Shown: in pieces, positions 1-64,000 of the stretch | Numbering within the stretch: the stretch's first letter is position 1 | How the letters are laid out: each line of letters starts with the position of its first letter | IMG/VR virus record: IMGVR_UViG_3300010413_000011 | Span: 28,701 to 92,700 of that record | From: a virus | Reading direction: 5' to 3' (one strand) | Length of the DNA stretch: 64,000 nucleotides | Notes under the pieces: generated by a model | What the model saw: the letters and a program-made list of their open reading frames with translations, nothing else | What the model was told of the DNA's origin: nothing | The model's database searches: none | Position numbers and translations under genes: made by a program

Positions 1-31
1 CATTCTACCTTCTTAGTACTAAAGAAAAGGC

Positions 32-60
32 TTGATCTTTTTTATAAAGAGATATATAAT
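32..60 (+). promoter_or_regulatory. Sigma70-like promoter of the first gene
   Basis: TTGATC (32-37) and TATAAT (55-60) are separated by 17 bp. The predicted +1 is about 67, which is the A of the ATG of the next gene, and no SD lies between. The transcript may therefore be leaderless. Confidence 0.6.
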
Positions 61-66
61 ATCCTT

Positions 67-513
67 ATGTCAAAATTTGTTAAAAAAGAGAAACGCTTTT
101 TCGTTAAGTCGTTCGATCGGTGTTTGAAGGACTACCATGGATACATTGCAAATGAAATAAAAATACTTCGCGATCGGCTACCTTCATACACCATTTTAGA
201 TAACAATGACCTATGGCAAGAGGCCCGCCTTATTTTATTTAAGGTCTGGATGAAATTCGATCCCTCTAGGAACGTCCAATTCCAAACTCTATTAGTTCGA
301 TACCTCAAAAGATATTTCACAAACATACTCGCCTCCCATTTTAGATCTTGTAGAACTCCCGGTGTTCAAATTGTTGAGTTTGATTGGGAAAATTTAGTTG
401 ATGAGAATGCCACTCAAATCATTTTCGATGAGGATCTAAGACGACTCCAACTCAGGTATAACAAGAAAAGAAGGAAGTTTGTCAAGGTATCAGATCGGAA
501 ATGGGCCGCGTAA
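67..513 (+). CDS. Sigma-70 region 2-like transcription factor
   Basis: A 148-aa protein. Residues about 45-88 (DLWQEARLILFKVW, then KFDPSRNVQFQT and a YLKRYF stretch) follow the pattern of sigma-70 region 2, which binds core RNA polymerase and the -10 element. The protein is too short for a full sigma factor and no region 4 helix-turn-helix is evident, so it may be an ECF-like or late-gene specificity factor, or only a sigma-derived regulator. The start is the ATG directly after the promoter; there is no SD. It overlaps the helicase gene by 13 bp. The family match comes from motif reading only. Confidence 0.6.
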   Translation: MSKFVKKEKRFFVKSFDRCLKDYHGYIANEIKILRDRLPSYTILDNNDLWQEARLILFKVWMKFDPSRNVQFQTLLVRYLKRYFTNILASHFRSCRTPGVQIVEFDWENLVDENATQIIFDEDLRRLQLRYNKKRRKFVKVSDRKWAA

Positions 514-1916
514 AAGCAAAACTAACTATCCGAAACAATTGGACCACACTTGAGACGAATAGTAGTTCGTTTCGAAAGGCGGTCGACACCCATCTAAAAG
601 TTAAGGACCGGAACGCGTATTACTCTTGGAATCGAATCGGACCTTTGGATCCTTATAAACATTTCCTAACAGATGCCGACAGGTTCATGACCGGCTTGCT
701 TCCCTCGGTCCTCGAGTTATGCGCAGAGGAGAGTGTCGAGGTCGTCTACAAAGACCAGCGACGGTCTCCGCCGCAAGTCCTGCCCAAAATCCCCAAACTC
801 AAAGACCTGCGCGACTACCAAAAAAGAGGTATCGAATTATCGTGTTCATCTGCTCGAGGTATTGTGGATGCCGCAACAAATGCGGGAAAGACCAATATCA
901 TAATTGGAATAGTTCGGCGAGTCCGTTGTCCCTCTTTAATATTGGTTCGAAATGCCGATCCAGTTAAACAACTCCATTCAAATTTTTTGAATCATTTTGA
1001 TCGTTCTTTGATGGGTCAAATACGAGGAGGAGTTTTTGAACCAAATGTGATAACGATTGCTACTGTTCAATCTGTTTATAAATTAAATAACAAATTCTTC
1101 GAACCATTTGAGTGTCTGTTGTTTGATGAATGCGATGAGGCAACTTCCAGAACTAGCAAACTGACGATTCGGAAAATGACTCGAGCATATTATCGAATCG
1201 GTCTATCTGCCACGGCTCTCAAAAAGGATCCAATTCGAAATATGACTTTGACTGGACTGTTCGGACCTCGGTTGTTAGAGGTCTCCCAAAAAGAGTTAGT
1301 ACAGCGAGGAATATCTTGTCAGGCTCGGATTGAATTTTATAGAGTCGAACAACCGGGCTTGAAAAATGCCAATTATGATGATGCCCAGTGGTCAGGCATA
1401 GTTGGAAGCGAGATTAGAAATCGATCCGTCGTCGGAGTGACCCAGGATTATGTCAGAGAAGGTCGGGCTGTTTTTGTTGTGGTTGACAAAAGAGACCACG
1501 GTGAATTATTAGTCCGAGAGTTGGAGGACCTAGGGATCTCTGCTGTTTATGTCCACGGCGGAATTAAAAGTCAAAAGAGATGGTCATATTATGAGAGATT
1601 AGGTAGAGGGATCGATGTTATTGTCGGAACAAAGGTCTTGAACCGCGCACTAAATCTGCCATTGATCTCTGGTATAGTAAATGCAGCAGGTGGATATGCT
1701 GATACCAATACCCTTCAAAGGCTGGGTCGAGGACTTCGACAAAAAGAGGACCCGATGAATCCGCCTCTCCGAGTTGCAGATTTTATGGATGGTCCAAACA
1801 AGTATCTAAGACTGCATTCTAAGCGTAGAAAAAAGACCTATAAAAAAGAGGAGATTTTCGATGTGGTGGAACTCGAATATAAATATAGGCGCCGTTACTT
1901 TACGAAGGCAGAATAA
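501..1916 (+). CDS. UvsW-like superfamily 2 helicase
   Basis: A 471-aa SF2 helicase. A Q-motif-like RDYQKRG (104-110) precedes Walker A ATNAGKT (125-131). A DECD box (about 208), the SAT motif (GLSATA) and motif VI QRLGRGLRQ follow in normal order. Length and order resemble phage T4 UvsW, which unwinds branched DNA and R-loops in recombination-dependent replication. The N-terminal 100 residues are probably a DNA-binding extension. The basic C-terminus (HSKRRKKTYKKEE) fits nucleic-acid binding. The start overlaps the sigma-like gene, suggesting coupled translation. The helicase class is certain; the UvsW assignment is inferred from the UvsX/UvsY/gp46/gp47 homologues nearby. Confidence 0.85.
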   Translation: MGRVKAKLTIRNNWTTLETNSSSFRKAVDTHLKVKDRNAYYSWNRIGPLDPYKHFLTDADRFMTGLLPSVLELCAEESVEVVYKDQRRSPPQVLPKIPKLKDLRDYQKRGIELSCSSARGIVDAATNAGKTNIIIGIVRRVRCPSLILVRNADPVKQLHSNFLNHFDRSLMGQIRGGVFEPNVITIATVQSVYKLNNKFFEPFECLLFDECDEATSRTSKLTIRKMTRAYYRIGLSATALKKDPIRNMTLTGLFGPRLLEVSQKELVQRGISCQARIEFYRVEQPGLKNANYDDAQWSGIVGSEIRNRSVVGVTQDYVREGRAVFVVVDKRDHGELLVRELEDLGISAVYVHGGIKSQKRWSYYERLGRGIDVIVGTKVLNRALNLPLISGIVNAAGGYADTNTLQRLGRGLRQKEDPMNPPLRVADFMDGPNKYLRLHSKRRKKTYKKEEIFDVVELEYKYRRRYFTKAE

Positions 1917-1942
1917 GGGCTGTATTTTTCCGAAGAAATCTG

Positions 1943-2053
1943 ATGATGAAATTCCTGCAAGTAACTGATTTTACGAACAAAAACAATTCCACCGGAATCC
2001 ACTTTTCGCTTGTCTTTTGGAATGTAATGTGGTACGATCCCTATGATGACTGA
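1943..2053 (+). CDS. Possible 36-aa peptide
   Basis: A short ORF beginning MMKFLQVTDF and ending WYDPYDD. Its stop overlaps the ATGATG start of the next ORF, so coupling is possible. No good SD is present, and nothing beyond the open frame and overlap supports it. Confidence 0.25.
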   Translation: MMKFLQVTDFTNKNNSTGIHFSLVFWNVMWYDPYDD

Positions 2054-2459
2054 AATAGCCAAAATAGATCTGAACTGGGCTCGCAACGTTTGGTGTATTG
2101 CAGGAGGAGGCCACCGGGTGATTTTACTGGATGACGCCTCTATTAAGTTGTTGTTGGACCCTGGCGGAGATATGACTCTCACAGTCCCGGTGGATTGGCT
2201 ATTGAAAGTCAACGATCAAGGATTAACGATGGTGGTTATTTCTGTAGCACTGTGGGAGCACGTTAGTTGGAAAACGGCGGCTCTCCGGGTGGCTAAAGGG
2301 GACAGCGGGAAAGGTTGTCTATACTACAAAAGGTCTGCTCTTAAATTATGGCGGATGCTTATCGAGGAGGTTTACGGGAGGAGGTCAGGGAATGGCACAA
2401 GAAGGTTCGCGCCGGTTTGCGAAAAAAGAGAAACCGGCAAGTGGCAAAAAGTTCGTTAA
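2043..2459 (+). CDS. Hypothetical protein
   Basis: A 138-aa ORF of unknown function. The ATG at 2043 has no SD. An in-frame GTG at 2118 lies 10 nt after AGGAGG (2102-2107) and is a credible alternative giving 113 aa. The middle (VTVPVDWLLKV-like hydrophobic stretches) looks like a small mixed alpha/beta protein and the C-terminus is basic. Its last 68 bp overlap the next gene, which has a better SD. A third open frame (2348-2533) crosses the same place, so the exact ends here are uncertain. Confidence 0.45.
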   Translation: MMTEIAKIDLNWARNVWCIAGGGHRVILLDDASIKLLLDPGGDMTLTVPVDWLLKVNDQGLTMVVISVALWEHVSWKTAALRVAKGDSGKGCLYYKRSALKLWRMLIEEVYGRRSGNGTRRFAPVCEKRETGKWQKVR

Positions 2460-3984
2460 ACAAGGCAAGGTTAAAACCAAGGATGGTTGGCCAGTCAAGA
2501 GTGCTTGGCCAACAGAGAGAGGACGAGAATTAGGCACATGGCCTACGGCGGGAAGGTTCGAGTCTCTACCAGGAGATTACAGTACTGAGTACAGCGATCG
2601 AGAGTTAGTAGATCTCAAGGTACAATCTATGAAGAGAGCATTCGGATTAGTGGCACCAGAGGTTTGTGACGACAAAGAACTGCTTTCAGTACTTGCGAGA
2701 CTCGGGCCTAAGACCTTAGTCAAACTGACCGAGATCATCAGAGATCTCGTGCTGTTTTTAGCATATAGGTCGGACGCGCCAAAGACGGCTTTGGGCTTTT
2801 GGCTAAAAGGCGATGGAACCGTAAAGGTTAACAGGCCAGTTCATGCTGGCGGAAACAAAGGGCCTAAACGAAGGCTCGTAAAAAAACAAAGGAGGTTTAC
2901 GATGGCAAAGGGAAAGAAAAAAGAGTCCAAGAAAAAGGACGGCAAGAAAAAAGGGTCGAAGAAGGATGCGCTCAAGGGCTACACCAGAGACGACCTGAAG
3001 AAAATCGCGAAGGAAGTTGGCGTAAAGGTCAAAAAGTCGATGTCCGATGAGGAACTCGTCGAGGCTTTGGAAGCGGCTATTGGGTCCGTAGACCCGGACG
3101 AGTGCTCGTCCAAGGTTACCAAGTTCTACGGCGCTCTCGGCTATGTCATCAAGGACGATGACGACGAAGACGACTCCAAGAAAAAGAAGGGGAAGAAGAG
3201 CAAGAAAAAGTCCGAACCGGAACCCGAGGACGATGAGGACGAAGACGAGGACGAAGACGAAGACGAGGACGAAGACGAAGACGAAGACGAAGATGAAGAC
3301 GAGGACGAAGACGACTCCAAGAAAAAGAAGGGGAAGAAGAGCAAGAAAAAGTCCGAACCGGACGAAGACGAAGACGAAGACGAAGACGAAGACGAAGACG
3401 AAGACGAAGACGAGGACGACGAAGTCGACTCCGACGACGAAGAGGACGAAAGCGAAGCGACCGAGTTCGAAAAAGGCGACCGGGTCGTGGCAGAGATCGA
3501 GGGTGAGGACTACGCCGGCGAGATCATCAAACTGGTCGGCGAGGATGAGGCCAAGATCAAGTTCGATGACGGGGACAAGATGACCTTGGCTCTGTCGGAA
3601 CTCCGGGCCGAAGACGATGACGAGGAAGGCGACGAAGACGAAGACGAAGACGAAGACGAGAAACCCAAGAAGAAGTCCAAGAAAGGCAAGGACCGCAAGG
3701 CAGCGGCCGCCGAAAAGAAAAAGGCCAAAGAGGAGCGCCGGACCAAGATCGAAAAGGGAATCCCGTACTCTGACAAGGCTCTGAACAAAATGATCAGGCG
3801 GGAACTCCTGGTCCTGGCCAGCATACTCGGCGTCAACACCTGGGAACTGAAGGACACTGACAAAATCAGGGAAGCCTGCAAAAAGGCGCAGAAGAAAGGC
3901 AAGGGCGGCTCCGAGAAGTCCGAAAACAAGAAGGAAAAGAAATCGAAGGACAAAAAGTCCAAGAAGAAAAAGAGCAAGAAATAA
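2392..3984 (+). CDS. Acidic/lysine-rich protein with SAP-like and Tudor-like modules
   Basis: A 530-aa ORF starting 8 nt after GGAGGAGGTC. Residues 1-170 form a small globular-looking domain. From Met171 (2902) comes a lysine-rich start, then a SAP/Rho-N-like helix-extended loop-helix (YTRDDLKKIAKEVGV). Long Asp/Glu runs, an SH3/Tudor-like segment (FEKGDRVVAEIEGEDYAGEI), a second helical DNA-binding-like segment (RRELLVLASILGVN) and a lysine tail follow. The SAP-like parts suggest nucleic-acid association. Met171 has its own SD (AAAGGAGGTTTACG before ATG), so a separate 360-aa product is likely. Function unknown; a histone-chaperone-like or DNA-organising role is a guess. Confidence 0.7.
   Translation: MAQEGSRRFAKKEKPASGKKFVKQGKVKTKDGWPVKSAWPTERGRELGTWPTAGRFESLPGDYSTEYSDRELVDLKVQSMKRAFGLVAPEVCDDKELLSVLARLGPKTLVKLTEIIRDLVLFLAYRSDAPKTALGFWLKGDGTVKVNRPVHAGGNKGPKRRLVKKQRRFTMAKGKKKESKKKDGKKKGSKKDALKGYTRDDLKKIAKEVGVKVKKSMSDEELVEALEAAIGSVDPDECSSKVTKFYGALGYVIKDDDDEDDSKKKKGKKSKKKSEPEPEDDEDEDEDEDEDEDEDEDEDEDEDEDEDDSKKKKGKKSKKKSEPDEDEDEDEDEDEDEDEDEDDEVDSDDEEDESEATEFEKGDRVVAEIEGEDYAGEIIKLVGEDEAKIKFDDGDKMTLALSELRAEDDDEEGDEDEDEDEDEKPKKKSKKGKDRKAAAAEKKKAKEERRTKIEKGIPYSDKALNKMIRRELLVLASILGVNTWELKDTDKIREACKKAQKKGKGGSEKSENKKEKKSKDKKSKKKKSKK
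2888..2904 (+). promoter_or_regulatory. Internal SD and start codon in frame
   Basis: AAAGGAGG is followed 6 nt later by ATG at 2902, in frame with the ORF begun at 2392. This would give a 360-aa product made of the SAP-like, acidic and Tudor-like parts only. Its quality matches the best SDs in the window. Confidence 0.65.
3163..3362 (+). repeat. 59-bp in-frame direct repeat with GACGAA runs
   Basis: Copies at 3163-3221 and 3304-3362 are identical and offset by 141 bp (47 codons). Each encodes DEDDSKKKKGKKSKKKSEP. Simple GAC/GAA codon runs lie between and after them. The region is prone to slippage, so length variation or assembly error is possible. Confidence 0.85.
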
Positions 3985-4014
3985 ATAGTCCTGGGCGTCG
4001 CTCCCCGATTCAAG

Positions 4015-4047
4015 ATGGGGCCGGCCGTAATGGTCGGCCCCATTTTT
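4015..4047 (+). terminator. Rho-independent terminator between convergent genes
   Basis: A perfect 9-bp stem, ATGGGGCCG (4015-4023) with CGGCCCCAT (4035-4043), is followed by a T run. It ends the rightward unit exactly where the leftward primase-helicase gene stops. Confidence 0.85.
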
Positions 4048-5743
4048 ATCGTTTGAATTTTTTGGGTGAGGTTATCAGAGATTTGGCCCCGTCAAAGTCC
4101 AACCACGTATCCCCTCCCTCGGAGTACCGAGAGCGGTCTATTCTGACCAGGAGACGCCTGGAGAGCACTTTTCTCCTGGCCGCGCTGCCGTCGGTGGTCT
4201 CCTCTCTGTGAAGCACCACAATGGCATCGGCATCCGCCTGAATTAGACCGCTGTCTCGCAGATTTTCAGAGGACATAACCTTGCCATGGAGTTTGGTTGG
4301 TTGAGCGACCAAAATAATTGGAACCTCCAACTCCTCTGCCAATAACTTGAACGAGTTGCTCAAGACACCAATTTCAGCCGTCATATTTTTAACATCGCGG
4401 CAAAGGAAGTTGAGGTTGTCAAAGCAGACTATTTTGATTCCATGGCGTCTCACTGACGCCTTTATCCGGTCGAAAACTTGGTTGGCGGAGTTCCGTCTGT
4501 AGTCCTTGACAAAATAAAGTGGTAAGTTTTTCAGCTCCGCAGCGCTTGCCAGAACCCCGACATCCTCGACCTCCGCCCGTCTCCGGTACAATGAAACCAA
4601 TTTTTTAGCAAGTCTGACGTCCCGCATCTCTAAACAATAGAGCATTGCCGGAGTCTGGCCTCGAGCAAGATGATATAAGACGTTGAGAGCGAAAGTCGTC
4701 TTCCCTACTTTGGGTCGGCCCGAGAGAACTATCAAATCTCCGGGTGCCATTTGGACCATCGTATTAACCTTTTCCCATGGTGTCTTGAGAGTTGAGAGCG
4801 CATCACCATCCATCATTATATTTTCCGCCAGCTCCCAGATCGACTCGGCGGCAGAGACTACAAATGGGATTTTGTACGGTTTAGATTTGTCTAATATTTT
4901 TTGGAATCGTTTTTTGGTCCCACCGAGTTGGAAAAATTCGATGGTATCTTTTCCTTTTGGTAGTTGAACATCATAACATTTGTCGTATCCTACTCTGGCT
5001 GCGAGTTCACCGGCCCCTCTGCGTCCTTTGACATCGTAGTCCAGACTCATATAAACTCGTTCCTTTTGAGATAAGAGATCAATCCATTCGGTAGGGAATC
5101 CCATTGCTCCCGCTGTTATGCCGACCACATTTTTGAATCCCTTCTGCCAAAGGATCATCGCGTCCAATTCACCTTCGGTTATGATAATGACATCATATTT
5201 GTCGATGGCATCTTGGTTAAACAACATGGTCGGACAACCATATACGCGTTTGAACTCTTTTTCGTCTGGAGGGATTGATCGGAATTTCATATTCCAAACT
5301 TTATCCTCGACGGTATGAGGAATGGCCAACCATTTTCGTCCACCTTGTTTCCGGATCCCCAATCGAAAATGTTTGATTGTCTTCAAAGTGAGGCCTCGAC
5401 CACTTAGATATTTAAGAACAGAAAGGTCCTCGAGGAGATTTTCATGGTACTGGTCAACTCGGTTTAGAATTTTTTGAGACTTCTTCGGTATTTTTTTCTT
5501 TTTTCTTTTGTCTCGAAGTCTGGAGGCAGGATCACTCGCATCGCCTACGAGTCGTTTCAATTGTTTCAACGTACCTCTTTCATTACATTTGAAACAATTG
5601 AACTGACCGGTTTCTTTGTTAAGAGAAAAGTGCTCGCCACTATCGCTACAGAAAGGACAAGTTGTAATAACTAATTGTTCGCCCCTTTGTCGATAGTTCC
5701 AACCTCTACTCTTTACAAAATCTTCTACTCTTTTTCTTGCCAT
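4046..5743 (-). CDS. Bifunctional primase-helicase (T7 gp4 type)
   Basis: A 565-aa replicative primase-helicase. The N-terminus has a zinc finger (CPFCSD and, 20 residues on, CFKCNE). A TOPRIM domain follows with TEGELDA and the metal-binding DYDVKGRRGAG stretch. The C-terminal half is a DnaB/RecA-fold helicase with Walker A GRPKVGKTTF, a Walker B-like IVCFDNL, motif VAQP and a distal ADADAIVVLHRE segment. In the T7 family it primes lagging-strand synthesis and unwinds the fork as a hexamer. The start overlaps the upstream winged-helix gene by 38 bp. No separate DnaB or DnaG gene is in the window, which fits a fused enzyme. Confidence 0.95.
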   Translation of the reverse strand: MARKRVEDFVKSRGWNYRQRGEQLVITTCPFCSDSGEHFSLNKETGQFNCFKCNERGTLKQLKRLVGDASDPASRLRDKRKKKKIPKKSQKILNRVDQYHENLLEDLSVLKYLSGRGLTLKTIKHFRLGIRKQGGRKWLAIPHTVEDKVWNMKFRSIPPDEKEFKRVYGCPTMLFNQDAIDKYDVIIITEGELDAMILWQKGFKNVVGITAGAMGFPTEWIDLLSQKERVYMSLDYDVKGRRGAGELAARVGYDKCYDVQLPKGKDTIEFFQLGGTKKRFQKILDKSKPYKIPFVVSAAESIWELAENIMMDGDALSTLKTPWEKVNTMVQMAPGDLIVLSGRPKVGKTTFALNVLYHLARGQTPAMLYCLEMRDVRLAKKLVSLYRRRAEVEDVGVLASAAELKNLPLYFVKDYRRNSANQVFDRIKASVRRHGIKIVCFDNLNFLCRDVKNMTAEIGVLSNSFKLLAEELEVPIILVAQPTKLHGKVMSSENLRDSGLIQADADAIVVLHREETTDGSAARRKVLSRRLLVRIDRSRYSEGGDTWLDFDGAKSLITSPKKFKR

Positions 5744-6485
5744 TGATTAACCTTTGTGTTCTCGCGTCGAGTTCACCTAAATGTAGTCGCTGTTTGAAAA
5801 TGATATAATCGATTTGTCCAGGACTCGCTGTCCCGTCCTCGAGACAATCCAGAGCCTCAAGGTATTTTCCGTCATCACCTAACTCGAGATCGACAGACTC
5901 GCCGTATTTCAATTTTCGAATTTCATTTTCGATTTTGTCGATCGAAATTAATTGGTTTGGTAAAGGAAATCTACCAAAACTTTTGAATCGTTTGATGTGT
6001 AATCTGATGTAGTCAGCATAAGAAATCCCATGCTCGTCTGCGATCGCTGCCGCCTTGACTAAAAAGTGATATACTTTTGAGGAAGGAGTTATAGGTCTTA
6101 AATGTTTGTTACCCAGGTGTTGAGATCTGAGCAGAGTATAAATTCGATTAAAGTGGTCAACCTTAGATTCTTGACTAACCACCGGCTTCGATGTCACTTC
6201 GAATCTTGCCAAATTGTTTAAGCGGATGGCGACAATGGAGCCATCTCTTCTAATGAGACCAGACTTCCTCAAGGTCTTCATACACCGTTTGGCATCTCTT
6301 AGTTCAATATCTAAAGTACTCGCCCATTCGCTCGCCTTCATTGGGATTTTCGATACGAATCGATATCTCATATACATCGAAACATAGAAAAATCTTGCCT
6401 CCAAAGGTAGGTCAAGTGTGTTTAAAGAGACGACAACTCGTCGAGTTTCAGCTAATACTTTTTCAGATTTCATTGAGATCCTCAT
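5706..6485 (-). CDS. Winged-helix DNA-binding protein, possible replication initiator or loader
   Basis: A 259-aa protein. Residues about 20-90 read as a winged helix (SEWASTLDIELRDAKRCMKTLRKSGLIRRDGS, then a beta wing). The remainder is charged and helical. It lies between a phosphoribosyltransferase and the primase-helicase with overlaps on both sides (23 and 38 bp). A role as initiator or helicase-loading partner is plausible from position, but no loader motif or Walker A is visible. A transcription regulator is the alternative. Confidence 0.6.
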   Translation of the reverse strand: MRISMKSEKVLAETRRVVVSLNTLDLPLEARFFYVSMYMRYRFVSKIPMKASEWASTLDIELRDAKRCMKTLRKSGLIRRDGSIVAIRLNNLARFEVTSKPVVSQESKVDHFNRIYTLLRSQHLGNKHLRPITPSSKVYHFLVKAAAIADEHGISYADYIRLHIKRFKSFGRFPLPNQLISIDKIENEIRKLKYGESVDLELGDDGKYLEALDCLEDGTASPGQIDYIIFKQRLHLGELDARTQRLINGKKKSRRFCKE

Positions 6486-6945
6486 ACGGAAAGACTACCT
6501 TGCCATCATTAGGACCTATTCGTTGGGAAAAATAAATGGGTCGATATAACGTCTGCCCTAGATCTCGGTAAAATATAAACGCGCCTAGAGATTTTACCGA
6601 CATGCCGCTAAAACAAGCACCCTGAAAAGTCAAACCAGTATCTAAAATATCGTCGACAAAAATACAGCGGCCAACCGGTCTATCTAATCTTATGTCGAGT
6701 TTAAGGAAGTGAGATAACATTACGGCGGGTATGAGACCGCCCCGGGGCTCGCCCCATAATTTCCAAAGATGGTTCGGAGACCAAACAGTTTCCTCGGGAA
6801 TAATTAGATGACCTTGAAGTTCTTTTTGTAGTCGTTCAAGTTGTCTAATATTTGTAGTAGCCAAAATTTTTTTAATATCGATTGCCATCAACTCGATGTA
6901 ATCTATATAATCCTTCCATTCAACTTTAATCGGATTCGAAGACAT
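6463..6945 (-). CDS. Phosphoribosyltransferase (type I)
   Basis: A 160-aa protein with the PRPP-binding loop CIFVDDILDTGLTF at about 92-105 and an upstream GEPRGGLIPAV typical of purine phosphoribosyltransferases. The arrangement suggests a hypoxanthine/xanthine/guanine-type enzyme that couples a free base to PRPP, but the substrate cannot be read from sequence. The SD AAGGAGTGG lies just before the ATG and it is first in the leftward unit. A base-salvage step could also supply an unusual nucleobase, worth noting beside the TGT-like genes. Confidence 0.85.
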   Translation of the reverse strand: MSSNPIKVEWKDYIDYIELMAIDIKKILATTNIRQLERLQKELQGHLIIPEETVWSPNHLWKLWGEPRGGLIPAVMLSHFLKLDIRLDRPVGRCIFVDDILDTGLTFQGACFSGMSVKSLGAFIFYRDLGQTLYRPIYFSQRIGPNDGKVVFPYEDLNEI

Positions 6946-7002
6946 ATTCCACTCCTTTTTAAAACTTTTGTGACCGAAGGACTCAGTATTAGTTTTACCT
7001 TT

Positions 7003-7031
7003 GGTATAACTTTAATGACCTAATATTTCAA
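7003..7031 (-). promoter_or_regulatory. Leftward promoter for phosphoribosyltransferase/primase unit
   Basis: On the minus strand TTGAAA (7031-7026) and TATACC (7008-7003) are separated by 17 bp. The predicted start lies about 50 nt upstream of the phosphoribosyltransferase ATG, leaving room for the SD. Confidence 0.5.
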
Positions 7032-7094
7032 AACTTTTTTGTTTCCCACGGAACTCTAACGGCTATATAGAATATAGGGAGGATGACTTGAAAA

Positions 7095-7703
7095 ATGAAA
7101 TTCTTAATCGCAGTTTTAGGTACTCATGGCTCTGGCAAAACTGAAATCTGCCAAAAAGTCTCAAGTCTTATACGTCACGCATTCTCAGACCTATCTGTTT
7201 CCTCAGTAGATAAAAAAGATAGTGTACCGAGATCTTTGGCAGAGGCAACGCAGTTATATAAAAATATCGACCATCGAACCCAGGTAGAAATTTGTTTTAA
7301 GGTTTTAACAAATGCGATGGCCGGTCTTGTCTATTATGACGTCGTTTTTGTCGATCGACTATTGGTCGATTCTATTGCTTATATTCGAACGGCAGAAAAA
7401 GTCGATCGCGGTATTATTGCCTCTCTAGATTCAGCAATTCGTTTTTTGTTTTTCGAGAGTCCTCATATCCATACCATAGTAGCTGTTCCGGCACCGAGTT
7501 TTCCCCTACCTAAAGATAATTTCAGATTCGAAGACGAAGAGTATCGCCAATATATTTCAAGATTGATTACGCGAGAACTAATTCGAATGGCTATACCGTA
7601 TTATTTTCTTGATCAAAAATCTTTAGATGAACGAATAAGTTATCTGACGAGTTACGTCAGTTCAGCAATATCATTATCGAAATTGAAAGGAGAAAAACAT
7701 TGA
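7095..7703 (+). CDS. P-loop nucleotide kinase
   Basis: A 202-aa kinase of the thymidylate/deoxynucleoside kinase class. Walker A is GTHGSGKTE at residues 9-17, and VVFVDRLLVDS resembles the DRx substrate motif of dNMP/dN kinases. The SD GGGAGG lies 12 nt upstream. It opens the long rightward unit and precedes the first TGT-like gene with a 4-bp overlap. Substrate specificity is not readable; hypermodified phages use similar kinases on modified nucleotides, but that is only context. Confidence 0.7.
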   Translation: MKFLIAVLGTHGSGKTEICQKVSSLIRHAFSDLSVSSVDKKDSVPRSLAEATQLYKNIDHRTQVEICFKVLTNAMAGLVYYDVVFVDRLLVDSIAYIRTAEKVDRGIIASLDSAIRFLFFESPHIHTIVAVPAPSFPLPKDNFRFEDEEYRQYISRLITRELIRMAIPYYFLDQKSLDERISYLTSYVSSAISLSKLKGEKH

Positions 7704-8515
7704 AAGTAGCTCACATAGTCGGTATTAACCATTTGAATTTGGTCAGGGATAAAAATTTCCATTTAGTTCTTGCTCATCTTCTCGACGAAAGTGCCACCTA
7801 CAGAAATTTCTATAAGGAAGTAGGTAACGAAGGTGCCTTTTTAATCTTGGACAACTCTGCGTTTGAGTTAGGCGAACCTTATCCGCCAGAGGAAATGATA
7901 AAACTAGGTAACGAAATCAACGCGTCGGAAATTATGGCGCCCGAGATTTACCAAGATGGCAGAGGAACGATCGAAGTAGTCGAGGAGTTTGCCGCAAAGG
8001 TTAAAGAATTAACTAATAAGAAATGGAATATCATAGCAACCATCCATGGTAAAACCTTCGACGATTGGATGAATTGTTTCAAAGCTATTATCTCGATCAA
8101 CAACATAACCACGATTGGTTTATCTTGTAGAGCGGCAGAGTATTTCACTGACCTACGGTCGAGTTCAGTCACCACCCAAAGAACTTTTAATCGGATTGGT
8201 CTTACTCATATCCTCAATAAAACCTGCGTCGGCAAGTTTACTCCTTTGAGACAGTACCATCTATTAGGTTCCACCGATCCTGTCCTCGAGTTAACTGTTC
8301 AAACGAAATACGATTGGATAAGAAGTATTGATACGAGTTCCGCTTTTGCTCATGGTTGTCAAGGTATAAACTTTGGTACCCGGGCTCTGGCAACCGAGAG
8401 GATAGGGGATATCGATTTCAATACGCCCCACGATCCTCATAAGATAAAAACCATTGTTCACAATATGAGAATACTTGACGAATTGGCAGGAGAAGAAAAT
8501 GATTTTACCAGGTAA
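7700..8515 (+). CDS. TGT-superfamily TIM-barrel protein, divergent paralogue
   Basis: A 271-aa protein with a TTG start overlapping the previous stop; AAGGAG lies 8 nt upstream. Landmarks match, in order, the two other TGT-like proteins here: LDNSAFELG (compare DSGSYSA), IMAPEI, HGKTFDDW, TTIGLSC (compare GGLSPM), HLLGSTDP (compare HWFGSVD) and RSIDTSSAFAHG (compare YSMDCSSADA). The family exchanges a base on tRNA or, for phage DpdA, guanine in DNA for a 7-deazaguanine. The expected catalytic Asp is present. Whether this member is catalytic, or acts on RNA or DNA, is unknown. Confidence 0.6.
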   Translation: MKVAHIVGINHLNLVRDKNFHLVLAHLLDESATYRNFYKEVGNEGAFLILDNSAFELGEPYPPEEMIKLGNEINASEIMAPEIYQDGRGTIEVVEEFAAKVKELTNKKWNIIATIHGKTFDDWMNCFKAIISINNITTIGLSCRAAEYFTDLRSSSVTTQRTFNRIGLTHILNKTCVGKFTPLRQYHLLGSTDPVLELTVQTKYDWIRSIDTSSAFAHGCQGINFGTRALATERIGDIDFNTPHDPHKIKTIVHNMRILDELAGEENDFTR

Positions 8516-9029
8516 CAAAGTAATAGACTTTATAGAAACTGATTTACCAAGGACCTACTATCCCGAAGGTGGGGTCTCTCCTGAACAATTACAACCGAAC
8601 GGAGTCGACTGTCGTTTATTTTTTGTAAGGAGAGTCGACCCGGATCGTATTATGATATTTCGTAAAAATGAGAAGGATGTACCAGAGCTGGAGATGGTCG
8701 AACCTATAATCCATAGGTCCTTTCATGAGCGCGACAAACAACACGCCTTTTTCAATTTGGAACCTGGGGCCTATAATTTTGAAATGGCCGAACGAATAAA
8801 AGTTCCTCAAGGTATTGCGGCAATGTTCTTTGGTCGGAGTACCCTTAACCGAAACGGAATACTCCTTTTGTCGTCGGTCTATGATACGGGTTATGACGGT
8901 AGAATAGGAGGGACGGCGTATGTCTGGCGGCGGATACAAATAGAAATGTTTGTTCGAGTCGGACAAATTGTTTGTTGGGAAGCTCACGAAACGAAGGAGT
9001 ATGACGGTCAATATGGCGACGGAAAGTAA
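8499..9029 (+). CDS. dCTP deaminase/dUTPase-family protein
   Basis: A 176-aa beta-barrel nucleotide hydrolase. It has QPNGVDCR, FFGRSTLNRNGI, YDTGYDGRIGG and a C-terminal GQIVCWEA, all in the order of Dcd/Dut trimers. Such enzymes make dUMP from dCTP or dUTP and feed thymidylate synthesis; ThyX lies 11 kb downstream. The ATG at 8499 is preferred over a TTG at 8475 because GGAG sits 7 nt before it. It overlaps the TGT-like gene by 17 bp. Deaminase and dUTPase cannot be told apart with certainty. Confidence 0.85.
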   Translation: MILPGNKVIDFIETDLPRTYYPEGGVSPEQLQPNGVDCRLFFVRRVDPDRIMIFRKNEKDVPELEMVEPIIHRSFHERDKQHAFFNLEPGAYNFEMAERIKVPQGIAAMFFGRSTLNRNGILLLSSVYDTGYDGRIGGTAYVWRRIQIEMFVRVGQIVCWEAHETKEYDGQYGDGK

Positions 9030-11613
9030 ATGGCATAAGACTTCAATCGATCTTACTAGAAGTAAGCAGGGTCGTAAGACCTGTTTGAAGTGTCCTTGGT
9101 TTAAAAAGTTCGAGCAGGGAAAAACCGATTCGATCAACTTTTGTGTTGGCGGATACGGTTTAGTACCTGCCGATGTAATGATTGTTGGTGAGGCCCCGGG
9201 TTGGCCCGAGGCTAATGCGCGACCTCATCAACTTCATCCTTTCATGGGAGAGGATTCCTATATATTAGATTTCCTATTAAAAAAAGCAGGACTATCTCGT
9301 CGACAATTCTATATAACTAACGCTATCAAATGCAAACCTCTTCAATATGGCAAAGTCCCGATCGATATTGTTAACCGTTGTGCCTCACATCTTTGGTACG
9401 AAATAGAAATGGTTCAACCTAAATTAATAATTGCTCTAGGTGCTGACGCTCTCAAAGCCTTGACAGGTAGACCATTTTCGATAACACAGGAAAGAGGATT
9501 CAGGCGAACGTTTAGTGACTTCGTCAATTTAGAGAGAATAGGACTAGCTGAATCTAATTGGTCGGATCTCGAGGACGATTTCGGAGACATTTGGGTTTAT
9601 CCGATGAGACATCCTCATTTACTTTATAAAGATCCTAGATGGTTATCTACTTTTAAGTTCGACTTTAAAGAAATAAAACGGTTGATGAGAAAAGGATTTC
9701 CCGACCATAACGAACCACCTAAGATTAAAGTTACCGATACTCTAGAACGTTTCGAAGAATTCTATAAGGCGATTCAGAAGGCACCGGCTTACTCGGTCGA
9801 TACTGAAACGACCTCCACTAGTATGATTGATGCCAAAGCTCTCTGTATCTCCTTTTCATGGGGTAGAAAAAATACCTGGGTCGTACCACTGAGGGGCCAA
9901 GGAGGAAAAAGATTTTGGCAATCTGGTGCCGATGAAATTATTCGGAAGGACCTAAAACAAATTTTTAAGGAGAAAAATATTTATCGTATTGCTCAAAATT
10001 TTAAATTTGATTATAACGTTCTCCGGAAGGAAGGATTCGGTGAGGTTTATTTTGAGTTCGACACAATGACTGCTCATCACGTTATCGACGAGACCGGTCC
10101 TTACGATTTAGAAAATATTGCCAACTTTTACGGACTCGACCTTGGTTATTGGCCAGATTCGATTTGGAAATATACTCCTCGGAATAAAAAAGCTCAGTTT
10201 GCTGACATTCCAAATAAGATTCTCTGGCAATATACCGGAGTTGACGCGTGGACTACTTGGGAACTAGGTAAGCCGAACGGTGGTAGAGTTAGGACTGAAT
10301 TAGAGAAGAACCCTAATTTAGTTCGACTGGTTAAAGAAGTTACCTTCCCACTTTCTTATCCGTTAGCAGATATGGAATACTATGGAGTCAAGTTAAACCT
10401 AGATCGAATTGGGAAATTGGAAAAATTATATCAGAAAAAATTGGATATGATAACTGGTAGACTCCGCGTACTAGCGAATAAAGAAGATTTCAATCCCTTT
10501 TCTCCCGATCAAGTTATAGAATTACTATTCAATAAGTTGAAGATGACTACTAGAGGACTAACACCTGGTCGCAAACCAAAGACCGATGCCGATGTACTAG
10601 AGATAATGTTAAGAGAGGAACGGTCGCCCAAAAAGAGAACGATCCTTCGTCTCATAATTTTAGCTCGAAGTTACAGAGCAACAATTTCTAGAGAATTACA
10701 AGGGCTCCGAAAATTGGCTCCAGACGGAAATATAAGAACGACCTATTTGATTCCAGGAACCAGAACTGGTCGTCTCTCTTCAATAGGTCCCGACTTACAA
10801 AATGTCAAACGCGGTCCTGAAATCAGAAATTGTTTTACAGTAGAAGAGGACTCATTATTTGGAGGCGGTGACTACAAGGCGATAGAACTTCGACAAGCAG
10901 CGTTGTTAAGTGGTGACCCGGAGATGTTAGATATCTTTGAGAAGGGTATAGATTTTCATACAGTCACGACAGCTCGAGTTCGTAAAATACCAGAGGAGGA
11001 AGTTACCAAAGAACAGAGAGCACGAGGAAAAGCGGTTGTGTTCGGTGGAATAATGTATGGTAGATCGATTCAAACAATGGCCGACGAATATGATTTACCA
11101 TACGAAGAAGTAGAAGATATGATGGATGGAATAGCCGAGTTGTACCATGTATTCATGAAATGGCGTGAAAGCAATGTACGAGAGGCGAAAGAAAAGTTTT
11201 ATTTGGAAACGGCTTTTTGGAAACGGACTAGACATTTCCCTGCTTTCGAGATGATCGCGGATAGTAGATTGGCTAAGGTTCAGAGATTAAGGAATCAGTT
11301 AGGTCGCGAATTCAAACAGACGGTAGAGAAAACTGTTCGAGAATGTTACAATTATAGGATTTCCTCGCCGGCTGCCGATTGGGTTAATAAAGGAATTATT
11401 AGGCTTCATACTCGACTTCGCGAAGAGAATATGAAAACCTATTGTTTAATGCAAGTTCATGACGCGCTGTATTTGAGAGTATTTAAAAAAGAAGTTTTAT
11501 TCGTTAAACAGTTGATTAAAGAGGAAATGGAAACCACCTTGAGGTATAAAGGCAATAGACTTAAATTAGAATTTGATACTGAAATGGGAAGGTGTTGGGA
11601 TGAAAAAGAGTGA
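9001..11613 (+). CDS. DNA polymerase I family with N-terminal uracil-DNA glycosylase domain
   Basis: About 870 aa; a start at 9013 is equally possible. Residues 1-230 form a family-4-type UDG domain: CLKCPW, GEAPGWPEA, ITNAIKCKP and MRHPHLL, with cysteines suited to a 4Fe-4S cluster. Then comes a 3'-5' exonuclease with SVDTETT (about 263), NFKFDYNVL and YTGVD. The polymerase has motif A GDYKAIELRQ (about 622), O-helix RARGKAVVFGGIMYG (about 672) and motif C QVHDALYL (about 816). Motif C carries HDA where HDE is usual. UDG-polymerase fusions are known in some phages (SPO1 type). This should be the replicative polymerase. Confidence 0.93.
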   Translation: MTVNMATESKWHKTSIDLTRSKQGRKTCLKCPWFKKFEQGKTDSINFCVGGYGLVPADVMIVGEAPGWPEANARPHQLHPFMGEDSYILDFLLKKAGLSRRQFYITNAIKCKPLQYGKVPIDIVNRCASHLWYEIEMVQPKLIIALGADALKALTGRPFSITQERGFRRTFSDFVNLERIGLAESNWSDLEDDFGDIWVYPMRHPHLLYKDPRWLSTFKFDFKEIKRLMRKGFPDHNEPPKIKVTDTLERFEEFYKAIQKAPAYSVDTETTSTSMIDAKALCISFSWGRKNTWVVPLRGQGGKRFWQSGADEIIRKDLKQIFKEKNIYRIAQNFKFDYNVLRKEGFGEVYFEFDTMTAHHVIDETGPYDLENIANFYGLDLGYWPDSIWKYTPRNKKAQFADIPNKILWQYTGVDAWTTWELGKPNGGRVRTELEKNPNLVRLVKEVTFPLSYPLADMEYYGVKLNLDRIGKLEKLYQKKLDMITGRLRVLANKEDFNPFSPDQVIELLFNKLKMTTRGLTPGRKPKTDADVLEIMLREERSPKKRTILRLIILARSYRATISRELQGLRKLAPDGNIRTTYLIPGTRTGRLSSIGPDLQNVKRGPEIRNCFTVEEDSLFGGGDYKAIELRQAALLSGDPEMLDIFEKGIDFHTVTTARVRKIPEEEVTKEQRARGKAVVFGGIMYGRSIQTMADEYDLPYEEVEDMMDGIAELYHVFMKWRESNVREAKEKFYLETAFWKRTRHFPAFEMIADSRLAKVQRLRNQLGREFKQTVEKTVRECYNYRISSPAADWVNKGIIRLHTRLREENMKTYCLMQVHDALYLRVFKKEVLFVKQLIKEEMETTLRYKGNRLKLEFDTEMGRCWDEKE

Positions 11614-12034
11614 TATACGAAAAGATTTAGATATAGATGTGTCGAACATCAATAGGGAGATGATCGAACATCCTTTATCTCTCCAACGGTGGGGAGTTAA
11701 GTTGGCCAGAGCAAAACGAGTAGCAGCGAAGGCGAAGGCCCGATTACAATTTCGTGAAGCCAAATTGGATGAGGTTTACAGAATAAAGAACGAAAAATAT
11801 ACGGAACAACAAATTAAAATGAAAATAAGGAAGTCCACTTCGTATCGGGAGGTTCAGAAGGAGTTGATCGAGGCGGAATTCATAGTCGATACTTTAGACA
11901 TGGCGGTCAAGGCTTTGATGGCTCGGACCGGAATGTTGTTATCTCTCGGAGCTGTAGATCGTAAAATTTCCGATGGTGATGATTTACATATAATGAAAGA
12001 TAAAGTCAAACGTAAACTGGTTAAAAGGAGGTAA
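11600..12034 (+). CDS. UvsY-like recombination mediator
   Basis: A 144-aa helical, basic protein. Its length, layout (WGVKLARAKRVAAKAKARL, later YREVQKELIEAEFIVDTLDMAVKAL) and place directly before a gp32-like protein match T4 UvsY, which loads UvsX recombinase onto gp32-coated ssDNA. A RecA/UvsX homologue lies 14 kb downstream. The ATG at 11600 follows GGGAAGGTG and overlaps the polymerase end by 14 bp. The similarity is partly by position, so some doubt remains. Confidence 0.6.
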   Translation: MKKSDIRKDLDIDVSNINREMIEHPLSLQRWGVKLARAKRVAAKAKARLQFREAKLDEVYRIKNEKYTEQQIKMKIRKSTSYREVQKELIEAEFIVDTLDMAVKALMARTGMLLSLGAVDRKISDGDDLHIMKDKVKRKLVKRR

Positions 12035-12037
12035 CCA

Positions 12038-12940
12038 ATGCCAAAGAAAAAGGAAAAAAAGAAGGGCGGTAAAAAGAGTCTTATTGAAGAGGTTCAAAAG
12101 ACTCTGAAGGAACAAAATCGCAAGAGTGCCGGAGCGATGTTCGGCGACACTTCCATTTGGACTCCGGGTAAAGGGACCAATAAAATTCGGATACTACCGA
12201 GTTGGAACCCAGACGAAACTCCGGTCTTCTACAAAGAAGTTGCCTACCATTACTCGGTAGGACCTGATGAGTCGATTGTCATGTGTCCTCAAAGGATGGC
12301 CGGTAAACGGTGCTTCATCTGTGAGCAGGTCAAGGAGCTAAAAAAGGCAAAAGGCAAAGGAGCGAAGAAGGCAAAGGCTATCATCGAGAAGGTGAGAGCA
12401 AAGGGAAGAATTCTCTACAACATCGTGGACCTCAACGACAAAAAGGCTGGGATTCAGGTCTTTATCTCTGGACCAAAGATTTTCAAGGAATTGTTATCGA
12501 TGGTCATTGATGAGGATATCGGAGACATCTCCGACCCGAAAGAGGGATTCGATATCAAAATCATCCGCGAAGGTGAAGGTCTCGACACCGAGTACAGGGT
12601 CCGGGCCGCTGCGAAGGCAACAGCAATCAAGAAAAAGGCTTGGCTAAAAGGCCTGAACGATCTCGACGCTCTGGCTGGTGATCTCCCGAGTTATGAGGAT
12701 ACCAAGGCGGCTTGGGAAGGCGAAGACGAAACGGACGACGAAGAGGATGACGACGACGAGGAAGCAGACGACGAAGAGGATGACGACGAAGACGAAGAGG
12801 ATGACGACGAAGACGAAGAGGACGAGGATGACGAAGACGAAGAGGACGAGGACGACGATGAAGAAGATGACGATGACGAGGAAGAAGAGGAGCGTCCGAA
12901 GAAAAGTAAAAAGAAAAAGAAGGGAAAGAAAAAGAAGTAA
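12038..12940 (+). CDS. gp32-like single-stranded DNA-binding protein
   Basis: A 300-aa protein with a lysine-rich start, a core containing a zinc-binding pattern (VMCPQRMAGKRCFICEQ) and a strongly acidic C-tail of over 60 Asp/Glu residues ending in a lysine run. This matches phage gp32-type SSBs, where an OB fold with zinc holds ssDNA and the acidic tail recruits partners. GGAGG precedes the ATG by 6 nt. The lysine run after the acidic tail is unusual and also ends the proteins at 2392 and 57701. Confidence 0.85.
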   Translation: MPKKKEKKKGGKKSLIEEVQKTLKEQNRKSAGAMFGDTSIWTPGKGTNKIRILPSWNPDETPVFYKEVAYHYSVGPDESIVMCPQRMAGKRCFICEQVKELKKAKGKGAKKAKAIIEKVRAKGRILYNIVDLNDKKAGIQVFISGPKIFKELLSMVIDEDIGDISDPKEGFDIKIIREGEGLDTEYRVRAAAKATAIKKKAWLKGLNDLDALAGDLPSYEDTKAAWEGEDETDDEEDDDDEEADDEEDDDEDEEDDDEDEEDEDDEDEEDEDDDEEDDDDEEEEERPKKSKKKKKGKKKK

Positions 12941-12952
12941 CTGGTACTTGCC

Positions 12953-13870
12953 ATGATCTTAATTATCGACGGTAACAATGCGGCCTTCAGGGCTAATTCG
13001 GTTCTTACCATGAGTTGGAAGACCAAAAGGACAAGTGCCATTTTCGGAACTTTATCGATAGTTCGGTCAGTCATGAACAGAGTGGATCCTAGTAAAGTTA
13101 TCGTCGTATGGGACATCGGCGGTTCAAAATACCGAAAAAGATTGTTTCCTGAGTATAAAAAGAAACGAATCGAAAAAAGAGATGACGATGATTTCCAAAC
13201 TTTCATCGACCAAGTTCAAATACTCAGAGATCGAATCTTTCCAGTTCTAGGGATTACTCAAGCGGTAAAGTCTGGAGTCGAAGCGGATGATGTTATATAT
13301 CGTCTCGCAAAATACTACTCGGTTAAAAAGGAAAAAGTGATTATACTTTCGGGAGATACCGACTTGTATCAATTGGTGAGCAAACGAGTTTCAATAATCT
13401 CACCTAGTCGGAAACGAAACGATTTTATAACCAATAAAAACTTTACCCGGATTACTAAAGGATTGGATCAAGATCAATTTGTGTCATACAAAATGTTAGT
13501 CGGAGATCCTTCCGATGGTATCCCGGGCGTACCAGGTTTCGGTGACAAAACTTCTCGTGTGGCCTTGGGACACTATAAGTCGGCAGAGGAGGCGGTCGAG
13601 CATTATGACGAACTGGTTAAACTGATGCCTCGGATTGCCAGATATGTAACCAGTAAGAAGGCAGAGAGTATCGTTGACCGAAACCGAAAATTAATCGATT
13701 TAAGTATCTACAATCGACCGAAACGGGTAAAGGCTTCAACGAAATTATTAATTGAGTCTGAACTAAATGAACAGGAATTTCGAAAAATTTGTAAAGAGTT
13801 CGGGTTCGTTTATATACTATCTAATTTTATGGATTGGATTGAACCATTCAAAGAGTTGGACAGGGGGTGA
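12953..13870 (+). CDS. 5'-3' exonuclease / flap endonuclease
   Basis: A 305-aa FEN-family nuclease. Metal-binding motifs are IIDGNNAAFRA (start), GVEADDVIYR, LSGDTDLYQLV and a helix-hairpin-helix GDPSDGIPGVPGFGDKT. The family removes RNA primers and flaps during lagging-strand synthesis, the job done by the N-terminus of bacterial Pol I, which the phage PolA here lacks. No clear SD precedes the ATG at 12953. The last codons overlap the SD of the radical SAM gene. Confidence 0.92.
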   Translation: MILIIDGNNAAFRANSVLTMSWKTKRTSAIFGTLSIVRSVMNRVDPSKVIVVWDIGGSKYRKRLFPEYKKKRIEKRDDDDFQTFIDQVQILRDRIFPVLGITQAVKSGVEADDVIYRLAKYYSVKKEKVIILSGDTDLYQLVSKRVSIISPSRKRNDFITNKNFTRITKGLDQDQFVSYKMLVGDPSDGIPGVPGFGDKTSRVALGHYKSAEEAVEHYDELVKLMPRIARYVTSKKAESIVDRNRKLIDLSIYNRPKRVKASTKLLIESELNEQEFRKICKEFGFVYILSNFMDWIEPFKELDRG

Positions 13871-13872
13871 CC

Positions 13873-14850
13873 ATGTATGGTTATCAAATTTATCTGACCC
13901 ACGGCTGTAATCTGCGGTGTCGGCAATGTGGTGTCTGGAGGGCCAAATCGATCGGTCGGGAAAAACAATGGACCGAATGGGCAGCTATCCTACCGACCAT
14001 GGTCCAGGTTTTCGAGAAAACATTTCATCGGAAACCAGCGTTCAAATTGATGGGAGGCGAACCAACAATTTATCCGGGTTTCGAAGAAGTTTGTAGAGCA
14101 ATTAAAACACTCGGTTGTAATATTTCTGTTCTGTCGAATGTTAGTAAAACCTGGCAGTGGGAAATGTTGACTCGAGTTTTGGGAAAAGGGGATTCAATTT
14201 TCGTTTCAATGGATTTCTTTCCGAATAGAAGGAAACAATATGAGATGAGATCCGATCCGGCAGAAGAGAAGGCTTTTGCTGCCCTCCATTTCATCGAGAC
14301 CTTTCCCGACAACCAAACCGATTTCGAGGTCGGCGTAAATATTACGGTATCTTCGGATACCTTGCCTAGATTATCTGGCCTTATTGATTGTTTGGTTCAG
14401 TTGAACGCTAAGATGAATATTTGTCTTCGGCAAGGCAGCGAACCGAATGAGGACGAACTCTACCACGTTCTTAGGGCACCGAATCGAACTGGCAATTTAA
14501 ACCAGGAGGAGGTCGACCAGTTAGTCAAAATTATGCTATCCGACTTATTGCCAGTTCCAGATCTTTTTCTCGGATCAAAGGAATACATTAGGATAATTCA
14601 GGTTCACGGAGCGAATAACGATTGGCATTGTAGAGATCAACTCCACCTTCCGTATATTTATTTGGATTGCGATGGTTCGGTAATGGCGTGTCCAGACGTC
14701 GCCTTACCAGATCCTCAGGTTTTACCTTTAGCGAGTCCGACTCCTTTTGTTTGGACCGAGAGGATGTTGAAGACCTATCGTGCCAAATGTTGTGGCTGTA
14801 CTATTTCGTCAGCGATGACCGATGTTGTCGCAGCACTCTGGGAGAAATAA
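13873..14850 (+). CDS. Radical SAM enzyme with C-terminal cysteine-rich extension
   Basis: A 325-aa protein. CNLRCRQC (Cys12, 16, 19) is the CX3CX2C motif that binds the SAM-cleaving 4Fe-4S cluster, and LMGGEPT near 61 is the GGE motif. C-terminal cysteines (WHCRDQ, MACPD, KCCGC) resemble a SPASM/twitch domain with an auxiliary cluster. The ATG at 13873 follows AGGGGG; a GTG lies 6 nt upstream. It is followed one base later by the AOR homologue, so they are probably co-translated and work together. It lacks the usual QueE start and length, so 7-carboxy-7-deazaguanine synthase is unlikely. Substrate unknown. Confidence 0.85.
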   Translation: MYGYQIYLTHGCNLRCRQCGVWRAKSIGREKQWTEWAAILPTMVQVFEKTFHRKPAFKLMGGEPTIYPGFEEVCRAIKTLGCNISVLSNVSKTWQWEMLTRVLGKGDSIFVSMDFFPNRRKQYEMRSDPAEEKAFAALHFIETFPDNQTDFEVGVNITVSSDTLPRLSGLIDCLVQLNAKMNICLRQGSEPNEDELYHVLRAPNRTGNLNQEEVDQLVKIMLSDLLPVPDLFLGSKEYIRIIQVHGANNDWHCRDQLHLPYIYLDCDGSVMACPDVALPDPQVLPLASPTPFVWTERMLKTYRAKCCGCTISSAMTDVVAALWEK

Positions 14851-14851
14851 A

Positions 14852-16762
14852 ATGATACTTTCTGCTCCTAAAATTGCCCATATTGGCTTGGACAATCGAG
14901 TTTACCAAACTCATTGCCTTCATCCGAAAAATTTTTTACAATTTTTGGGAGGGCGAGGATTGAACAGTCATCTGACTTTTCAAAACCGCTCTATTAATTT
15001 CCCGATGGTTTTTATTACTCCAGGGTTGTTGACTGGAACTCTGTGTCCATCGTCGTCTCGCTGTACTATTGGTACTAATATATCACCCTCTTTAGGAAGA
15101 TGGGCTGATGGGAATCTCGGAGGATTTTTTGGAGCTGAACTAAGAAGAGCAGGTTGGAATCAAATTTGGTTAGAAGGTATTTCCGAAAAACCTATTTTAA
15201 TATATATTGAAAACCAAAAAATAAAAAGTGTTGACGCTGGTAATCTTTGGGGACTCGGAGTTCATGACACAACTGAGAGAATCCGAGAAGAGTTTGGGCC
15301 GGACGCTCAGTCTCTTGTAATCGGGCCGGCCGGAGAAACCCAGGTCGCGTACGCCTGCGTTATGTCGGGCGATAGAGCGGCAGGAGGAGGCGGTATTGGT
15401 GCCGTCCTCGGGAAAATGAAAGTCAAGGCGATCGTTGTTCGGGGAACTAGAGGTCTTGAACCTGCCCAACCCGAGGAGTTTATGGACGCTTGTCTGGCGG
15501 CTCATAAACAAGTTCGATCGAATCCTTTGTTCGGTGAGTTTTCACAATCTGGTACTTCAATTATTACATCCATTTATAAAGGAGTCAAAGCACTACCGGT
15601 TAATTATTGGGATAAAGGAGATTCGCCACACGCTTACAAATTCGAACCAGGAAATTTGAAGACGAAAGTTGTAAAAAGTCGAGCTTGCTATGGTTGTTCG
15701 ATTCATTGCTCTCATGAACTTACTTTCGGGTTCGAAGGGGTAGAGTACGAGGCGTTGAACGGGCTCGGTCTTAAAATTGGAATCACCGATCTAGACGAAT
15801 GCCTTCGTTTGATAAAATGGTTCAACAACCTGGGTCTCGATGTAGTCCAGACCTCTGGCGTTCTAGGTATGTTGATGAAAATGACCGAAGATGGCTTCGC
15901 GATGAATATGGATCGAATTAAATTTGGAGATGCTGAGGCTATTTGGACGCGAGTTGCTAGTTGGATGGATAGTAGAAGAAGAGATCTCAGTTTTTGGAAT
16001 GGTCTTGACGCCGGGTTCGAAAGATATTCTGAGATATTTCCTCCAGGTCCTGACGGAAATAAGGGCGATGTTCTTAAACGATTCCGTCGAAAGTATTCGG
16101 TCGATATTAAAAATTCAATGCCACCCAGCCTAGACTTCAGGGTTCCAGAAAACTTTGCGGCTACTATTGCTTGTATGACGGCTACTCGAGGCGCTGACCA
16201 TCTTAGAAGTTTGGCACCGATTGAGGCCTACGGTCAGTGGTACGGGAGAGAGGATCTCGAGGCGATGGCTATTCATTTTGGAATACCATCTGATATTATG
16301 AAAGAATGGTTGGACCTGGACGGGTTCGATCCTAAAATAAATTCGAAAAGTATAAGAGGAAAGGTTGCTATCATTTCTTACTTTCAAGATCAAAATGCTG
16401 TGACCGATGCCCTGGGTCTTTGTCGATTCGCCTCAAGTTGGAGAATGGGAGTCGGCCTCGAGTTGATGGCGGAGATGGTTTCGACTTTTCTTGGTATAGA
16501 TATGAACTGGTGTGGCCTGCGAGCAGTGGGCCAGAGGATAACCGTCTTAGAAAGATATCTGAACTCGAAAGTGTACGGCATGAATAAGTTCAGTGATTAT
16601 CCTCCCGAGAAATTTTTCGTAGAGCCTTTGAATGGGAGGAATCAACTCTCACATCATGACGTAAGATCAGCCCGCGATCAGTTCTATGAGTATAACGGAT
16701 ATGACGAGCAGGGATGTCCGACACCGGATACTTTTGAAAAATTAGGATTGGTTGTCAAATGA
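14852..16762 (+). CDS. Aldehyde:ferredoxin oxidoreductase (W/Mo) homologue
   Basis: A 636-aa AOR-family protein, close to the usual length of about 600. The N-domain has GGRGLNSH, TPGLLTGT, LGGFFGAELRRAGW and GDRAAGGGGIGAVLGKMKVKAI. CYGCSIHC (about 280-287) and DALGLCRF (Cys about 523) supply the four 4Fe-4S cysteines, and RGADHLR is the usual active-site stretch. AOR enzymes use a tungsto- or molybdo-bispyranopterin to interconvert aldehydes and carboxylic acids with ferredoxin as electron partner. Pyranopterin synthesis genes are not in the window, so the host would supply the cofactor. The next gene is a polyferredoxin with an ATGA overlap. Confidence 0.92.
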   Translation: MILSAPKIAHIGLDNRVYQTHCLHPKNFLQFLGGRGLNSHLTFQNRSINFPMVFITPGLLTGTLCPSSSRCTIGTNISPSLGRWADGNLGGFFGAELRRAGWNQIWLEGISEKPILIYIENQKIKSVDAGNLWGLGVHDTTERIREEFGPDAQSLVIGPAGETQVAYACVMSGDRAAGGGGIGAVLGKMKVKAIVVRGTRGLEPAQPEEFMDACLAAHKQVRSNPLFGEFSQSGTSIITSIYKGVKALPVNYWDKGDSPHAYKFEPGNLKTKVVKSRACYGCSIHCSHELTFGFEGVEYEALNGLGLKIGITDLDECLRLIKWFNNLGLDVVQTSGVLGMLMKMTEDGFAMNMDRIKFGDAEAIWTRVASWMDSRRRDLSFWNGLDAGFERYSEIFPPGPDGNKGDVLKRFRRKYSVDIKNSMPPSLDFRVPENFAATIACMTATRGADHLRSLAPIEAYGQWYGREDLEAMAIHFGIPSDIMKEWLDLDGFDPKINSKSIRGKVAIISYFQDQNAVTDALGLCRFASSWRMGVGLELMAEMVSTFLGIDMNWCGLRAVGQRITVLERYLNSKVYGMNKFSDYPPEKFFVEPLNGRNQLSHHDVRSARDQFYEYNGYDEQGCPTPDTFEKLGLVVK

Positions 16763-17379
16763 GAAAAGAACGAATTAAAAGTCTATGGAGTCATCTTACA
16801 TCGACACCGGTCGAAATCGTTCGAGGTTTTTCTCGTGCCGTTGTTTTGGTGACAAGGCAGTTAATCCTTTTAGAGAATCCTGTAGAAAGGATCTTACCGA
16901 AGTCAGCGCTCCTCTGTTCTTTTCAGCCTAAAAAACTTTCATACGAAAAGGCTGACTCATACCTGGGTTTCCTCCTAACCAAAAGGATTAGAGTCGATTA
17001 TACTAAATGTACGGGCTGTAAGGCATGCGAGTTGGCGTGCTCTTTAAACCATTACGGACGCTGCGAACCCGAGGAATCGAGAATCAGAATTGACCGACAA
17101 TGTAAAAAGTCGGCAGAGTTCTTTCCTTTCGTTTGTCAACACTGTACGATGCCCGAATGCGTTGTGGTCTGCCCGTCTGGAGCTTGTACGAGAACAAAAG
17201 AAGGTCTCGTAGTCGTAGACCCGGAACTTTGTATTGGTTGTAAACTTTGTATAATCGTTTGTCCGCTGAGTTCAGCGGCATGGAATTGGAGATTAGGTCA
17301 ATCGATGAGATGCGATCTTTGCGAAGGTGAACCGGTCTGTGTCAAGGTTTGCTCGACTAAGGCCATCGATTTTCATTGA
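16759..17379 (+). CDS. Four-cluster ferredoxin-type electron-transfer subunit
   Basis: A 206-aa protein. After an 80-residue N-terminus come CTGCKACELAC, CQHCTMPECVVVC, CIGCKLCIIVC and CDLCEGEPVCVKVC: sixteen cysteines for four 4Fe-4S clusters in the HycB/DmsB arrangement. Such subunits are known partners of AOR-type and molybdopterin enzymes. ATGA overlap with the AOR gene points to fixed stoichiometry. The first 80 residues (basic, LVTRQLILLENP) are not part of the ferredoxin fold and may dock onto the AOR homologue. No export signal is evident, so cytoplasmic. Confidence 0.93.
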   Translation: MRKERIKSLWSHLTSTPVEIVRGFSRAVVLVTRQLILLENPVERILPKSALLCSFQPKKLSYEKADSYLGFLLTKRIRVDYTKCTGCKACELACSLNHYGRCEPEESRIRIDRQCKKSAEFFPFVCQHCTMPECVVVCPSGACTRTKEGLVVVDPELCIGCKLCIIVCPLSSAAWNWRLGQSMRCDLCEGEPVCVKVCSTKAIDFH

Positions 17380-17390
17380 GGAGATAGATC

Positions 17391-17651
17391 ATGGTAGAAA
17401 CAGAGCAACAAAAAGTCTATGAGGCTCTAGTTGGTTTAGGATATATTTACGGAGTGAATTGCGCACTAGAGCATATAGGCATTGACCATCGAATAATGCC
17501 AGAACAGGATGACGAGAAAGAAGGAATACTCTATCCTTGGTACGATAAAGGACCATCGGGACAAATGGAAAAGAAATTAAAACAATTGGCAAGTAATTTG
17601 GTTCAAGATGGAATTTCAGTAGCTGACGTGGAACAATGGGGTTCGTTTTGA
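17391..17651 (+). CDS. Hypothetical protein in AOR/UbiD cassette
   Basis: An 86-aa protein I do not recognise. It is acidic with a GLGYIYGVNCALEHIG stretch and one cysteine. AGGAG lies 11 nt before the ATG. It sits between the ferredoxin and UbiD genes with short gaps, so it is expected to belong to the same pathway. No metal motif or membrane segment is present. Confidence 0.7.
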   Translation: MVETEQQKVYEALVGLGYIYGVNCALEHIGIDHRIMPEQDDEKEGILYPWYDKGPSGQMEKKLKQLASNLVQDGISVADVEQWGSF

Positions 17652-17679
17652 TCCCTAAAGGTCAAAGAAGGAGAAGATT

Positions 17680-19257
17680 ATGAAATGGAATGAAGGAATC
17701 TTTAAGGCAAGAGAATTTCCAGACGAGCCGTTGAGTATGTTTTCTTGCCTAGCGGAATTGTGTAATTCGCAACCATCGGTCCCCTGGAATTATGCTGGTC
17801 GAATGATTCGAGTAACCGAAAAAGTTTCGATCGACTACGAGATAATGAAATTCGTTCGCGCTTCGGCTGACGATCCCTCTGGATTTAGCCCCGGGTTCAT
17901 ATTCGAGAATGTTTCGAGTGAGATGGCACCAGATCCGAAAACGACTCGATATCCAATCTCTGTTGTCGCTGGAATGTATGGAACCGAGGCACGAGTAAGT
18001 CGTATATTGGATTGGTGTTTAGGAACCAAAGAAAAATTCGACTTAAGTACTCCGGCCTGGCGAAAATATCAGCGAGCGTTGAACAGAACGTCACATGGCG
18101 TGGTTCGGATTTTTCCCGAAAGAGACGACTTAGGTCATGTATACGACATTCGATACGAACTCCAAGACCTTCCGATTTGTCTTCACAACGAAAGAGACGG
18201 AGGTCGATTCATCACCGGAGGTGTCCAGATCGTCTGGGATCCGGAATTCGAATGTTATGTCTCTGGTATTCACCGAATGAAGGTCATCGATAAAAATACT
18301 CTCGGGTGTTTGGCTACCGGCGAAAGAAGGATCGGTAGAGCGATAATGAAATGGCATGAACGAGGATTTAAGGCACCTGTTATTACATTAATAGGAGCCG
18401 CACCTTGCGACGTTTTCGCGTCTCAAGCCAAAGTACCTCATAACACGGATAAGTATGCTGTCGCAGATCGCTTCACACCCGGAAACGAGAAGAGAGATTT
18501 TTGTGGTTGGACTCCTTCCAAACATGCGAAATACGCTCCCGACCACTTACATATTATCCCTACAGATTCTGAAATTGTTATTTTGGGATTAGTTCCATTA
18601 GGCGAACCGAACAAACCAAACCTTATTAACGACAACCCGTTTGGGGAATTTCCTGGTACCTATTCCTTTTCGAATACTTCCGCGGCTTGGAGAGTAGAAG
18701 TAGAATATGTTATGACCAGATCCGACGCACCGATCTATCAAACCATGACCACCGGATTCCCTGTGCTCGAGGATCATATTCTTTGTGGCACGGCGAATGT
18801 TCCTTACCTCTTCGAAATTCTTCAAAGAGCCTGTTCAGAAGTGGTCGATATTAGCTTGGGAAAAGAAGGCAACTATGTTTTCGATGCTCACGTTTCCATT
18901 AAAAAGAGAATGTCTGGCGAAGCGCGCAATGTTATTTTAGCAGCGCTCTCGACCGTCACTATAAAAAGTGTTTGGATATACGACGACGACATCGACGTTC
19001 ATAATCCTCGTGACCGGCAGTTCGCATGGAACACGAGATACCAGCCTGCGACCGATACAATTATTATTGGCCATCCTTTGGTTGGTTCGAGTCTCGATCC
19101 ATCTTGTCCTGTCTTTCGGCACACGACTAAGGTAGGTTTTGACTGTACCAAACCTTTAGGTCAGGAGGATCGATACAAAAAGGCTTTGTGGCCAAAGGAT
19201 GAAATAGAAATCTATTCGAAAAAAGTACTCGATTTAATCGATAAGTGGGAGGACTAA
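17680..19257 (+). CDS. ubiD: UbiD-family prenyl-FMN-dependent (de)carboxylase
   Basis: A 525-aa protein, the usual UbiD length. Landmarks: SGIHRMKV (about 193-200; its Arg aligns with the catalytic Arg of Fdc1), GAAPCDVFAS, TDSEIVILG, NPFGEFPGTYS (about 317-327; catalytic Glu kept), SIKKRMSGEARNV, IYDDDIDVHNPRDRQFAW and TKVGFDCTKP. The usual metal-binding Asn before the Arg and the first Glu of the GxxGE region appear replaced (Val and Asp by my alignment), which may change substrate or cofactor geometry. UbiD enzymes reversibly remove CO2 from aromatic or unsaturated acids. GGAGAAG precedes the ATG. The UbiX that would make its cofactor is at 60385. Confidence 0.92.
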   Translation: MKWNEGIFKAREFPDEPLSMFSCLAELCNSQPSVPWNYAGRMIRVTEKVSIDYEIMKFVRASADDPSGFSPGFIFENVSSEMAPDPKTTRYPISVVAGMYGTEARVSRILDWCLGTKEKFDLSTPAWRKYQRALNRTSHGVVRIFPERDDLGHVYDIRYELQDLPICLHNERDGGRFITGGVQIVWDPEFECYVSGIHRMKVIDKNTLGCLATGERRIGRAIMKWHERGFKAPVITLIGAAPCDVFASQAKVPHNTDKYAVADRFTPGNEKRDFCGWTPSKHAKYAPDHLHIIPTDSEIVILGLVPLGEPNKPNLINDNPFGEFPGTYSFSNTSAAWRVEVEYVMTRSDAPIYQTMTTGFPVLEDHILCGTANVPYLFEILQRACSEVVDISLGKEGNYVFDAHVSIKKRMSGEARNVILAALSTVTIKSVWIYDDDIDVHNPRDRQFAWNTRYQPATDTIIIGHPLVGSSLDPSCPVFRHTTKVGFDCTKPLGQEDRYKKALWPKDEIEIYSKKVLDLIDKWED

Positions 19258-19258
19258 A

Positions 19259-19663
19259 ATGGCAAAGAAGAAAAGTTTAAACAATAGGGAAAGGGAAATC
19301 GGACGTAAGTTAGGAGTTACCCGGAGGGCTGAACACGACTATGCGACAGAGTTTGATCCTTTCGAACAAGGATACCGAGAGTCCATGGAACACGAGTCTG
19401 ACGAATTCAAATACGTTCTGCCCGGATGTTTCGGTAGGATGAATTTTTGGCCTCCTCGAGAAGAGTTGAAGGCCGTGTCTGGCATGGACGAAGGTTTCGT
19501 AATTCAAAAGGGAGTTGCTCAGTATTTGGAAGGTGAGAGACAAGCCGGGATTGTCAAAAAGTGTTTAGGTTGTTCTCAATACCAGCGATGTGCTTTGGCT
19601 ACCGTAGTTGGTAAAACTTCCTCAATCCGAGAGAAAACTAAACCTACTCCCGTAGACGAATAA
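19259..19663 (+). CDS. Hypothetical cysteine-containing protein
   Basis: A 134-aa protein of unknown function. It has a basic N-terminus (MAKKKSLNNRERE), an aromatic-rich middle (GCFGRMNFWPPREEL) and a KCLGCSQYQRC motif near 100-110 that could bind zinc or an Fe-S cluster. GGGAGG precedes the ATG, which is 1 nt after the UbiD stop, so translation is probably coupled. No family is recognised. Confidence 0.7.
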   Translation: MAKKKSLNNREREIGRKLGVTRRAEHDYATEFDPFEQGYRESMEHESDEFKYVLPGCFGRMNFWPPREELKAVSGMDEGFVIQKGVAQYLEGERQAGIVKKCLGCSQYQRCALATVVGKTSSIREKTKPTPVDE

Positions 19664-19683
19664 TTTTTGAGACAGGAGGAATT

Positions 19684-20649
19684 ATGAAAATCGAATTAAT
19701 GCGCCACACGGTTGAACCAGAAGAGCTGTTGGAAGAACTGGTAGAGCTTAGTTACCGGACGCAACACTTCCCGAAACACCCTGCTCTTGTCGAATTTAAG
19801 AGTGGTCGTCAAGTTCCTTTGACCCAATTGAAAAATCTTACCATGATTCCGAAACCCGGTACTGTGATCCCTGGGTTTGAAAAAGACGACGTAGAAGTTG
19901 TTAAGGTGATCCCCAGGACAGCAGAGAAGGCAGTCAGGTTCGCCATCGCCATCGGACATTTCGCTTTGTTCCGTCAGGTAACTGTAACCTGGAGAGTCGA
20001 ACTCAGCAGGAAATCTGTTCTTCATTATTTGAGATACCAACATACAGCAGAGAACATGGTGTCACAAAAATACCTCGACCAAGGTCAGTTCGAATTTATA
20101 ATGCCGACAACCCGAGATTATCCTCCCGAGGAACTCATGGTCTATAAAGAAGCAATGCAAACGATTCAGTCATATTATGAACGCCTTCGGAATTTCGGCT
20201 GGGACCCGGAGGATGCTCGACTGGTTTACCCGAACTCTGCTCTTCAAAAATTTATCTTCACCGCTAATATGGAAACCATGCGTCGGCTATTTGATATCCT
20301 ATGCGACGAGGACTACGTCGATGAGATGCATCGGTTCGGTTTGGCCATGTTGGCTACCATTAAAAAAGTTATGCCAGCGTTCGTATATGATTACAGATTC
20401 TATTCGAGGAATGACGACGGACATATTTATGCGAAGCGTCGGAGAAGAAAAGGTGGAGACAACGTTAAAGTGAATTGGACTGATCCGAATTGGATGGAGG
20501 AAGATGAGAAACGAGAAACCGACGAAGTTTGTCGACTCCAAGAAAAAATACCTAATGAGTTAATAAATTTTGCGAATGAAGGTCAACGATTCTTCACTGT
20601 AGTTCCTGAAAACGAAATTCCAGAACCGGAACATTGGGAAACAGAATGA
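19684..20649 (+). CDS. thyX: ThyX-like flavin-dependent thymidylate synthase with altered signature
   Basis: A 321-aa protein, longer than the usual ThyX of about 220-250. Conserved parts include FRQVTVTWRVELSRKSVLHYLRYQHTAENMVSQKY and DARLVYPNSALQKFIFTANMETMRRLF. The ThyX signature RHRx7S appears here as RYQx7S, changing two of three fixed residues. ThyX makes dTMP from dUMP with FAD, NADPH and methylene-tetrahydrofolate. The change may alter folate or pyrimidine handling. GGAGG precedes the ATG. It ends in an ATGA overlap with a small ORF and precedes two TGT-like genes. Confidence 0.8.
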   Translation: MKIELMRHTVEPEELLEELVELSYRTQHFPKHPALVEFKSGRQVPLTQLKNLTMIPKPGTVIPGFEKDDVEVVKVIPRTAEKAVRFAIAIGHFALFRQVTVTWRVELSRKSVLHYLRYQHTAENMVSQKYLDQGQFEFIMPTTRDYPPEELMVYKEAMQTIQSYYERLRNFGWDPEDARLVYPNSALQKFIFTANMETMRRLFDILCDEDYVDEMHRFGLAMLATIKKVMPAFVYDYRFYSRNDDGHIYAKRRRRKGGDNVKVNWTDPNWMEEDEKRETDEVCRLQEKIPNELINFANEGQRFFTVVPENEIPEPEHWETE

Positions 20650-20825
20650 AAGTAGTCGCAACACAACTAAAACTCGAGAACATAGAAATTCTCCACAATG
20701 CGAAGAAGGGAGATACGCTCTCCCTAAAAATAATTAATACGCAGGAAGTGCCACTTGATGAAGACGGACTCGACCCAGACAGCTGTCTCTTGGTTCTCTT
20801 CGGACGATTGGGAACCGGGAACTAA
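20646..20825 (+). CDS. Small hypothetical protein coupled to ThyX
   Basis: A 59-aa ORF starting in an ATGA overlap with the ThyX stop. The sequence (KVVATQLKLENIEILHNAKKGDTLSLKIIN) predicts beta strands. Its last 68 bp overlap the start chosen for the next gene, so either this ORF or the far N-terminus of that gene may be wrong. Confidence 0.45.
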   Translation: MKVVATQLKLENIEILHNAKKGDTLSLKIINTQEVPLDEDGLDPDSCLLVLFGRLGTGN

Positions 20826-21897
20826 CGATAGAATAGGTTTTGAAAAAGTTTGCAATAAAGGAGTGCGCCGAGACACTTACAACGGTTTATACTTTAAGGG
20901 TGGATCAGGCGCCTCTGAATTTTTCAAAACCGAGCCAGATCAAAAGCAGATCAAAATTCATCGAACCAAGATCTTCTTAACCACTACTCGAGCACAACAC
21001 ATGTGGGGCCTTCTCGACGCGAACTACCCTTACATTTTAATGTCGTTTTGGTACTACAAGACCGTGACAAATGTTTTCGGTTCCCTCCGGAATGCCTTTG
21101 CTGCTCGAGATAAAAACATCGACGATTTCGAAATTATGGTAGATAGCGGCTCGTACAGTGCTACGGTCAAAGGTACCTCGGTAGATCTGGATACTTATAT
21201 TGAATGGCTCTACCACGAAGAGGATAATGTCGATTGGTATGTTAACCTCGATACTCAGTTCAAACCAGAAGAGGGACTTCGAAACTGGGCGATCCTTTGT
21301 GCGAACGGATTACATGACGCCATTCATGTCCACCATAGACCAGAGCCTTGGAAGTACTGGGATATTATAGCAGATCATTGTGGAGAGTTTGGAGGTCTTA
21401 GTCCGATGCCTCGAGCAAAGAGAGGCGTTAAACTCGAGTACTTTACCAAAGCTCATTCAATGCACCCACAGAAGAAACTTCATTGGTTTGGCTCTGTCGA
21501 TAAAGAGTTGGCCAAAATGTTCGATGTATATTCTATGGACTGCTCGAGTGCTGACGCGGTCGCTTATCGCGGGATTGTTTGGACTCCTTGGGGAGCGGTT
21601 AACCTGGGTTTTAACCCGAACTACAGTAATCACATTGATCGCTTACCTCTTGACATCCGCTCTAAGGTCACCGAATGGTTTATGACACATGGTTTTGAGC
21701 TTCATGATTTAAGGCCCGGGAGACCCTATATGCCTTCGCATAGATTCAGAATTTATTTCAACGCACTGGGTTATCTCGCGTCCATGGTCGAGATTGAAAA
21801 AGAGAAAAGTTTAATTGAGTTACCAGATCCAGAATGGATTCGGTCTTCGGAAATTTATACTAATTATGAAAGTGAGTTACCAAAAGGATGGAAGTGA
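20758..21897 (+). CDS. TGT/DpdA-like TIM-barrel protein, copy 2
   Basis: A 379-aa protein. Landmarks: IMVDSGSYSATVKG, WYVNLDTQFKPE, DAIHVHHRPEPWKYW, GGLSPMPRAK, KLHWFGSVDKEL and YSMDCSSADA. They fit the tRNA-guanine transglycosylase superfamily and resemble phage DpdA proteins, which place 7-deazaguanine derivatives into DNA. It shares most of these blocks with the 22121 gene, so the two are paralogues. It has about 35 extra N-terminal residues; the ATG at 20758 follows AGGAAG. The zinc-site cysteines of bacterial TGT are not evident. The substrate (RNA or DNA) is unproven. Confidence 0.72.
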   Translation: MKTDSTQTAVSWFSSDDWEPGTNDRIGFEKVCNKGVRRDTYNGLYFKGGSGASEFFKTEPDQKQIKIHRTKIFLTTTRAQHMWGLLDANYPYILMSFWYYKTVTNVFGSLRNAFAARDKNIDDFEIMVDSGSYSATVKGTSVDLDTYIEWLYHEEDNVDWYVNLDTQFKPEEGLRNWAILCANGLHDAIHVHHRPEPWKYWDIIADHCGEFGGLSPMPRAKRGVKLEYFTKAHSMHPQKKLHWFGSVDKELAKMFDVYSMDCSSADAVAYRGIVWTPWGAVNLGFNPNYSNHIDRLPLDIRSKVTEWFMTHGFELHDLRPGRPYMPSHRFRIYFNALGYLASMVEIEKEKSLIELPDPEWIRSSEIYTNYESELPKGWK

Positions 21898-22124
21898 TGG
21901 CAACCTCGTATTTTAGAGGTCACAAAGGTTGGTACGACAATATTGAAAAAGTATGGAAGTATTTCGATACCAATCTTCCTATCGATCCTCGTCGCCCTTG
22001 TGTCCGATGTGGTAAAGAACCCACTCCCGAAGGTCATGACGCGTGTTTGGGACGGCTAGACGGTGCGTGGTCAGCCTGTTGTGGTCATGGAGTAATAGAA
22101 CCATATTTAAAAATTACATTATGA
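21897..22124 (+). CDS. Conserved small phage zinc-binding protein (CxxC, ACCGHG)
   Basis: A 75-aa protein from the ATG at 21897; an ATG at 21888 is also open. PCVRCGKEPTPEGHDACLG and WSACCGHGV give five cysteines and two histidines, a pattern I recognise from many phage hypothetical proteins. Zinc binding is likely and function is unknown. It overlaps the stop of the upstream TGT-like gene and ends in ATGA with the downstream one, so it is embedded between two paralogues. Confidence 0.8.
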   Translation: MATSYFRGHKGWYDNIEKVWKYFDTNLPIDPRRPCVRCGKEPTPEGHDACLGRLDGAWSACCGHGVIEPYLKITL

Positions 22125-23143
22125 GAAACCCTACAACATTTAAAGTCGGAACCGGTCGAGTCATGGTCCCGCACGATCACAAAAAGACTCGACTTTTTCT
22201 TGCCGTTAGTAACATGACAAGTTTTAGACCGATCGTCCGCTATACCTATCCATATCTTTTGATGAGTTATGCCTTTCTGAGAAGGTGGTGTCGGAGTTGG
22301 CGCTGTAACTCGATGAAGGAACTCTTTGCTTTATATGGTGGTGACATTCGAGACTTCAAAATAATGATTGACAGCGGTTCCTATACAGTCACGACTAAAG
22401 GAATTAATATAACAATTGACGACTATATAGAATTCCTATATGAAGAATGGGGTTCCTATAATTGGTATGTCAATTTGGATCTCCAATTTAAACCCGAAGT
22501 TGGCCTCGAGAACTATTTAATAATGTGCGCCAACGGCCTTCACGACGCAATTCATGTTCATCACCGACCGGAACCCTGGAAGTATTGGGATATGATTTGT
22601 AACGATATGGGTCCGTATGCCGGGCTCAGTCCCATGCCCAGGGCTTCAATGACGATCAAGAGAGAATATTTTTTGAAGGCCCATTCAATGCATCCCGATG
22701 TAAAAGTTCATTGGTTTGGGTCTGGCGCAATAACATTAATCAAACAGTTCGGTCCTTACTCTGTAGATGTTTCCTCTTATACTCAGATGGCTGGAATGGG
22801 TCATTGCTATTTTCCTTTTGGTACTTTCTACTTTGGTAGAAATACTTCGATTAAAAATTATTATGGAAACCTCGATAGTTCAATTCGAAAACAAATAAGA
22901 AAGTATCTCAAAACCGTTCCCCATTTTGTCGAAGATCGATTTATTAAACCCGAAGATCTGTTGTCACCAGTTCAAGATGAAACGGAAGCTCGTACCGCAG
23001 TCAATGTATGGTACTTCATGACTCATCTTCAATCGGCAATAAACGAAGAAAGAAATCTTTTGTCTCTTGAGGATGGTGACTTAATTCGCTACTCACCGTG
23101 GTATCACGGATGGGAAGATAAACCAATAGAGAAATGGAGTTGA
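22121..23143 (+). CDS. TGT/DpdA-like TIM-barrel protein, copy 3
   Basis: A 340-aa protein starting in ATGA overlap. It shares with the 20758 gene DSGSY, WYVNLDLQFKPE, GLHDAIHVHHRPEPWKYW, AGLSPMPRA, KAHSMHP, HWFGSG and a YSVDVSSYTQ block. The conserved DSG and VDVSS positions suggest a retained barrel active site. Two similar copies plus the divergent one at 7700 could mean different target bases, a heterodimer (as in eukaryotic TGT) or one non-catalytic partner. Start and family are well supported; the reaction is inferred. Confidence 0.72.
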   Translation: MRNPTTFKVGTGRVMVPHDHKKTRLFLAVSNMTSFRPIVRYTYPYLLMSYAFLRRWCRSWRCNSMKELFALYGGDIRDFKIMIDSGSYTVTTKGINITIDDYIEFLYEEWGSYNWYVNLDLQFKPEVGLENYLIMCANGLHDAIHVHHRPEPWKYWDMICNDMGPYAGLSPMPRASMTIKREYFLKAHSMHPDVKVHWFGSGAITLIKQFGPYSVDVSSYTQMAGMGHCYFPFGTFYFGRNTSIKNYYGNLDSSIRKQIRKYLKTVPHFVEDRFIKPEDLLSPVQDETEARTAVNVWYFMTHLQSAINEERNLLSLEDGDLIRYSPWYHGWEDKPIEKWS

Positions 23144-23146
23144 AAA

Positions 23147-25261
23147 ATGACAGAATTGAATCCAAACGTTGTAACGTTATTGAAAAAAAGATACCTAAAA
23201 ATAAAAGAGGACGGATCACAAGAAACACCCGACGAGATGTTCGAGCGCGTTGCCAAACACGTCGGTGGCGCTGTATCCGTTGGAGCTTGGGAAGTGTTTA
23301 AATCAGTCCTCTGCGAATGGGATAGCGCCACAACTTATTTCGAAGAAGTAATAAAAAGTTTACATTTTATGCCTAGCACCCCTTGTTTGATGAATGCCGG
23401 TTCTCCAAACGGTCAACTATCTGCCTGTTTTGTTTTGCCGGTCAAGGACACCTTGTTAGGACCTGGGTCGATCATGGGAACTCTCCAAGATATGGTAGCC
23501 GTTCATCGATCTGGCGGAGGGACCGGATTCGATTTCTCTAACACAAGGCCGAAAGGAGCAACAGTTTGGTCGACCGGAGGGAAGACGGATGGACCTCTGG
23601 CATGGATTTCAATTTACGATGAGGCGTCTGAAGCTGTCAAACAAGGCGGTAAACGACATGGTGCGAATATGGGAATCCTAAGTATCCACCATCCCGACAT
23701 ACTCAGTTTTATAAAAGCTAAACAAGAAAGTGGCAAGTACGAAAATTTCAATTTTAGCGTTGCCGTTACAGACGAGTTTATGGACATGCTAAAAGAAAAT
23801 CCTGGTGAAAACTGGTCTGCGTTTTTCGATAACGGGGATGAATTGATTCGCGAGGAGTTCAATGTTGGTGAACTCTGGAATTCACTTTGTCAATCGGCGT
23901 GGGAGAGCGGTGAACCAGGAGTTTTCTTCATTGATGTCGTTAACGAATTTAATCCTTTTGAGGAAAAAATAACTTCGACCAATCCGTGTGGTGAACAACC
24001 TTTGTTACCGTATGAGTCTTGTAATTTAGGTCATATTAATTTGTCGAAGTTATATGATCCTAATGGCGAAGACTTTATTAATCATGAGTCATTCAGAAAA
24101 CTTTGTTGGTTGGCAGTTTTATTTCTTGACTCTTGTATTGACATCAATTGTTATCCAATAAAACAAATTGAGACCGCTACCTTCAACACAAGAAAAATAG
24201 GAGTTGGAGTTTTAGGCTTTGCCGATTTATTATTGAAGGCAGGAGTACCTTACTCTTCTGATCGAGCTGTCGAAATTGCAGATGTGATTGCTTCGTCTCT
24301 TACCAGATATACAGATCAAGCATCAACAGTTCTCGGTAAAGCTCTAGGTAACTACCCTGCCGTCGTTATGTGTAAAGATGTAAGTCGAAGAAAACACTTT
24401 CCGAAACGGCGAAACCTTACAACAACTACGATCGCTCCAACGGGCATTACTTCTTGGATATGTGGTGCTTCGTCAGCTATTGAACCGGTGTTCGCTTGGG
24501 AAACAGACAAATATGTTCTCGAGCAGACTATGAAAGAGGTTCATCCTATCTATAAAAAATGGCGTGAAGAGAATCCTCCTAATACAGTAAATTTACCAGA
24601 ATATTTTGAAGTCGCTCACGACATACCGGCCGAGCAACATGTTAAGGTCCAAGCGGCTTTTCAAAAACATATTCACTCGGGAGTATCGAAAACAATTAAT
24701 CTCCCCGAGTCGGCAACGCCCGAAGACATTTCAAACATTTATAAATTTGCTTGGGAATTAGGATGTAAGGGAGTTACGATCTACCGAGATATGAGCAGAG
24801 ACAATCAGGTACTTGCTAAAAAAGGTTCTCGGATTAAACAAGTCGACGTAGAACGACCGGATTCAATACCAGGAGAAATTCATAAAATTCAGGTAGACAT
24901 TGGTAAGGAGAAATTATCTAACGTTTATTGTGCGGTCGGTTTCAAAGAACAGGGTGTACCATTCGAGGTTTTCATAATTGCTCATCCAAAAGGAATGAAA
25001 GATGTTCAATTTATGGAAACTCTTACTCGATGCGTTTCTCTCTGCCTAAGATATAAAGTTCCCCTGCCCTCCCTTATTAAACAGTTGAAAAAAGTAGAGG
25101 GTACAGCCCTGGGTTCTCTACCGACTGAAATTGCTCGAGTCCTCGAGTTGTATACAGAGAACCCGACCTGGGTTTGTCCAGAATGTAATTGTCGACAACC
25201 GATCGAAGGAATCACTCGGTGTCGAACTTGTAGGAATTGTAATCACCAAGAGTGCGGATAA
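23147..25261 (+). CDS. nrdJ: Class II (cobalamin) ribonucleotide reductase
   Basis: A 704-aa protein. [73 protein letters not shown] and [20 protein letters not shown] are RNR active-site blocks. The C-terminal CPEC, CRTCRNC and final cysteine form the redox tail. The order and single-subunit size fit NrdJ, which uses adenosylcobalamin and needs no R2 partner; none is seen. It reduces ribonucleotides to deoxyribonucleotides with or without oxygen. It starts 3 nt after the TGT-like gene. Confidence 0.92.
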
Positions 25262-25271
25262 GGAGGAAACC

Positions 25272-25511
25272 ATGATTAACATTCAATGTGGTTGTTGCGA
25301 AAAAGTATTCAGACCAAGCCTCGAGGACCTTGACGTTTTTACAGGGCCTGACGGGTACCTTCACATTCGGTTCAGCTGTTCTAACTGTAACGAGTTGTCA
25401 ATTTGGAGGTCTGGGCAGAAGGGTCAGGTCGAGCAGGACAAGATAGCTGACCTAAGGAAAATGGAGGCACACGAAAAAACAAAGGCGAGGCAAGCCGGAA
25501 TAAAGGTTTAG
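25272..25511 (+). CDS. Small zinc-ribbon protein
   Basis: A 79-aa protein. IQCGCCEKVF and FSCSNCNELS give two CxxC knuckles about 35 residues apart. The C-terminus is a charged helix. AGGAGG lies 5 nt before the ATG. It sits between nrdJ and recA. A related arrangement is found in the gene at 36827 (CSSC then CSEC). Confidence 0.75.
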   Translation: MINIQCGCCEKVFRPSLEDLDVFTGPDGYLHIRFSCSNCNELSIWRSGQKGQVEQDKIADLRKMEAHEKTKARQAGIKV

Positions 25512-25598
25512 TTATGGCTTGGACAAAAATAGAGGCGGCTGAAACAAATATTACTCATCATGGGACAGAGACATTATTCGACGACATAAGGAGTTATA

Positions 25599-26594
25599 AT
25601 GGCGAAAAAATTCAAAAAGAAAAAGAGCAGTCTGAAAAAGGATGCAGAGGCTATTGCCAAAGAATTTGGCGAGTCTGTATTAATTTTGGATCCCGATTCC
25701 GCAGACGACGTTCTCGTTAAAGGAGTACCGTCGTTCTCTACTGGATCGATGGCCCTAGACCTTTGTCTGGGTACCGGAGGAGTTCCGGTAGGTCGAATCG
25801 TAGAGGTCTTCGGTCCTGAGGCGGGAGGAAAAACAACTCTGGCGTTACATATTGTCGCCTCCTGTCAGAAGGAAGGCAACCTCGCGGCGTATATAGACGC
25901 CGAGCATGCTCTTGACCTTCGGTATGCCCAGAAGATTGGAGTCGATACTGCTGCCCTTCTTTTCTCTCAACCTGATAGTGGAGAGCAGGCTTTACAATTG
26001 GCTGACAAACTATGTTCCAAAAAGCAGATCAGCGTTATCGTTATCGACTCGGTTGCGGCCTTAATACCAAAGGCAGAGTTGGAAGGTGAAGTAGGCGAGT
26101 CTAAAGGCGGTATGGCTCTACACGCTCGATTAATGTCTCAGTCACTTCGCCGACTAAATCTGAAGGCTTCGAAAACCAAGACCCTCGTAATTTTTATCAA
26201 CCAAATAAGAGAGAAACCAGGCGTTATGTTTGGCAACCCGGAGACGACAACCGGTGGTAACGCTCTCAAGTTCTATGCTTCGGTGCGATTAAGGATCTCG
26301 AGATCGAAAAGTATGAAGCAGGGAAATAAGATAGTTGGCTTCAATACGAAGGTCCAGGTAGCCAAAAATAAATTGAGTGCTCCTTACAAAACCGCTAACC
26401 TTCAATTACTTTTCTCTCAAGGTTTCGATGAGACCTTTGGGATTGCTGATGCTCTGGTAACAATGAACCTTTGTAGAAAATCGAAACGCGGGCTCAAGAT
26501 TTTATTCGGAGACCAAAAAGGAGAGTTCCTCGAGGAGGACTCCGAAGAGTTGGTCGAGTTCGCAAAAGAGATTTTGGATGAGTTGAAGGAATAG
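25599..26594 (+). CDS. recA: RecA/UvsX recombinase
   Basis: A 331-aa recombinase. Walker A is GPEAGGKTT, then YIDAEHALD, Walker B VIVIDSVAAL, loop L1-like EGEVGESKGGMALHARLMSQ and loop L2 FINQIREKPGVMFGNPETTTGG. These are typical of bacterial RecA more than T4 UvsX. It pairs homologous strands and drives recombination-dependent replication with the UvsY-, gp32- and UvsW-like proteins here. AAGGAG precedes the ATG. The C-terminal domain is short, as in phage versions. Confidence 0.95.
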   Translation: MAKKFKKKKSSLKKDAEAIAKEFGESVLILDPDSADDVLVKGVPSFSTGSMALDLCLGTGGVPVGRIVEVFGPEAGGKTTLALHIVASCQKEGNLAAYIDAEHALDLRYAQKIGVDTAALLFSQPDSGEQALQLADKLCSKKQISVIVIDSVAALIPKAELEGEVGESKGGMALHARLMSQSLRRLNLKASKTKTLVIFINQIREKPGVMFGNPETTTGGNALKFYASVRLRISRSKSMKQGNKIVGFNTKVQVAKNKLSAPYKTANLQLLFSQGFDETFGIADALVTMNLCRKSKRGLKILFGDQKGEFLEEDSEELVEFAKEILDELKE

Positions 26595-26597
26595 AAA

Positions 26598-27137
26598 ATG
26601 CCAGGTCCTAAATTTCCAATATTAGTGGACGAGAACTATCGGAAGTGTCCAGAGTGCGGTTCAATTTTGGTCCGACTGTCAAAAGATCCGCCCGATTATT
26701 GTGACAACTGTGGATGGACTGAGAAGCAAGTCGGTGAATACCCAGGTTCGTTAAAAGCAGAAGCTATTGAAATTTTAGAAAATGGTCCTGAAGTTTCTGT
26801 CTATCTTTTTATTGATCAACTAGGAGGATTTCTTTGGCGAACACATCATGATGCTGCTCACGGGCGAATCAAAATAACTGAAAAATTACAAAAGGACATA
26901 ACTAATACTCAATATGCCGTAGAATATGCTGTATTGAAATCTAGAAGATTCGGAGTAGAAATCGAGACACCGGAAAAAGGGAAACATATAGTTCGTACAG
27001 AGTCATATAATAAATGGTTTAGATGGTGGGATGACTACGTTAGCGGGCTGTTAGAGGAACAGTTCCGAGACCTAGATCATCTACTGGCTACCAATCAAGA
27101 CGTCTCAATGTATCGACCGAAAGGCGATTGGAAATAA
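26598..27137 (+). CDS. Hypothetical protein with N-terminal zinc ribbon
   Basis: A 179-aa protein. CPECGSI and CDNCGW (residues 18-40) form a rubredoxin-like zinc ribbon. The remainder is helical and rich in aromatics (SYNKWFRWWDDYVSG). AAGGAATAG precedes the ATG, 3 nt after the RecA stop. It is not assigned to a known family; placement suggests a DNA-metabolism role. Confidence 0.7.
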   Translation: MPGPKFPILVDENYRKCPECGSILVRLSKDPPDYCDNCGWTEKQVGEYPGSLKAEAIEILENGPEVSVYLFIDQLGGFLWRTHHDAAHGRIKITEKLQKDITNTQYAVEYAVLKSRRFGVEIETPEKGKHIVRTESYNKWFRWWDDYVSGLLEEQFRDLDHLLATNQDVSMYRPKGDWK

Positions 27138-27181
27138 AAACGGGTCAAGAAGAAATTCTGGATAAGTTGAAGGAGTAAAAA

Positions 27182-28114
27182 ATGGGAGGTATTTTCGATG
27201 GCAAGAAGCGATGGCATGTTCCAGATACGAAACCTAAGAATCTGAAAGAGTTATTACCGAGAACATCGATCAATAAAAAAATCGGTATATTAATTCAATA
27301 CCGGAACCGATGTCATTACGTTGAGATGTGTTTAACTCGCATCTTAGCGAACACTACTTATCCTTGGAGGAACATTAGTCTTGTGTTAGTCGACGACGAC
27401 TCTGACAATTGGGTTACGGAACGAATCGCAGCCCTTGTCGAACAACACCACGAAAAACGAATAAGACTAATTAAAAATAAAAAAAGACGAGGCACGACGC
27501 CTTCGTTTATCGATTTCCTAGAGGAGTATTCTGATCATGACTTTCTAGTCAAGTTAGACAGCGACCTTCTGGTTTGCCGAGGATGGTTATCGGCCGCGGT
27601 CGATTGGCTAAACAAACATCCTGACGTATCGCTCGCCAATTTTAGGCTGACTTACTTAGCAAGGGAACCAAAACCGGACGACCCATGGATTACATACCTT
27701 GACAATTTGAACGGTGCTCTTATTTTTCGGAACTCCTTAATTCCTTTAATCGATATGACCACCGATGGGAAATGGGAGTTCTGGACGGACGCCAATTGGC
27801 AAAGAAAATTGAGTAGCGAAAATCATTTGTTGGCGATCATGCCGATCGACGTCGAGCACATAGATGGTACTCCGGTATTCGGTGCCTTTGGTTCAGTTTG
27901 GGAGAAGGGTCCTCACCCGTTGTGGTTAGGCAACCGGCAAAATAAATTGGAGGGTACCGAGCAGATTGGACCAATTTTTACGAACCAACTCGAGTCCTAT
28001 GCGGACTTCAATCCAGAGGACGCCTGGCCTCGAGCACGAGAAATTCGGCATGGTAAGCGAATGGGCGAGTATCAACTAAAAGTTAAGGCACGAGAAGGAG
28101 AACTCATTAAATGA
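27182..28114 (+). CDS. Family 2-like glycosyltransferase
   Basis: A 310-aa protein with the GT-A layout: IGILIQYRNRCHYV start, VLVDDDSDN, then KLDSDLLVCRGW as the metal/sugar-nucleotide DxD region and an acceptor-side WTDANWQRK. Such enzymes move a sugar from UDP- or GDP-sugar. Among DNA genes, likely targets are modified DNA bases or, less likely, host surface polymers. No membrane segment is seen. GAAGGAG precedes the ATG and the end forms an ATGA with a downstream start. Confidence 0.82.
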   Translation: MGGIFDGKKRWHVPDTKPKNLKELLPRTSINKKIGILIQYRNRCHYVEMCLTRILANTTYPWRNISLVLVDDDSDNWVTERIAALVEQHHEKRIRLIKNKKRRGTTPSFIDFLEEYSDHDFLVKLDSDLLVCRGWLSAAVDWLNKHPDVSLANFRLTYLAREPKPDDPWITYLDNLNGALIFRNSLIPLIDMTTDGKWEFWTDANWQRKLSSENHLLAIMPIDVEHIDGTPVFGAFGSVWEKGPHPLWLGNRQNKLEGTEQIGPIFTNQLESYADFNPEDAWPRAREIRHGKRMGEYQLKVKAREGELIK

Positions 28115-28143
28115 AACAGATTAAAGAAGGTAAGGTAAAAAAA

Positions 28144-28199
28144 GGAGGAATCAACAATCCTCCGACAACACCTCGTCCTGCTCCGCCGAAAGGACGAGG
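28144..28199 (+). promoter_or_regulatory. Two hairpins, one holding an SD
   Basis: GGAGGA (28144-28149) can pair with TCCTCC (28158-28163), hiding an SD-like sequence. CCTCGTCC (28171-28178) pairs with GGACGAGG (28192-28199). They lie between the glycosyltransferase stop and the ATG at 28222. A translational control leader or mRNA processing site is likely if translation starts at 28222. Confidence 0.5.
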
Positions 28200-28221
28200 G
28201 GGAAAGGAAAGAGGAAATGTT

Positions 28222-28434
28222 ATGAAAACTGTTTTGGAATTGTTGATTGAGTTGTTACAAAGAATAAGTTCGGGAGAATTCAAAAACGTTCCGCGCCAAC
28301 TAAGTCAGGTTTTAGAAATCAAAAGCGGACAACCGGCCGATACAGGATGGCTTGTGGAAATAACAGACGAAGACAAGTATCGATTTGAGTATAGTAAAAT
28401 CGACGGTGAGTGGGATTGGAGACATATCAGATAA
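28222..28434 (+). CDS. Small hypothetical protein
   Basis: A 70-aa protein from the ATG at 28222, which follows GAGGAAATGTT. A longer frame from 28111 (107 aa) starts in ATGA overlap with the glycosyltransferase but would translate the two hairpins as a proline/glycine-rich linker. The core VLELLIELLQRISSGEF is helical, followed by WLVEITDEDKYRFEY strands. Its TAA overlaps the ATG of the next gene by one base. Confidence 0.6.
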   Translation: MKTVLELLIELLQRISSGEFKNVPRQLSQVLEIKSGQPADTGWLVEITDEDKYRFEYSKIDGEWDWRHIR

Positions 28435-29483
28435 TGAAAATAGCAGTATTTACAGATCTCCACGCTCATAACTATCGGTACTTTTCAGAACCGACACACG
28501 ACGGGCTCAACTCTCGACTCCTCGAGGCGATGGAAGCCGTTCTCTATATTGCCGGCATCGCCCGAGAGGAGGGTTGTAAGTATTTGATCTTCGCCGGGGA
28601 CTGGTTCGAGGAAGGAAAGAAAGTCGACGCCGACATCCTTTGGTTTAGTAGTCGACTTTTAAAAGAGGTCTCCAAGTGGTTTAGCGAGGTCATATTAATA
28701 CCTGGCAACCATGACTTTTTCCAGTTTGTCCGGGGTCGAACTCTACTCGAGAATTTTCACTCTGGCAACATACGAGTAATATCGAAACCTACAACTCTAG
28801 TTTTCTCGAGTTGTTTTATTTATTTGTTTCCATTTTCTTTAACGTTCCAAGATGATCTCGAGGAGGCGATGAGAAAGGCACCCGGTAAGGATAGAGCATG
28901 GATATCGATTGCTCACGCCGGAACTGACAATGTCTCCTTTTATTGTCAAGGGGATACGGTATTGACTAATCCGGTCTCTCATAAACTTTTTGATCGGTTC
29001 GATTTAACCCTTCTGGGTCATTATCATATTCGACAAGCAATAACCAATAGGATAAAATATATTGGCGCTTGTCGTTGTCGAAACTTTAAAGATGAAGGAG
29101 TATCACCAGGTTTTGAAATTGTCAATGTTGGTCGTGACCATCTAATGACCCAGCCTTTTGATTTAGATATGTTGCCTACGTTCAAAACTGTTAATGTAGA
29201 TTCCGATGACGACCTCCCGATCATAACTCGACAAAAAGAGTTTGTCAGGATTAAGGCTGCTACTCCTCTTTTAGAAAGGCGAGCCCGAGAGCTTCACCCT
29301 AATATTCCTATCGTCTCTGGTAGAGCGATTGAGAAAAAAGAATCGCGACCCGTTGAACAATTTTTATCTCTATCAGACGCGATGGTCCAATTTATTGATA
29401 AGGCAAAAAAGGCTGGGGCCTGCGAAGACCTAAGTACTCGTCGATTAAAATTACTTGGTCAATATTGTTTAAATAGGATCTAA
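28434..29483 (+). CDS. sbcD: Mre11/SbcD-like nuclease (T4 gp47 type)
   Basis: A 349-aa calcineurin-like phosphoesterase. FTDLHAHNY, FAGDWFEEG, LIPGNHDFF, SIAHAGTD and LLGHYHIRQ supply the metal ligands in family order. With the SbcC/Rad50-like partner next to it, it should trim DNA ends for recombination, as T4 gp46/gp47 do. The ORF is open from 28410, but the ATG at 28434 begins the first strand and overlaps the previous TAA. Confidence 0.9.
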   Translation: MKIAVFTDLHAHNYRYFSEPTHDGLNSRLLEAMEAVLYIAGIAREEGCKYLIFAGDWFEEGKKVDADILWFSSRLLKEVSKWFSEVILIPGNHDFFQFVRGRTLLENFHSGNIRVISKPTTLVFSSCFIYLFPFSLTFQDDLEEAMRKAPGKDRAWISIAHAGTDNVSFYCQGDTVLTNPVSHKLFDRFDLTLLGHYHIRQAITNRIKYIGACRCRNFKDEGVSPGFEIVNVGRDHLMTQPFDLDMLPTFKTVNVDSDDDLPIITRQKEFVRIKAATPLLERRARELHPNIPIVSGRAIEKKESRPVEQFLSLSDAMVQFIDKAKKAGACEDLSTRRLKLLGQYCLNRI

Positions 29484-29484
29484 A

Positions 29485-31281
29485 ATGAAAATACTCTCGG
29501 TCCATATTAGGAATTTCCTTTCCTATAAAAAATCTGACTTGAGTTTAGATGGGCGAGGGCTCTGTGTTGTCTTGGGCGAGAAGGACACGGGAGGGTCCAA
29601 TGGAGCCGGCAAGTCAGCGCTATTTGAATCTATCTATTGGTGTCTGTTTGGTCGCACTATAAGAGACCTATCACCCGACGAAATTGTTAACAACAAAGTA
29701 AAAAAGAATTGTCGAGTCTCTGTTGTCTTGGAAACCGAGTCCGGCACGAAGGCTAAAATTACTCGTTATCGAGGACACTTCGAATATAAAAATTCAGTCT
29801 CAATTAAATACGACGACCATAAAAAAATTCGATACGGAACAACCGACGGCAACCGTGCCATCAATCTTCTTGTTGGCATGAGTCCCCAGACTTTTCTTCG
29901 GTCGGTCATGTTAGGTCAGGGAGGAATTTTTTCTAAACCTTTCGCAGAGTGTACGGACAAAGAGAGAAAAGATATTCTCGAGTACTTAGTACTAGACCCG
30001 GAGAAATTAAAAGAGCTGTCGCAGATTGCCAAACAAGAAAGAAACGATCGACAAAAGGAGATCGATAAAATACAAAATGATATTGAAGTCTGTGTGATGA
30101 TGAGTGCTCATCTATCGGAACAAATTACTGAACAGAAGGATAGAATAAAAGATTGGGAAGAGAAACAAAAGAAAAAAATAAAAGAACTACAAAAGAAAGT
30201 AGACGAATTTTCAGAGGTTCGAACAGTACCAGAGATTAAAAGGGAACTCGACCGCCTCGAGGCAGACATGAGTCATGCCGACAAACAGAACTCAAGAGGG
30301 TCGGTTATTCTAGATAAGCTGAATAAAAAATTGGCAAGAGAAGAGGCACGACTAACAGGTTGGAAAAGAATCCTAACAACTAAAAAGAAACTTATTGCAG
30401 ATAAAAACTGTCCGACCTGCGGTCAATCTACAAAGGCTCTAAAGAAATCATTCGATTTAAAAATTCTCCCTGCCTTAATTAGAGCTGCACAGGGAGATGT
30501 GGAGGATCTAGAATATTTGTTTGAATATGTTCGAACTCTTAAACATGAATTTCAATCAGAAGTAGAAAATTCTCGACCTATCCATATCGATCTCGAGGCA
30601 GAGAAGGAAGTCGCTATTGATGCGGCCTATCAGCGCAACGAACTCGAGGCGGCTATAAAGGAATTGAATCCGTATACCGATGCCACCGACTCGCTTCGTA
30701 AACAACTAAAAGAAAATCGAGTCAAGAAAAAAGAGTTAAAACGATCCAAAGAGAAAAAAGAAGTCGAGTTGAGGCATTGGGAATTTTGGGTTCAGGCGTG
30801 GAGTGACCGAGGTATCAAAGCCTTGATATTGGAGTCAGTGTTACCGTTGCTCGAGGAATATACTAACTATTACGTATCTCTTTTGGCAGACGATAAACTA
30901 ACCGTAACTTTTGATGTGGATGTAAAGGACGCGAAAGAGAAATTTGTGGTTAAGGCAAAAAATGAAGACGGTGCCGATGTCTACCGTGGTAACAGTGGAG
31001 GAGAAAAACAAAGAGTGGACCTAGCGATTTACTTTGCATTAGGTTCAATTTCGGCTCTTCAACAAAAGGAACCCATGCGAACAATGTTTATTGACTGCGG
31101 TCGTTTGGGCGAACTCGACGAAGAGGGACTCGAGGAGTTAGTCAGACTCCTTGAGACCGAGGTCTCGAAGAAGTACGACACGATACTAATTGTTTCACAT
31201 ATGAGAAGAGTCGAAGATTTAATCGAAGATCAAATAACGATAAGGAAAATTAAAGGAGTATCGGAGGTGTACAATGGCTGA
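29485..31281 (+). CDS. sbcC: Rad50/SbcC-like ATPase (T4 gp46 type)
   Basis: A 598-aa SMC-type ATPase. Walker A GGSNGAGKSALFE, a coiled coil, zinc hook KNCPTCGQS near 310, second coil, signature GNSGGEKQRVDLA and a Walker B-like MFIDCGRLGELDEEG. The last has Cys-Gly where Glu/Asp might be expected after the first Asp, but the following acidic residues may serve. The coils are short, as in phage gp46. It forms the end-processing complex with the upstream nuclease. Confidence 0.92.
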   Translation: MKILSVHIRNFLSYKKSDLSLDGRGLCVVLGEKDTGGSNGAGKSALFESIYWCLFGRTIRDLSPDEIVNNKVKKNCRVSVVLETESGTKAKITRYRGHFEYKNSVSIKYDDHKKIRYGTTDGNRAINLLVGMSPQTFLRSVMLGQGGIFSKPFAECTDKERKDILEYLVLDPEKLKELSQIAKQERNDRQKEIDKIQNDIEVCVMMSAHLSEQITEQKDRIKDWEEKQKKKIKELQKKVDEFSEVRTVPEIKRELDRLEADMSHADKQNSRGSVILDKLNKKLAREEARLTGWKRILTTKKKLIADKNCPTCGQSTKALKKSFDLKILPALIRAAQGDVEDLEYLFEYVRTLKHEFQSEVENSRPIHIDLEAEKEVAIDAAYQRNELEAAIKELNPYTDATDSLRKQLKENRVKKKELKRSKEKKEVELRHWEFWVQAWSDRGIKALILESVLPLLEEYTNYYVSLLADDKLTVTFDVDVKDAKEKFVVKAKNEDGADVYRGNSGGEKQRVDLAIYFALGSISALQQKEPMRTMFIDCGRLGELDEEGLEELVRLLETEVSKKYDTILIVSHMRRVEDLIEDQITIRKIKGVSEVYNG

Positions 31282-32182
31282 CGAAAAAATATATTTATAT
31301 ACTCATACCGACCTGGACGGCGCAGGTTGTGCCATTGTCGCACGAGCTGTGTTCGGAAACAGTATTCAAATTTTTTACTGCGACTACTCGACTTTCGACA
31401 AAAAAATAAAGTCCGATATCCGAGAAATGCCTCATGATTCATCGGTATATATGGCGGACATTTGTCCTAATGACGAGAAGACTCTTCGTATTATTCGAAA
31501 ATATATGAAGGCAAAGAATCTAAACGTCATTATCTACGACCATCATATTTCAAAAGAACCTTTGGCTAATAGATTTAAATTCCTCACTGTCGATACAAGT
31601 CACTGTGGAACGAAGTTGTTAGCAGATCATTTACTAGCCGGTCAACGTCTAAATCTAAATACTTTCGCTCAAATTATCGACGTTTATGACCGATGGCTTT
31701 TGAAGGATCCGTTACGACCTCACTCTGAAAAAATGAATCAACTATTCAATTTTATGGGTATGGACAGATTTGTTGAAAGAGGTCCTAGACCAGAATTAAC
31801 CGATGAAGAACAGGAGTTAGTCAAAACTCTTCAAGAGAGAAAAGATCGTTCAATCTATTTCGCGAAGAAGACCGCTGTATTACTCGAGGACTACAAGGGA
31901 AGACTTTTTATGTTTGTCCCTTCTTCTATCTACGCGGGCGATGTTGCGGACGCTTTGTTACCCAAAAAAGGAAAAACAAAGTACGCCATGTTCGTTGACT
32001 TTGGTAGATACGAAGTTAGTTTGAGATCTCGAGATCCCAATTTTGATGTCAGTAAGATCGCCGCTCGTAAAGGAGGAGGCGGACATCCAGGTGCGGCAGG
32101 GTTTCCGATAAAAGGAAACGAAAAGTTCGTTTGGAAATATTTCCGACTCTATATGGAATATCGAAGTGAGATGATGAAATGA
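31274..32182 (+). CDS. DHH/DHHA1-family phosphoesterase
   Basis: A 302-aa protein. THTDLDGAGCA, DICPND, YDHH and the C-terminal GGGGHPGAAGFPI mark a DHH-DHHA1 enzyme of the NrnA/NrnB/RecJ-like group. Small members degrade short oligonucleotides or cyclic dinucleotides, so it may clear nanoRNA or nucleotide signals. It overlaps the Rad50-like gene by 8 bp and has a strong SD. RecJ-type exonuclease action is possible, though it is too short for full RecJ. Confidence 0.85.
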   Translation: MADEKIYLYTHTDLDGAGCAIVARAVFGNSIQIFYCDYSTFDKKIKSDIREMPHDSSVYMADICPNDEKTLRIIRKYMKAKNLNVIIYDHHISKEPLANRFKFLTVDTSHCGTKLLADHLLAGQRLNLNTFAQIIDVYDRWLLKDPLRPHSEKMNQLFNFMGMDRFVERGPRPELTDEEQELVKTLQERKDRSIYFAKKTAVLLEDYKGRLFMFVPSSIYAGDVADALLPKKGKTKYAMFVDFGRYEVSLRSRDPNFDVSKIAARKGGGGHPGAAGFPIKGNEKFVWKYFRLYMEYRSEMMK

Positions 32183-32916
32183 AAAGATTAAAAGTCTTAG
32201 GTGTTGACCCATCACTTAACGGAACTGCCCTTGTAGTTCTGGCGGTGGGTCCTCATCCGAAAAATTATGAGATGGTCGACGCCATTGTTTTCAGCGATAA
32301 CAAGCAAGCTCAGAAGTTAAAGTATGTCAGACCTCTTGACATTTCGACTTATGACAGCGAACAGACTCAACTCGACCGAGCGCACTTAGTCGGTTGTGCC
32401 ATCTATGATCTTTGGAATAAACATGAAACCATAAGTCATTGTGGAATAGAAGGGTACGCGTACGGCATGCGCCAAAAGAGTCGAGCTGTTTATCAACTAG
32501 GAGAAGTGATTGGTCATATAAAAAGGACTGTATATGAAATAGGGTTTCCGTTTCAGGTCCTGCCGCCGACCAAGGTTAAACAATTCGTCACAGGGAACGC
32601 GCATGCTAACAAGGCTTCCATGATGGTAAGTGTCGCGAAACATTATGGAATGGATTTCGAACCATGGTTGATTAATACAACTGTTACTCCAGGTTTCGAT
32701 TTGGCTGATGCCTATTCGGTTGCTCGAGTTATTTCGACTAAAGTTTTAATACATCGAGGAGTCTTGAGTGTAAGAGATTCAATGGATGTCTCGGCTAATG
32801 AGAAGAAGGCTTTAATGACGGCGCCTAAAGGATCGTCGTCTATATTCGATACGCCCTTCACTAGACTATCGAGAAAAAGAATCTGGATTAAAGTAAAGGA
32901 GGAAAGTAATGGCTAA
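32179..32916 (+). CDS. RuvC-like Holliday junction resolvase
   Basis: A 245-aa RNase H-fold nuclease. LGVDPSLNGTALVVL, GIEGYAYGMRQKSRAVYQLGE, PPTKVKQFVTGNAHANKASM and FDLADAYSVAR give the four acidic positions of the RuvC class. It should cut four-way junctions before packaging. It starts in ATGA overlap with the DHH gene and ends 8 bp into the next. Confidence 0.85.
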   Translation: MKRLKVLGVDPSLNGTALVVLAVGPHPKNYEMVDAIVFSDNKQAQKLKYVRPLDISTYDSEQTQLDRAHLVGCAIYDLWNKHETISHCGIEGYAYGMRQKSRAVYQLGEVIGHIKRTVYEIGFPFQVLPPTKVKQFVTGNAHANKASMMVSVAKHYGMDFEPWLINTTVTPGFDLADAYSVARVISTKVLIHRGVLSVRDSMDVSANEKKALMTAPKGSSSIFDTPFTRLSRKRIWIKVKEESNG

Positions 32917-33979
32917 ACACCCTCACGTTATTGTTGTTTGCGTTGACGCGCTCCGGAAAGATCACATGCCGAAGATGCCGATTCTTCGAGGAATGGCGGC
33001 ACAAGGAATTTCTTTCGAACGGCATACGGCGACCAACGACTATACTCTGCCTGCGGTAGCTACTCTATTGACCGGGTTGTTGGCTTCCGATCACGGAGTA
33101 TATCGGTTCAGTTCCGAACTAGATGACAAAATACCAACACTGTCTCCTCTCGGTGTAACAACCTTCCCAGAAGTTTTTCAATCGGTGGGTTACAATACTG
33201 CCGCGGTCGTACCCGGCGGCTGGACGAGTGCTCAGTTTGGTTTTAATCGAGGATTCAAAGATTATCTCGAGTTACCAAACCGAGTTCGCCAAGAGTCGTT
33301 AAAACTCTTAAAGGATTTGTTAAAGTCTCAACATCCGATGTTACTCTACATTCATTTGTTAGAGGTTCATGACTGGTTCAAACATACCCAAATCACAATT
33401 CAAGAGTGGAAGAAAAAAGCCTTTGAGAGAACCTTAACTCGAGAAGATCAGATCGCTGCTATGTCGGCGTACGGATCGATGTGTTCTCTGGTAGACGATT
33501 TCTTACTCGAGTTGGTCGAGTTGTTACCAGAACACAAAGAAACCTTTGTGTTGGTAACCGCCGATCACGGCGAAGGTTTTGGAGAAGGACACCCGAGTCA
33601 TTTCCACCATGACGTTATTTGTCCGAGGACCAGGCAGTTAACCCATATTCCGTTCGTCATATATTCAACCAATCCAAAAACATTTCAAGCTGAAGGCGGG
33701 TTCAAAGTCTTCTCGAGGACCTGGGATTATGATTTCGCTCCCACAATCCTTCATCTTTTAACGATGGCTATACCGTTCAGGTCTGAAGGAGTAAATTTGT
33801 TCGCGAGTCTTTCGGCTGAACTCTTTCAAAGACAAAGTAACATCTATAAACACATTCCCAGACTGGGCTTGACCGAGGATCTTGGCGATGGTTATTCTTA
33901 TGAGGAGGTCGACGACAAAGGAGTCATCGAGAAACAACTACAAGGCCTTGGTTACATAGATGAAGACAAAGAACATTAA
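32909..33979 (+). CDS. Sulfatase/alkaline phosphatase-superfamily hydrolase
   Basis: A 356-aa protein. VVCVDALRKDH is the metal-binding start, NDYTLPAVATLLTGLLASDHG the nucleophile region, and VTADHGEGFGEGHPSHFHHD the second metal site. The nucleophile is Thr where formylglycine sulfatases have Cys/Ser in CxPSR, so a phosphatase or phosphodiesterase role is more likely than sulfate removal. No signal peptide is present, so it should act in the cytoplasm. AAAGGAGG precedes the ATG. Finding it inside a recombination-gene run is unusual. Confidence 0.85.
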   Translation: MAKHPHVIVVCVDALRKDHMPKMPILRGMAAQGISFERHTATNDYTLPAVATLLTGLLASDHGVYRFSSELDDKIPTLSPLGVTTFPEVFQSVGYNTAAVVPGGWTSAQFGFNRGFKDYLELPNRVRQESLKLLKDLLKSQHPMLLYIHLLEVHDWFKHTQITIQEWKKKAFERTLTREDQIAAMSAYGSMCSLVDDFLLELVELLPEHKETFVLVTADHGEGFGEGHPSHFHHDVICPRTRQLTHIPFVIYSTNPKTFQAEGGFKVFSRTWDYDFAPTILHLLTMAIPFRSEGVNLFASLSAELFQRQSNIYKHIPRLGLTEDLGDGYSYEEVDDKGVIEKQLQGLGYIDEDKEH

Positions 33980-33989
33980 GGAGGAAACA

Positions 33990-34163
33990 ATGAAAAATTG
34001 GGTTTGTACCGTTATTGCTGCTATATTGCCTGAGCGAGTCGTTTATTTTGTGGCGATTCGGTTAGGCGCTTACGCTACAACAGGAAAATATTCGGATACG
34101 GTCGTTCCAGAGCTTCCCTTTATGGAAGCTATCAAACGATGGGAAAAAGACAAACTAAAATAA
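33990..34163 (+). CDS. Small conserved phage protein
   Basis: A 57-aa protein: ILPERVVYFVAIRLGAYATTGKY followed by FMEAIKRWEK. The pattern recalls small phage proteins seen in many genomes, function unknown. One amphipathic or membrane-leaning helix is possible. AAGGAGG precedes the ATG. Confidence 0.65.
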   Translation: MKNWVCTVIAAILPERVVYFVAIRLGAYATTGKYSDTVVPELPFMEAIKRWEKDKLK

Positions 34164-34181
34164 AAAAGGAGGAAAAAGGAA

Positions 34182-34499
34182 ATGGAAAACTCAAACACAT
34201 GGTTGGTGGTTGCTGTCGTTGTATTGGCGGTCTACTCGTTTCTATCTACAGCAATTCTGATGTTCACCATCGGAAAGTACAACAACATCAACAGTTGGGA
34301 AGACGCCAAGGATCTCTTTGAAAAGGAAAAGGATCGAATCCTCGAGGAGGCGGAGAAGAAGGGACGTGACAAAGTCATCACTCTTCTCCAAGAGGAGTTC
34401 AAACCTCTTGGAATAAAAATCGTCGATGGCGGAGGAGGAGAGAAACCAAAAGTGGTTCACGAACCAATAAAAGTTTCGGGAGATAAGGAAGCAACATAA
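34182..34499 (+). CDS. Single-pass membrane protein with coiled tail
   Basis: A 105-aa protein. Residues 8-30 (WLVVAVVVLAVYSFLSTAILMF) are a membrane segment, followed by a charged helix (FEKEKDRILEEAEKKGRDKVI) and a GGGG linker. It might sit in the inner membrane with the helix in the cytoplasm. A lysis accessory or membrane anchor are both possible. Confidence 0.7.
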   Translation: MENSNTWLVVAVVVLAVYSFLSTAILMFTIGKYNNINSWEDAKDLFEKEKDRILEEAEKKGRDKVITLLQEEFKPLGIKIVDGGGGEKPKVVHEPIKVSGDKEAT

Positions 34500-34540
34500 A
34501 AGGCTAATTGAGGCCTAAATAAAAAAGGAGGTAAAAGGAA

Positions 34541-34858
34541 ATGGCAAGTATAACAGATGTCGCTCGTGAGGCTGGCGTCAAAAGAGATGATGTAAAGAAA
34601 GTGATGAACGCTATCACCGGTATCGTTCGCAGGGGCGAACGGGTCACTTTCAAAGAGTTCGGCACCTTCTTTCCCAGGACCAGGAAGGCCAGGACTGCGC
34701 GGAACCCGAGGACGGGAGACTCCGTCAAGGTCCCGTCCAAAACCAAGATGGCATTCCGGACCAAGGTCGAGTTGAAAGACACGGCCAAGAAAAAGAAGGG
34801 AAAAAAGAAGCTCACCAAAGAGAAGGCCAAAAAGGCCGGCAAGAAAAAGAAGAAGTAA
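34541..34858 (+). CDS. HU/IHF-family DNA-bending protein
   Basis: A 105-aa protein. The N-half MASITDVAREAGVKRDDVKKVMNA and the arm ARNPRTGDSVKVPSK are HU hallmarks. A lysine-rich tail extends it past the normal 90 residues. It would bend and compact phage DNA or help at an origin. GGAGG precedes the ATG and a terminator follows. Confidence 0.92.
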   Translation: MASITDVAREAGVKRDDVKKVMNAITGIVRRGERVTFKEFGTFFPRTRKARTARNPRTGDSVKVPSKTKMAFRTKVELKDTAKKKKGKKKLTKEKAKKAGKKKKK

Positions 34859-34885
34859 TAATTTACCAGGTGGGCTTATCCTAAA

Positions 34886-34922
34886 AGTGGTCGGCCACCC
34901 AGGTGGTCGGCCACTCTTTTTT
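34886..34922 (+). terminator. Rho-independent terminator after HU-like gene
   Basis: AGTGGTCGGCCACC pairs with GGTGGTCGGCCACT (two G-U pairs, very short loop), followed by TCTTTTTT. The stem ends directly before the SD of the next gene. Confidence 0.85.
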
Positions 34923-34938
34923 AAGAGGAGAAATTGGA

Positions 34939-35631
34939 ATGAAGATCGATACAACAAAATTAATGAGATTGTGGTGCTCGAGTGTTGATGGCGAAATTTA
35001 TCCTCTGCCAGACGGACCGGTCACGGAAGCTGTTCCCGAAAAGTTCGAGTACTACCATAGTCGACTTCCGCTCCAAATTGAAGAGCACGTTCACCGAAGA
35101 GTTTTCCAAAAGGATGTCGACGGTTGCGACCACCCAGACGAACTCGTTCGACCGACCGACGGTTGGATTGAAGGCTGGGAAGGCAGACAGTGTATGAAGT
35201 GCTACGGTACCCAATCGAAAAAAGTCGAGGACGAATGGCCTGACTTCTGGGATGCGGACGAGATGATCAGGATCTTTGTTGGCATGGTCGGTGTCCATGA
35301 GGAACTCGCCCTTGCTCTGGCTACCAAACGTTTAACCCACAGACGAGAACCTTTTTCACTCTCTGACTCTCTTTTAATAGCCTCCATAGCGTGCGAGCGC
35401 TGTTTAAATGCGCTTATCTTTGAATATGGGTTGGAAGGCGGTTATCAAGAGTTCTCTCAGAGTTGGCACGCGGCAAACACTTCGTGTCAATTTTGTGAGC
35501 ACTACAATACGGAAGAGGAGAAGGCAAAGTTACCTCACTTTCCTGATAGTCGGAAGGCTGTGCCGGTGCCCAAATCAGACCCGATTAGTTTCAGTCCACA
35601 GGGAGCCTCGGATCCAAAGTCGAGCAGCTAA
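34939..35631 (+). CDS. Conserved hypothetical phage protein with two CxxC motifs
   Basis: A 230-aa protein. CDHPDELVRPTDGWIEGWEG, then QCMKCYGTQSKKVEDEWPDFW, is a segment I recognise from phage proteins of unknown function. A second pair (CQFCEHYN) follows near 195. It may be a two-site zinc protein. The ATG at 34939 follows AGAGGAG, just after the terminator. Confidence 0.75.
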   Translation: MKIDTTKLMRLWCSSVDGEIYPLPDGPVTEAVPEKFEYYHSRLPLQIEEHVHRRVFQKDVDGCDHPDELVRPTDGWIEGWEGRQCMKCYGTQSKKVEDEWPDFWDADEMIRIFVGMVGVHEELALALATKRLTHRREPFSLSDSLLIASIACERCLNALIFEYGLEGGYQEFSQSWHAANTSCQFCEHYNTEEEKAKLPHFPDSRKAVPVPKSDPISFSPQGASDPKSSS

Positions 35632-35641
35632 AGGAGGGACC

Positions 35642-35884
35642 ATGACGAACGAAGATCTAGCACTCAAGTTATTCAGAGACTTCGATAAATTGAAGAACGA
35701 ACCATTTCTTTGTTCAGCATTCTTACGAGTAGACGACTCCGGTGTCCCTTACTTGGATGTCGAATTCCAAAAAACAGAAACAAGTAAGAAGGAAAGGATG
35801 TGTTACAGACACGAGTCGGGAGGAATCTGGTCTCGGGTTGTTAATACAGAAACAATTCATATGAAACTCTTACAACCGAGGTAG
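35642..35884 (+). CDS. Small hypothetical protein
   Basis: An 80-aa protein (FLCSAFLRVDDSGVPYLDVEF, then ERMCYRHESGG) predicted alpha/beta. AAAGGAGGG precedes the ATG. It is the last gene of the rightward run before the structured non-coding patch. No family recognised. Confidence 0.65.
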   Translation: MTNEDLALKLFRDFDKLKNEPFLCSAFLRVDDSGVPYLDVEFQKTETSKKERMCYRHESGGIWSRVVNTETIHMKLLQPR

Positions 35885-35893
35885 CACCACTAT

Positions 35894-35997
35894 GAGACGA
35901 GTTGCGGGGCGACTTTAAACCCTCGTCTCGGGCCATATTGTGGTTTGCCGATCTACTCTGAAATCCTTCAGGGACCCTTGCCAGACAGTCGCCCCGC
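35894..35997 (+). other. Structured non-coding element with pseudoknot topology
   Basis: GAGACGAG (35894-35901) pairs with CTCGTCTC (35922-35929). GCGGGGCGACT (35904-35914) pairs perfectly with AGTCGCCCCGC (35987-35997). The order A-B-A'-B' is that of an H-type pseudoknot, or of two alternative folds. A small hairpin CTGAA/TTCAG (about 35957-35970) lies inside. Its function is unknown. Confidence 0.55.
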
Positions 35998-36027
35998 TTG
36001 ATTCAATTTTTAACCTCATGGTATAAT
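35998..36027 (+). promoter_or_regulatory. Sigma70-like promoter reading into a gene-free stretch
   Basis: TTGATT (35998-36003), 18-bp spacer and TATAAT (36022-36027), with an extended -10 TGG. The same CATGGTATAAT core occurs upstream of 58071. The predicted transcript begins near 36034 and meets no normal gene on this strand. Confidence 0.55.
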
Positions 36028-36093
36028 TATATCAGCTTTAAGTTTTTATATTGTCTCAAAGAGAAAATGTAATTGGGATTTGGCTTACGAACA

Positions 36094-36116
36094 AAAGGAG
36101 GTCTAAAATGAAATAA
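36094..36116 (+). other. Strong SD followed by a two-codon ORF
   Basis: AAAGGAGG (36094-36101) is placed well before ATG AAA TAA (36108-36116). A second mini-frame of five codons starts at 36121. Gene loss, a ribosome-stalling leader or a decoy start are all possible. The stretch 35885-36223 otherwise holds no gene. Confidence 0.5.
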
Positions 36117-36137
36117 CGCGATGGGTAAATCCTCGTA

Positions 36138-36253
36138 AAGGAGTCGGGCGGACTTCTATTCAAATCTTTTCAAAAATTTCCAATCCACACCCCCGGGAAC
36201 TTTTGGAACTGTGTAATAATACTTCACTCTCTCTTTAGTCCGCCCGACTCCTT
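36138..36253. repeat. 17-bp perfect inverted repeat across the convergent junction
   Basis: AAGGAGTCGGGCGGACT (36138-36154) and its exact complement (36237-36253) flank 82 bp. The right arm lies inside the 3' end of the leftward YkgJ-like gene. It could end transcripts from both sides or mark an inverted duplication. Confidence 0.75.
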
Positions 36254-36592
36254 CCTTTTCTTTCTTCCTTTGTAGCCACACCCGGGATACTGGCCAGCTC
36301 GTCCATAAGGAAATCTACGACACATATCTGGTCGAGTAGAATGGATTTTACATTGAGCTTTGTTACCATTCGAGATCATGGGTGCGATGTAATGTTTACA
36401 AGTACAAAACCATCCTTTTCCGTCTGGATGCGGTTCGATGGGGATGATCATTTGGCTAAGGATTTTTCCATCTAGAACGTTTTTAAATTTGTTTTTGAAT
36501 AGATCGTTGACTGTTTCTTTTTTATCAGAGAATTTAATATGAAGATAAAACCTCGAACAACATTGACCGCACCGCTTACAGGCTCTAGGCAT
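36224..36592 (-). CDS. YkgJ-family metal-cluster protein
   Basis: A 122-aa protein. CKRCGQCCSRF near the start is the CxxCxxCC motif of YkgJ/UPF0153 proteins, with further cysteines (FCTCKHY, QCKIHSTRPDMCRRFP, PGCGYKG) completing an Fe- or Zn-binding site. Function in this family is uncertain. The last codons form the right arm of a 17-bp inverted repeat. It is the terminal gene of the leftward run. Confidence 0.85.
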   Translation of the reverse strand: MPRACKRCGQCCSRFYLHIKFSDKKETVNDLFKNKFKNVLDGKILSQMIIPIEPHPDGKGWFCTCKHYIAPMISNGNKAQCKIHSTRPDMCRRFPYGRAGQYPGCGYKGRKKRKESGGLKRE

Positions 36593-36593
36593 A

Positions 36594-36830
36594 TCAATGA
36601 ACTTTCTTAGGCGGGAAGGCTTTGTTAACAGCGTCGTTGAGTCCTCGAGTCCAATTTGGCAGGTCGACCGGAGGAGGGTCGTCTAGGATAAGGATGTCGG
36701 CGGTTCGTCCTTTGGGCGGACTCTTGAGTTTAGGATGTAAGACTTTTTTATTGTAGGTAAGGCAAAAAAAGAAATCAAACTTCCAAAGTTTGAAGTGGCA
36801 ATGTTTGATCATAGTTTTTTTAGTTTTCAT
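36594..36830 (-). CDS. Small hypothetical protein
   Basis: A 78-aa protein, basic, with an aromatic patch (FKLWKFDFFFCLTYNKK) and a proline-rich middle (LDDPPPVDLPNW). Starts in a 4-bp overlap with the upstream zinc gene. No family recognised. Confidence 0.55.
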   Translation of the reverse strand: MKTKKTMIKHCHFKLWKFDFFFCLTYNKKVLHPKLKSPPKGRTADILILDDPPPVDLPNWTRGLNDAVNKAFPPKKVH

Positions 36831-37096
36831 TTTTTATCTCCTTTCTTGACCGCGATCATACCGTTTGGTGGTCGACACTCTGAACAAAAGGCTGCACCAA
36901 TAAATTTAACTTCAATATTAATTCTTTCACCATCCCACGAAGTTTTAATTTCGTCAGGTCTGAACGTTAATAGAGGAACGTAGAAAGACTTTTGACAGCT
37001 ACTACATTCGAATTCCAATTTAGTTTCCATCACCAATTTATGGAGATCAAGAGCGTCGATCTCCTCTAACGGTTTAACTATTGTTTTCAGAGCCAT
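36827..37096 (-). CDS. Small zinc-ribbon protein
   Basis: An 89-aa protein: ECSSCQKSFYVPLLTF then FCSECRPPNG, two zinc knuckles. The ATG at 37096 follows GAGGAGG. Similar in plan to the 25272 product. Confidence 0.7.
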   Translation of the reverse strand: MALKTIVKPLEEIDALDLHKLVMETKLEFECSSCQKSFYVPLLTFRPDEIKTSWDGERINIEVKFIGAAFCSECRPPNGMIAVKKGDKK

Positions 37097-37098
37097 GT

Positions 37099-37377
37099 TT
37101 ACCTCCTCATACAATCGTTATCTAGGTCTTTTTCGTGCCAACGGTGTTCGTCTCTGTTTCGCTCCATCTCGTCGTGCGCCCATTGAAATTTTTCTTCAAT
37201 GATTTTATCGGCGAGGTTGAGTAACATCTTTTTTCGAGCCTTCAGTTTAACATGGAAGAGGTATTTGTCAACGCAATCCCTCAACTCACAAGCCGCTGCG
37301 GCTCGGTCCATACCCAGGGCTATACAAGCTTCGAAAATCATTTCCATTGCGGCTCGATCGGTTCTTAACAGCTTCAT
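37099..37377 (-). CDS. Small helical protein
   Basis: A 92-aa protein: MEMIFEACIALGMDRAAAACEL, then a long charged helix to the C-terminus. GAGGAGG lies 6 nt before the ATG at 37377. An upstream in-frame ATG (37431) lacks an SD. Unknown function. Confidence 0.65.
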   Translation of the reverse strand: MKLLRTDRAAMEMIFEACIALGMDRAAAACELRDCVDKYLFHVKLKARKKMLLNLADKIIEEKFQWAHDEMERNRDEHRWHEKDLDNDCMRR

Positions 37378-37379
37378 TG

Positions 37380-37601
37380 TTACCTCCTCTTCGAAAGTGT
37401 GTGGCCTCGAATCTTTTTTCGAGGAGCACACTCAGGACACCAACAACGATCGCCATCGTTTGAAAATCTCCAACCTTTTCTTTCTAAGTAGTTTCTGAAA
37501 GATTCCAACGGTTGACTCGAGTCTCGATGCGAGTTAAGAATATGGGTATAGATTTTAGTACAATTAATATCGTCACACCTAGCCACTAATTGAATTGACA
37601 T
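37380..37601 (-). CDS. Small cysteine-containing protein
   Basis: A 73-aa protein with CDDINCTK, then DRCWCPECAPRKK, fitting a treble-clef or ribbon zinc site. AAAGGAG precedes the ATG. Partner unknown. Confidence 0.65.
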   Translation of the reverse strand: MSIQLVARCDDINCTKIYTHILNSHRDSSQPLESFRNYLERKGWRFSNDGDRCWCPECAPRKKIRGHTLSKRR

Positions 37602-37602
37602 T

Positions 37603-37824
37603 CTAATCTCCTTTCATAAACAATAGTTTAAATTTTGCTCGAGCATAAGGCGTTAGTTTTTTCTCTTCATAATATCCGCAACCATGGTATCGACAATCGT
37701 TATCACCCATCATTCCCCTGTACGGGCACGACCTGGGTGTACCGTATATTTCGAAAATTAACCAACGACGACTATGTAAACAGTATCCGTAGTCGTCGTC
37801 GAGTTTATGAATGAAACGACTCAC
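37603..37824 (-). CDS. Small cysteine/aromatic-rich protein
   Basis: A 73-aa protein starting with GTG in a GTGA overlap with the upstream gene. YGYCLHSRRW, RSCPYRGMMGDNDCRYHGCGYY suggest one zinc site. Function unknown. Confidence 0.6.
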   Translation of the reverse strand: MSRFIHKLDDDYGYCLHSRRWLIFEIYGTPRSCPYRGMMGDNDCRYHGCGYYEEKKLTPYARAKFKLLFMKGD

Positions 37825-38024
37825 CTGCGGTTTCTCGCCCTTGCCTTGCGGGCTATTTTGTTTCGCTTCCGATTCTTTTTGATTTTCATTTTTTGTGAGG
37901 GAGTCCTTTCGGTTCCCATTTGTTTTTTCGATTTCGATTTTTGTTGTCTCTCTTTTTCGTTCGCATCAAATGCCGCCACCATCCCCAACATTGTTGTAAA
38001 CAAACCTGCACCTGGATTTTTCAT
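37821..38024 (-). CDS. Small basic protein
   Basis: A 67-aa protein. The start (NPGAGLFTTMLGMVAAFDA) is hydrophobic and the rest almost only Lys/Arg/Gln, so nucleic-acid or membrane-surface binding is likely. AAAGGAGG precedes the ATG. Confidence 0.6.
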   Translation of the reverse strand: MKNPGAGLFTTMLGMVAAFDANEKERQQKSKSKKQMGTERTPSQKMKIKKNRKRNKIARKARARNRR

Positions 38025-38426
38025 TTAGTCCTCCTTTACAATAGATCTTATTTCCTCTATTAAACGTCTGTGGTGTTCGTAATTTCGTTTCCTAATGTGA
38101 GCCAATATTTTGACTAAACCTTTGCCGTTTCTATTTATCCACTCCCAAGTGGACATCAACTCTTCGTTGTGTTTTATACATTCACAATACCATACATATC
38201 TTTTTTTATTGTATTCGAAAATCGCAAGAGGAAAATCTCGTACTCGTATTTTATCTCCTTCCGGAATTAACATTTGTAATTCATCTTCGTCGTCGCAAAC
38301 TCGTTCTGGGTCCAGAGTCCAACACGACTCGTAGACAGTATAATGATGAAGTCCACAGGCGCAAACGAAATCATATTCTCGCTCGTCGATCTCGAATGCC
38401 TCTTGGAATATTTCCCACCACTCCAT
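38025..38426 (-). CDS. Hypothetical protein
   Basis: A 133-aa acidic protein with FVCACGLHHY, ESCWTLDPERVC and WYCECIKH, six cysteines. The last 40 residues are a basic helix. The SD AAAGGAGG overlaps the stop of the RlpA-like gene. No family recognised. Confidence 0.65.
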   Translation of the reverse strand: MEWWEIFQEAFEIDEREYDFVCACGLHHYTVYESCWTLDPERVCDDEDELQMLIPEGDKIRVRDFPLAIFEYNKKRYVWYCECIKHNEELMSTWEWINRNGKGLVKILAHIRKRNYEHHRRLIEEIRSIVKED

Positions 38427-39004
38427 TATTCCTCCTTTACGTTCTCCCGCCAAATAAGTTGAACGGGTGCGGTTCCTTTTATCCCGAGTCTTTTGGCAGC
38501 CGCCATCGAAAGGTCAATAACTCGAGTAGGGTGATTGTATATGTGAAGAACTTCTTTGGTCTCCGGATCTCGTTTTATTTTATAAGGACCTCGGTCGTTG
38601 ATCCGAACGTCAATCGCTTTATTGTTGTTCAAATTAATTACAGTGACAATTGTTCCAAACGGCAAGTCGCGATGAGCAGCAGTACCAGGATCGTTCATGT
38701 CGAAGACTTCACCACTCGCCGTTCGCTTACCATGAAAACTCGTTTTCGAATATGAATCATACGGACCATACCATGACGCGATACCCTCTTGAGTCTCCAC
38801 CTTAAAAACGTCAGGAGACACCGGTGCCGCGCAGGGAGCGCAGGGAGGGCAGACCGGGGCTGGCGGACAGGGCTCGCATGTTAAATTGAGTTCTTTTTTG
38901 ATAGGCTCGCAGGCCGTATGAATAAAAATTATTCCAATTACAAATATAGTCAACAAAAAAACGACTGTTCGTCTAACGTTGAGTTCTATTTCGATTGTTA
39001 TCAT
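38426..39004 (-). CDS. rlpA: RlpA-like double-psi beta-barrel lipoprotein
   Basis: A 192-aa protein. Residues 12-32 (VVFLLTIFVIGIIFIHTAC) are a signal segment ending in a lipobox-like HTAC, so the mature protein would begin with an acylated Cys. A Cys/Pro linker (CEPCPPAPVCPPCAPC) leads to the RlpA domain: EGIASWYGPYDSYSKTS, FHGKRTASGEVFDMND, LPFGTIVTV and VRINDRGPY, with the conserved His/Asp positions. RlpA trims denuded peptidoglycan strands at the septum in Gram-negative bacteria. A phage copy might aid lysis, like a spanin or accessory lysin, or act on division. It has no SPOR domain. Confidence 0.85.
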   Translation of the reverse strand: MITIEIELNVRRTVVFLLTIFVIGIIFIHTACEPIKKELNLTCEPCPPAPVCPPCAPCAAPVSPDVFKVETQEGIASWYGPYDSYSKTSFHGKRTASGEVFDMNDPGTAAHRDLPFGTIVTVINLNNNKAIDVRINDRGPYKIKRDPETKEVLHIYNHPTRVIDLSMAAAKRLGIKGTAPVQLIWRENVKEE

Positions 39005-39016
39005 TTATTTCTCCTT

Positions 39017-39241
39017 TCAATCCAAATTATAATCTAATTCGTATGCTTCCATCATCGCGATTTCTGCATTCTTCTCTCTGCATTTGGGACAGACTCGATT
39101 ATAAATTCCTTCTGATATAAAATATCGGTCACACCGTAAACATATTCGCTTAACTTTCTTTTTTGGTCTGCGTCCTTTCTTTCTTACAAATTTCCTCTTG
39201 ACCTTAACAAACCGCTTCCGCCTTACAAACCTTCTAGCCAT
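39017..39241 (-). CDS. Small basic zinc-ribbon protein
   Basis: A 74-aa protein. The first 40 residues are nearly all Lys/Arg; then ICLRCDRYF and VCPKCREKN form a zinc ribbon. Probably binds RNA or DNA. GGAGTG precedes the ATG. Confidence 0.65.
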   Translation of the reverse strand: MARRFVRRKRFVKVKRKFVRKKGRRPKKKVKRICLRCDRYFISEGIYNRVCPKCREKNAEIAMMEAYELDYNLD

Positions 39242-39242
39242 T

Positions 39243-39584
39243 TCACACTCCGCCGCGATCAAATAATTCTATTGACCGAACTGTTCCACCTAATTCATTT
39301 TTAATTATGTTGAAGGCCTTCGTTGGTTCCTTACCAGGATCTAAATTGCAATTAAAGATATCAACCGAATATCCTTTTTTCTCGGGCCAAGTATGGATCG
39401 ATAAATGAGAGTCCGCCAATAATACTATGACGCTGACTCCTGGTCCGTATTCATGGGTAAGGGTCTCCAAAGGAGTTGAGACAACTTCGGCAGCCCTCCA
39501 ACACAGAGACTCAAGCCCAGCCACTTTGTCGAGCAGTTCGCTTTCAGAGTCAACAACATCCGCTAATAAAGTTCGTCCCCACAC
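39243..39584 (-). CDS. speD: S-adenosylmethionine decarboxylase-like protein (SpeD)
   Basis: A 113-aa proenzyme with a GTG start 8 nt after AGGAGG. LLADSHLSIHTWPEKKGYSVDIFNC is the region in which SpeD self-cleaves before the Ser to form the pyruvoyl group. The residue before that Ser is Asp where Glu is usual. Decarboxylated SAM is the aminopropyl donor for spermidine. Some phage SpeD homologues are reported to have become ornithine or arginine decarboxylases, so the substrate is open. Polyamines could neutralise packaged DNA or modify a base. Confidence 0.9.
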   Translation of the reverse strand: MWGRTLLADVVDSESELLDKVAGLESLCWRAAEVVSTPLETLTHEYGPGVSVIVLLADSHLSIHTWPEKKGYSVDIFNCNLDPGKEPTKAFNIIKNELGGTVRSIELFDRGGV

Positions 39585-39596
39585 AATGTATTCCTC

Positions 39597-39734
39597 CTAA
39601 ATTTCGAAAAGTAATTCCAATATTACCCAAAATATTGAAAACGATTCTTTAACGTTAATCTCTCTACAGGTTAAGCAAAGACCGTCGGCTCGGTATTCTA
39701 ACCCTAAATGTTTTCCACAGAGTTCACAGTACAT
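39597..39734 (-). CDS. 45-aa zinc-ribbon protein
   Basis: Starts MYCELCGKHLG, followed by LCLTCREI, giving two CxxC pairs 17 residues apart, then a hydrophobic tail (SFSIFWVILELLF). GGAGG lies 5 nt before the ATG. It overlaps the upstream gene by 11 bp. The tail could be membrane-bound. Confidence 0.6.
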   Translation of the reverse strand: MYCELCGKHLGLEYRADGLCLTCREINVKESFSIFWVILELLFEI

Positions 39735-40080
39735 ATCGACCTCCATATAATTCAGTGAGTCGATCTAATGCCTGAATAAGTCGATCTCTCAACGAGTCGC
39801 CCCAATATTTGAGTTCCCCTTCTTTTTTCAACAAAGACCAAACCATCAAGAGTTCACCAATCGTTTCTTGTTTGGCCATTAGGTTTCCTAAGGCACACTC
39901 TGCGTATTTATAGATACTCCTAATACGAGTTTGAAAACACGGACCGCTGTCACTCTTTAAATATTCGCACTCATGACAATTGCCATGGTTGCATCCAATA
40001 TTTATTAGGAACTCATGAACCCTTAATACTTCAGTAACTTTGACATCTTCTTTTCCTTTTTTGGCTATTTCCTCATTCAT
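39724..40080 (-). CDS. Hypothetical protein
   Basis: A 118-aa helical protein with GCNHGNCHECEYLKSDSGPC, a clustered Cys/His site near 30-48. It starts in a 4-bp ATGA overlap with the upstream gene. No family recognised. Confidence 0.65.
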   Translation of the reverse strand: MNEEIAKKGKEDVKVTEVLRVHEFLINIGCNHGNCHECEYLKSDSGPCFQTRIRSIYKYAECALGNLMAKQETIGELLMVWSLLKKEGELKYWGDSLRDRLIQALDRLTELYGGRYVL

Positions 40081-40610
40081 TTCTTATCCTCCTTTTTCTT
40101 CTTGTCAGGACTCAAGTCGCCGATCAATATCAATTCTTTCCTACGCGTATTTTCTTTTCCGACTTTTCCTTTGCTATCAGCCTTCACCACCGAGTCCCAC
40201 TTGACATACGCCATACGACCATTATTTAAGATTCGAAGGATCTTTCCATGGCGATCCCCGCGTCGAACCTCATCACCTTTCCTAAATTTCATATGTTTGT
40301 CCTCCTTTACAAATCTCTTCGTTACTTTTTTCGCCCGTGTCATTGCGCGTTCTAACGGGACTCCACAGAGGTCAATATGTTGTCCCCGCTCTCCGCGTTT
40401 CGAGACTTTAATTACTTTAACACCTAGTTCTCGAGCAGTCCTGATCAACCGCTCCTCATTATTATCCATCAAATGCGCCCACAACTTTGCTCTCTTAAAA
40501 CAGTTTGGAGCATTTGGAAATGACTTTGGCATTGCTGGGTAGACGTGTAGAGCTTGACCGCCGCGTTCAACATGATCGAAACATTGAGTTATTTTTTTAA
40601 ACCACTTCAT
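40077..40610 (-). CDS. Hypothetical protein with C-terminal KOW/Tudor-like part and internal start
   Basis: A 177-aa ORF. The first 106 residues (FKRAKLWAHLMDNNEERLIRTARELGV, ending GQHIDLCGVPLERAM) recall DUF4031-like small proteins. From Met107 (40292) comes a separate SH3/KOW-like domain, MKFRKGDEVRRGDRHGKIL, with a lysine tail. Met107 has its own strong SD, so two products, or a fusion of two former genes, are likely. Function unknown. Confidence 0.65.
   Translation of the reverse strand: MKWFKKITQCFDHVERGGQALHVYPAMPKSFPNAPNCFKRAKLWAHLMDNNEERLIRTARELGVKVIKVSKRGERGQHIDLCGVPLERAMTRAKKVTKRFVKEDKHMKFRKGDEVRRGDRHGKILRILNNGRMAYVKWDSVVKADSKGKVGKENTRRKELILIGDLSPDKKKKEDKK
40290..40310 (-). promoter_or_regulatory. 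Internal in-frame SD and start
   Basis: On the minus strand AAAGGAGG is followed 8 nt later by ATG at 40292, in frame with the ORF begun at 40610. It would give a 71-aa KOW-like protein. It parallels the arrangement at 2902. Confidence 0.65.
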
Positions 40611-40942
40611 TCAATTTCATCCTTTCTGAAAATATCCTTCAATAATATTTTTTGATGAGGATATAATTTTAAAAAATCCTCAGCCATCTTAAAAAACTTT
40701 TCGCAAGCCTGTTCATGATTTTCGAAAGACCTGCCAAAATCGTTTATTGCCTCCCCACAGAATTGACACTCCTTTAATTTTATTTTAGGCCTAACTCTAC
40801 TTTTAATCAACAAGGTATCTCGCCCACCACAACGGGCACATGGTATTCCGGTCCGTATAGTGAAGACTCTCCCTACGTGAGCGCAATCTTTACAGATGCG
40901 GAACCACCCGGGTACGAGTCGTCGTCCTGGTTTACTCGGCAT
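40607..40942 (-). CDS. Hypothetical multi-zinc protein
   Basis: A 111-aa protein. RICKDCAHVGR, IPCARCGGRD and LKECQFCGEAIND give three CxxC sites, the last with a later His/Cys (NHEQACEKF), resembling a C2HC finger. Start by TAATG overlap with the membrane-protein gene. The open frame extends to 41140 but overlaps that gene fully. Confidence 0.65.
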   Translation of the reverse strand: MPSKPGRRLVPGWFRICKDCAHVGRVFTIRTGIPCARCGGRDTLLIKSRVRPKIKLKECQFCGEAINDFGRSFENHEQACEKFFKMAEDFLKLYPHQKILLKDIFRKDEIE

Positions 40943-41148
40943 TAGTAATATCCAAAAAAGGTCCAGAGAAGATAACCAATGAAAATAGTTAAGAGTGCAG
41001 GACCTGGTAAGTAGAACCACGCGTCGCCATACTCCTTCTTTTCCTTCATACTCATAAGAATGATTGGTATTTGGAAAAAGCCGATCACCATCAAAATAAA
41101 TCCTATTGAGTGTAACAATACGAACAGAAGGTCTATCCAATCAAACAT
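40942..41148 (-). CDS. Small two-pass membrane protein
   Basis: A 68-aa protein. LLFVLLHSIGFILMVIGFF and PGPALLTIFIGYLLWTFFGYY are membrane helices joined by a charged loop (SMKEKKEYGD). This is a holin-like layout, but position gives no proof. AAGGAG precedes the ATG. Confidence 0.65.
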   Translation of the reverse strand: MFDWIDLLFVLLHSIGFILMVIGFFQIPIILMSMKEKKEYGDAWFYLPGPALLTIFIGYLLWTFFGYY

Positions 41149-41302
41149 TTTTCTTCTCCTTTTTCTCGAGTGAGTCGGCAAACTTGACCAATATTTCGAC
41201 CGGTCTTCCATAACAACAAGTTTCGAAAAACCGACAATCCTTCTTATCACAGCAGATGGCTGATTTAGTCACCATCTTTACAAATAGTTCAGCTAAGCTC
41301 AA
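41141..41302 (-). CDS. 53-aa cysteine-rich protein with TTG start
   Basis: Begins MSLAELFVKM and contains ICCDKKDCRFFETCCYG, five cysteines likely to bind a metal, then a charged helix. AGGAGG lies 8 nt before TTG. It overlaps the next gene by 8 bp. Confidence 0.55.
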   Translation of the reverse strand: MSLAELFVKMVTKSAICCDKKDCRFFETCCYGRPVEILVKFADSLEKKEKKNV

Positions 41303-41305
41303 TTT

Positions 41306-41608
41306 TTAATCCTCCTTCGTTTCTGTTTCACCTACTACAGAGCCAATTGATAGACCATGCTCAATCAATGTCTTCTCGAGTTCGAGTTCAACTTCGCTTC
41401 CGCCGGTGCCCTTGATGGCGAACCCGACGAGTATGTTTGGATCGACTCCTCGAGGAACGTCCATCGAAAACCGAAATTTCTTTCCCTTCGAAGTCTCGGC
41501 TTCATAAACACAACGCCAGGCGATTTGAATGTAGTCGCCATCCTCATTGTTGAGTTGTACGAGCCCATCTTTCGATTTTTCCTGACTGACCAGTTTAGTT
41601 ATTTTCAT
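41306..41608 (-). CDS. Hypothetical beta-rich protein
   Basis: A 100-aa protein with strands DYIQIAWRCVYEAE and KKFRFSMDVPRGV and a VELELEKTL helix. TAGGAGG precedes the ATG. No family recognised. Confidence 0.65.
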   Translation of the reverse strand: MKITKLVSQEKSKDGLVQLNNEDGDYIQIAWRCVYEAETSKGKKFRFSMDVPRGVDPNILVGFAIKGTGGSEVELELEKTLIEHGLSIGSVVGETETKED

Positions 41609-41616
41609 GGCGCCTC

Positions 41617-41898
41617 CTATCTACGAACTTTGTAACAAACACCTTCTACAAACAACCAATTTTCTTTACCGTTTCCGAATACAGGTCGGGGAGAATAGGG
41701 TTGGCCGGTATGAGGCGATCTAACATCATGTAGAAAAATGTGTGATGTCATAAAATGGGAAAAATAAGGAATCCGATAATTCGGATGCCGTTCAATATAA
41801 GAAACGATCCCCGGAATAAAACATCGCGAACACCTTGCGGAACTCGAGTCGAGTTTGTTTCCGCAGACAATACAGTTACCATTGTATGAGTAAGTCAT
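41617..41898 (-). CDS. Hypothetical zinc-knuckle protein
   Basis: A 93-aa protein. CIVCGNKLDSSSARCSRCF is an N-terminal zinc site, followed by an aromatic-rich body. The ATG overlaps the upstream TAA by one base. Confidence 0.65.
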   Translation of the reverse strand: MTYSYNGNCIVCGNKLDSSSARCSRCFIPGIVSYIERHPNYRIPYFSHFMTSHIFLHDVRSPHTGQPYSPRPVFGNGKENWLFVEGVCYKVRR

Positions 41899-42116
41899 TA
41901 GTTTACCCACGATTCGTTAACCCATTTAGTTGTGTAACCGGGAATACCATAATCGAGTCCTTCCATAATAAAAGTCTCGATCGTCGTATACCGTTGTAAA
42001 ATTCTTACGATCTCTAACCATCGCCATTCCTCATCAAGATAGGTTGGCCACCAGAGGAAACGAATGACGATTCGCCTTTCTCCGACCTCTGTTGTTCGTT
42101 TAGGTTTCCATCTCAT
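41898..42116 (-). CDS. FLWWP-motif small protein, copy A
   Basis: A 72-aa protein: MRWKPKRTTEVGERR, then FLWWPTYLDEEWRWLE. It aligns end to end with the neighbour at 42118, so a tandem duplication made this pair. The tryptophan-rich core is unusual. Function unknown. Confidence 0.7.
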   Translation of the reverse strand: MRWKPKRTTEVGERRIVIRFLWWPTYLDEEWRWLEIVRILQRYTTIETFIMEGLDYGIPGYTTKWVNESWVN

Positions 42117-42117
42117 T

Positions 42118-42342
42118 TCAATCCCTCCAATGTTTGTTCACCCATTCATCTTTCTCTTCAATTATTCCTCCTCCGATTTCGTCGGTCCATAACTTAGCGA
42201 CTTTTTCATACTCCTGCTCGATCGATGCTCGTTCCAACCAACGCCATTCACCGTCGAGACAAATTGGCCACCAGAGAAATTTTTGGATAGTTCTTTTCTC
42301 GCCGATCTGTGGTCTTCCCTTTTCTTTCGAGTTCCATCTCAT
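42118..42342 (-). CDS. FLWWP-motif small protein, copy B
   Basis: A 74-aa protein: MRWNSKEKGRPQIGEKR, then FLWWPICLDGEWRWLE and a conserved WVNKHW end (WVNESW in copy A). Tandem paralogue of the gene at 41898. Confidence 0.7.
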   Translation of the reverse strand: MRWNSKEKGRPQIGEKRTIQKFLWWPICLDGEWRWLERASIEQEYEKVAKLWTDEIGGGIIEEKDEWVNKHWRD

Positions 42343-42354
42343 TGTTTGATCTCC

Positions 42355-42606
42355 TTATTCATCGACGGTAAACAATAACACCGCGTTCGCAGCTACCGGT
42401 TCAATATAAAGAACTCCGATGGCGTTGATATACAATCCGTGGTGACCGTTCTCGATCTTTTTTACTTCCGCTCTGAATTTGGACCGACCTATTTGGAATT
42501 CGATATGGCCGTCTAACGGAAGTTGAATTTTGTAATCTAAACTTTGTCCTTTTTTGTGTTTTCGTCTCATTCGAACGAGTGAGACTTTTTTGGTTTCTTC
42601 TATCAT
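42355..42606 (-). CDS. Hypothetical beta-barrel-like protein
   Basis: An 83-aa protein with alternating strands (HIEFQIGRSKFRAEVKKI, GLYINAIGVLYIEP). AGGAGG lies 7 nt before the ATG. No family recognised. Confidence 0.6.
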   Translation of the reverse strand: MIEETKKVSLVRMRRKHKKGQSLDYKIQLPLDGHIEFQIGRSKFRAEVKKIENGHHGLYINAIGVLYIEPVAANAVLLFTVDE

Positions 42607-42607
42607 G

Positions 42608-43183
42608 TTAGACCTCCTGTTTGTAAAATCTGATCTCGTGGTCGTGAAGCATGATCAACTTGACCGGTTTGTCAATGTCGAAACCTGCCTCTTTTAAAAT
42701 TCTTGTTTCATCCTCTATCGATGGCGGCCATTGGCTCACATCGTCCTTAAGTCGGCTGATGGTAGCCTTTCGAATTAGAGTTCCATTTGACGGCGTAACC
42801 TCGAACTCGAAGCCTTCAGATATTTCGGGACTCGAAGCTTCATTCGAATTATCAACAATTAGGTCGAACCCTCGCTGAATCAATCTTTTTATATGATTTC
42901 GATTAGTCTCTGCTTTTAAAGCAGCGACAATAAAAAGTTCGATACATTGAACCAAATCCTCGTTGTTAACCCAATATCGGTTCCACCCACGAACGGTCCA
43001 AACACAATGGGATAAATCATTCGCATGAGTCGTTTCTCCAGCAACATAAAGATTGATATGTACTGGTTTACCTATACACTCAAACGACTTTCCAAACTCC
43101 CATTGTGCTTTGCCTTCACCAACACAGCCCAGACATTCACAATTTTTATCTGGACAAAATCTCGGTTTGTGTACAACAATCAT
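42608..43183 (-). CDS. Hypothetical protein with N-terminal zinc site
   Basis: A 191-aa protein. FCPDKNCECLGC near residue 10 is a zinc cluster, followed by an alpha/beta body ending HEIRFYKQEV. The ATG at 43183 is 8 nt after GGAGG; another at 43189 is too close. It follows the BCS1-like gene by 2 nt, so co-translation is likely. Confidence 0.65.
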   Translation of the reverse strand: MIVVHKPRFCPDKNCECLGCVGEGKAQWEFGKSFECIGKPVHINLYVAGETTHANDLSHCVWTVRGWNRYWVNNEDLVQCIELFIVAALKAETNRNHIKRLIQRGFDLIVDNSNEASSPEISEGFEFEVTPSNGTLIRKATISRLKDDVSQWPPSIEDETRILKEAGFDIDKPVKLIMLHDHEIRFYKQEV

Positions 43184-43185
43184 TT

Positions 43186-44484
43186 TCATTTCCTCCAATA
43201 TTCTCGTAATGCTATTTGAGTACACCGTTCTTGAAATTGAGCACCGGTGTCACCCTCTCCGTCTTTCACAGTCGACTCGATTAAATATTCGCAATCTTCC
43301 AAAATTCTTTTTCCAATTTTTCTTCTACATGCTTCATCCAGCTCTTTCAATTCCAAAGAGACATCAATTCGTCCTGGTCGACTAGAAATATTAGTTCCAT
43401 TTTTTATTTCTGAAGTCCCCAAAGCGGGATCTAATGTTTCGATTCGGTTTGAAGTGACGACAGTAAAAATCCCATCAGATCTCTCTACGCCATCCAGACA
43501 ATTTAGAAGACTACCAAACGAAAGTTTGTCTTTCATACTATTTCCTTCATAGACATTCTTTCGTCCTTCAAAAACGTTATCGATGTCTTCCATTAAAACA
43601 ATACATGGAGTATTCCTCGCCGCCCTCCGCCATCCATCCAACAATTCTTCGTTTGTTAGAGTAGCCAAATCTAAAATGAAAATTGGAATATCTAAGGACT
43701 CTGCGATTGCTCGAGTCAAAGAAGTTTTTCCGGTTCCTGGTTTTCCGTAGAGCAACCATCCTCGTTTCCACGGAATACCTTTACTACGATACCATTGTTC
43801 ACTATCCTTCCATTTTTTGATATCGTCGATTACAACTTCGACATTTTTGGGAAACGCTAATATGTTTATTTCTTTATCTTTATAATCGAACTCGTATCCG
43901 AGATCGTCGAGTGTCCATTTAAGGAGTCGAGCTTCTCCGCGTTCGATAGCTCCTTCATCGCTGCTACTTGCTGTTTTATTGAGCGGCGATTCCTCATCTC
44001 TATTATTTCGACCAAAAAGATAAGAGATTCGGAATCTACGATTATTAAAAACCGATTTAGTTTTTTCATTATAAAAATCTAAAGCATCGATGATAAATTG
44101 ATCGGAATCTATCGTTCCTCGGATAACTGTAATTTTTAAATCCTCATCTCCTCCATTCTTATCAGTTTGTCTATGTATTAAAATAGGACGCCATTCGTCG
44201 AAAAAAATTAAAAGATTATTTCCAATCAATTCAAATCCGACTAATCGTCTCGTTTTAAGAGGACGAACATATCGGTCGTCGCATTGGTACGATCGATCGC
44301 CGATCGGAAGTCTCCAATAATTATTCCAACAATAAGACGATACAGCTTTCGCTGCATCATATCGGACTCCGAAAGTCACGAATACGAGACTCGTTATTTG
44401 ATTCAAGAGTTGTTTCGATCGCTGCCAAAACGTTCCTACGACTCCCGCAAACACTCCTGCTCCTAATAGTGTCGTCGTCTCCAT
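43186..44484 (-). CDS. BCS1-like AAA+ ATPase
   Basis: A 432-aa protein. An N-terminal hydrophobic stretch (LLGAGVFAGVVGTFW) precedes a BCS1-type domain, then the AAA+ core: LLYGKPGTGKTSL (Walker A), CIVLMEDIDNVF (Walker B), TSNRIETLDPAL (sensor 1) and SSRPGRIDVSLEL (arginine finger). Mitochondrial BCS1 moves folded Rieske protein across the inner membrane; bacterial and viral relatives are of unknown function. It may remodel a membrane-bound complex. AAGGAGG precedes the ATG. Confidence 0.85.
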   Translation of the reverse strand: METTTLLGAGVFAGVVGTFWQRSKQLLNQITSLVFVTFGVRYDAAKAVSSYCWNNYWRLPIGDRSYQCDDRYVRPLKTRRLVGFELIGNNLLIFFDEWRPILIHRQTDKNGGDEDLKITVIRGTIDSDQFIIDALDFYNEKTKSVFNNRRFRISYLFGRNNRDEESPLNKTASSSDEGAIERGEARLLKWTLDDLGYEFDYKDKEINILAFPKNVEVVIDDIKKWKDSEQWYRSKGIPWKRGWLLYGKPGTGKTSLTRAIAESLDIPIFILDLATLTNEELLDGWRRAARNTPCIVLMEDIDNVFEGRKNVYEGNSMKDKLSFGSLLNCLDGVERSDGIFTVVTSNRIETLDPALGTSEIKNGTNISSRPGRIDVSLELKELDEACRRKIGKRILEDCEYLIESTVKDGEGDTGAQFQERCTQIALREYWRK

Positions 44485-44497
44485 TCGAAGTTCCTCC

Positions 44498-44634
44498 TTA
44501 AAATTTTCTTTCGCGTTCCATTCGCCGAAGAGTGTCGCCCATATGTTCTCCAGAGTTCATCTCATAACCATAACCGATACAGCCACCTTTCCAACTACCG
44601 GTTCGCTCTCCTACTTCGTAAATTGTTTTTTCAT
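44498..44634 (-). pseudogene. Small gene split by a frameshift in an A6 run
   Basis: ATG (44634-44632) follows GGAG well but reads only MKKQFTK before a stop. A -1 slip on AAAAAA gives MKKTIYEVGERTGSWKGGC and then a natural-looking 45-aa protein with the SGEHMGDTLRRMERE end. It may be programmed frameshifting, real decay or a homopolymer error. Confidence 0.55.
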
Positions 44635-44635
44635 C

Positions 44636-44908
44636 TTATCTATCTCCAAACTCGAGTTTGATGACCTGTGCTCCGTTATAACTCTCGGCATTGTTGTCGT
44701 CTGCCTTCTCTGCCTCCATAAGCCGAGGACAGTTGTCAGACTCGCACCTTCTGTCTTCTTGACCATAAAACCAACACCTATGCTCGAGAATCTTGTGGTT
44801 GTCTTTATCGACTTCAACTCGAAGTTGAAGGAAGTGACAAACACCACCATTGTTGACGATGTCCTCGAGCATCGACAATCTGTTATCCGCGAATACTGGT
44901 TCACTCAT
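44636..44908 (-). CDS. Hypothetical protein
   Basis: A 90-aa acidic protein with VCHFLQLRVEVDKDNHKILEHRCWFYGQ, then RRCESDNCPRLME, four cysteines possibly binding zinc. AGGAGG precedes the ATG by 6 nt. Unknown. Confidence 0.65.
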   Translation of the reverse strand: MSEPVFADNRLSMLEDIVNNGGVCHFLQLRVEVDKDNHKILEHRCWFYGQEDRRCESDNCPRLMEAEKADDNNAESYNGAQVIKLEFGDR

Positions 44909-44920
44909 TTTTTCCTCCTC

Positions 44921-45292
44921 CTAAACTCTACACTCGCAATTTTTCAAAGTAAGTATCTGTTTTTGAACCGATGGAGTCTGCTCGACGCCATCGAACTTCG
45001 ATATATGAAACTTCTCATATGTAACAAAGTCAGACTGAACAATATGTCCAATAGCCTTTGTTTTGTCTATGGGAGAGCGATGATTAAAACCTCGCCTCTC
45101 CATCTCTTCGACAACCGAAGAGTGACGATCGTATAAAGAAGCTAATTTACCAAACCAACGCTTCACTTCTGGATGTCTCGAATAACCATCTCTCTGTTCA
45201 GCGACAACAGTAAAAATGGAATGGATCTCTCGGTGGAGACCGAGTAAGTGTTTGTCACAAAGAAGTGACGGGTGGATGTCCCAGACTCGCAT
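44921..45292 (-). CDS. Pyrimidine-dimer DNA glycosylase (T4 endonuclease V type)
   Basis: A 123-aa protein close to T4 DenV in size. MRVWDIHPSLLCDKHLLGLHREIH, GYSRHPEVKRW, LASLYDRHSSVVEEMERRGF and HRSP are family blocks of pyrimidine-dimer glycosylases. They excise UV photodimers and cut the abasic site. GGGGAG lies 7 nt before the ATG at 45292. In some phages relatives act on other modified bases. Confidence 0.85.
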   Translation of the reverse strand: MRVWDIHPSLLCDKHLLGLHREIHSIFTVVAEQRDGYSRHPEVKRWFGKLASLYDRHSSVVEEMERRGFNHRSPIDKTKAIGHIVQSDFVTYEKFHISKFDGVEQTPSVQKQILTLKNCECRV

Positions 45293-45294
45293 TT

Positions 45295-45507
45295 TTAAAC
45301 TCCCCAATTTCTTAAAAGTAGAGCAGCGATCGCAAACCCTAGACTACCACCAGCGACCACACCAAAGAAAAGACATTGCAACGCGAGTCGTCGGGCAGAC
45401 CTCAAGGGGACCATGGTCCCGTCTAGGTCATCGCCCGACGGTCTCTGACCGTCTCCTGAGGTCTCAAGGGAAACTTGACCGAGGTTATGGCGTTTAGTCT
45501 TTATCAT
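45295..45507 (-). CDS. Small single-pass membrane protein
   Basis: A 70-aa protein with a polar N-half and a C-terminal membrane segment (LALQCLFFGVVAGGSLGFAIAALLL). AGGAGG precedes the ATG. The tail-anchored topology would put the N-half in the cytoplasm. Confidence 0.65.
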   Translation of the reverse strand: MIKTKRHNLGQVSLETSGDGQRPSGDDLDGTMVPLRSARRLALQCLFFGVVAGGSLGFAIAALLLRNWGV

Positions 45508-46010
45508 TTTGTCCTCCTATGTTGTTTACCAATTTTAGAGATGGCCTCGAGATCGGATTTCTTCATATCGCCCTTCTTCCAATTTTCAAAGGCGGCGAGT
45601 CTTTGTGGATCCGTCAGATCGACTCCCGAAACCATTTTCATAAATTCTGTGAAGTCCTTGAACCCAGCCTCCTGAACAGCTTTGTCTCTCATCTCTTCCA
45701 TCGACTCCCCAGATGGAATCTCCAATTTCTTTTTAATCCGCCAACGATGTCCTCGAACACCACAAAAAGTCAACCACCCGTCCTCTCCAGCAATGACACC
45801 GCCTCCACGACCGGGTTGAAGACCGCAAGCGAACTGCTCTCCGAGAACTTTAAAGAAGAGTTGATCGCCAAACTCCTTGAGTTCTATGTCTCGAATAACA
45901 GTGACGGTATTAGCTGGCGTCTCGGAACCTTTCGGCATGTTGATGGTTTCGAGGAGTCCGCCAATCCACTCATCCTTTTTGTTTACAATCTGTTCCCATA
46001 TCGATTCCAT
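45504..46010 (-). CDS. Hypothetical protein
   Basis: A 168-aa protein. GLLETINMPKG and a beta-rich QLFFKVLGEQFACGLQPGRGGGVIAG, then a helical C-half. No catalytic motif evident. AAGGAGGG precedes the ATG, which is 3 nt after the upstream stop. Confidence 0.65.
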   Translation of the reverse strand: MESIWEQIVNKKDEWIGGLLETINMPKGSETPANTVTVIRDIELKEFGDQLFFKVLGEQFACGLQPGRGGGVIAGEDGWLTFCGVRGHRWRIKKKLEIPSGESMEEMRDKAVQEAGFKDFTEFMKMVSGVDLTDPQRLAAFENWKKGDMKKSDLEAISKIGKQHRRTK

Positions 46011-46013
46011 TAT

Positions 46014-46238
46014 TCATTCCCTCCTTACAACAATTTTGAAATTCGAAATGGCTTCACCAATTTGTTTAGCCATACGAGTGAGGTCGAATACACGAGCACT
46101 CTCGAAGATTAGTTTGTCGTCTACAAAAATTTTAAACTCCTCTCCGTTCGCGACCTCTACATCAGTCATAGTCATCTCGAATGTCTTTCCATTGTCTGAC
46201 ATCGCGACCACGCGAATTGTTTTAGTTGCCATCGTCAT
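46014..46238 (-). CDS. Small hypothetical protein
   Basis: A 74-aa beta-rich protein (IRVVAMSDNGKTFEMTM, then EFKIFVDDKLIF) and a C-terminal helix. ATG at 46238 or 46232; AAGGAG favours the latter. It overlaps the upstream gene by 17 bp. Confidence 0.6.
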   Translation of the reverse strand: MTMATKTIRVVAMSDNGKTFEMTMTDVEVANGEEFKIFVDDKLIFESARVFDLTRMAKQIGEAISNFKIVVRRE

Positions 46239-46425
46239 CGTTCTCCTTCTTCAACCAACGATCCAAAAACTTTTCGTCTTCGGTCGCGGCATCAATGATG
46301 TCGATTGTCGAACGAACTGTACGACAAAAGAGTTTGAACTCTCTCTTGTTCGCCTTAATGTCGTTCTTCTCAACGATACGACGAAGAATCTTGTCTACCT
46401 TTTCCGCCTCGGCATAAGCATCCAT
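46222..46425 (-). CDS. Small helical protein
   Basis: A 67-aa charged, all-helical protein (AEKVDKILRRIVEKNDI, DEKFLDRWLKKE). AAAGGAGG precedes the ATG. Unknown. Confidence 0.6.
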   Translation of the reverse strand: MDAYAEAEKVDKILRRIVEKNDIKANKREFKLFCRTVRSTIDIIDAATEDEKFLDRWLKKENDDDGN

Positions 46426-46440
46426 TGTTTAGTCCTCCTT

Positions 46441-46674
46441 TCAAATTCCAATTCTCTCCACAACAAAGTCGTGGTGAAGTGGTTTCATAACAACGAACTT
46501 GAGTTCGTCATAGTCGGACTTAGAGCAGCGAACGAGTTTCTCGGAACATTCAGGACAATGCGCGTCTCTCAACAACAGAGCCTTCCTGCTGAACCCTTCA
46601 ACTCGAACTCTCCAACTATAAATGATTTTACACTTTCTACATTTCCCGTTTTGAACTCTTCTTTTTCGCGCCAT
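46441..46674 (-). CDS. Small zinc-ribbon protein
   Basis: A 77-aa protein: GKCRKCKIIYSW and AHCPECSEKL, two CxxC pairs about 28 apart. The first residues are basic. It overlaps the upstream gene by 38 bp. Confidence 0.65.
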   Translation of the reverse strand: MARKRRVQNGKCRKCKIIYSWRVRVEGFSRKALLLRDAHCPECSEKLVRCSKSDYDELKFVVMKPLHHDFVVERIGI

Positions 46675-46888
46675 CCTTCAATCTCCTTAAAAACTTTTTA
46701 ATTCGAGTCCACAACTTGCGACACTCGATACATCGGTCGATCGTATAGACATAACCACCCTCTACCTTCTTAACATCAATCGTTCCAGTAAAATTCATGG
46801 GTATGGCTGCCGCCTCGAATAAAGATATCCGCTTTGTAGTCTCGATGCCGCACTCACTACAAACCATGGTAGTGTTAACTCGTTCCAT
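46637..46888 (-). CDS. Small zinc-ribbon protein
   Basis: An 83-aa protein: MVCSECGIETTKR, then DRCIECRKLW, and a basic tail. AAAGGAGG is upstream of the ATG. One of many Cys4 proteins in this run. Confidence 0.65.
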   Translation of the reverse strand: MERVNTTMVCSECGIETTKRISLFEAAAIPMNFTGTIDVKKVEGGYVYTIDRCIECRKLWTRIKKFLRRLKDGAKKKSSKREM

Positions 46889-47042
46889 TGTCTCCCTCCT
46901 CCTTTTTAAAAACTAGCTTCACTCTACTTTGGCTCGGATCAAATTTGTAGCCTTGAGTTACCATGGTGTCAATAATTCGATTTTGTTTATCGAACTCGCA
47001 GTCCGCCAACACTACTTCGCCTCTATTCTCAATTCGTTCCAT
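46875..47042 (-). CDS. 55-aa hypothetical protein
   Basis: Reads MERIENRGEVVLADCEF and ends VKLVFKKEEGDNGTS. AGGATGAA lies before the ATG. It fills the gap between two genes and overlaps the next by 14 bp. Confidence 0.55.
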   Translation of the reverse strand: MERIENRGEVVLADCEFDKQNRIIDTMVTQGYKFDPSQSRVKLVFKKEEGDNGTS

Positions 47043-47297
47043 TTATAATTCATCCTGTGGCCAATCTCTAGGAACCGCTTGAGCAGTTCCAATTGCTATT
47101 GTAAAAAACGGCTCCCCACAATGAGGACAAACCATTTTCTCTCCTTTTTGTACCGGAGTTCCATCAAAGCGACAAATAGTATCGGCAGTAATCGGATCCA
47201 ATGACTTGAGATCCTTTTTAGTCTCATATACAGGTCCACCGCAGGCATAACAGGTTATAACGGAACCTTTAAGTAGCTTGTTATTTGGAATGACCAT
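47043..47297 (-). CDS. Double-CxxC protein
   Basis: An 84-aa protein: ITCYACGGPVYETKK and MVCPHCGEPFF around ICRFDG. A zinc ribbon is likely. The start overlaps the region of the upstream stop; the frame is open to 47432 but overlaps another gene there. Confidence 0.65.
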   Translation of the reverse strand: MVIPNNKLLKGSVITCYACGGPVYETKKDLKSLDPITADTICRFDGTPVQKGEKMVCPHCGEPFFTIAIGTAQAVPRDWPQDEL

Positions 47298-47299
47298 TA

Positions 47300-47563
47300 C
47301 TACCTCGAAATTCTCTTCGCAGCCTCGTCGGCAGGTACCGCAAAGAGTCCTAAAAAAGTTTGCTCCTGAGTCATCTGCCAATCCCATTCCTCCTGAGAGT
47401 CTATTAAAGGAGCACAACAATACATTCCACAATCGAAGAGTCCAATCAACAACTCTCTGGTCTGTAATTTGTTTTGAGACTCAGCATAGGAACTGGCCTC
47501 AATCTGTCGACCTCCAGCCTCGAGCAACTCGGTGTCCGTCGGCGGGTTAAAATATTTTCCCAT
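47300..47563 (-). CDS. Hypothetical protein
   Basis: An 87-aa protein with CGMYCCAPLIDSQEEWDWQMTQEQ near the middle. GGAGG lies 8 nt before the ATG at 47563; a TTG at 47569 is possible. No family recognised. Confidence 0.6.
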   Translation of the reverse strand: MGKYFNPPTDTELLEAGGRQIEASSYAESQNKLQTRELLIGLFDCGMYCCAPLIDSQEEWDWQMTQEQTFLGLFAVPADEAAKRISR

Positions 47564-47578
47564 CTCCAAAACCTCCCT

Positions 47579-47827
47579 TCAAACGACAAGTAAGTAAATT
47601 GCTATCGACAATAATAAAACCGACTCGAGCACATAGAGTCGATAGTGTTTCCAAAACTGAAGACGGTTAACAAAAACGATGTCTGAAATTTTTACCATGT
47701 CGTCCTCTCCGTCGATAACAAGAAAAGGTTCGACCCTTGTGTTATCGGGAAAAATTTCTGTATTTTCGCAAATCACTTTGTCACCAAGTACAACGACATT
47801 ACTTTTTACTTCCATTCCAATTTTCAT
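47579..47827 (-). CDS. Small tail-anchored membrane protein
   Basis: An 82-aa protein. A beta-rich first part (VVVLGDKVICENTEIF) leads to a C-terminal membrane segment (LYVLESVLLLSIAIYLLVV). GGGAGG precedes the ATG. It is the first gene of the leftward run and borders the repeat region; a promoter for the run should lie at 47.83-48.2 kb but I cannot point to a convincing one. Confidence 0.6.
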   Translation of the reverse strand: MKIGMEVKSNVVVLGDKVICENTEIFPDNTRVEPFLVIDGEDDMVKISDIVFVNRLQFWKHYRLYVLESVLLLSIAIYLLVV

Positions 47828-48720
47828 CCCTCGACCTCCCTTCATCAAACAAAAATAAAACTGTCGGGTGCCAAAACCCAACGCAATACCCAGACTGGAA
47901 ACAAACAAAACCCTAGGCGCCGTAACTCTCAACTCATTAATCGTTCCAGTCTCCAACTGCACAATAAAACAAAATAATAGCCATCAAAGTTCTACCCTAA
48001 GATTCGTAGGTCATCTAAAACAAAAATGATTCCAGTCAAACAAAAGTAAGTCAGGTACCCAAAGCAAAGAATCCCGACCACCGGAAACTGGAAAATATAT
48101 AGAAGTCGAATAGCGAAAAAGGGAGGCAGGGTAGAGGAGGGCAGAGAGAGTAGGTAGATATATAGTACTTGTATAGAGCCAGTAGTCACTAGTGCCTATT
48201 CCAGGAGCCCGGGAGCCGAACAATAAAGTATTCCTGCTTACTGCCGAGTCTATACGAACACGTATACTTCGACCACACTCGAATGGCGTGCGCCCGGCTG
48301 ACTTCGGTTCCATGCGAACCAGAGCGTATTGCAGTTGGAATACACTGGCAAGTTGCAGTATAGTCGGAGCTAGAGCGTATTGCAGTTCGAATACTCTCTA
48401 CCTTCGGTCTGCCCTTCCCTAGAGCCGCAGACTATAATTATCGATAATTAAATATACTGGATAGATAGTTGGAACGACAAGTACTGGAACTTGTGGACAA
48501 TGCATTATTAGCTAGTTTTGTTGTTCGTCTCTAGGGTGGATCTCGCGGTACTGGCAATATGGTGCAGTCTGGGTGGCGCCCCGGGCCTCGTGGATCCGTA
48601 CGATTGCACCTCTGCCATCTCCTCTTAAACTGCAGATCCTTGACAATTAACCAGAAGTAGATTTTGGAATACGAATACTGCAATTGCAGTTATTTACCTA
48701 CGAACTAAATTGGATATTCG
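47828..48720. other. Gene-free stretch, left flank of the repeat region
   Basis: No credible gene. Holds AGAGCGTATTGCAGTT twice (near 48321 and 48372), an inverted-looking pair of GACTGGA/TCCAGTC, and a perfect 16-bp palindrome TAATTATCGATAATTA near 48434-48449. A 25-bp copy of a sequence at 52345 lies at 48673-48697. Leftward promoter signals are expected but unclear. Confidence 0.6.
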
Positions 48721-49817
48721 AGGCGCATGAAACCGGAGTCATCTGGTCATTTCGTTGTTCGGGTTTCGATCTGAATCTGCAGTATTTTCTCGGATTCCGA
48801 TTTTTCGATTTTGGAATTGGCATAGATCCGGACCCATCTGCTCATTTTGTATAACTGACTCGAGTCAAGGTATGGACGAGTTTGTAAAATAAAAGGCGCA
48901 TGGAACCGGACCCAAATCGAAATTTTGTTGTTCTGCCTCCTATCTGATATTGCAGTATTTTCTCGGATTTCCATTTTCTAATAATTGAAATGGCATGGAT
49001 CCGGACTCATCTCGGACTTTTGTTGTTCTGACGGAAATAGTGGATATTGCAGTATTCCGATGAGTGGGAGAGTCCGGTTCTATGCCAAACCTATAATTCG
49101 GTATTTTGAGGGGTGAACTAAATTTACAAATAGAGGTCGCATAGAACCGGACTCTCCTTGAAATTTCGTTGTTCTGGTTCGCATCTGATCTTGCAGTGTT
49201 TTCTCGGATTTCCATTTTCTAATAATCCAAATGGCATGGAACCGGAGTCTCCTGGTCAAAACGTGTTGCTGCCGAATTGTGTCTCATTTGCACTCTACTG
49301 CATTCTTCGGTTTTATTAGAAGTCAACCGGAATTTGAGGAGATACGGGGAGACTCGAAGTCCTGCACAATTTGGCAGAACGAGATTTTGTAATATGAATA
49401 CTGCAATTCCACTAATTTAGTTGGTCGCAGATTGTCAAAATAAAGTCGCATAGAACCGGACCGAGATCAGAATTTCGTTGTTCTGGTTCGCATCTGATCT
49501 TGCAGTGTTTTCTCCGATTTGACTTTTTGGATTATTGAAATGGCATGGAACCGGACCCTCCCGGTCATTTTGTATAACTGACTCGACTCTCAAGAGTGGA
49601 GGAGATTTGGAAATTGAGGTCGCATAGAACTGGACTCTCCCGGTCATTTCGTTGTCCGGGTTCCTATCTGATATTGCAGTACTTTTTGCAATTTGGGATT
49701 TCTAATAATCCAAATGGCATGGAACCGGACCCAAACGGGCATTTCGTTGTTCTGACGGATATTGCTGAAATTGCAGTATTCTCATGACCAGATGAGTCCA
49801 CTTCTATGCGGGCCGGC

Positions 49818-50641
49818 TAAGTGCATCAATAACAGCATACTGCACTTCTTCCACAACTTACCCTATACTAATTATAGGTTTATCTTCGCCAAATCTCGAA
49901 CGATAAATGACCAGGAGATGCGGTAGGTACCGCACTTCGAGAAATCTATAAGTCGGCCTCCACCGAGATCCGCGACGATAACTTACGATTTCAACAAAAT
50001 GCGGTAGGTACCGCACCAGATAACAATTGTCGAGATCTCAAAAGACTTATTAAGTCAAATTCTCACTTTCTGCGGTAGGTACCGCAATCCGGTTTATCTG
50101 GATAGTCGGCCTCGGGCGAGAATGGTCACGATAACCCTAAAATTCCATCTCCTGCGGTACCTATGCGCCCAGATAACAATTGTCGTAATTTGAGAAGACT
50201 TGTCAAGTTAAATGACCGGAAAGGCCCGGAGGTACCGCATCCGTGGAATCTGGGTTGGCGACCTCCGGCGAGATCTCCCAAGTTTCCCATAGTTTTCTAT
50301 AAAATGCGGTAGGTATGCGACTAGATACCAATTGTCGTAATTTTTCAAGACTTGAGCGATAAAGTCTCATCTCCTGCGGTAGGTACCGCAGCCACCGAAA
50401 CTGCTCGCGTCACAATTGTCGAAATCCTCTGCGATTCACCCAAAGTCTAATTAAATGCGGTAGGTACCGCAATAGATTCGACTTTTGAGATCCCAAACAA
50501 ACTCTAGTGGATAAAGTGCACTTTTCTCGGAATCGCTGAAGTCTTCTAAAAAAACTGCACAAGATCCACCATAAGTTAAACCCATAATTAGTCCAGGGTA
50601 AATACCGATAGAAGTGCAGTATGCTGTTATTGATGCACTTA
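49818..50641. repeat. Long inverted repeats enclosing the 16-mer array
   Basis: 49818-49849 is a perfect 32-bp complement of 50610-50641. Similarity continues inward, imperfectly, to 49884 and 50575. The 824-bp block has no ORF. It resembles a palindrome-bounded origin or centromere module, or a small mobile element without a transposase. Confidence 0.8.
49919..50471. repeat. Array of eight 16-bp palindromic boxes at alternating 81/71-bp steps
   Basis: The box is TGCGGTAGGTACCGCA. Copies start at 49919, 50000, 50071, 50153, 50224, 50305, 50375 and 50456; those at 50153, 50224 and 50305 are degenerate. Steps are 81, 71, 82, 71, 81, 70, 81. Short intervals share AGATAACAATTGTCG. Three of the four long intervals share a GTCGGCCTC...CGAG-type core. 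So four copies of a unit of about 152 bp exist. A ninth near-match is at 51346. Iterons of a replication origin or partition site are likely. Confidence 0.85.
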
Positions 50642-51099
50642 CCTCCGAATGACAAAATGAGGAGATGACTCCGGTTCTATGCGAGGTCGGAATAAATAAA
50701 CTGCAATTCCAGTATATTAGTTGTGAACGAGATTTGGAAATTGAGGGTGCATAGAACCGGACCCATCTCGGAATTCTGTTGTTCTGCCTTCGATCTGTTC
50801 TTACAGTACTTTTTGCAATTTGGGATTTCTAATAATTCAAATGGCATAGATCCGGACTCTCCTGGTCATTTCGTTGTTCTGACGTAAGACTCCGAGAATG
50901 CAGTATTCGTATGCCGCGCTAGGTCCCTATCTATGCCAATCCAATATTCTAACACTGACCCAATCTCAAAAGTCAAGGCGCATAGAACCGGACTCAAATC
51001 GGAATTTCGTTGTCCGGGTTCCTATTTGATATTGCAGTACTTTTTGCAATTCCACTTTCTTGAAAAATAAAATGGCATGGAACCGGACCCATCTGGTCA

Positions 51100-52486
51100 A
51101 AACCTTGTTCTGCCGAATTGTCAAGAATCTGCAGTCTCCCGAGAGAGGCTCCTCCAACATACGTACGGATCCAGTGGTCTCGGGCCACCCGGTAGACTGC
51201 AGATCCTTAAGGCTCACTGCAGATCCGGTCATGGTCTGCAGTTCAAATCTAGCCAATACTGCATTGTCACAAGTATCAGTGGCTTAGGTATTATAATTAT
51301 ATTTAATTAATATCGACTGGATACTAATTATAAGTGCCAGTCTAGTCCGGTAGGTACCGCAGATCCTCGGACTATTCGAACTCCAATACAGTATCGTTGG
51401 ATATAGGAATAAAAATAATCTTCTGCCCAGGGCAGGCAGAGGAAATCAATAGTATACGAAGTCCGATCCAGTCCGACTCCAATCGAACAACCTAGAACAA
51501 AAGGTATCCAGGGCTAGGTCGCATAGTACCGGAGCTACATCGATCGTATCGTGTTGGCATTGGAAAAAGAATATTTTTCTTTTACTTCGAGGGTCGGCCC
51601 TGGAGACGAAGGCCCCTGGCAGGTTCTTTGGTCAAGGAATGGATCGCTATCTGTCGGGTTAGTTGCAAATTCCTACAATAGATTTTCTCGGAGATCGACT
51701 TGATAGAAAAATTTTTGCAATATATTTTCCAGGGGACAGGCCCGAGGACTAGTGACTGCCCTTCTATGTCTGCCCGAGGCACTACCGACTACTCTTTTTT
51801 TACTCGAGTCCCCAGGGCTCGGACAGTATTCGCCTGCCTATATGGGGTTATTCCGGATCCGGTTTAGAGTTTGTATTCCATTCCGTTCGGAGTATTCAGT
51901 TGTGAGTATTTATTCCTGCATATTGGAACTGGAATATGCAGTATTGCATAACTGGCTAGTGCAGGTTTGATGCGGGGTAGAGCCGAATGCAGTATTGGAA
52001 GGCCTATACAGTGAAATCTTAAAGAAGAACTTGTGGAATATCTGATAGTTACAGTAAAGTTTGTGGAATTAGGCGCTTATAAACTTGATTGGAAGTGCAG
52101 TGATTTACAGAGGGTACCCAATTCGACGAAGTCTCTTGCATTTTAAGGGGTTCTTTTGAGTCCGACTTGGCCCCTAAACTACTGGAATTGCAGTATCTGG
52201 GTTTGAGGGGCTAGGGGAGGGTGGCCTTTTTGTCGAATTAAGGGAGATCTCGAGTCTGGGGCGGGCGGCTCGGTCGCAGGTTTGGTCGATTGGAGGTCGG
52301 AGAGAGTCGCTGTTTGTCGCAATTTGGCTGAAATGGAAATACTGGAATACTGCAATTGCAGTTATTTACGTTCGAAATGGATTTTGAGGTCGACTGTAAG
52401 TTGCAGTGTTTCCAGTAGAACTTCGGTTTTTGGCCTTTTTGACCCTTTTGTCTAGGGGTACGGCTAAGATCCTATAAAACTTTTTT
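51100..52486. other. Gene-free right part of the repeat region
   Basis: No credible gene. Contains scattered CTGCAGATCC, a ninth array-type box (51346-51361), an AT-rich block near 51290-51332 like one near 48431, and at 52345-52369 an exact copy of 48673-48697. Remaining sequence shows no pattern I can explain. Confidence 0.55.
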
Positions 52487-52573
52487 CCAGTAAATAGTGG
52501 ATATTGCAGTATTCGTAGAAATCTCTTAAAAAGTTTTTATAAAAAAACACTGCAATATCCACTATTTGGTCAT
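52487..52573. repeat. 87-bp hairpin element, copy 1
   Basis: Outer arms AAATAGTGGATATTGCAGT (52492-52510) and its complement (52549-52567) give a 19-bp stem. An inner AAAAAGTTTTT can pair. Identical to 53488-53574. It lies upstream of a promoter. Confidence 0.85.
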
Positions 52574-52626
52574 CGAAAATCTGCACTATTTCGTTCATAA
52601 AAGTACTAGTTTACAAGTCGCCGAAT

Positions 52627-52654
52627 TTGTCTTTTTAAAAATGTATGCTACCAT
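52627..52654 (+). promoter_or_regulatory. Rightward promoter with near-zero leader
   Basis: TTGTCT (52627-52632), 16-bp spacer and TACCAT (52649-52654). The predicted start is near 52661, 3 nt before ATG 52664. It resembles the promoter at 53628 in motif and in lying downstream of the hairpin element. Confidence 0.5.
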
Positions 52655-52663
52655 AGCCTCATA

Positions 52664-52969
52664 ATGAAGAAGCAAGGAAATAAAAAAGAGGTCGAAAAAA
52701 AGGAGAGCAAAATGAAAAAGAGAGAAAGCAGCTATTATGGAATGATTTGTTGTCATTGTGGGACTCAGCAGGCGACAATGAAATTGGTCGAGGGTGAAAA
52801 TGTCAGATGTTATAATTGTGGTAAAGAGATCATGGCGGTCGATCATGTTAATAAGATGATTGATGGTCATGAGAAGGCGAGAGCAAAAGAAGAGAGGAAG
52901 AAGGCGGCTCAGATAAGGCGCATGAGAAAAAAGGCTGGAAAAGTTAAGAAAAGCAAGTTTGAGTGTTAA
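52664..52969 (+). CDS. Zinc-ribbon protein with two candidate starts
   Basis: 101 aa from ATG 52664, directly at the predicted transcript start; an 85-aa form starts at 52712 after AAAAAGGAG. CCHCGTQQ and RCYNCGKE form the zinc site, then a basic helix (RKKAAQIRRMRKKAGKVKK). Probably a nucleic-acid-binding protein at the head of the rightward run, perhaps a regulator. Confidence 0.65.
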   Translation: MKKQGNKKEVEKKESKMKKRESSYYGMICCHCGTQQATMKLVEGENVRCYNCGKEIMAVDHVNKMIDGHEKARAKEERKKAAQIRRMRKKAGKVKKSKFEC

Positions 52970-52994
52970 TTGATTGAAAGGAAAGGAGGAAAAA

Positions 52995-53288
52995 ATGAAA
53001 AAATTTGGATTGAAGGTCAAGGGTGAAGGCGCGATGGTCGATTTTGAGGCGAAGGATAAGGCGGCGGCTCTGGTGGTCATGGAAGAGCAGGCGGATGAAT
53101 GGGGCGTCGAGATCGAGGAAATGGAGCTGATTGAAGGCGGGCTCAAAATTGAGAGCAGTTATGTTTGTGAGGGTTGTGGCGCTGTTTGGGATGAGGATTT
53201 TTTGTTGGCGGGGCTCTCTGATGAGGGGGATGATTGGCATTGTTCGATTTGTCGGCAGTCTCAAAAGGACCCTAATATAGAGGATTAA
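52995..53288 (+). CDS. Hypothetical zinc-ribbon protein
   Basis: A 97-aa protein with a KFGLKVKGEGAMVDFEAKDKAAA domain, then VCEGCGAVWDEDF and WHCSICRQS. AAAGGAGG precedes the ATG. A terminator follows, so this and the previous gene form a two-gene unit bounded by the 87-bp repeats. Confidence 0.7.
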   Translation: MKKFGLKVKGEGAMVDFEAKDKAAALVVMEEQADEWGVEIEEMELIEGGLKIESSYVCEGCGAVWDEDFLLAGLSDEGDDWHCSICRQSQKDPNIED

Positions 53289-53306
53289 AGGGCGGTCGCA
53301 GAAAAA

Positions 53307-53333
53307 GGGCTCTCTTTTGAGAGTCCTTTTTTT
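53307..53333 (+). terminator. Rho-independent terminator
   Basis: GGGCTCTC-TTTT-GAGAGTCC (one G-U) followed by seven T. It ends the two-gene unit. Confidence 0.88.
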
Positions 53334-53487
53334 CCACTAATCCACTATATATAGAGCAGCCCGATATTTGGAGATACTGGAAAATACGAACAAAAAGATC
53401 TACTGCAAATTCGATTGGAACTTCCAATACTTCTGGTCGATTTTGGTCAAGGTCGAAAAATGGTCTATTCTCTCAAAAAAGATTTAT

Positions 53488-53574
53488 CCAGTAAATAGTG
53501 GATATTGCAGTATTCGTAGAAATCTCTTAAAAAGTTTTTATAAAAAAACACTGCAATATCCACTATTTGGTCAT
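53488..53574. repeat. 87-bp hairpin element, copy 2
   Basis: Exact copy of 52487-52573, 1,001 bp away in the same orientation. The 53289-53662 stretch has no gene: it holds the terminator, this element and the next promoter. Confidence 0.88.
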
Positions 53575-53627
53575 TAAGAAATCGGCGAAATTTGTTCGAT
53601 GATTGCAGTATTTACAAGAGCCCCGAC

Positions 53628-53655
53628 TTGACTTTTTCAATAAAATCAGTATCAT
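53628..53655 (+). promoter_or_regulatory. Rightward promoter with near-zero leader
   Basis: TTGACT (53628-53633), 16-bp spacer and TATCAT (53650-53655). The predicted +1 is about 53662, next to ATG 53663. No SD. Confidence 0.6.
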
Positions 53656-53662
53656 CGTACTC

Positions 53663-53911
53663 ATGATGGTTAGAGGACAAAGGAGGCAGAGCAGCAAGGC
53701 GGCGGTGGCGGGCGCTCTCTGTCAGTCCATCAAGAGTCCGCGGAGAACCATTTTTAGCAGGCGCTTTGAAAATTTGGATTTGATCTCTCAGAACCAAAGG
53801 CCCGGTTTGGAGCTTGTGGAAATTGAGAATGCGTCCTCGTCCTTTGAGACGGTGAAAGAGGACAACGGTCTCAGTGGAAGCAAGTTGGCCAAAGTGGCGG
53901 CCGACAATTAG
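53663..53911 (+). CDS. Possible leaderless basic protein
   Basis: 82 aa (MMVRGQRRQSSKAAVAG, then SPRRTIFSRRFENLDL). No SD; position relative to the promoter fits a leaderless start. Codon quality is average and an opposite-strand ORF also exists, so it is uncertain. An RNA leader for the downstream operon is an alternative. Confidence 0.4.
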   Translation: MMVRGQRRQSSKAAVAGALCQSIKSPRRTIFSRRFENLDLISQNQRPGLELVEIENASSSFETVKEDNGLSGSKLAKVAADN

Positions 53912-53953
53912 GTCTGGAGAGATCGAGTCGCATGTAATTAATAAATAATTGGT

Positions 53954-53994
53954 CTTGAGGTCTGGGTTCATGGCCAGACCCTCAAGTCGTTTTC
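53954..53994 (+). terminator. Terminator or attenuator hairpin
   Basis: CTTGAGGTCTGG pairs with CCAGACCCTCAAG (one bulge), then TCGTTTT. It sits 20 nt before the SD of the next gene, so readthrough control of the downstream run is likely. Confidence 0.6.
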
Positions 53995-54013
53995 TGATAA
54001 TGAGGAGGTCATT

Positions 54014-54385
54014 ATGGCAAAGGAAAAATTATTGAATAAAGGTAAGGTCGTGATTGGCTATCACGAGGACGGAGTCTGGGGCGAAGGATGGAAGGTCGGC
54101 GTTATTGAGAGTCGGAGGACGCGCAAAGGATATAAAGGCTCGAAGCTGATTGAATACAAAGTCAAGTGGGATGGCGGTGGCGCACCAAAGTGGGAGTCGG
54201 AGGCCTCAGTGATTGTCCCTTCAATCTATATTGGCAAGCGCGTTGGACAGACCGTCGGAGTTTGCGATCAGTGTGGGGACCGGGTGGCGGTCAGGGAATG
54301 TAAATTGAGTCGATCGGCAAAGACCATTCAGAATTGTTGTGGTGATTGTGCTGGTCTTTGGAACAATAAAGAAATTTTGGTTTAA
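54014..54385 (+). CDS. Hypothetical protein with KOW/chromo-like start and zinc site
   Basis: A 123-aa protein. First half: GKVVIGYHEDGVWGEGWKVG and EYKVKWDGGGAPKWES, an SH3/chromo-like barrel. Second half: VCDQCGDRVAVREC and NCCGDCAGLW, zinc-binding. GAGGAGGTC precedes the ATG, the SD form used repeatedly in this run. Confidence 0.7.
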   Translation: MAKEKLLNKGKVVIGYHEDGVWGEGWKVGVIESRRTRKGYKGSKLIEYKVKWDGGGAPKWESEASVIVPSIYIGKRVGQTVGVCDQCGDRVAVRECKLSRSAKTIQNCCGDCAGLWNNKEILV

Positions 54386-54397
54386 GAGGAGGTCATT

Positions 54398-54907
54398 ATG
54401 AAGGCGAAGAAGACAACGCGGCAGAGTACCATTACAAATGGCAATACGACTTATAAGATCAAGAGCACCAATAAAACCTACCAGGGAAACCCGGCCGGCT
54501 TTATTGTCTATGTCAACGGAAAGAGATTTGACATCGCGGTGCTCGATCGGCGGGTGGCAGAGGACAAGGCGCTTGGTCGTTATATTGGCGGCCCCGAGTT
54601 CGAGGCGATGGTGAAGGCGGAGGAGAAGGAAAGGGCGGCCAAAGAGGTCAAGACAACAGAGGAGGTCGCAGGTCAGCGAGTCGGATTGGATGAGGCGGCC
54701 AAAAGACAGCTTGAGTTTTTGAAGAGCAGTTTGAAAGGCAAGGCGTTGGAAAAGGCGCTCAAGGCGAGTTATGGACTGCTCATAGCAATGGTGCAAGACT
54801 CGAGGCCCGGGGCGTACTCGAGAAGTCCAGAGGTCGAGAAGATTCAGGCTCAAATAAATGAGGCGGTCAGGCTTTATGGCAAGGCAATAGAGGAGGTCGT
54901 AAAATGA
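54398..54907 (+). CDS. Hypothetical protein
   Basis: A 169-aa protein. N-part beta-rich (YKIKSTNKTYQGNPAGFIVYVNGKR); C-part helical and charged. GAGGAGGTC precedes the ATG, and the end forms an ATGA with the next gene. Unknown. Confidence 0.65.
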   Translation: MKAKKTTRQSTITNGNTTYKIKSTNKTYQGNPAGFIVYVNGKRFDIAVLDRRVAEDKALGRYIGGPEFEAMVKAEEKERAAKEVKTTEEVAGQRVGLDEAAKRQLEFLKSSLKGKALEKALKASYGLLIAMVQDSRPGAYSRSPEVEKIQAQINEAVRLYGKAIEEVVK

Positions 54908-55140
54908 AAAAGAAAAAAGTTCATTGGTTAAAGTACTCGGACCTTTGTTATATGAGGTTTGAGGAGACGGATAAAGGGGTCCATGTTAAAGGACCCCTTG
55001 GATTGTCGGCGTACAAAGATACGGTGATGAGCAAAGAAGAGGCAAGGGCCTATTGGGAAGAATTGGTGAGTCATGGGTACCGCAAAACCGACGACCCACC
55101 ATCGGAACATTTTCATGACGCGATCACTTATGGTCGTTGA
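54904..55140 (+). CDS. Small hypothetical protein
   Basis: A 78-aa protein: VHWLKYSDLCYMRFEETDKG, then KEEARAYWEELVSHGYRK. ATGA overlap. The fold looks like a compact alpha/beta domain with no known family. Confidence 0.65.
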   Translation: MKKKKVHWLKYSDLCYMRFEETDKGVHVKGPLGLSAYKDTVMSKEEARAYWEELVSHGYRKTDDPPSEHFHDAITYGR

Positions 55141-55154
55141 GGGAGGTCAGGACA

Positions 55155-55430
55155 ATGGAAGCATTTCAGGTTATAGTCGATAACGCGGCGGTGGTCGAAG
55201 TCTCGAACTTCGACCTCGCTGTCTGGTATTGGGAATGTTTTGAAGAGGAGATCGAAGGTCAACTCGCGAACTATAATGGTTGTTGGATTGAAAGGGTAGA
55301 GGCGAACCCAGGGCTCTGGACTCATTGTTGTGGGGACTGTGGTTCATATTGGCATGATGGTATTGAGGTCGACAGTCCGACCTGTCCGATCTGTGGGTCG
55401 GCTCTGGTGGATGGCGTGGCTCAAAACTGA
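55155..55430 (+). CDS. Hypothetical zinc protein
   Basis: A 91-aa protein with HCCGDCGSYWHDGIE and PTCPICGSAL, two knuckles. GGGAGGTC lies before the ATG. The frame is open from 55137, but that start lacks an SD. Confidence 0.7.
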   Translation: MEAFQVIVDNAAVVEVSNFDLAVWYWECFEEEIEGQLANYNGCWIERVEANPGLWTHCCGDCGSYWHDGIEVDSPTCPICGSALVDGVAQN

Positions 55431-55449
55431 TGAGAGGAGGTCAAGGATT

Positions 55450-55689
55450 ATGTTAGGAACTAATTGGGTGGCTCCAGGCGATGGGAATTCGCTATTGGAG
55501 TTGGCAGAGTTTGTTATGTCTGGTGAAAGGTCATTAGACATAACTCCGTTGATGAGAGTCGAAGCAGTTCAGCATTTAGCACAATTAATTCAGTGTAAAG
55601 GTCTCGGACCGAATTGGAAAACCAATCTTCGAATTGATGAAAGTCGAGTTTTGAAACCGTACGATTTGGATAGAATCAATTCTCTATAA
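55450..55689 (+). CDS. Small hypothetical protein
   Basis: A 79-aa mostly helical protein (GNSLLELAEFVMSGER, RVEAVQHLAQLIQCKG). GAGGAGGTC precedes the ATG. Unknown. Confidence 0.6.
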   Translation: MLGTNWVAPGDGNSLLELAEFVMSGERSLDITPLMRVEAVQHLAQLIQCKGLGPNWKTNLRIDESRVLKPYDLDRINSL

Positions 55690-55730
55690 TTTAAGAATAA
55701 AGGAGGCAAATTCTTTTTAGGGGAGGACTA

Positions 55731-56063
55731 ATGGCTAAAAAGAAAAAGAAGCGGTATATCAAAAAATCGACTCGCACTCTAATGAGTAAATACGAATTGG
55801 AATTGCGAGTCGATTGGGATTGCGAGGACAACCGAGTGGTTGTCCTCCAGACTCTGGAAGATCGATCGGTTGGGATTTTCCCGGTAACCCTCGGTTGTCT
55901 GACTCCGGCAATCGGCAAGGCAGAGTTGGAGGAGGAAGGAATAAAGGAGATCAAAGAGGATGTGGCGGATTATGATTTGACAGCAGATGAAATCGAAGAC
56001 GACTTCAAAACCATTATGAAGGATCTGGCGGTCGTCTACGATTGTAAGTTAAAGGAGGCGTAG
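55731..56063 (+). CDS. Hypothetical protein
   Basis: A 110-aa protein with a basic start (MAKKKKKRYIKKS), strands YELELRVDWDCEDNRVVVL and an acidic C-half (DLTADEIEDDFKTIM). GGGGAGG precedes the ATG. Unknown. Confidence 0.65.
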   Translation: MAKKKKKRYIKKSTRTLMSKYELELRVDWDCEDNRVVVLQTLEDRSVGIFPVTLGCLTPAIGKAELEEEGIKEIKEDVADYDLTADEIEDDFKTIMKDLAVVYDCKLKEA

Positions 56064-56131
56064 TGTATTGGTTAGTCGGCGGCATGATGGCCGGCTTGGT
56101 TTTATATGTTCTAATAACCAATATTCGTTAA
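56063..56131 (+). CDS. 22-aa membrane peptide
   Basis: GTG start after AAGGAGG; the GTG overlaps the upstream TAG by one base. MYWLVGGMMAGLVLYVLITNIR is one membrane helix. Its end reads into a 22-bp palindrome. Could be a small membrane regulator. Confidence 0.45.
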   Translation: MYWLVGGMMAGLVLYVLITNIR

Positions 56132-56140
56132 CGAATATTG
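56119..56140. promoter_or_regulatory. 22-bp perfect palindrome
   Basis: CAATATTCGTT followed directly by AACGAATATTG. It lies before the SD of the next gene and spans the stop of the 22-aa ORF. An operator for a dimeric regulator, or an RNA hairpin, is plausible. Confidence 0.6.
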
Positions 56141-56158
56141 AAAACAGAGGAGGTCTGA

Positions 56159-56353
56159 ATGGATATAAAAGAGAAGGCAAGACTCGAGGCGGACCGGCTG
56201 ATGGAACAGCTCGGTTGTGATTGGGATGACTCTCTTACTCAAATGAAACGCCAAGTGGGAGGCATCAAAGTGGTCGTTACCAGAACAGCGGACAACAGCT
56301 CGTTGGCTAAGTTCATCTGGAACGATGGGCGGGTGTTTGGCGACACCCCGTAG
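56159..56353 (+). CDS. Small hypothetical protein
   Basis: A 64-aa protein: AKLEADRLMEQLG-type helix (residues 6-18) followed by GGIKVVVTRTAD strands. GAGGAGGTC precedes the ATG, just after the palindrome. Unknown. Confidence 0.6.
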   Translation: MDIKEKARLEADRLMEQLGCDWDDSLTQMKRQVGGIKVVVTRTADNSSLAKFIWNDGRVFGDTP

Positions 56354-56368
56354 CAAGAGGAGGTCAAT

Positions 56369-56731
56369 ATGAAATCAAAACGATTTGAAGTAGAAATCGA
56401 ACCCGACGTTCTACCGAGTCATTTGGATAAGGTCGGCGAACGATGGGAGAAGAAAAAGAAGTGGAACGAAGAGGAGAACGGTTACATCACCTGGTATGGT
56501 GAGGCGAAGATCGCGGTGGAGTTGACCAATGAAACGGCTCCAGACTGTTACGGGGGCAGCGAACGTTGTGTCTCTCTAGTGGCCACCCATAAAATCTTCG
56601 GACCCGACGAGAACAACAAACCGATTGAAAAGAAGACGGTCAAGTTATTGGTGAGACCGTCAGAGTTGATCGCCCTAGGTGATGCGTTGAGAGGCGCTGG
56701 TCTGGGAACCGGTCGCAAAACGAAAATGTAA
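56369..56731 (+). CDS. Hypothetical protein
   Basis: A 120-aa protein with a KRFEVEIEPDVLPSHLDKVG start, a beta-rich middle and RPSELIALGDALRGAGLG helix. GAGGAGGTC precedes the ATG. No family recognised. Confidence 0.65.
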   Translation: MKSKRFEVEIEPDVLPSHLDKVGERWEKKKKWNEEENGYITWYGEAKIAVELTNETAPDCYGGSERCVSLVATHKIFGPDENNKPIEKKTVKLLVRPSELIALGDALRGAGLGTGRKTKM

Positions 56732-56748
56732 AAGGAGGAGGTTTAATT

Positions 56749-56901
56749 ATGGAAAGGATTGTAATCGATGTTACCAGCGCAGATATACAAATAGTCGAAT
56801 GTTCTAAAAATATTGTAGTCGTTATACAAAAGAAGAACGAAGATTTAATTTTTGACAGAGTAGATAAATCTTCGTATCTACCAATTAAATTATCGAATTA
56901 A
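56749..56901 (+). CDS. 50-aa hypothetical protein
   Basis: MERIVIDVTSADIQIVEC, then NIVVVIQKKNEDLIFDRV. Beta-rich. AAAGGAGGAGG precedes the ATG. Unknown. Confidence 0.6.
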   Translation: MERIVIDVTSADIQIVECSKNIVVVIQKKNEDLIFDRVDKSSYLPIKLSN

Positions 56902-56953
56902 CGAAAAACGAATTGAATGTACAAACAACAATTTAAAAAGGGAGGATTAAATC

Positions 56954-57259
56954 ATGTCAGTAGGAACTGAAACACGGCAGAGGAGAAGGGAACTCAAACA
57001 GTACCGGTGTTTTGTAAAGGCTCGCAAGCGGAAGAAGATGTTCGCCAAAGAGAAGACCGGAGTCAAATCTTTCAAAGGCTTCGGCATGGTGGACTTCAGA
57101 GAACACCAGGTAAAGATGGCTCAGGAGACAATGGTCAAGGAGGCCCGCAAGGTCAAAGGCTGTGCGATACCTGGGTGTCAAGCGAAGCATCACGCGAAAG
57201 GGTTTTGCGCGAAGCACTACAAGCAAATCAAGCGCAATGGCAAGGTGAACGGAGACTGA
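56954..57259 (+). CDS. Basic protein with C-terminal treble-clef zinc motif
   Basis: A 101-aa protein. GCAIPGCQAKHHAKGFCAKHYKQ is a CxxxxC...CxxHY zinc site seen in HNH-like and small phage regulators. The first 50 residues are strongly basic. GGGAGG precedes the ATG. It may bind DNA. Confidence 0.65.
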   Translation: MSVGTETRQRRRELKQYRCFVKARKRKKMFAKEKTGVKSFKGFGMVDFREHQVKMAQETMVKEARKVKGCAIPGCQAKHHAKGFCAKHYKQIKRNGKVNGD

Positions 57260-57274
57260 TTGAGAGGAGGAGGA

Positions 57275-57424
57275 ATGGCAAGAAAAAAGGTCAACATAAA
57301 AATCGCGGTAGAGATCGACGACGAGAAGATCCCATTGGATGAATTAATTGATATGGTTGAGGATAAAGTCAATTGTATCAAAGGAGCTGTTTGTGTAGAT
57401 ATCGATTTCACAGACAACACTTAG
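57275..57424 (+). CDS. 49-aa hypothetical protein
   Basis: KVNIKIAVEIDDEKIPLDELIDMVEDKVN, ending GAVCVDIDFTDNT. An acidic alpha/beta peptide. GGAGGAGG precedes the ATG. Confidence 0.6.
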   Translation: MARKKVNIKIAVEIDDEKIPLDELIDMVEDKVNCIKGAVCVDIDFTDNT

Positions 57425-57437
57425 GGGAGGAAGGCAA

Positions 57438-57611
57438 ATGAAAACAATTTTAGGAGGGTTGATCGAAATAGCACAACAAGCGGATCGGAATGCAGAACAC
57501 CATTTCGATCACCAAAGACAAAAGTATACCGATAAGTCGAAGGCCTACTCGAGATTGGCGGAAGACATTCGAGAGTTGATCGAAAAACACAGAGACACGA
57601 TAGGATACTAA
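57438..57611 (+). CDS. 57-aa helical protein
   Basis: MKTILGGLIEIAQQADRNAEHH and KAYSRLAEDIRELIEKHRDT. One or two amphipathic helices. GGGGAGG precedes the ATG. Confidence 0.6.
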   Translation: MKTILGGLIEIAQQADRNAEHHFDHQRQKYTDKSKAYSRLAEDIRELIEKHRDTIGY

Positions 57612-57700
57612 TCGGAAATATCGAAAGGACATCACTTTGTAGTTTGGTAAAGGCGAAACCGGAAATAGGAAAACCAATAAATTTGAAAGGAGATAAGACA

Positions 57701-57958
57701 ATGGCAAAGAAAAATTTGGACAGTATCAGGGTCGGATCGATGGTAAAAGGAAATCTCGGAGACAAGAAAAACACCATGGTGGAAGGCAAGGTCCTCAAGA
57801 TCAATTGCAAAGGCAAGGCGGTCATAATGAATGAGGAGCGCGGCAAGTTGATCTTACCGTTGAAGGTCCTCAAGAAAGTGACCGGCAAGAAAAAGGAGGT
57901 CGCAGAGAAGGGCACCACCAAGAAAAAGAAGACCTCGAAGAAGAAGACCTCAAAGTAA
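57701..57958 (+). CDS. Small KOW/Tudor-like protein with lysine tail
   Basis: An 85-aa protein: IRVGSMVKGNLGDKKNTMVEGKVLKI and GKAVIMNEERGKLILP form an SH3-like barrel, followed by repeats of K/T/S (TKKKKTSKKKTSK). The plan echoes the C-terminal parts of the proteins at 2902 and 40292. AAAGGAG precedes the ATG. Confidence 0.7.
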   Translation: MAKKNLDSIRVGSMVKGNLGDKKNTMVEGKVLKINCKGKAVIMNEERGKLILPLKVLKKVTGKKKEVAEKGTTKKKKTSKKKTSK

Positions 57959-57986
57959 CCCACCTATAAAACCTACCTATTCGAAA

Positions 57987-58017
57987 GGGCCGCGGCTTTA
58001 GTCGCGGCCCTTTTTTT
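57987..58017 (+). terminator. Rho-independent terminator
   Basis: GGGCCGCG-GCTTTAGT-CGCGGCCC, then seven T. It ends the 54-58 kb run. Confidence 0.92.
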
Positions 58018-58031
58018 CCTCTTTTATTTCA

Positions 58032-58040
58032 TGGTATAAT
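58032..58040 (+). promoter_or_regulatory. Extended -10 promoter
   Basis: TGGTATAAT with a CA before it, the same core as at 36019-36027. No clear -35 lies upstream, since it abuts the terminator. It serves the next run. Confidence 0.55.
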
Positions 58041-58070
58041 CTTGTTAAGGCTGAAAATGTGGAGGTTGTA

Positions 58071-58259
58071 ATGGCAGAGAAAAAGATCGTAACAATCAAT
58101 ACTTGTGTCGGAGATCTTGTGGTTGCAGGTTATGAGTGGTTAAAGCCTTTACCCATCCCCGACCAAACCAAAACTGCGATGATTGGCACTCTGGTGCAAG
58201 ATATGAGGAGGAGAAATGAACGACGACGAAGTGATCTATCACGGTGTCCGATTCGCTAG
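58071..58259 (+). CDS. Small hypothetical protein
   Basis: A 62-aa ORF after GGAGG (VTINTCVGDLVVAGYEWL). It overlaps the next gene by 44 bp, so its C-terminus, or its reality, is uncertain. Confidence 0.45.
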   Translation: MAEKKIVTINTCVGDLVVAGYEWLKPLPIPDQTKTAMIGTLVQDMRRRNERRRSDLSRCPIR

Positions 58260-58608
58260 AGGACGGGCTAAGGACGGTCTGCCTTTTGTTGTTGCGCAGC
58301 GGATACCTTACCGTATTAAAAAGAAACCCGCTCCGAAAAAAGATCATCGCCACCAGATGAGCAGGGTACTCGGCATTGTCTATCCTCTTGCCTTGGTTGA
58401 GAAGTGGAACCGAGTCCACCGGAACCTTCAACATACGACCTGGGTTGTTGAGACTTACCGGCGGGTTTATCCAACTCGTCCCGAGACGAACGACCTTATT
58501 CATATGGAAAAGGAGATTCGGAGGAGAGGTTACGACTGCAATTGTAAAGGTCGTAAAAAAGTTTTACAGTTGGCAAAGGATTGGGGACTGTACTCTTACT
58601 ATTTTTAA
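58216..58608 (+). CDS. Hypothetical protein
   Basis: A 130-aa basic protein with a beta-rich start (EVIYHGVRFARGRAKDGLPFVV) and a DCNCKGRKKV region. GAGGAGG precedes the ATG. Unknown. Confidence 0.65.
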   Translation: MNDDEVIYHGVRFARGRAKDGLPFVVAQRIPYRIKKKPAPKKDHRHQMSRVLGIVYPLALVEKWNRVHRNLQHTTWVVETYRRVYPTRPETNDLIHMEKEIRRRGYDCNCKGRKKVLQLAKDWGLYSYYF

Positions 58609-58617
58609 GGAGATGTC

Positions 58618-58893
58618 ATGCCGGAAAACAAACGATATCATATTGTATACAATCCGAACGATGAGGAGATGAGACGAGTCTGTAATAATATTCGAAAAGA
58701 GTTTGAGGCTTGGGGATTCGATGTTGAAGATATGAGCGATGAAGAAATTTGTAAGTCGATGTCACAGTTCGCAGAAGCCATTCGCCAAACCGGCGTAACG
58801 GTTCAACAGGCAAGTGAAGCTATTGCGAATTTTAGTCGTCGACTAAAGGAGTTGGTTGATGAGAAAATTTGTCAAGGATCGTCGATCGCGTAA
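58618..58893 (+). CDS. Hypothetical helical protein
   Basis: A 91-aa protein (YHIVYNPNDEEMRRVCNNIRKEF; AIRQTGVTVQQASEAIANF). AAGGAG precedes the ATG. Overlaps the next gene by 35 bp. Confidence 0.65.
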   Translation: MPENKRYHIVYNPNDEEMRRVCNNIRKEFEAWGFDVEDMSDEEICKSMSQFAEAIRQTGVTVQQASEAIANFSRRLKELVDEKICQGSSIA

Positions 58894-59113
58894 ACTTCAA
58901 ATTGGTATTCAAAACCTTAAAGAGATCGCTTCCAAAAAAGGTCATGACTTAGTCGAGCCCTTTCAACAATGGGAAGGACAAAATCAAAACTTTGTTGCGG
59001 CTACCTATTGTAAACGATGTAAGCGGCAGTACCTAGTCCGCGCAACCCTCGGTGGCTTTCCGGCCCCTCAAGTCCTTGGTGACCTAGACTCTAATTGTAA
59101 AAGGAGATCGTAA
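58859..59113 (+). CDS. Hypothetical zinc-knuckle protein
   Basis: An 84-aa protein: basic start, FQQWEGQNQNFVAATYCKRCKRQ, and a later SNCKRRS. AAAGGAG precedes the ATG. Ends in one-base overlap with the next gene. Confidence 0.6.
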   Translation: MRKFVKDRRSRKLQIGIQNLKEIASKKGHDLVEPFQQWEGQNQNFVAATYCKRCKRQYLVRATLGGFPAPQVLGDLDSNCKRRS

Positions 59114-59337
59114 TGGTCAAACCAAATCCGAATATCGAATGGACTGAAAAAAACAATAGAATTATTCTCCTCTCGGGTTCCCATCATGACGAGTTCCTCG
59201 ACGAAGTCCCTGACTCCTATTTAAAGTGCTGTGTTAAACAATTTACCGACGAAGGATGGTTCGATGAGAACCTTATTGTTGAGATGGAAAAGGAACTCAA
59301 GTTTCGGAAGACTCATAATACTCCGGTGGAGGATTAA
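59113..59337 (+). CDS. Small hypothetical protein
   Basis: A 74-aa protein (NNRIILLSGSHHDEFLDEVPDSY), acidic. Start overlaps the previous TAA and its own end overlaps the next ATG. Unknown. Confidence 0.6.
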   Translation: MVKPNPNIEWTEKNNRIILLSGSHHDEFLDEVPDSYLKCCVKQFTDEGWFDENLIVEMEKELKFRKTHNTPVED

Positions 59338-59723
59338 TGGGCAGACCACAAACATTGATGATAGGGGATACGGTCGGGTTTGATAGCAAACGGAACGGAG
59401 GTCGTACTTTTCGGATCGGCATAGTGTCTCGGATAGAAAATGGTCACGCCTGGATCAAACTGGACGAGAGTGACGATTTTCAACGGATGTGGCGAAGACC
59501 GATCGAAGATCTCGATGACCTCAAGTTATATGGAGTTATCAAGGATGATCGGTATCTCCTACTAACCACCAATTTCTCTGCAGCAGAGTTGTTACAGAAA
59601 TCAATTCGCAACTCTAGATTGAAGTTAATTGAAGATTATGATGCGATATTCGTAAGTCGTATTGCCATTTTTGTCGGGTACAGAGCACGAGTTGTGATAG
59701 ATCGGATAGAGTCGCAGCTGTAA
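59337..59723 (+). CDS. Hypothetical protein with SH3/KOW-like start
   Basis: A 128-aa protein. MIGDTVGFDSKRNGGRTFRIG and SRIENGHAWIKLD suggest a small barrel; then a helical C-half. Starts by TAATG overlap. Confidence 0.65.
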   Translation: MGRPQTLMIGDTVGFDSKRNGGRTFRIGIVSRIENGHAWIKLDESDDFQRMWRRPIEDLDDLKLYGVIKDDRYLLLTTNFSAAELLQKSIRNSRLKLIEDYDAIFVSRIAIFVGYRARVVIDRIESQL

Positions 59724-59750
59724 CGGTATTTCGCTACTCACCGAATAAAA

Positions 59751-59797
59751 GATTTTGGTTGGATAAATTGTGATTCTGCCAACTAAAATCAATCTTT
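59751..59797 (+). terminator. Terminator hairpin
   Basis: GATTTTGGTTGG pairs with CCAACTAAAATC (one G-U), followed by AATCTTTTTA. It closes the 58-59.7 kb run. Confidence 0.75.
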
Positions 59798-59808
59798 TTA
59801 TTTCTCTA

Positions 59809-59840
59809 TTGTCTTCTAAGGCGTTCTATGGTAGGATAAT
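59809..59840 (+). promoter_or_regulatory. Promoter for the 59.9-61.5 kb run
   Basis: TTGTCT (59809-59814) with TAGGAT (59832-59837) 17 bp later or GATAAT (59835-59840) 20 bp later. The CTATGG before it recalls the promoters at 36.02 and 58.03 kb. Confidence 0.45.
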
Positions 59841-59864
59841 TCCAACATAATAGAGGAGGTCAAG

Positions 59865-60230
59865 ATGGCGGAAATCAATTTTAGTTTATGTCATGGTCGC
59901 ACTTTAACGAATGTCCCAGTGCCCGACCAAAGTTGTTGGTACTTTGACGTCTGGACTTCTGAAAAAGCACTCGCTTATGGATTAACGTTGGACACCTTGT
60001 CAGTTTCTAGGTTGTTGGCAGGGTACCAAGTGGTCGCAAGTAACGGCTCGAGGCATACTGTTCGCTTGCGATTGACTCCGGTTAGACCGCAGGAGGACCT
60101 AGAGCGTGCTTGGACTCTTAGTATTAAAAGGAACGGATGGTCTTTGTCTTTGGTTCTATCGGTTCAGAATTTTGTAGAGCTTATAGAAGGAAAGAGTGTG
60201 GCGGTCGAGGTCAAAAGCAAGGCCGCTTAG
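59865..60230 (+). CDS. Hypothetical beta-rich protein
   Basis: A 121-aa protein with strands throughout (CWYFDVWTSEKALAYGL; RHTVRLRLTPVR; WSLSLVLSVQNFVEL). GAGGAGGTC precedes the ATG. Unknown. Confidence 0.65.
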   Translation: MAEINFSLCHGRTLTNVPVPDQSCWYFDVWTSEKALAYGLTLDTLSVSRLLAGYQVVASNGSRHTVRLRLTPVRPQEDLERAWTLSIKRNGWSLSLVLSVQNFVELIEGKSVAVEVKSKAA

Positions 60231-60257
60231 GTATAATCGGAAGAGGAGGAGGTCATC

Positions 60258-60416
60258 ATGTCGGACCTACAATCGTTACGACATTCTGAACGCGAACAGC
60301 GCGCTATCAATTCGATAATGTCGGCGTACGAAGAGTATTTAACTCTCTCGCCGATTGAGTTAACCGAAGAAGAGGAGAAGATTGATGAAGATTGGGATTG
60401 CGATAACAGGTGCTAG
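60258..60416 (+). CDS. 52-aa acidic protein
   Basis: SEREQRAINSIMSAYEEYL, then ELTEEEEKIDEDWDCDNRC. GAGGAGGTC precedes the ATG. It overlaps the UbiX start by 32 bp, so the two are probably coupled. Confidence 0.6.
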   Translation: MSDLQSLRHSEREQRAINSIMSAYEEYLTLSPIELTEEEEKIDEDWDCDNRC

Positions 60417-60999
60417 TGGTCAAATCTACGCGTATAGACTTTTGCGCCTGCTCGAGAAGCATATCTTGACCGGTTGGCAAATCTCGGTCGTTGTTTCCGA
60501 GACCGCATTCAAGATTATGCACTTAGAAGGAGTTCCGTGGAAATATATCAAATATATTGAGAAGGAAAGACCTCAGATTGTAAGGCATAACATCAAGGAC
60601 TTCACCGCTCCAATCGCCTCGGGCTCTTATGGCCTCGATTGTCTCATTGTCATACCTTGCACTGTCGGTGCCCTGGGTCGCATTGCTAGTGGAGTTTGCG
60701 ACGACCTTATCACTCGGGCGGCTCACGTCCAACTAAAAGACCGAAGAAAACTAATTGTAGTATTGAGGGAAACACCCTTAAATTTGATCGATATACGAAA
60801 TATGGAGACGGTGACTTTGGCGGGTGGAATTATAATGCCAGCATCGCCCGGATTATATTTAGTTCAACATCGAGTTGGTTGTATTGTTCGCGGAGACGTT
60901 ACCTTCGAAGAAGTGGCTGACAAATTTGTTGAACGAGTCTGGGATATAGCACGGTTACCGGATATAGGACAAAAGAGATGGGGTGAAAACAATGGCTAG
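60385..60999 (+). CDS. ubiX: UbiX-type flavin prenyltransferase
   Basis: A 204-aa flavoprotein. IGIAITGASGQIYAYRLL (FMN site), VVVSETAFKIM, APIASGSYGLDCLIVIPCTVGALGRIASGVCDDLI, KDRRKLIVVLRETPLNLIDIRNM and IIMPASPGLY match UbiX/PAD1 from end to end. UbiX joins dimethylallyl phosphate to FMN to make the prenyl-FMN used only by UbiD enzymes, so this gene is strong evidence that the UbiD at 17680 is active. GAGGAG lies 7 nt before the ATG. The two genes are far apart and in different transcription runs. Confidence 0.95.
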   Translation: MKIGIAITGASGQIYAYRLLRLLEKHILTGWQISVVVSETAFKIMHLEGVPWKYIKYIEKERPQIVRHNIKDFTAPIASGSYGLDCLIVIPCTVGALGRIASGVCDDLITRAAHVQLKDRRKLIVVLRETPLNLIDIRNMETVTLAGGIIMPASPGLYLVQHRVGCIVRGDVTFEEVADKFVERVWDIARLPDIGQKRWGENNG

Positions 61000-61019
61000 T
61001 AACAGGAGGAGGTCAAACA

Positions 61020-61496
61020 ATGTGGGCGGAAAAAAATGTGTCTTACTCGATTAGGGTGCATCTCGAGGACTTTAAACGTCTCCGAATCATCAGGCGGCGG
61101 TACAAACAAGAGACCGGGAGGCGTTTAAGATTCGAACCAATCGAAGAGAGGCTATGCGCAGCGAGAAAATATTTGATTCAAACCAGAATAAGGCGTACCC
61201 TCCCAGATGAACTAACCGTCGAAGATTGGGCTCGCGTTTACGCGATCGTCTTAGGTTATGGAACTAAACAATTGAAGGAGTGCGGTGGCATCAGATTAAC
61301 TGACGTTAGTGAACGCACTTGGTGGCCAACTCAACAATGTCGATGTGGAGCAAAGAACAGCAAGGTCCAACAGGACATAACACCGATGGGTAACTTAACC
61401 TTCGTTTGTCCAATCTGTAAACAACCAAAAAGAAGGTTCGTCAAAGATGACGAGGATAAGATAATACCGAAGAAAAGAAAATTTAAGAAGAAGTAG
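61020..61496 (+). CDS. Hypothetical zinc-ribbon protein
   Basis: A 158-aa protein with a helical N-half (IRVHLEDFKRLRIIRRRYKQE), then CRCGAKNSK and FVCPICKQPKRRF, zinc-binding, and a basic tail. GAGGAGGTC precedes the ATG. Nucleic-acid binding is likely. Confidence 0.65.
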   Translation: MWAEKNVSYSIRVHLEDFKRLRIIRRRYKQETGRRLRFEPIEERLCAARKYLIQTRIRRTLPDELTVEDWARVYAIVLGYGTKQLKECGGIRLTDVSERTWWPTQQCRCGAKNSKVQQDITPMGNLTFVCPICKQPKRRFVKDDEDKIIPKKRKFKKK

Positions 61497-61501
61497 ATTA
61501 G

Positions 61502-61590
61502 TTTCCTGCCTGGAGCTTGACCTCCTCCAACGCAGGCCGGGGTGTTCGGGAGTCGGCTCACCGCCAACGTCGACTCCCGACACCTGCCTT
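61502..61590 (+). other. Structured leader upstream of the UDG gene
   Basis: CCTGC...GCAGG encloses an anti-SD-like CCTCCTCC. Next, GGTGTTCGGGAGTCG pairs with CGACTCCCGACACC (one bulge). No T run follows, so control of mRNA stability or translation is more likely than termination. Confidence 0.5.
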
Positions 61591-61608
61591 TGGTAGAAGG
61601 ATAGTGTT

Positions 61609-62274
61609 ATGAAATTCAGTAAAAATGATAAAGGTCTTCCACCCATCGATTATATGGCTCTCCGGCGGCTCGAAAGTCGGCTGGCTAATTGTCAAGGATG
61701 TGCGCTCTCCCACACGCGAACCAATCCTGTGTTGATGAGGAGCAATAGACTCGAGCAGGGTGGTATTCTACTTATAGGGGAGGCCCCAGGCCGGAATGAA
61801 GATGAAGTCGGGGTACCCTTTATTGGTAGGGCTGGACAAAGATTAAACAAAATTCTTTATAAGCATCAGGACGTTCCTTATCAAATTGCCAATGCAGTCT
61901 GTTGTCGTCCTCCGAAGAATCGAACTCCTGACGAATTTGAAGTTGAGACTTGTTTATTTCATTTAAGGCTCTTGATTTCTATTCTTCAACCTCGTATCCT
62001 AATATGCCTAGGACGAGTTGCTGCATTCTCTCTGTTCGCGTTATTTCATAGTCAAGCCAAATTTCAAGGCGACAGTATTAAATTGATAGGTCCGATTTCA
62101 GTAACACGGTCAGAAGTCAACGCGATCCAAATGAATGATAAAGTGATTCGGCATTGGTTGAGAACTTGGCATCCGTCATTCGTAATGAAACCTTGGAACA
62201 AGGATAAGTTCGGTCCTTATTTCGACGAGGATATAAATATTGCTTTCGATTATTGGAGAAGATGGTATGGCTAA
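61609..62274 (+). CDS. Stand-alone family-4 uracil-DNA glycosylase
   Basis: A 221-aa protein. CQGC near the start, ILLIGEAPGRNEDEVGVPFIGRAG, NAVCCRPPKNRTP, ETCLFH and TWHPS are family-4 UDG blocks, with four cysteines for a 4Fe-4S cluster. It removes uracil from DNA. This is a second UDG beside the domain fused to the polymerase. Overlaps the next gene by 8 bp. Confidence 0.92.
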   Translation: MKFSKNDKGLPPIDYMALRRLESRLANCQGCALSHTRTNPVLMRSNRLEQGGILLIGEAPGRNEDEVGVPFIGRAGQRLNKILYKHQDVPYQIANAVCCRPPKNRTPDEFEVETCLFHLRLLISILQPRILICLGRVAAFSLFALFHSQAKFQGDSIKLIGPISVTRSEVNAIQMNDKVIRHWLRTWHPSFVMKPWNKDKFGPYFDEDINIAFDYWRRWYG

Positions 62275-62899
62275 ATTTGTGAAGGCAGGTGAAACAAATT
62301 GGAAAGAAAAAAAGAGATCTAAACTCTCGGTTCGCCGAGTAATCGTTAATGACTTGAAACGACTGATTGGTCAGAACAGAACCGACGACGAAATAATGGA
62401 AGAGTTGGGATTAAGTCTCAACGAGTTGAGATATTATCGGAAACTAATGTTTAAAGTCGGTGCTGAAGAGCTTAGAGAGACGAGCACCGAGGAGTCCTAC
62501 CTTGACTATTGTATAAGACAACGAGAAAATCTAAGAGAGTTAGACAAAGCCATAAAAAACTTTCAAGGTTCTAGACAGTATAATGCCTTGGTAGGAGCGA
62601 TCAAGGCTAAGGCAGACATACTTAACGACATGGTTGACAAAGGTCAAGCTCTAGGCTTTTTAGATAAAGTTCCCGATCGTCTGCAAGTTCTTGCAGGAAT
62701 ACAATTGAAAGATATGAGTTCTAAACAAATGCGCGACCAACTAGAGAAGTATTTGTTGGAAATAAAAGGCATGGCTGGCGAGTTGAAAGGAAAACCGGGT
62801 GTCGTTCTAGATACTCTCTTGGACGAAATCGAGGGTATGAAAAATGTCACACCGGCCCTGCCTCCTGCTCCAGGGAAAAAACAATTCCGTCGAGATTAA
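62267..62899 (+). CDS. Probable small terminase subunit
   Basis: A 210-aa protein. A basic N-part with a helix-turn-helix-like NRTDDEIMEELGLSLNELRYY, then a long helical part (YCIRQRENLRELDKAIKNFQG), fit a small terminase. The next gene is the large terminase, giving strong context. GGAGAAG precedes the ATG. The order small-large is the usual packaging cassette. Confidence 0.7.
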   Translation: MAKFVKAGETNWKEKKRSKLSVRRVIVNDLKRLIGQNRTDDEIMEELGLSLNELRYYRKLMFKVGAEELRETSTEESYLDYCIRQRENLRELDKAIKNFQGSRQYNALVGAIKAKADILNDMVDKGQALGFLDKVPDRLQVLAGIQLKDMSSKQMRDQLEKYLLEIKGMAGELKGKPGVVLDTLLDEIEGMKNVTPALPPAPGKKQFRRD

Positions 62900-62943
62900 A
62901 ATTCTTTCTTAAATTTTTTTAACTGCAAGCCACTTATCAAATC

Positions 62944-62972
62944 TTGATTTGGCCCGAGGACTGTAGTATAAG
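62944..62972 (+). promoter_or_regulatory. Terminase promoter with near-zero leader
   Basis: TTGATT (62944-62949), 17-bp spacer and TATAAG (62967-62972). The predicted start near 62979 is 2 nt before ATG 62981. No SD lies between. Confidence 0.55.
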
Positions 62973-62980
62973 AATATACT

Positions 62981-64000
62981 ATGGGGCGACGGCTCACTAA
63001 CTATCAACTCTCAACGAACGATGACTTGCCAAGCAGGTTATTGTTGGCGTACCGCACTAGGAATGAGTTACTTCGGCATCTTATTCTTCAACAAAAACGC
63101 GCTGACATTCTTTATCGAAAAATTCTCGGGCTTACTTTAAAACCATTTCATCTAACAATGATGAATCATAGCTTGGGCCGTAAAACCTCTCTTACGTTAG
63201 CACCCCGCGGATTCGGTAAGTCAACGATCTTAACCATTGCCTTTAACGTTTTTAAAATTCTTCAAAATCCTAACATTCGAATTCTAATAGCTTCAAAAAC
63301 CGATAAACAAGCTGAGAAATTTTTAAGGGAAATTAAAGCCTTCCTAAAGTTGCCTTCCTTGGTTGAGGTTTTCGGAGATCAGGTTGGAGAGAAATGGGAC
63401 ACAAGAGAGATAATCGTTCGCGGTCGAACTAGAATCGCCAAGGAACCAACGGTATCGACCGTCGGTGTGGCAGGTTCGGTTGTTGGTGGCCATTACGATA
63501 TAGTGATTAAGGATGACCTGGTGGAGGAACAAAACTCGAGGACTGAAACCCAACGAAAACAACTGTTAACCTGGTATCAAAAAGTTCTGGAACCTTGTAT
63601 CGAGCCTTGGGGAATCGATCAAACTGTTGGTACTCGTTATCACCCCGACGATCTTTACGGTCATCTTATTCGAACTCAATTTCGGAAGGCGAAGAAAAAA
63701 GGTTACCTTCGGATCGGGCCTTTTGATAAAGACGGAAATAGTATTTGGCCAGAGCGATATACAGTTGATTATTTAAAAAAGAAAAAAGGTCGAATCGGAA
63801 TTACAAATTTTATGTCTCAGTACCATAACGATACTAGTTTTATGGAGGGCGATTTCTTTTCAGCTGATGATTTTCTCTTCTACGATTTCCCACCACCGAA
63901 TCTGAAAGTATTCCAGGGAGTTGATCTAGCAATCAGGCAAACAGAGAAGGCAAGTCGGTTCGCAACAGTAACGATAGGAATCGATGAACCTAAAGAAGAT
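62981..64000 (+). CDS. Large terminase subunit, truncated by the window end
   Basis: 340 codons are visible and no stop occurs before 64000. The ATPase has APRGFGKSTI (Walker A) and YDIVIKDDLV (Walker B), and IRILIASKTDKQA and VGTRYHPDDL follow the family pattern. The nuclease domain begins with FQGVDLAI. It should pump DNA into proheads and cut concatemers. Start is ATG at the predicted transcript start; no SD. Confidence 0.95.
   Translation, partial: MGRRLTNYQLSTNDDLPSRLLLAYRTRNELLRHLILQQKRADILYRKILGLTLKPFHLTMMNHSLGRKTSLTLAPRGFGKSTILTIAFNVFKILQNPNIRILIASKTDKQAEKFLREIKAFLKLPSLVEVFGDQVGEKWDTREIIVRGRTRIAKEPTVSTVGVAGSVVGGHYDIVIKDDLVEEQNSRTETQRKQLLTWYQKVLEPCIEPWGIDQTVGTRYHPDDLYGHLIRTQFRKAKKKGYLRIGPFDKDGNSIWPERYTVDYLKKKKGRIGITNFMSQYHNDTSFMEGDFFSADDFLFYDFPPPNLKVFQGVDLAIRQTEKASRFATVTIGIDEPKED

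Follow-up and report, generated by a model that had tools for sequence, protein, structure and literature searches.

A gene-free region of nearly 5 kb with ordered repeat arrays in a 92.7-kb phage genome: a putative DNA control hub and replication origin

Repeat-bearing non-coding regions between divergent operons are known from the PLE satellites, in which such a region of 2.7 kb contains the replication origin (PMC7145576) and is sufficient for replication when RepA and the helper phage are present (PMC7145576; PMC7567579). The region considered here lies in a virus record of IMG/VR (IMGVR_UViG_3300010413_000011); the window analysed is the 64,000-nucleotide stretch at positions 28,701-92,700 of this 92,700-bp record, and coordinates are those of the window. 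Like the PLE of Vibrio cholerae, it combines a gene-free stretch (2.7-3 kb in PLE), several repeat families and divergent gene clusters, but it differs in that it belongs to a whole 92.7-kb phage, is larger, bears far more numerous and more regularly spaced repeats, and comes with no recognised RepA_N protein. PLE may be regarded as the closest known layout, in the sense of a resemblance of layout between uncompared sequences and not of membership.

Classical iterons are about 20 bp long, with a spacing of roughly two helical turns. The present region shares with the iteron-type origins of phages and plasmids the many direct copies of short motifs and the AT-rich stretches, but is built of composite 95- and 174-bp units with three motif classes, and Rep_3 is absent. 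It also resembles the giant phage non-coding RNAs GOLLD and ROOL (PMC12286853) in being a long phage stretch that lacks genes and could form much secondary structure; in contrast to these, it is about four times longer, has neither an Rfam match nor covariation support, and lies in a window that contains no tRNA genes. Palindromic sites in regular arrays recall the parS arrays of phage-plasmids as well, but no ParA or ParB family occurs in this genome. Indeed, a partition locus, one of the functions put forward in a preliminary description of this DNA, was not supported, as ParB_N and ParA-type (AAA_31) searches gave no match in the genome, with controls that did give matches.

Phages seldom yield 5% of their genome to gene-free DNA. 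Should the region be an origin and control hub, it would be an unusually elaborate one, and should it encode an RNA, this would rank among the largest structured RNAs of phages; on either reading, about 50,000 phage records contain no counterpart of the repeat system, and motif scans of 2.9 million viral contigs found none.

Extent and genomic context of the gene-free region

Genes were called with a simple, home-made caller, for which the long genes of the phage itself served as the training set and which gave the following landmarks.

47,579-47,827, minus strand: gene that opens the leftward early run, with an 82-aa product without family assignment (gene calling, RBS present)
47,828-52,711, no strand: gene-free region, flanked by the leftward and the rightward early run (gene calling, with shuffled sequence as the null for open frames)
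52,712-52,969, plus strand: first gene of the rightward early run, small, with a weak zinc-ribbon-like match (open frame from 52,664)
5,706-6,473, minus strand: candidate DNA-binding initiator or loader with an HTH-like N-terminus, directly upstream of DnaB/primase (weak Pfam HTH match)

The absence of genes over about 5 kb, as first described, was borne out, no credible gene being found from 47,828 to about 52,711. The largest gap left by gene calling in the 92.7-kb record measures 4,950 bp, and the next ones 810, 799 and 783 bp. Its longest open frame (128 aa) falls within the range of shuffled sequences (median 113, maximum 172, n=30), and protein coding in any frame was rejected, since the open frames of the gap are at chance level. 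Most of the next-largest gaps, of about 0.8 kb, have open frames that exceed the shuffle median, and these gaps are therefore probably missed genes for the most part. The leftward genes do stop at 47.8 kb, the edge at 47,827 being that of the 82-aa gene with its RBS. The rightward start, placed at 52.66 kb in the preliminary description, stands as regards the open frame, which begins at 52,664, but the start backed by an RBS (AAAAAGGAGAGCAAAATG) lies at 52,712. The divergent transcription point was likewise confirmed: this is the sole large divergent gap, with leftward genes before it and rightward genes after it. The observation is thus real, and the region is ordered and unusual in both size and regularity.

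The record itself is nearly complete, as the terminase gene is split across its ends and only about 8 codons are absent (the two pieces cover residues 78-401 and 410-533 when aligned to the terminase of a relative); no terminal repeat was seen in the 92.7 kb. The phage encodes its own replisome, with DnaB/primase, PolA fused to a uracil-DNA-glycosylase domain, SSB, an exonuclease, RecA, SbcC, SbcD and a RuvC-like resolvase, and its other genes include those for portal, protease, tail and glycosyltransferase. The tyrosine integrase family was not found in the genome, and we infer that the phage is probably virulent.

Architecture of the repeats

The features of the region are listed below; A, B and C denote the three motif families, and a position is given for each motif.

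48,377-48,666, plus strand: left outer inverted arm, 62% identical to the right arm over a 300-column alignment (self-blastn, E=1e-15)
51,098-51,389, minus strand: right outer inverted arm (self-blastn)
48,431-48,470, no strand: stretch of 80% AT within the left arm, which may be an unwinding site or a promoter
51,294-51,333, no strand: stretch of 85% AT within the right arm, at the corresponding place
48,722-48,875, plus strand: repeat unit 1 (A 48,724, C 48,773, A 48,819)
48,895-49,086, plus strand: repeat unit 2 (A 48,897, C 48,946, A 48,992, C 49,043, inverted A 49,071)
49,136-49,290, plus strand: repeat unit 3 (A 49,138, C 49,187, A 49,233)
49,445-49,599, plus strand: repeat unit 4 (A 49,447, C 49,496, A 49,542)
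49,619-49,810, plus strand: repeat unit 5 (A 49,621, C 49,670, A 49,716, C 49,767, inverted A 49,795)
50,746-50,937, plus strand: repeat unit 6 (A 50,748, C 50,797, A 50,843, C 50,894, weak inverted A 50,922)
50,977-51,130, plus strand: repeat unit 7 (A 50,979, C 51,028, A 51,074, C 51,125)
49,818-49,886, plus strand: left inner inverted arm, 69 bp, 86% (self-comparison)
50,573-50,641, minus strand: right inner inverted arm (self-comparison)
49,919-50,471, no strand: array of B palindromes, five perfect and three degenerate, spacing 81/71 bp (+/-1), at 49,919, 50,000, 50,071, 50,153, 50,224, 50,305, 50,375 and 50,456
51,346-51,361, no strand: ninth B site (13/14), within the right arm
51,422-51,440, minus strand: terminator-like hairpin (leftward) just outside the right arm (consensus match only)
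47,863-47,882, minus strand: hairpin resembling a terminator, immediately upstream of the first leftward gene (consensus match only)
52,492-52,567, no strand: near-perfect inverted repeat with two C sites

The repeats were reported from the outset as ordered, and self-comparison showed them to be real, with a best self-match at E=4e-77 and inverted arms at E=1e-15 and 3e-15. This best match within the region is a direct duplication of 451 bp with 72% identity; a second direct repeat extends over 432 bp at 71%, and there are others. The units are framed by inverted arms in two nested pairs, one of 300 and the other of 69 bp. Of the three 40-mers richest in AT within the region, two sit in the arms, at matching positions. 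Perfect 6-bp hairpin arms are about four times denser in the region than in the rest of the window.

All 20 copies of motif A (GCATRGAACCGGACYC) lie within the gene-free region, where 18 matches with at most two mismatches compare with 0.06 expected; in the motif scan, 19 of these 20 copies reached at least 18 bits, against 13 for the best of the 7 matches elsewhere in the 92.7 kb. Motif C (GATATTGCAGTATT) has 27 of its 48 scan matches in the gene-free region, and the only strong matches outside are the two found in a hairpin at 53.5 kb, where the inverted repeat at 52,492-52,567 recurs (53,493-53,568) inside a 98-bp stretch that is 97% identical. The seven units follow a common plan, with A at 0, C at 49 and A at 95, extended by a second C at 146 in four of them (units 2, 5, 6 and 7) and by an inverted A at 174 in three (units 2, 5 and 6). 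The A-to-A spacing is exactly 95 bp in every unit, and the alignment over 154 bp contains not a single gap or indel across the seven, at a mean identity of only about 67%; of 145 columns, 62 are invariant, and these form clusters (permutation p=0.0006). The inner array is composed of eight B palindromes, TGCGGTA-gg-TACCGCA, at spacings that alternate between 81 and 71 bp. With three motif families at exact spacings, the region is probably read by something with precision.

Putative function and rival readings

From these sequence features, we propose that the region may act in cis as the DNA control hub of this probably virulent phage, involved in early control and probably acting as replication origin, a reading that we regard as evenly poised between right and wrong. 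Among the functions put forward earlier, an origin or main control region is predicted to fit best, because arrays with fixed spacing lie between divergent early gene runs, the arms contain AT-rich stretches and the phage has its own replisome. From a mechanistic point of view, phage-encoded DNA-binding proteins would load onto the A, B and C arrays and build a nucleoprotein complex, which would open the DNA at an AT-rich arm and start replication with the phage's own DnaB/primase, SSB and PolA, and which would also regulate the divergent early promoters on both sides. The HTH-like protein encoded beside DnaB (5,706-6,473) is a candidate binder; its predicted structure is of low confidence (pLDDT 55), and the model gave no significant fold match. 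Such a region would most probably be an elaborate form of a known kind, the origin and control region, and not a category of its own.

Several features are those expected of an origin: direct repeats are clustered in a gene-free region between divergent operons, and AT-rich stretches of 80% and 85% are present, which alone are weak evidence. As for initiators, the Rep_3 family had no match in the phage genome, with controls that matched in two genomes, and RepA_N had none either, but the control genomes for this family were also without a match. GC-skew, which had been suggested as a check, yielded no independent evidence of an origin: the change of sign at the region follows gene direction, since genes in every block have a G-rich coding strand (skew 0.07-0.21) and the skew of the region itself is close to zero (0.03). 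It should be noted that an origin of 4.8 kb would be large. Both strands have strong fold energies, described below, which would be equally expected from a structured RNA and in this respect count against a hub.

Such an RNA, a giant structured non-coding molecule spanning 48,377-51,389 (about 3 kb), in which the long arms would close the structure and the units and the B array would form inner domains, is the main rival, which we consider possible but on the unlikely side. Large and abundant non-coding RNAs do occur in phages (PMC7567579; PMC12286853). The long non-coding RNAs evoked in the preliminary description find some support in the strong fold of the core on both strands: the structure predicted for 48,370-51,400, which includes the long-range arms, lies 11.6 (plus) and 20.3 (minus) standard deviations below shuffles, these being rough values from 12 shuffles per strand. 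However, any sequence with long inverted repeats must fold far below shuffles; most of the z derives from the inverted repeats as such, and the energies are about equal on the two strands (-1053 and -1062), as DNA-level inverted repeats give. Mild signals were obtained on both strands with alifold for the 450-nt duplicates (z -2.3 to -4.2), and for the inner repeats in one of two phasings only (z -3.5 and -2.7), but no fold was common to all seven units (z -1.2 and -0.2). The inner arms pair at 59 of 69 positions, with 5 further pairs as G-U on the minus strand, and their mismatches (0 G-U against 5 A-C on the plus strand) lean slightly toward a minus-strand RNA; the mismatches of the outer arms are balanced (18 G-U against 14 A-C on the plus strand) and indicate no strand preference. 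Nor did the Rfam covariance-model search of the region give any match, GOLLD and ROOL included, or a comparison of the paralogous copies reveal partner-specific covariation. On balance, arrays of putative protein-binding DNA sites are favoured over a giant RNA, in line with the balanced mismatches, the lack of a common unit fold and the inverted A boxes, which match the overall consensus about as well as they match their best forward partner. An inverted box that pairs with one particular forward box would be predicted to share the peculiarities of that box, and none of this was seen, in keeping with sites and not with stems. That the core (48,377-51,389) is transcribed as an ornate, arm-closed RNA of about 3 kb, made of repeated modules and several times the size of GOLLD or ROOL, seems to us doubtful.

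The same binding sites could also belong to an operator or enhancer region devoted to early transcription only, without an origin, in which a regulator would time the two early runs. Runs of divergent small genes indeed flank the region on both sides, the palindromic B and C motifs resemble dimer sites, and the hairpin at 53.5 kb, within the rightward run, again contains C. Yet promoter-like matches in the region are no more than chance provides (12 found against 12.2 expected), a result that counts against the hub as well, and the number and layout of the sites go beyond the needs of a simple divergent promoter. We consider this restricted role improbable.

Very little speaks for decayed, duplicated mobile or repeat elements that are functionless at present: the nested direct and inverted duplications are of unequal age and have no counterpart in the relatives examined, but exact, indel-free spacing at about 33% divergence and clustered invariant columns indicate constraint, no integrase was found, and nothing similar was seen in the phage and plasmid collections. 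An assembly artefact, conceivable for a metagenomic contig that contains repeats, is hardly credible, as the repeats are diverged and not identical, the GC content fits the rest of the phage, ordinary phage genes flank the region and motif C is also found at 53.5 kb. An invertible or integrative element was considered as well and rejected, there being no tyrosine integrase and no coding segment between the inverted repeats.

Distant relatives of the phage

A blastn search of 50,697 phage and 72,556 plasmid records gave no match to the DNA of the region. Scans of 2.9 million viral contigs (IMG/VR) with motif patterns yielded either nothing or isolated single matches, and a motif scan of GTDB genomes gave three single matches only, both results being compatible with chance. 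Close kin were also sought with exact patterns of single proteins (AAA protein, portal and PolA), and none were found; RecA loci were rejected as kin, their source phages being without this portal as far as detected. As judged from these sequence comparisons, this is a phage type without a close relative in the collections searched.

The portal alignment led to 80 IMG/VR loci, which represent a distant family, and 13 full records and one partial contig (14 in total, 28-110 kb) were examined from these. These 14 distant relatives have 7-22 proteins in common with the phage, with aligned pairs that are mostly about 25-50% identical. Neither a gene-free stretch comparable to this one nor DNA resembling the region was seen in the 13 full records or in the partial contig; open frames above the shuffle median occur in most of the larger gaps of these relatives. 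The clearest true gap among the relatives, in the genome designated G036, measures 1.9 kb and bears duplicated short stretches.

Anaerobic-metabolism genes

The phage encodes a full-length aldehyde ferredoxin oxidoreductase of the tungsten enzyme family (14852-16762, + strand), which found no match among 50,697 phage records, while its closest plasmid matches showed an identity of only about 28%. This gene may be an auxiliary metabolic gene of a kind previously undescribed in phages. A UbiD-type decarboxylase (17680-19257, + strand) is encoded nearby, and a radical-SAM-like protein (13873-14850) accompanies both; the three make up a small anaerobic-metabolism module.

Early gene runs and the 98-bp repeat pair

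Two runs of genes for small proteins, several of which have weak zinc-ribbon-like matches, diverge from the gene-free region and are possibly host-takeover genes:
36.8-47.8 kb, - strand, leftward early run
52.7-64 kb, + strand, rightward early run

Early-run genes also include a SAM decarboxylase (39243-39584), a pyrimidine-dimer glycosylase (44921-45307) and, within the leftward run, an AAA+ ATPase (43186-44484, - strand), whose ATPase domain occupies the C-terminal half and whose top PHROG match is a family of unknown function.

A 98-bp repeat pair (52476-52573 and 53477-53574; 97% identity, copies 1,001 bp apart) encloses two small genes whose products match zinc-ribbon-like domains weakly. 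Both copies hold an inverted repeat of 76 bp that is close to perfect and carries two sites of motif C, a short repeat family of the gene-free region, and they are possible cassette boundaries.

Replication genes and record ends

A family A DNA polymerase carries a fused uracil-DNA-glycosylase domain (9013-11613, + strand), and a second uracil-DNA-glycosylase is encoded separately (61609-62274, + strand). The terminase gene is split across both record ends (window positions 62981-64000 and the record start) with about 8 codons absent, which means that the record holds almost the whole genome, opened within terminase.

Follow-up and report, generated by a model that had tools for sequence, protein, structure and literature searches.

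What holds two short boxes exactly 95 bp apart in seven diverged copies, and what might the DNA that carries them do? These questions arise from a noncoding stretch of a virus genome. The window analysed here (64,000 nt, bases 28,701–92,700 of the 92.7-kb IMG/VR record IMGVR_UViG_3300010413_000011; all positions are those of the window) belongs to a virus that is, judged by its gene content, a tailed phage. The record codes for portal, head protease, capsid and tape-measure proteins, and for a replication and nucleotide set of DNA polymerase A (PolA), a primase-helicase, a helicase, ribonucleotide reductase and SbcC. RecA, a 5′–3′ exonuclease, a T4 gp32-type SSB, RuvC, SbcD, an HU-like protein and a sigma-like protein are coded as well.

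The boxes lie in the sole large divergent intergenic region of the virus, between two gene clusters transcribed away from each other (Table 1) and at the opposite end of the record from the structural genes. Both gene strand and GC skew switch here, and the cumulative GC skew reaches a local minimum at 48,082. From 47,800 to 52,400, the codon-usage score does not exceed about 0.03 in any of the six frames, compared with a median of 0.15 and a 5th percentile of 0.04 for gene windows. Three kinds of short repeated site fill the locus, namely the box GCATrGAwCCGGA, the TGCAGT(A) site and the TGCGGTAGGTACCGCA dyad. A coding function of the repeats was considered and rejected, as 95 is not a multiple of three and the codon scores are flat.

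Table 1. Coordinates of the noncoding locus, its repeated sites and the adjoining features
Feature	Position	Strand	Details
Last leftward gene before the locus	47579–47962	−	left boundary
Noncoding control locus	47963–52663 (4.7 kb)		flanked by divergent gene clusters
TGCAGT(A) field	48330–53609		about 40 sites on both strands; takes in the modules and both early-promoter repeats
Shorter AT-rich twin	48433–48451		opposite side of the array from 51274–51333
Module 1 (type B)	48725–48832	+	box 1 48725, TGCAGT 48778, box 2 48820
Module 2 (type A)	48898–49085	+	box 1 48898, TGCAGT 48951, box 2 48993, TGCAGT 49048, inverted box 49073–49085
Module 3 (type C)	49139–49246	+	box 1 49139, TGCAGT 49192, box 2 49234
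Module 4 (type B)	49448–49555	+	box 1 49448, TGCAGT 49501, box 2 49543
Module 5 (type A)	49622–49809	+	box 1 49622, TGCAGT 49675, box 2 49717, TGCAGT 49772, inverted box 49797–49809
Central cassette	49818–50641		69-bp inverted arms 49818–49886 / 50573–50641, 86% complementary
Eight TGCGGTAGGTACCGCA palindromes	49919–50471		five exact, three degenerate; alternating spacing 81–82 / 70–71 bp; starts 49919, 50000, 50071, 50153, 50224, 50305, 50375, 50456
Extra inverted box	50670–50682	−	exact match, just before module 6
Module 6 (type A)	50749–50936	+	box 1 50749, TACAGT variant 50802, box 2 50844, TGCAGT 50899, inverted box 50924–50936
Module 7 (type C)	50980–51087	+	box 1 50980, TGCAGT 51033, box 2 51075; further TGCAGT 51130
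AT-rich tract	51274–51333 (60 bp)		21.7% GC; among the record's five AT-richest 50-mers
Outlying palindrome copy TCCGGTAGGTACCGCA	51346–51361		outside the array
164-bp repeat, copy 1	52476–52639	+	just upstream of the first rightward gene; 84% identical to copy 2
First rightward gene after the locus	52664–52969	+	right boundary
164-bp repeat, copy 2	53477–53640	+	ends at sigma70-like promoter TTGACT-16-TATCAT, 53628–53655

Box start coordinates bear out what a sequence-only reading had reported: the start of box 2 lies exactly 95 bp from that of box 1 in all seven modules, and in modules 2, 5 and 6 a third, inverted box ends 92 bp after the start of box 2. Twelve of the 14 paired boxes are exact GCATNGANCCGGA and the other two have one mismatch; the inverted boxes of modules 5 and 6 have two mismatches each. 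That reading had overlooked the extra inverted box before module 6, as well as two boxes with one mismatch, a forward one at 51521 and an inverted one at 48303. The rest of the 92.7-kb record has no exact match to the box and one match with one mismatch. When 14 boxes were placed at random in the interval, seven equal spacings arose in none of 20,000 trials, a null that ignores common descent. The sequence between the boxes had been described as varying at constant length; the length is indeed constant, but the 82-bp spacers are homologous (50–68 of 82 positions identical in every pair) rather than unrelated filler. Mean pairwise identity is 0.92 in the boxes, 0.69 in the remaining spacer and 0.44–0.55 in the flanks, and this higher identity supports a constraint on the boxes.

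Equal spacing in repeats has to be judged against common descent first. The seven modules are 61–83% identical in an ungapped alignment, the box 1 and box 2 half-units are related to each other, and superunits of 450 bp are duplicated too (48637–49085 resembles 49360–49809, and 48873–49280 resembles 50724–51121, at 72% each). Because the modules are ungapped homologues, they are, by this alignment, copies of one ancestor, and their shared spacing is first of all inherited. A maximum-likelihood tree of the 108-bp modules has a length of 1.32 per site, or about 143 substitutions, and no indel, which is few for noncoding DNA. Outside the box-to-box intervals, the superunit alignments contain only two indels, of 1 bp and 10 bp. 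These counts support a constraint on the length of the whole block rather than of the box interval as such. That the box spacing is under selection, as first proposed, seems plausible given the lack of indels over some 143 substitutions, but it falls short of proof because ungapped duplicates keep their spacing by default and indels are rare in the homologous sequence outside the interval too.

Support for the tree among module copies is poor, which suggests recombination between them. The locus could also consist of diverged, satellite-like segmental duplications with little present function, their equal spacing a result of ungapped descent. Modules, superunits and half-units are all nested duplicates, and the inherited spacing, the rarity of indels outside the box interval and the signs of recombination would suit such a history. 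We nevertheless consider it unlikely, as box identity stays high while the flanks drop, the TGCAGT offsets are kept, and some 5 kb of DNA without a function would be a burden on a tailed phage. As a separate observation, C↔G and A↔T exchanges among the copy differences within 48637–51121 outnumber the other transversions (105 versus 65, p = 0.003, an approximate value since the aligned blocks partly overlap). This excess would fit a conserved pattern of strong and weak bases; small in-place inversions as its source were rejected, being not above the null in independent blocks.

The fixed geometry reaches beyond the boxes, as TGCAGT keeps the same offsets within the modules. It starts 53 bp after the start of box 1, and hence 42 bp before box 2, in six of the seven modules, with TACAGT in the seventh, and again 55 bp after the start of box 2 (5.24 turns) in modules 2, 5, 6 and 7. 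At a helical period of 10.5 bp per turn, which was fixed beforehand, 95, 53 and 42 bp correspond to 9.05, 5.05 and 4.00 turns, in agreement with the roughly nine helical turns originally suggested. Intervals of 55, 78/79, 80 and 92 bp are not whole turns, however, and since the interval set was not chosen beforehand, the whole-turn fit is suggestive only.

TGCAGT itself is concentrated in a 5.7-kb zone, with 40 sites where 1.6 are expected, versus seven over the remaining 87 kb, for an expectation of about 18. The longer TGCAGTA occurs 22 times in this zone and nowhere else in the record. The TGCA tetramer was found 80 times outside the noncoding zone (about 168 expected) and 58 times within it (16.8 expected). 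Two 164-bp repeats precede the two rightward early promoters, each with an inverted repeat of about 76 nt that has TGCAGT in each arm; copy 1 has a fold z of about −6 on both strands. A motif, TGCAGTATT, with 22 identical bases (AATAGTGGATATTGCAGTATTC), is common to module 2 and both 164-bp repeats. An additional role of the TGCAGT sites in early transcription is likely.

Could transcription be the whole purpose of the locus? An array of operator or enhancer sites for a virus regulator of both divergent early clusters, with no replication role, would account for TGCAGTATT/AATAGTGGATATTGCAGTATTC ahead of the rightward early promoters and for the position in the only large divergent intergenic region. 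Such an array appears rather unlikely to us, as the boxes and dyads are absent from the virus's other promoters, about 2.5 kb and 60 sites far exceed the needs of an operator region, and sigma70-like promoter matches in the locus are no commoner than in shuffled sequence. Furthermore, no lysogeny repressor was found among the proteins scanned. One weak match to a 'transcriptional regulator' (phrog_10300, E 0.001) was obtained among the virus proteins.

The second array is built differently. Between modules 5 and 6, the series is split by the central cassette, whose inverted arms enclose the regularly spaced TGCGGTAGGTACCGCA palindromes. In other viruses, the 16-bp dyad gave single matches in 13 contigs and no array, and the 22-bp sequence around the TGCAATTGCA palindrome had no match in IMG/VR.

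An RNA fold had been offered as the other possible reason for the constant length. This idea found no support: neither the modules nor the half-units gave a consensus fold or covariation beyond shuffles, and no Rfam family matched. Covariation in the seven-module alignment did not exceed the null on either strand, the 14 half-units showed no consensus fold beyond controls, and single-strand folding was not consistently better on either strand. Similarly, the box hairpin had 65.5% paired cells, versus 66.7% in shuffles. The three type-A modules did reach a better consensus energy on the + strand than alignments with shuffled variable columns (−29.9 versus −17.9 ± 3.4), owing to possible pairing between box 2 and the inverted box. 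Transcribed structured RNAs with one fold per module would profit from this gain, but the inverted boxes alone account for much of it, and together with the null results it leaves such RNAs very improbable.

The reading we favour is that the locus is a cis-acting DNA control site where virus or host proteins assemble, most likely a replication origin; we hold it tentatively, with confidence just short of even. A protein-assembly site is preferred because the boxes are better conserved than the spacer, the sites are confined to one locus, an AT-rich tract flanks them and the position is divergent. Every exact box of the record falls in the locus, as do almost all of the TGCAGT sites and dyads, a distribution more in keeping with a local cis element than with a genome-wide operator. 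Of the possible protein-assembly sites, an origin seems the most likely, since the sites are absent from the other virus promoters and neither partition nor lysogeny genes turned up among the proteins scanned.

Several observations count for an origin, among them the noncoding divergent position, the skew minimum, the conservation of the boxes over the spacer, the fixed offsets and the dyad array, although the skew switch is not independent evidence because it coincides with the switch in gene strand. Clustered direct repeats, as in iteron origins, are present as 14 forward boxes in seven pairs, which with the eight dyads lie at one locus and would be putative initiator-binding sites. The AT-rich tract at 51,274 adjoins the repeats and is a candidate unwinding element, also as known from iteron origins. 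The virus's own replication set and HU-like protein would fit as well, and scanning the virus proteins, in a record that may be incomplete, revealed no integrase, ParAB or lysogeny repressor. Against an origin, searches with Pfam and PHROGs found no Rep initiator family, many early genes being without any match, and DnaA boxes form no cluster (two with one mismatch). The locus is also unusually large for an iteron origin, its three site families could mean several functions, and no such region appears in the IMG/VR records related by capsid protein, though most of these are fragments.

Directly observed are the sites with their concentration in the locus, their geometry and their conservation relative to the spacers, and the divergent noncoding position. 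We infer protein binding, an origin function and a role for each kind of site and for HU, as follows. An initiator would bind the paired boxes and the dyads. A second protein would occupy the TGCAGT sites, found next to the rightward early promoters as well, and would thereby link the locus with transcription. If the DNA is bent, perhaps with the help of the virus HU-like protein, sites separated by 4, 5 and 9 helical turns could be wrapped together in a single complex; the AT-rich tract alongside would open. The regular dyads and paired boxes at one locus could also be read as the target of a segregation or terminase protein, in the manner of a centromere or a pac site. We judge such a partition or packaging site quite improbable, since the ParA/ParB-type genes that accompany a centromere are missing among the proteins scanned and the structural genes sit at the other end of the record.

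How does a replication origin of this kind compare with known systems? The origin of the Vibrio cholerae satellite PLE lies in a noncoding region that has four types of repeat; RepA binds to one of these types, and that repeat is required for replication (PMC7145576). Like this iteron origin with its RepA_N initiator, the phage locus is noncoding and has several repeat types, both direct and inverted. One repeat type of PLE is the initiator-binding iteron, whereas the phage locus has no recognised initiator gene; its boxes are paired at 95 bp in diverged modules of about 150 bp, a second dyad array and a third site type are present, and it covers about 2.5 kb as opposed to a compact iteron origin. 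Cluster A mycobacteriophages have stoperators, asymmetric 13-mers to which a monomeric repressor binds and which are scattered through the genome (PMC9283540). The phage boxes resemble them in being asymmetric, about 13 bp long and numerous, and presumably in being bound by one phage protein. Stoperators, however, lie in short intergenic gaps and are oriented with transcription, whereas the boxes occur in both orientations and in 95-bp pairs at one noncoding locus, with no exact box outside it and no repressor found. Neither the PLE origin nor the stoperators match the anatomy of the phage locus. Herpesvirus-type lytic origins and EBV oriP are large noncoding origins that bring together repeated initiator sites, dyads and transcription sites. 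In layout, the phage locus would work like these, with no relation in sequence or protein and in a virus of bacteria with a tail.

No relative of the locus was found in any sequence collection searched. The double-box pattern with gaps of 67–97 bp had no match in IMG/VR, and a distant blastn search of the region against 50,697 phages gave none either. Double-box matches in bacterial genomes (n = 56) were rejected because they look like coding repeats or chance; their spacings are for the most part divisible by three, with 102 bp, as in TPR-type repeats, a frequent value, and 95 bp does not occur among them. A related capsid protein (45–56%) is present in 13 IMG/VR records, none of which shares locus DNA; seven of these were read over their whole length and lack a locus of this kind. 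Repeats do cluster in the longest capsid relative, but they lie inside a 2,274-codon ORF and were set aside. Scans with PolA, the primase-helicase and an AAA ATPase yielded no relatives.

A further-reaching version of the origin reading is a new type of replication-and-transcription control locus, in which three site families would form one large nucleoprotein complex with the virus HU and an initiator of an unrecognised family. Two of the site families do hold a fixed geometry of their own (95/53/42 bp in the modules and 81/71 bp in the dyad array); as a whole, this version is possible but doubtful. For most uncultured tailed phages, neither the origin nor the early control region is known, and this locus is unusually legible, with three site families, internal replicates and a geometry open to a half-helical-turn shift of one module. 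If it is an origin, a pull-down on one module would be a route to an initiator without a recognisable family.

Repeats were also seen elsewhere in the window. A near-identical 31-bp repeat (34158–34188 and 34517–34547) covers the ribosome-binding sites of the HU-like gene and of a small gene beside it, and an unassigned 530-aa ORF has repetitive coding sequence in common with the C-terminal part of the gp32-like SSB gene (3154–3684 and 12734–12934). In addition, genes for an aldehyde:ferredoxin oxidoreductase, a UbiD-type decarboxylase and a protein like queuine tRNA-ribosyltransferase lie at 14822–16762, 17680–19257 and 20755–21897, and a 4Fe-4S ferredoxin gene elsewhere in the record adds to the metabolic genes. 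Going by its gene content, this unusual set points to an anaerobic host.

Follow-up and report, generated by a model that had tools for sequence, protein, structure and literature searches.

What is the function of a regularly spaced series of short inverted repeats in the genome of a phage? A sequence-only reading of a 64,000-nucleotide stretch of viral DNA (the window; bases 28701-92700 of a 92.7-kb virus record) had pointed out eight palindromic 16-mers between 49919 and 50471, set at alternating 81/71-bp steps, and had likened them to the iterons of an origin or to a centromere. The source of the DNA is an unclassified 93-kb tailed bacteriophage. To our knowledge, few origins have been mapped in large lytic phages with T4-like replication proteins, and the locus offers a compact, sharply defined origin candidate, in which the box, the spacing, and the possible binder and melting sites can all be named. 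Here we describe the repeats, the region around them and the genes of the phage, and we weigh the readings that they allow. Positions are those of the window.

The K-box array and its spacing

All eight 16-mers were found where the sequence-only reading had placed them. The repeated element, which we call the K box, is TGCGGTAGGTACCGCA (TGCGGTA-GG-TACCGCA), a 16-bp site with 7-bp inverted arms around a central GG; it is an inverted repeat of the form 7-2-7 and not the perfect palindrome that had been described. Five of the boxes are exact (K boxes 1, 2, 3, 7 and 8 at 49919-49934, 50000-50015, 50071-50086, 50375-50390 and 50456-50471, all on the plus strand). The three in the middle are half decayed, and each retains one intact half: K box 4 (50153-50168, minus strand; TGCGGTA-CC-TATGCGC) keeps its left half and has CC at the centre, the inverted orientation, K box 5 (50224-50239, plus strand; GCCCGGA-GG-TACCGCA) keeps the right half, GGTACCGCA, and K box 6 (50305-50320, plus strand; TGCGGTA-GG-TATGCGA) keeps the left half, TGCGGTAGGTA. 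Seven of the eight face the same way. K box 9 (TCCGGTAGGTACCGCA, one mismatch) lies outside the array at 51346-51361 (plus strand), 12 bp from the right one of two AT-rich islands described below.

The array is far beyond chance. With up to three mismatches allowed, 13 K-box matches were counted on both strands of the window, against 0.12 expected from shuffles, and the most frequent 12-mer in the region occurred in six copies, against at most three in each of 200 first-order Markov shuffles. Several direct copies of one short site thus stand within one non-coding interval, as in iteron arrays, and the 7-2-7 inverted repeat is as would be expected for the site of a dimeric DNA-binding protein. 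A CRISPR array, which the earlier reading had already discounted, was rejected: the boxes are 16 bp long rather than repeats of 20-50 bp, and the spacers are homologous to one another rather than unique.

The steps between successive K boxes were 81, 71, 82, 71, 81, 70 and 81 bp. The alternation of 81- and 71-bp steps with a two-step period of about 152 bp is therefore real, and the degenerate boxes do keep the spacing, with step lengths varying by 1 bp only. The steps alternate because the array is a degenerate tandem repeat of a composite unit of ~152 bp, each unit containing two boxes and two different spacers. The B spacers were 65-69% alike, with CAGATAACAATTGTCG and AAGACTT common to them, and the A spacers were 37-58% alike, with GTCGGCCTC and, further on, CGAGA in three of the four; alignments of paired A spacers had at most one gap column. 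Because the exact boxes agree at 16 of 16 positions and the step lengths have held, against spacers that now share only 37-69% identity, the comparison argues for constraint on both the K box and its spacing.

At 10.5 bp per turn, 81 bp corresponds to 7.7 turns and 71 bp to 6.8 turns. The two steps differ by about one helical turn, so that the rotation from box to box would be nearly constant. The "unusual alternating phase" proposed earlier was consequently abandoned: at this helical repeat the alternation brings no change of DNA face, and it reflects tandem duplication of a two-box unit.

The surrounding non-coding region

The interval first given for the array does contain it but is too narrow, the array being the core of a 4.7-kb non-coding repeat region (47963-52663). 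This region separates a leftward operon, whose first gene has its 5' end at 47962, from a rightward operon, whose first gene starts at 52664; both diverging operons are early-type. The leftward operon also includes an AAA ATPase gene (43186-44484), the product of which matches phrog_7485, a family of unknown function. No ORF of more than 100 aa was found in 47963-52663, the stop-free runs were like those in shuffles, and the mismatches between the R units described below were without codon periodicity; coding potential was rejected for lack of any coding signature. The window holds only this one large non-coding region; no other ORF-free stretch in the window or the comparator loci is as long or as repetitive.

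Two pairs of inverted arms were found. The inner arms, 49818-49886 (plus strand) and 50573-50641 (minus strand), frame the core and are 86% complementary over 69 bp. The outer arms, 48380-48690 (minus strand) and 51080-51390 (plus strand), match at 58% over 302 aligned bp. The symmetry centres lie at ~49.88 kb for the outer arms and at ~50.23 kb for the inner arms. Each outer arm contains an AT-rich island, at 48432-48492 on the left and at 51274-51334 on the right; of all 60-bp segments of the record, only two are less stable than the right island, which shares its arm with K box 9. The islands are ~0.8-1.5 kb from the array, and the array core, at 46-64% AT, is not AT-rich.

Two other families of sites accompany the K boxes. 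The R unit is a pair of GCATRGAWCCGGAC boxes (also given as GCATRGAACCGGA), and all seven units lie outside the core, five on the left (48725-49790, plus strand; box starts 48725/48820, 48898/48993, 49139/49234, 49448/49543 and 49622/49717) and two on the right (50749-51148, plus strand; box starts 50749/50844 and 50980/51075). The distance within the pair is exactly 95 bp, or about nine helical turns, in seven of seven units, and the distances between units range from 78 to more than 1000 bp. The C box, TTGCAGTATT / AATACTGCAA (also written ATACTGCAAT), occurs in either orientation, often inside a longer imperfect palindrome. About 36 C boxes with ACTGCA cores are spread over 48330-52554, and 36 such cores were counted in the non-coding region versus 11 in the remaining ~88 kb of the record. 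None was found at 49845-50553, and so none lies within the K-box array. DnaA-box-like sites were not enriched in the region.

GC skew changes from -0.26 to +0.33 across the non-coding region, and the third-position coding-strand skew of the genes declines with distance from it (rho -0.45, with a p-value that treats neighbouring genes as independent). Both trends agree with an origin, yet gene direction and transcription confound them. Because skew follows gene direction, GC skew was not taken to prove an origin.

Genes of the phage and the search for relatives

The left end of the record carries portal, head and tail genes. A portal gene opens this end, and a terminase-like gene (62981-64000), named from its sequence and position and not by family search, is truncated by the right end. 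From these two ends, the record is probably a near-complete tailed-phage genome that was opened inside the terminase-like gene and lacks part of it.

The phage encodes a DnaB-type helicase with Toprim/CHC2 primase parts (4046-5743, minus strand). Further replication and repair genes encode a gp32-like SSB, RecA/UvsX, an SbcC-like protein, RuvC and a 5'-3' exonuclease, and a UvsW-like helicase, a UvsY-like protein and a sigma-factor-like protein are present as well. PolA is fused to an N-terminal uracil-DNA-glycosylase domain (8950-11613); a second glycosylase-like protein, read from its sequence, is encoded at 61609-62274 and has a GEAPG motif. An HU-like protein (34541-34858, plus strand) may be an architectural partner at the array.

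The phage also carries an auxiliary gene set that is uncommon for a phage. A full-length aldehyde ferredoxin oxidoreductase, a ferredoxin-like 4Fe-4S protein and a UbiD-type decarboxylase are encoded at 14822-19257, with an adjoining radical SAM protein, and a UbiX-like flavoprotein, recognised by its sequence only, is encoded at 60382-60999. A queuine tRNA-ribosyltransferase-like protein (20755-21897) could serve 7-deazaguanine DNA modification.

A protein of 259 aa with a winged helix at its N terminus (5706-6485, minus strand) is the candidate initiator. Its gene lies in a small leftward operon among rightward genes, and it was chosen because it overlaps the start of the helicase-primase gene; judging from this neighbourhood, the protein is perhaps the K-box binder. 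Its match to Pfam HTH_Crp_2 (E=0.0017) was below the cut-off. In a model made without an alignment, the wHTH part reached a pLDDT of ~70-83, with an overall pLDDT of 46 (low confidence), and a fold search with this model returned weak wHTH matches, none of them significant. No homologue of the protein was detected in the searches.

At the sensitivity used, no homologous array was found in IMG/VR, in phage or plasmid collections or in GTDB genomes, and blastn of the non-coding region gave no match in phages or plasmids. The exact K-box 16-mer was present as a single copy in each of 13 other viral contigs, which by our own estimate is no more than chance for a collection of this size. The 17-base C-box pattern gave 18 scattered single matches, at loci without enrichment. 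Relatives at 45-56% of the capsid protein had almost only virion genes in common with the phage and no such array, and searches by the AAA ATPase, a 169-aa early protein, the DNA polymerase and the winged-helix protein yielded no usable relatives. The closest primase-helicases (28%) were those of Tunturi_3 and Tunturi_4. These cultured Acidobacteriota phages have gene-free stretches of 1.7 kb (Tunturi_3, L150:28677-30336) and 2.4 kb (Tunturi_4, L148:14453-16824); the repeats in these gaps were unrelated to those described here, and the gaps do not lie between diverging genes.

Replication origin or transcription control

We put the chances at about even that the K array is the core of an iteron-type replication origin, within a region that combines an origin with the control of divergent transcription. 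This is the best-supported reading, and it draws on the architecture, constraint, symmetry and position of the locus and on the precedent of the PLE satellite. The phage has its own helicase-primase, PolA, gp32-like SSB, RecA/UvsX and HU, which we counted in its favour together with the divergent-operon setting, the skew switch, the inverted arms and the paired AT islands. The likeness to origin iterons seen by the sequence-only reading is partly borne out, in that it fits the non-coding setting between divergent operons, the skew, the islands and the constraint. Several points were counted against an origin. The core is not AT-rich and has its islands at a distance, DnaA-box-like sites are not enriched, neither Rep_3 nor DnaA was found in the phage record, no known initiator family was recognised, and no homologous array was found at the sensitivity used. 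Classical iterons, at 17-22 bp, are closely packed, and the replication set of the phage is T4-like; T4 itself starts replication by way of R-loops and recombination and does without iterons.

From the boxes, spacing, constraint, symmetry, non-coding setting and gene content established here, we infer the following course of protein binding, melting and replication start. A dimeric initiator, most likely phage-encoded and perhaps the 5706-6485 protein, would bind the 16-bp K boxes cooperatively, the array being its predicted binding core. The fixed 71/81-bp spacing would let the bound dimers assemble into a regularly wrapped complex, in which the phage HU might take part, and the resulting strain would melt one of the two AT-rich islands in the outer arms, 0.8-1.5 kb off, of which the right one has its own K box. 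The phage DnaB-primase would then be loaded, and replication would proceed outward. The C boxes may act on the transcription of the two diverging early-type operons, perhaps on primer transcripts, and the R units may have an architectural or regulatory role. A bolder version appears unlikely to us. In it, the locus would be a bidirectional phage origin-enhancer of a new class, built as an imperfect palindrome of 3 kb and fired by a new winged-helix initiator. Paired 16-bp boxes, each turned from the last by a constant angle of roughly three quarters of a helical turn, would wrap around the initiator, and they would be flanked by a mirror-image pair of AT-rich melting sites and by two more families of paired sites.

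The strongest rival to the origin reading is a purely transcriptional role. Less likely than an origin, in our judgement, is that the whole region serves to control transcription, with the K, R and C boxes as operators or enhancers at which regulators of the phage or the host would switch the two diverging early-type operons; the K array would then bind a repressor or activator cooperatively and would not start replication. The region does lie between divergent operons, and dimeric regulators typically have operators of this kind, inverted repeats of 16 bp. Before the first rightward gene, a module at 52476-52639 (plus strand) contains an inverted pair of C boxes (52492-52567) followed by a sigma70-like promoter, TTGTCT-16-TACCAT. 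An 84% copy of this module precedes the next transcription unit (53477-53640), with a second sigma70-like promoter, TTGACT-16-TATCAT, near 53.63 kb; both promoters were read by eye. Since inverted C-box pairs stand 60-135 bp upstream of these two promoters of rightward genes, a part in transcription is probable for the C boxes at least, and by extension the whole region could be transcriptional. In addition, each outer arm carries an outward-facing promoter-like match (51266, plus strand, and 48480, minus strand). On the other hand, sigma70-like sites were not enriched in the non-coding region (10 versus 9.6 expected), and the K boxes are missing from the other promoters of the phage, the genes nearest to them being ~2 kb off. 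Nor would an ordinary promoter need as many as eight or nine copies at a fixed spacing of 70-82 bp.

It is quite improbable that the boxes form an architectural or anchoring site, at which a phage protein would condense or tether the genome in a centromere-like, nucleoid or packaging role. Three site types occur in many copies across 4.7 kb, an HU is encoded, and the parS sites of ParB are likewise 16-bp palindromes. Yet ParB_N (PF02195), ParA-type AAA_31 (PF13614) and a tyrosine integrase had no match in the 92.7-kb record, with positive controls for the two Par families, so that the record gives no sign of a plasmid-like or lysogenic state that would call for partition. A ParABS centromere was rejected for want of PF02195 and PF13614 matches, and the earlier comparison with a centromere is weakened accordingly. 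A pac site at 50 kb is unlikely, since the terminase-like genes lie at the end of the contig, at a distance of more than 10 kb.

Less probable still is a decaying tandem duplication without present function, left over from a mobile repeat: the three boxes in the middle have degenerated and the 152-bp units have strongly diverged, but five letter-perfect boxes stand beside spacers of 37-69% identity with steps held to +/-1 bp, and neutral decay would not have spared boxes and steps together. That the repeats encode a structured RNA or a set of small RNAs is barely credible, for despite small inverted repeats in the R units (ACCGGA..TCCGGT), covariation did not back the consensus fold of the seven units (covariation term +0.17, with a single compensated pair) and an Rfam search gave no meaningful match.

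Comparison with known systems

The hrs of baculoviruses are intergenic repeats with an imperfect palindrome that have been described as both origins and transcription enhancers; there are several per genome, with 30-bp palindromes bound by IE-1 (PMC6669502). The phage region is similar to them in architecture only, and the viruses are unrelated. The iterons of theta plasmids (RK2, P1, F, R6K) are 17-22 bp long and bind monomers of Rep proteins from known families (PMC4980987). As in these origins, a short site is repeated in one direction within a small interval, and the region includes an AT-rich element. The boxes of the phage differ in being dimer-like inverted repeats set 70-80 bp apart, and the search for a Rep_3 gene found none.

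The origin of lambda has four inverted-repeat iterons, about two turns apart, inside the O gene, and an AT-rich tract adjoins them. The O protein is a winged-helix initiator that binds as dimers, and its gene lies beside that for helicase loading. The phage is comparable in its inverted-repeat sites and in the overlap of a winged-helix gene with the helicase-primase gene; it differs in that its array is stand-alone and non-coding and has a far larger spacing.

In the PLE satellite of Vibrio cholerae, divergent operons are separated by 2.7 kb of non-coding DNA that contains four families of repeats. RepA binds one of these, a semi-palindromic repeat, which replication requires, other parts being dispensable (PMC7145576). 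This repeat 3 comprises three iterons of ~30 bp, 14-16 bp apart, the initiator belongs to RepA_N, and replication relies on the replication proteins of a large lytic phage (PMC7145576, PMC8263062). In contrast to PLE, the phage has 16-bp boxes, eight in number, that form paired units with steps of 70-82 bp; no RepA was recognised, and the region, with its three box families, measures 4.7 kb. Both have a long non-coding region between diverging operons and several repeat families, one of them semi-palindromic. If the origin reading is correct, an iteron-like start would operate alongside replication proteins that are otherwise T4-like, and one 4.7-kb unit would house both the control of transcription and the start of replication, as in the satellite.
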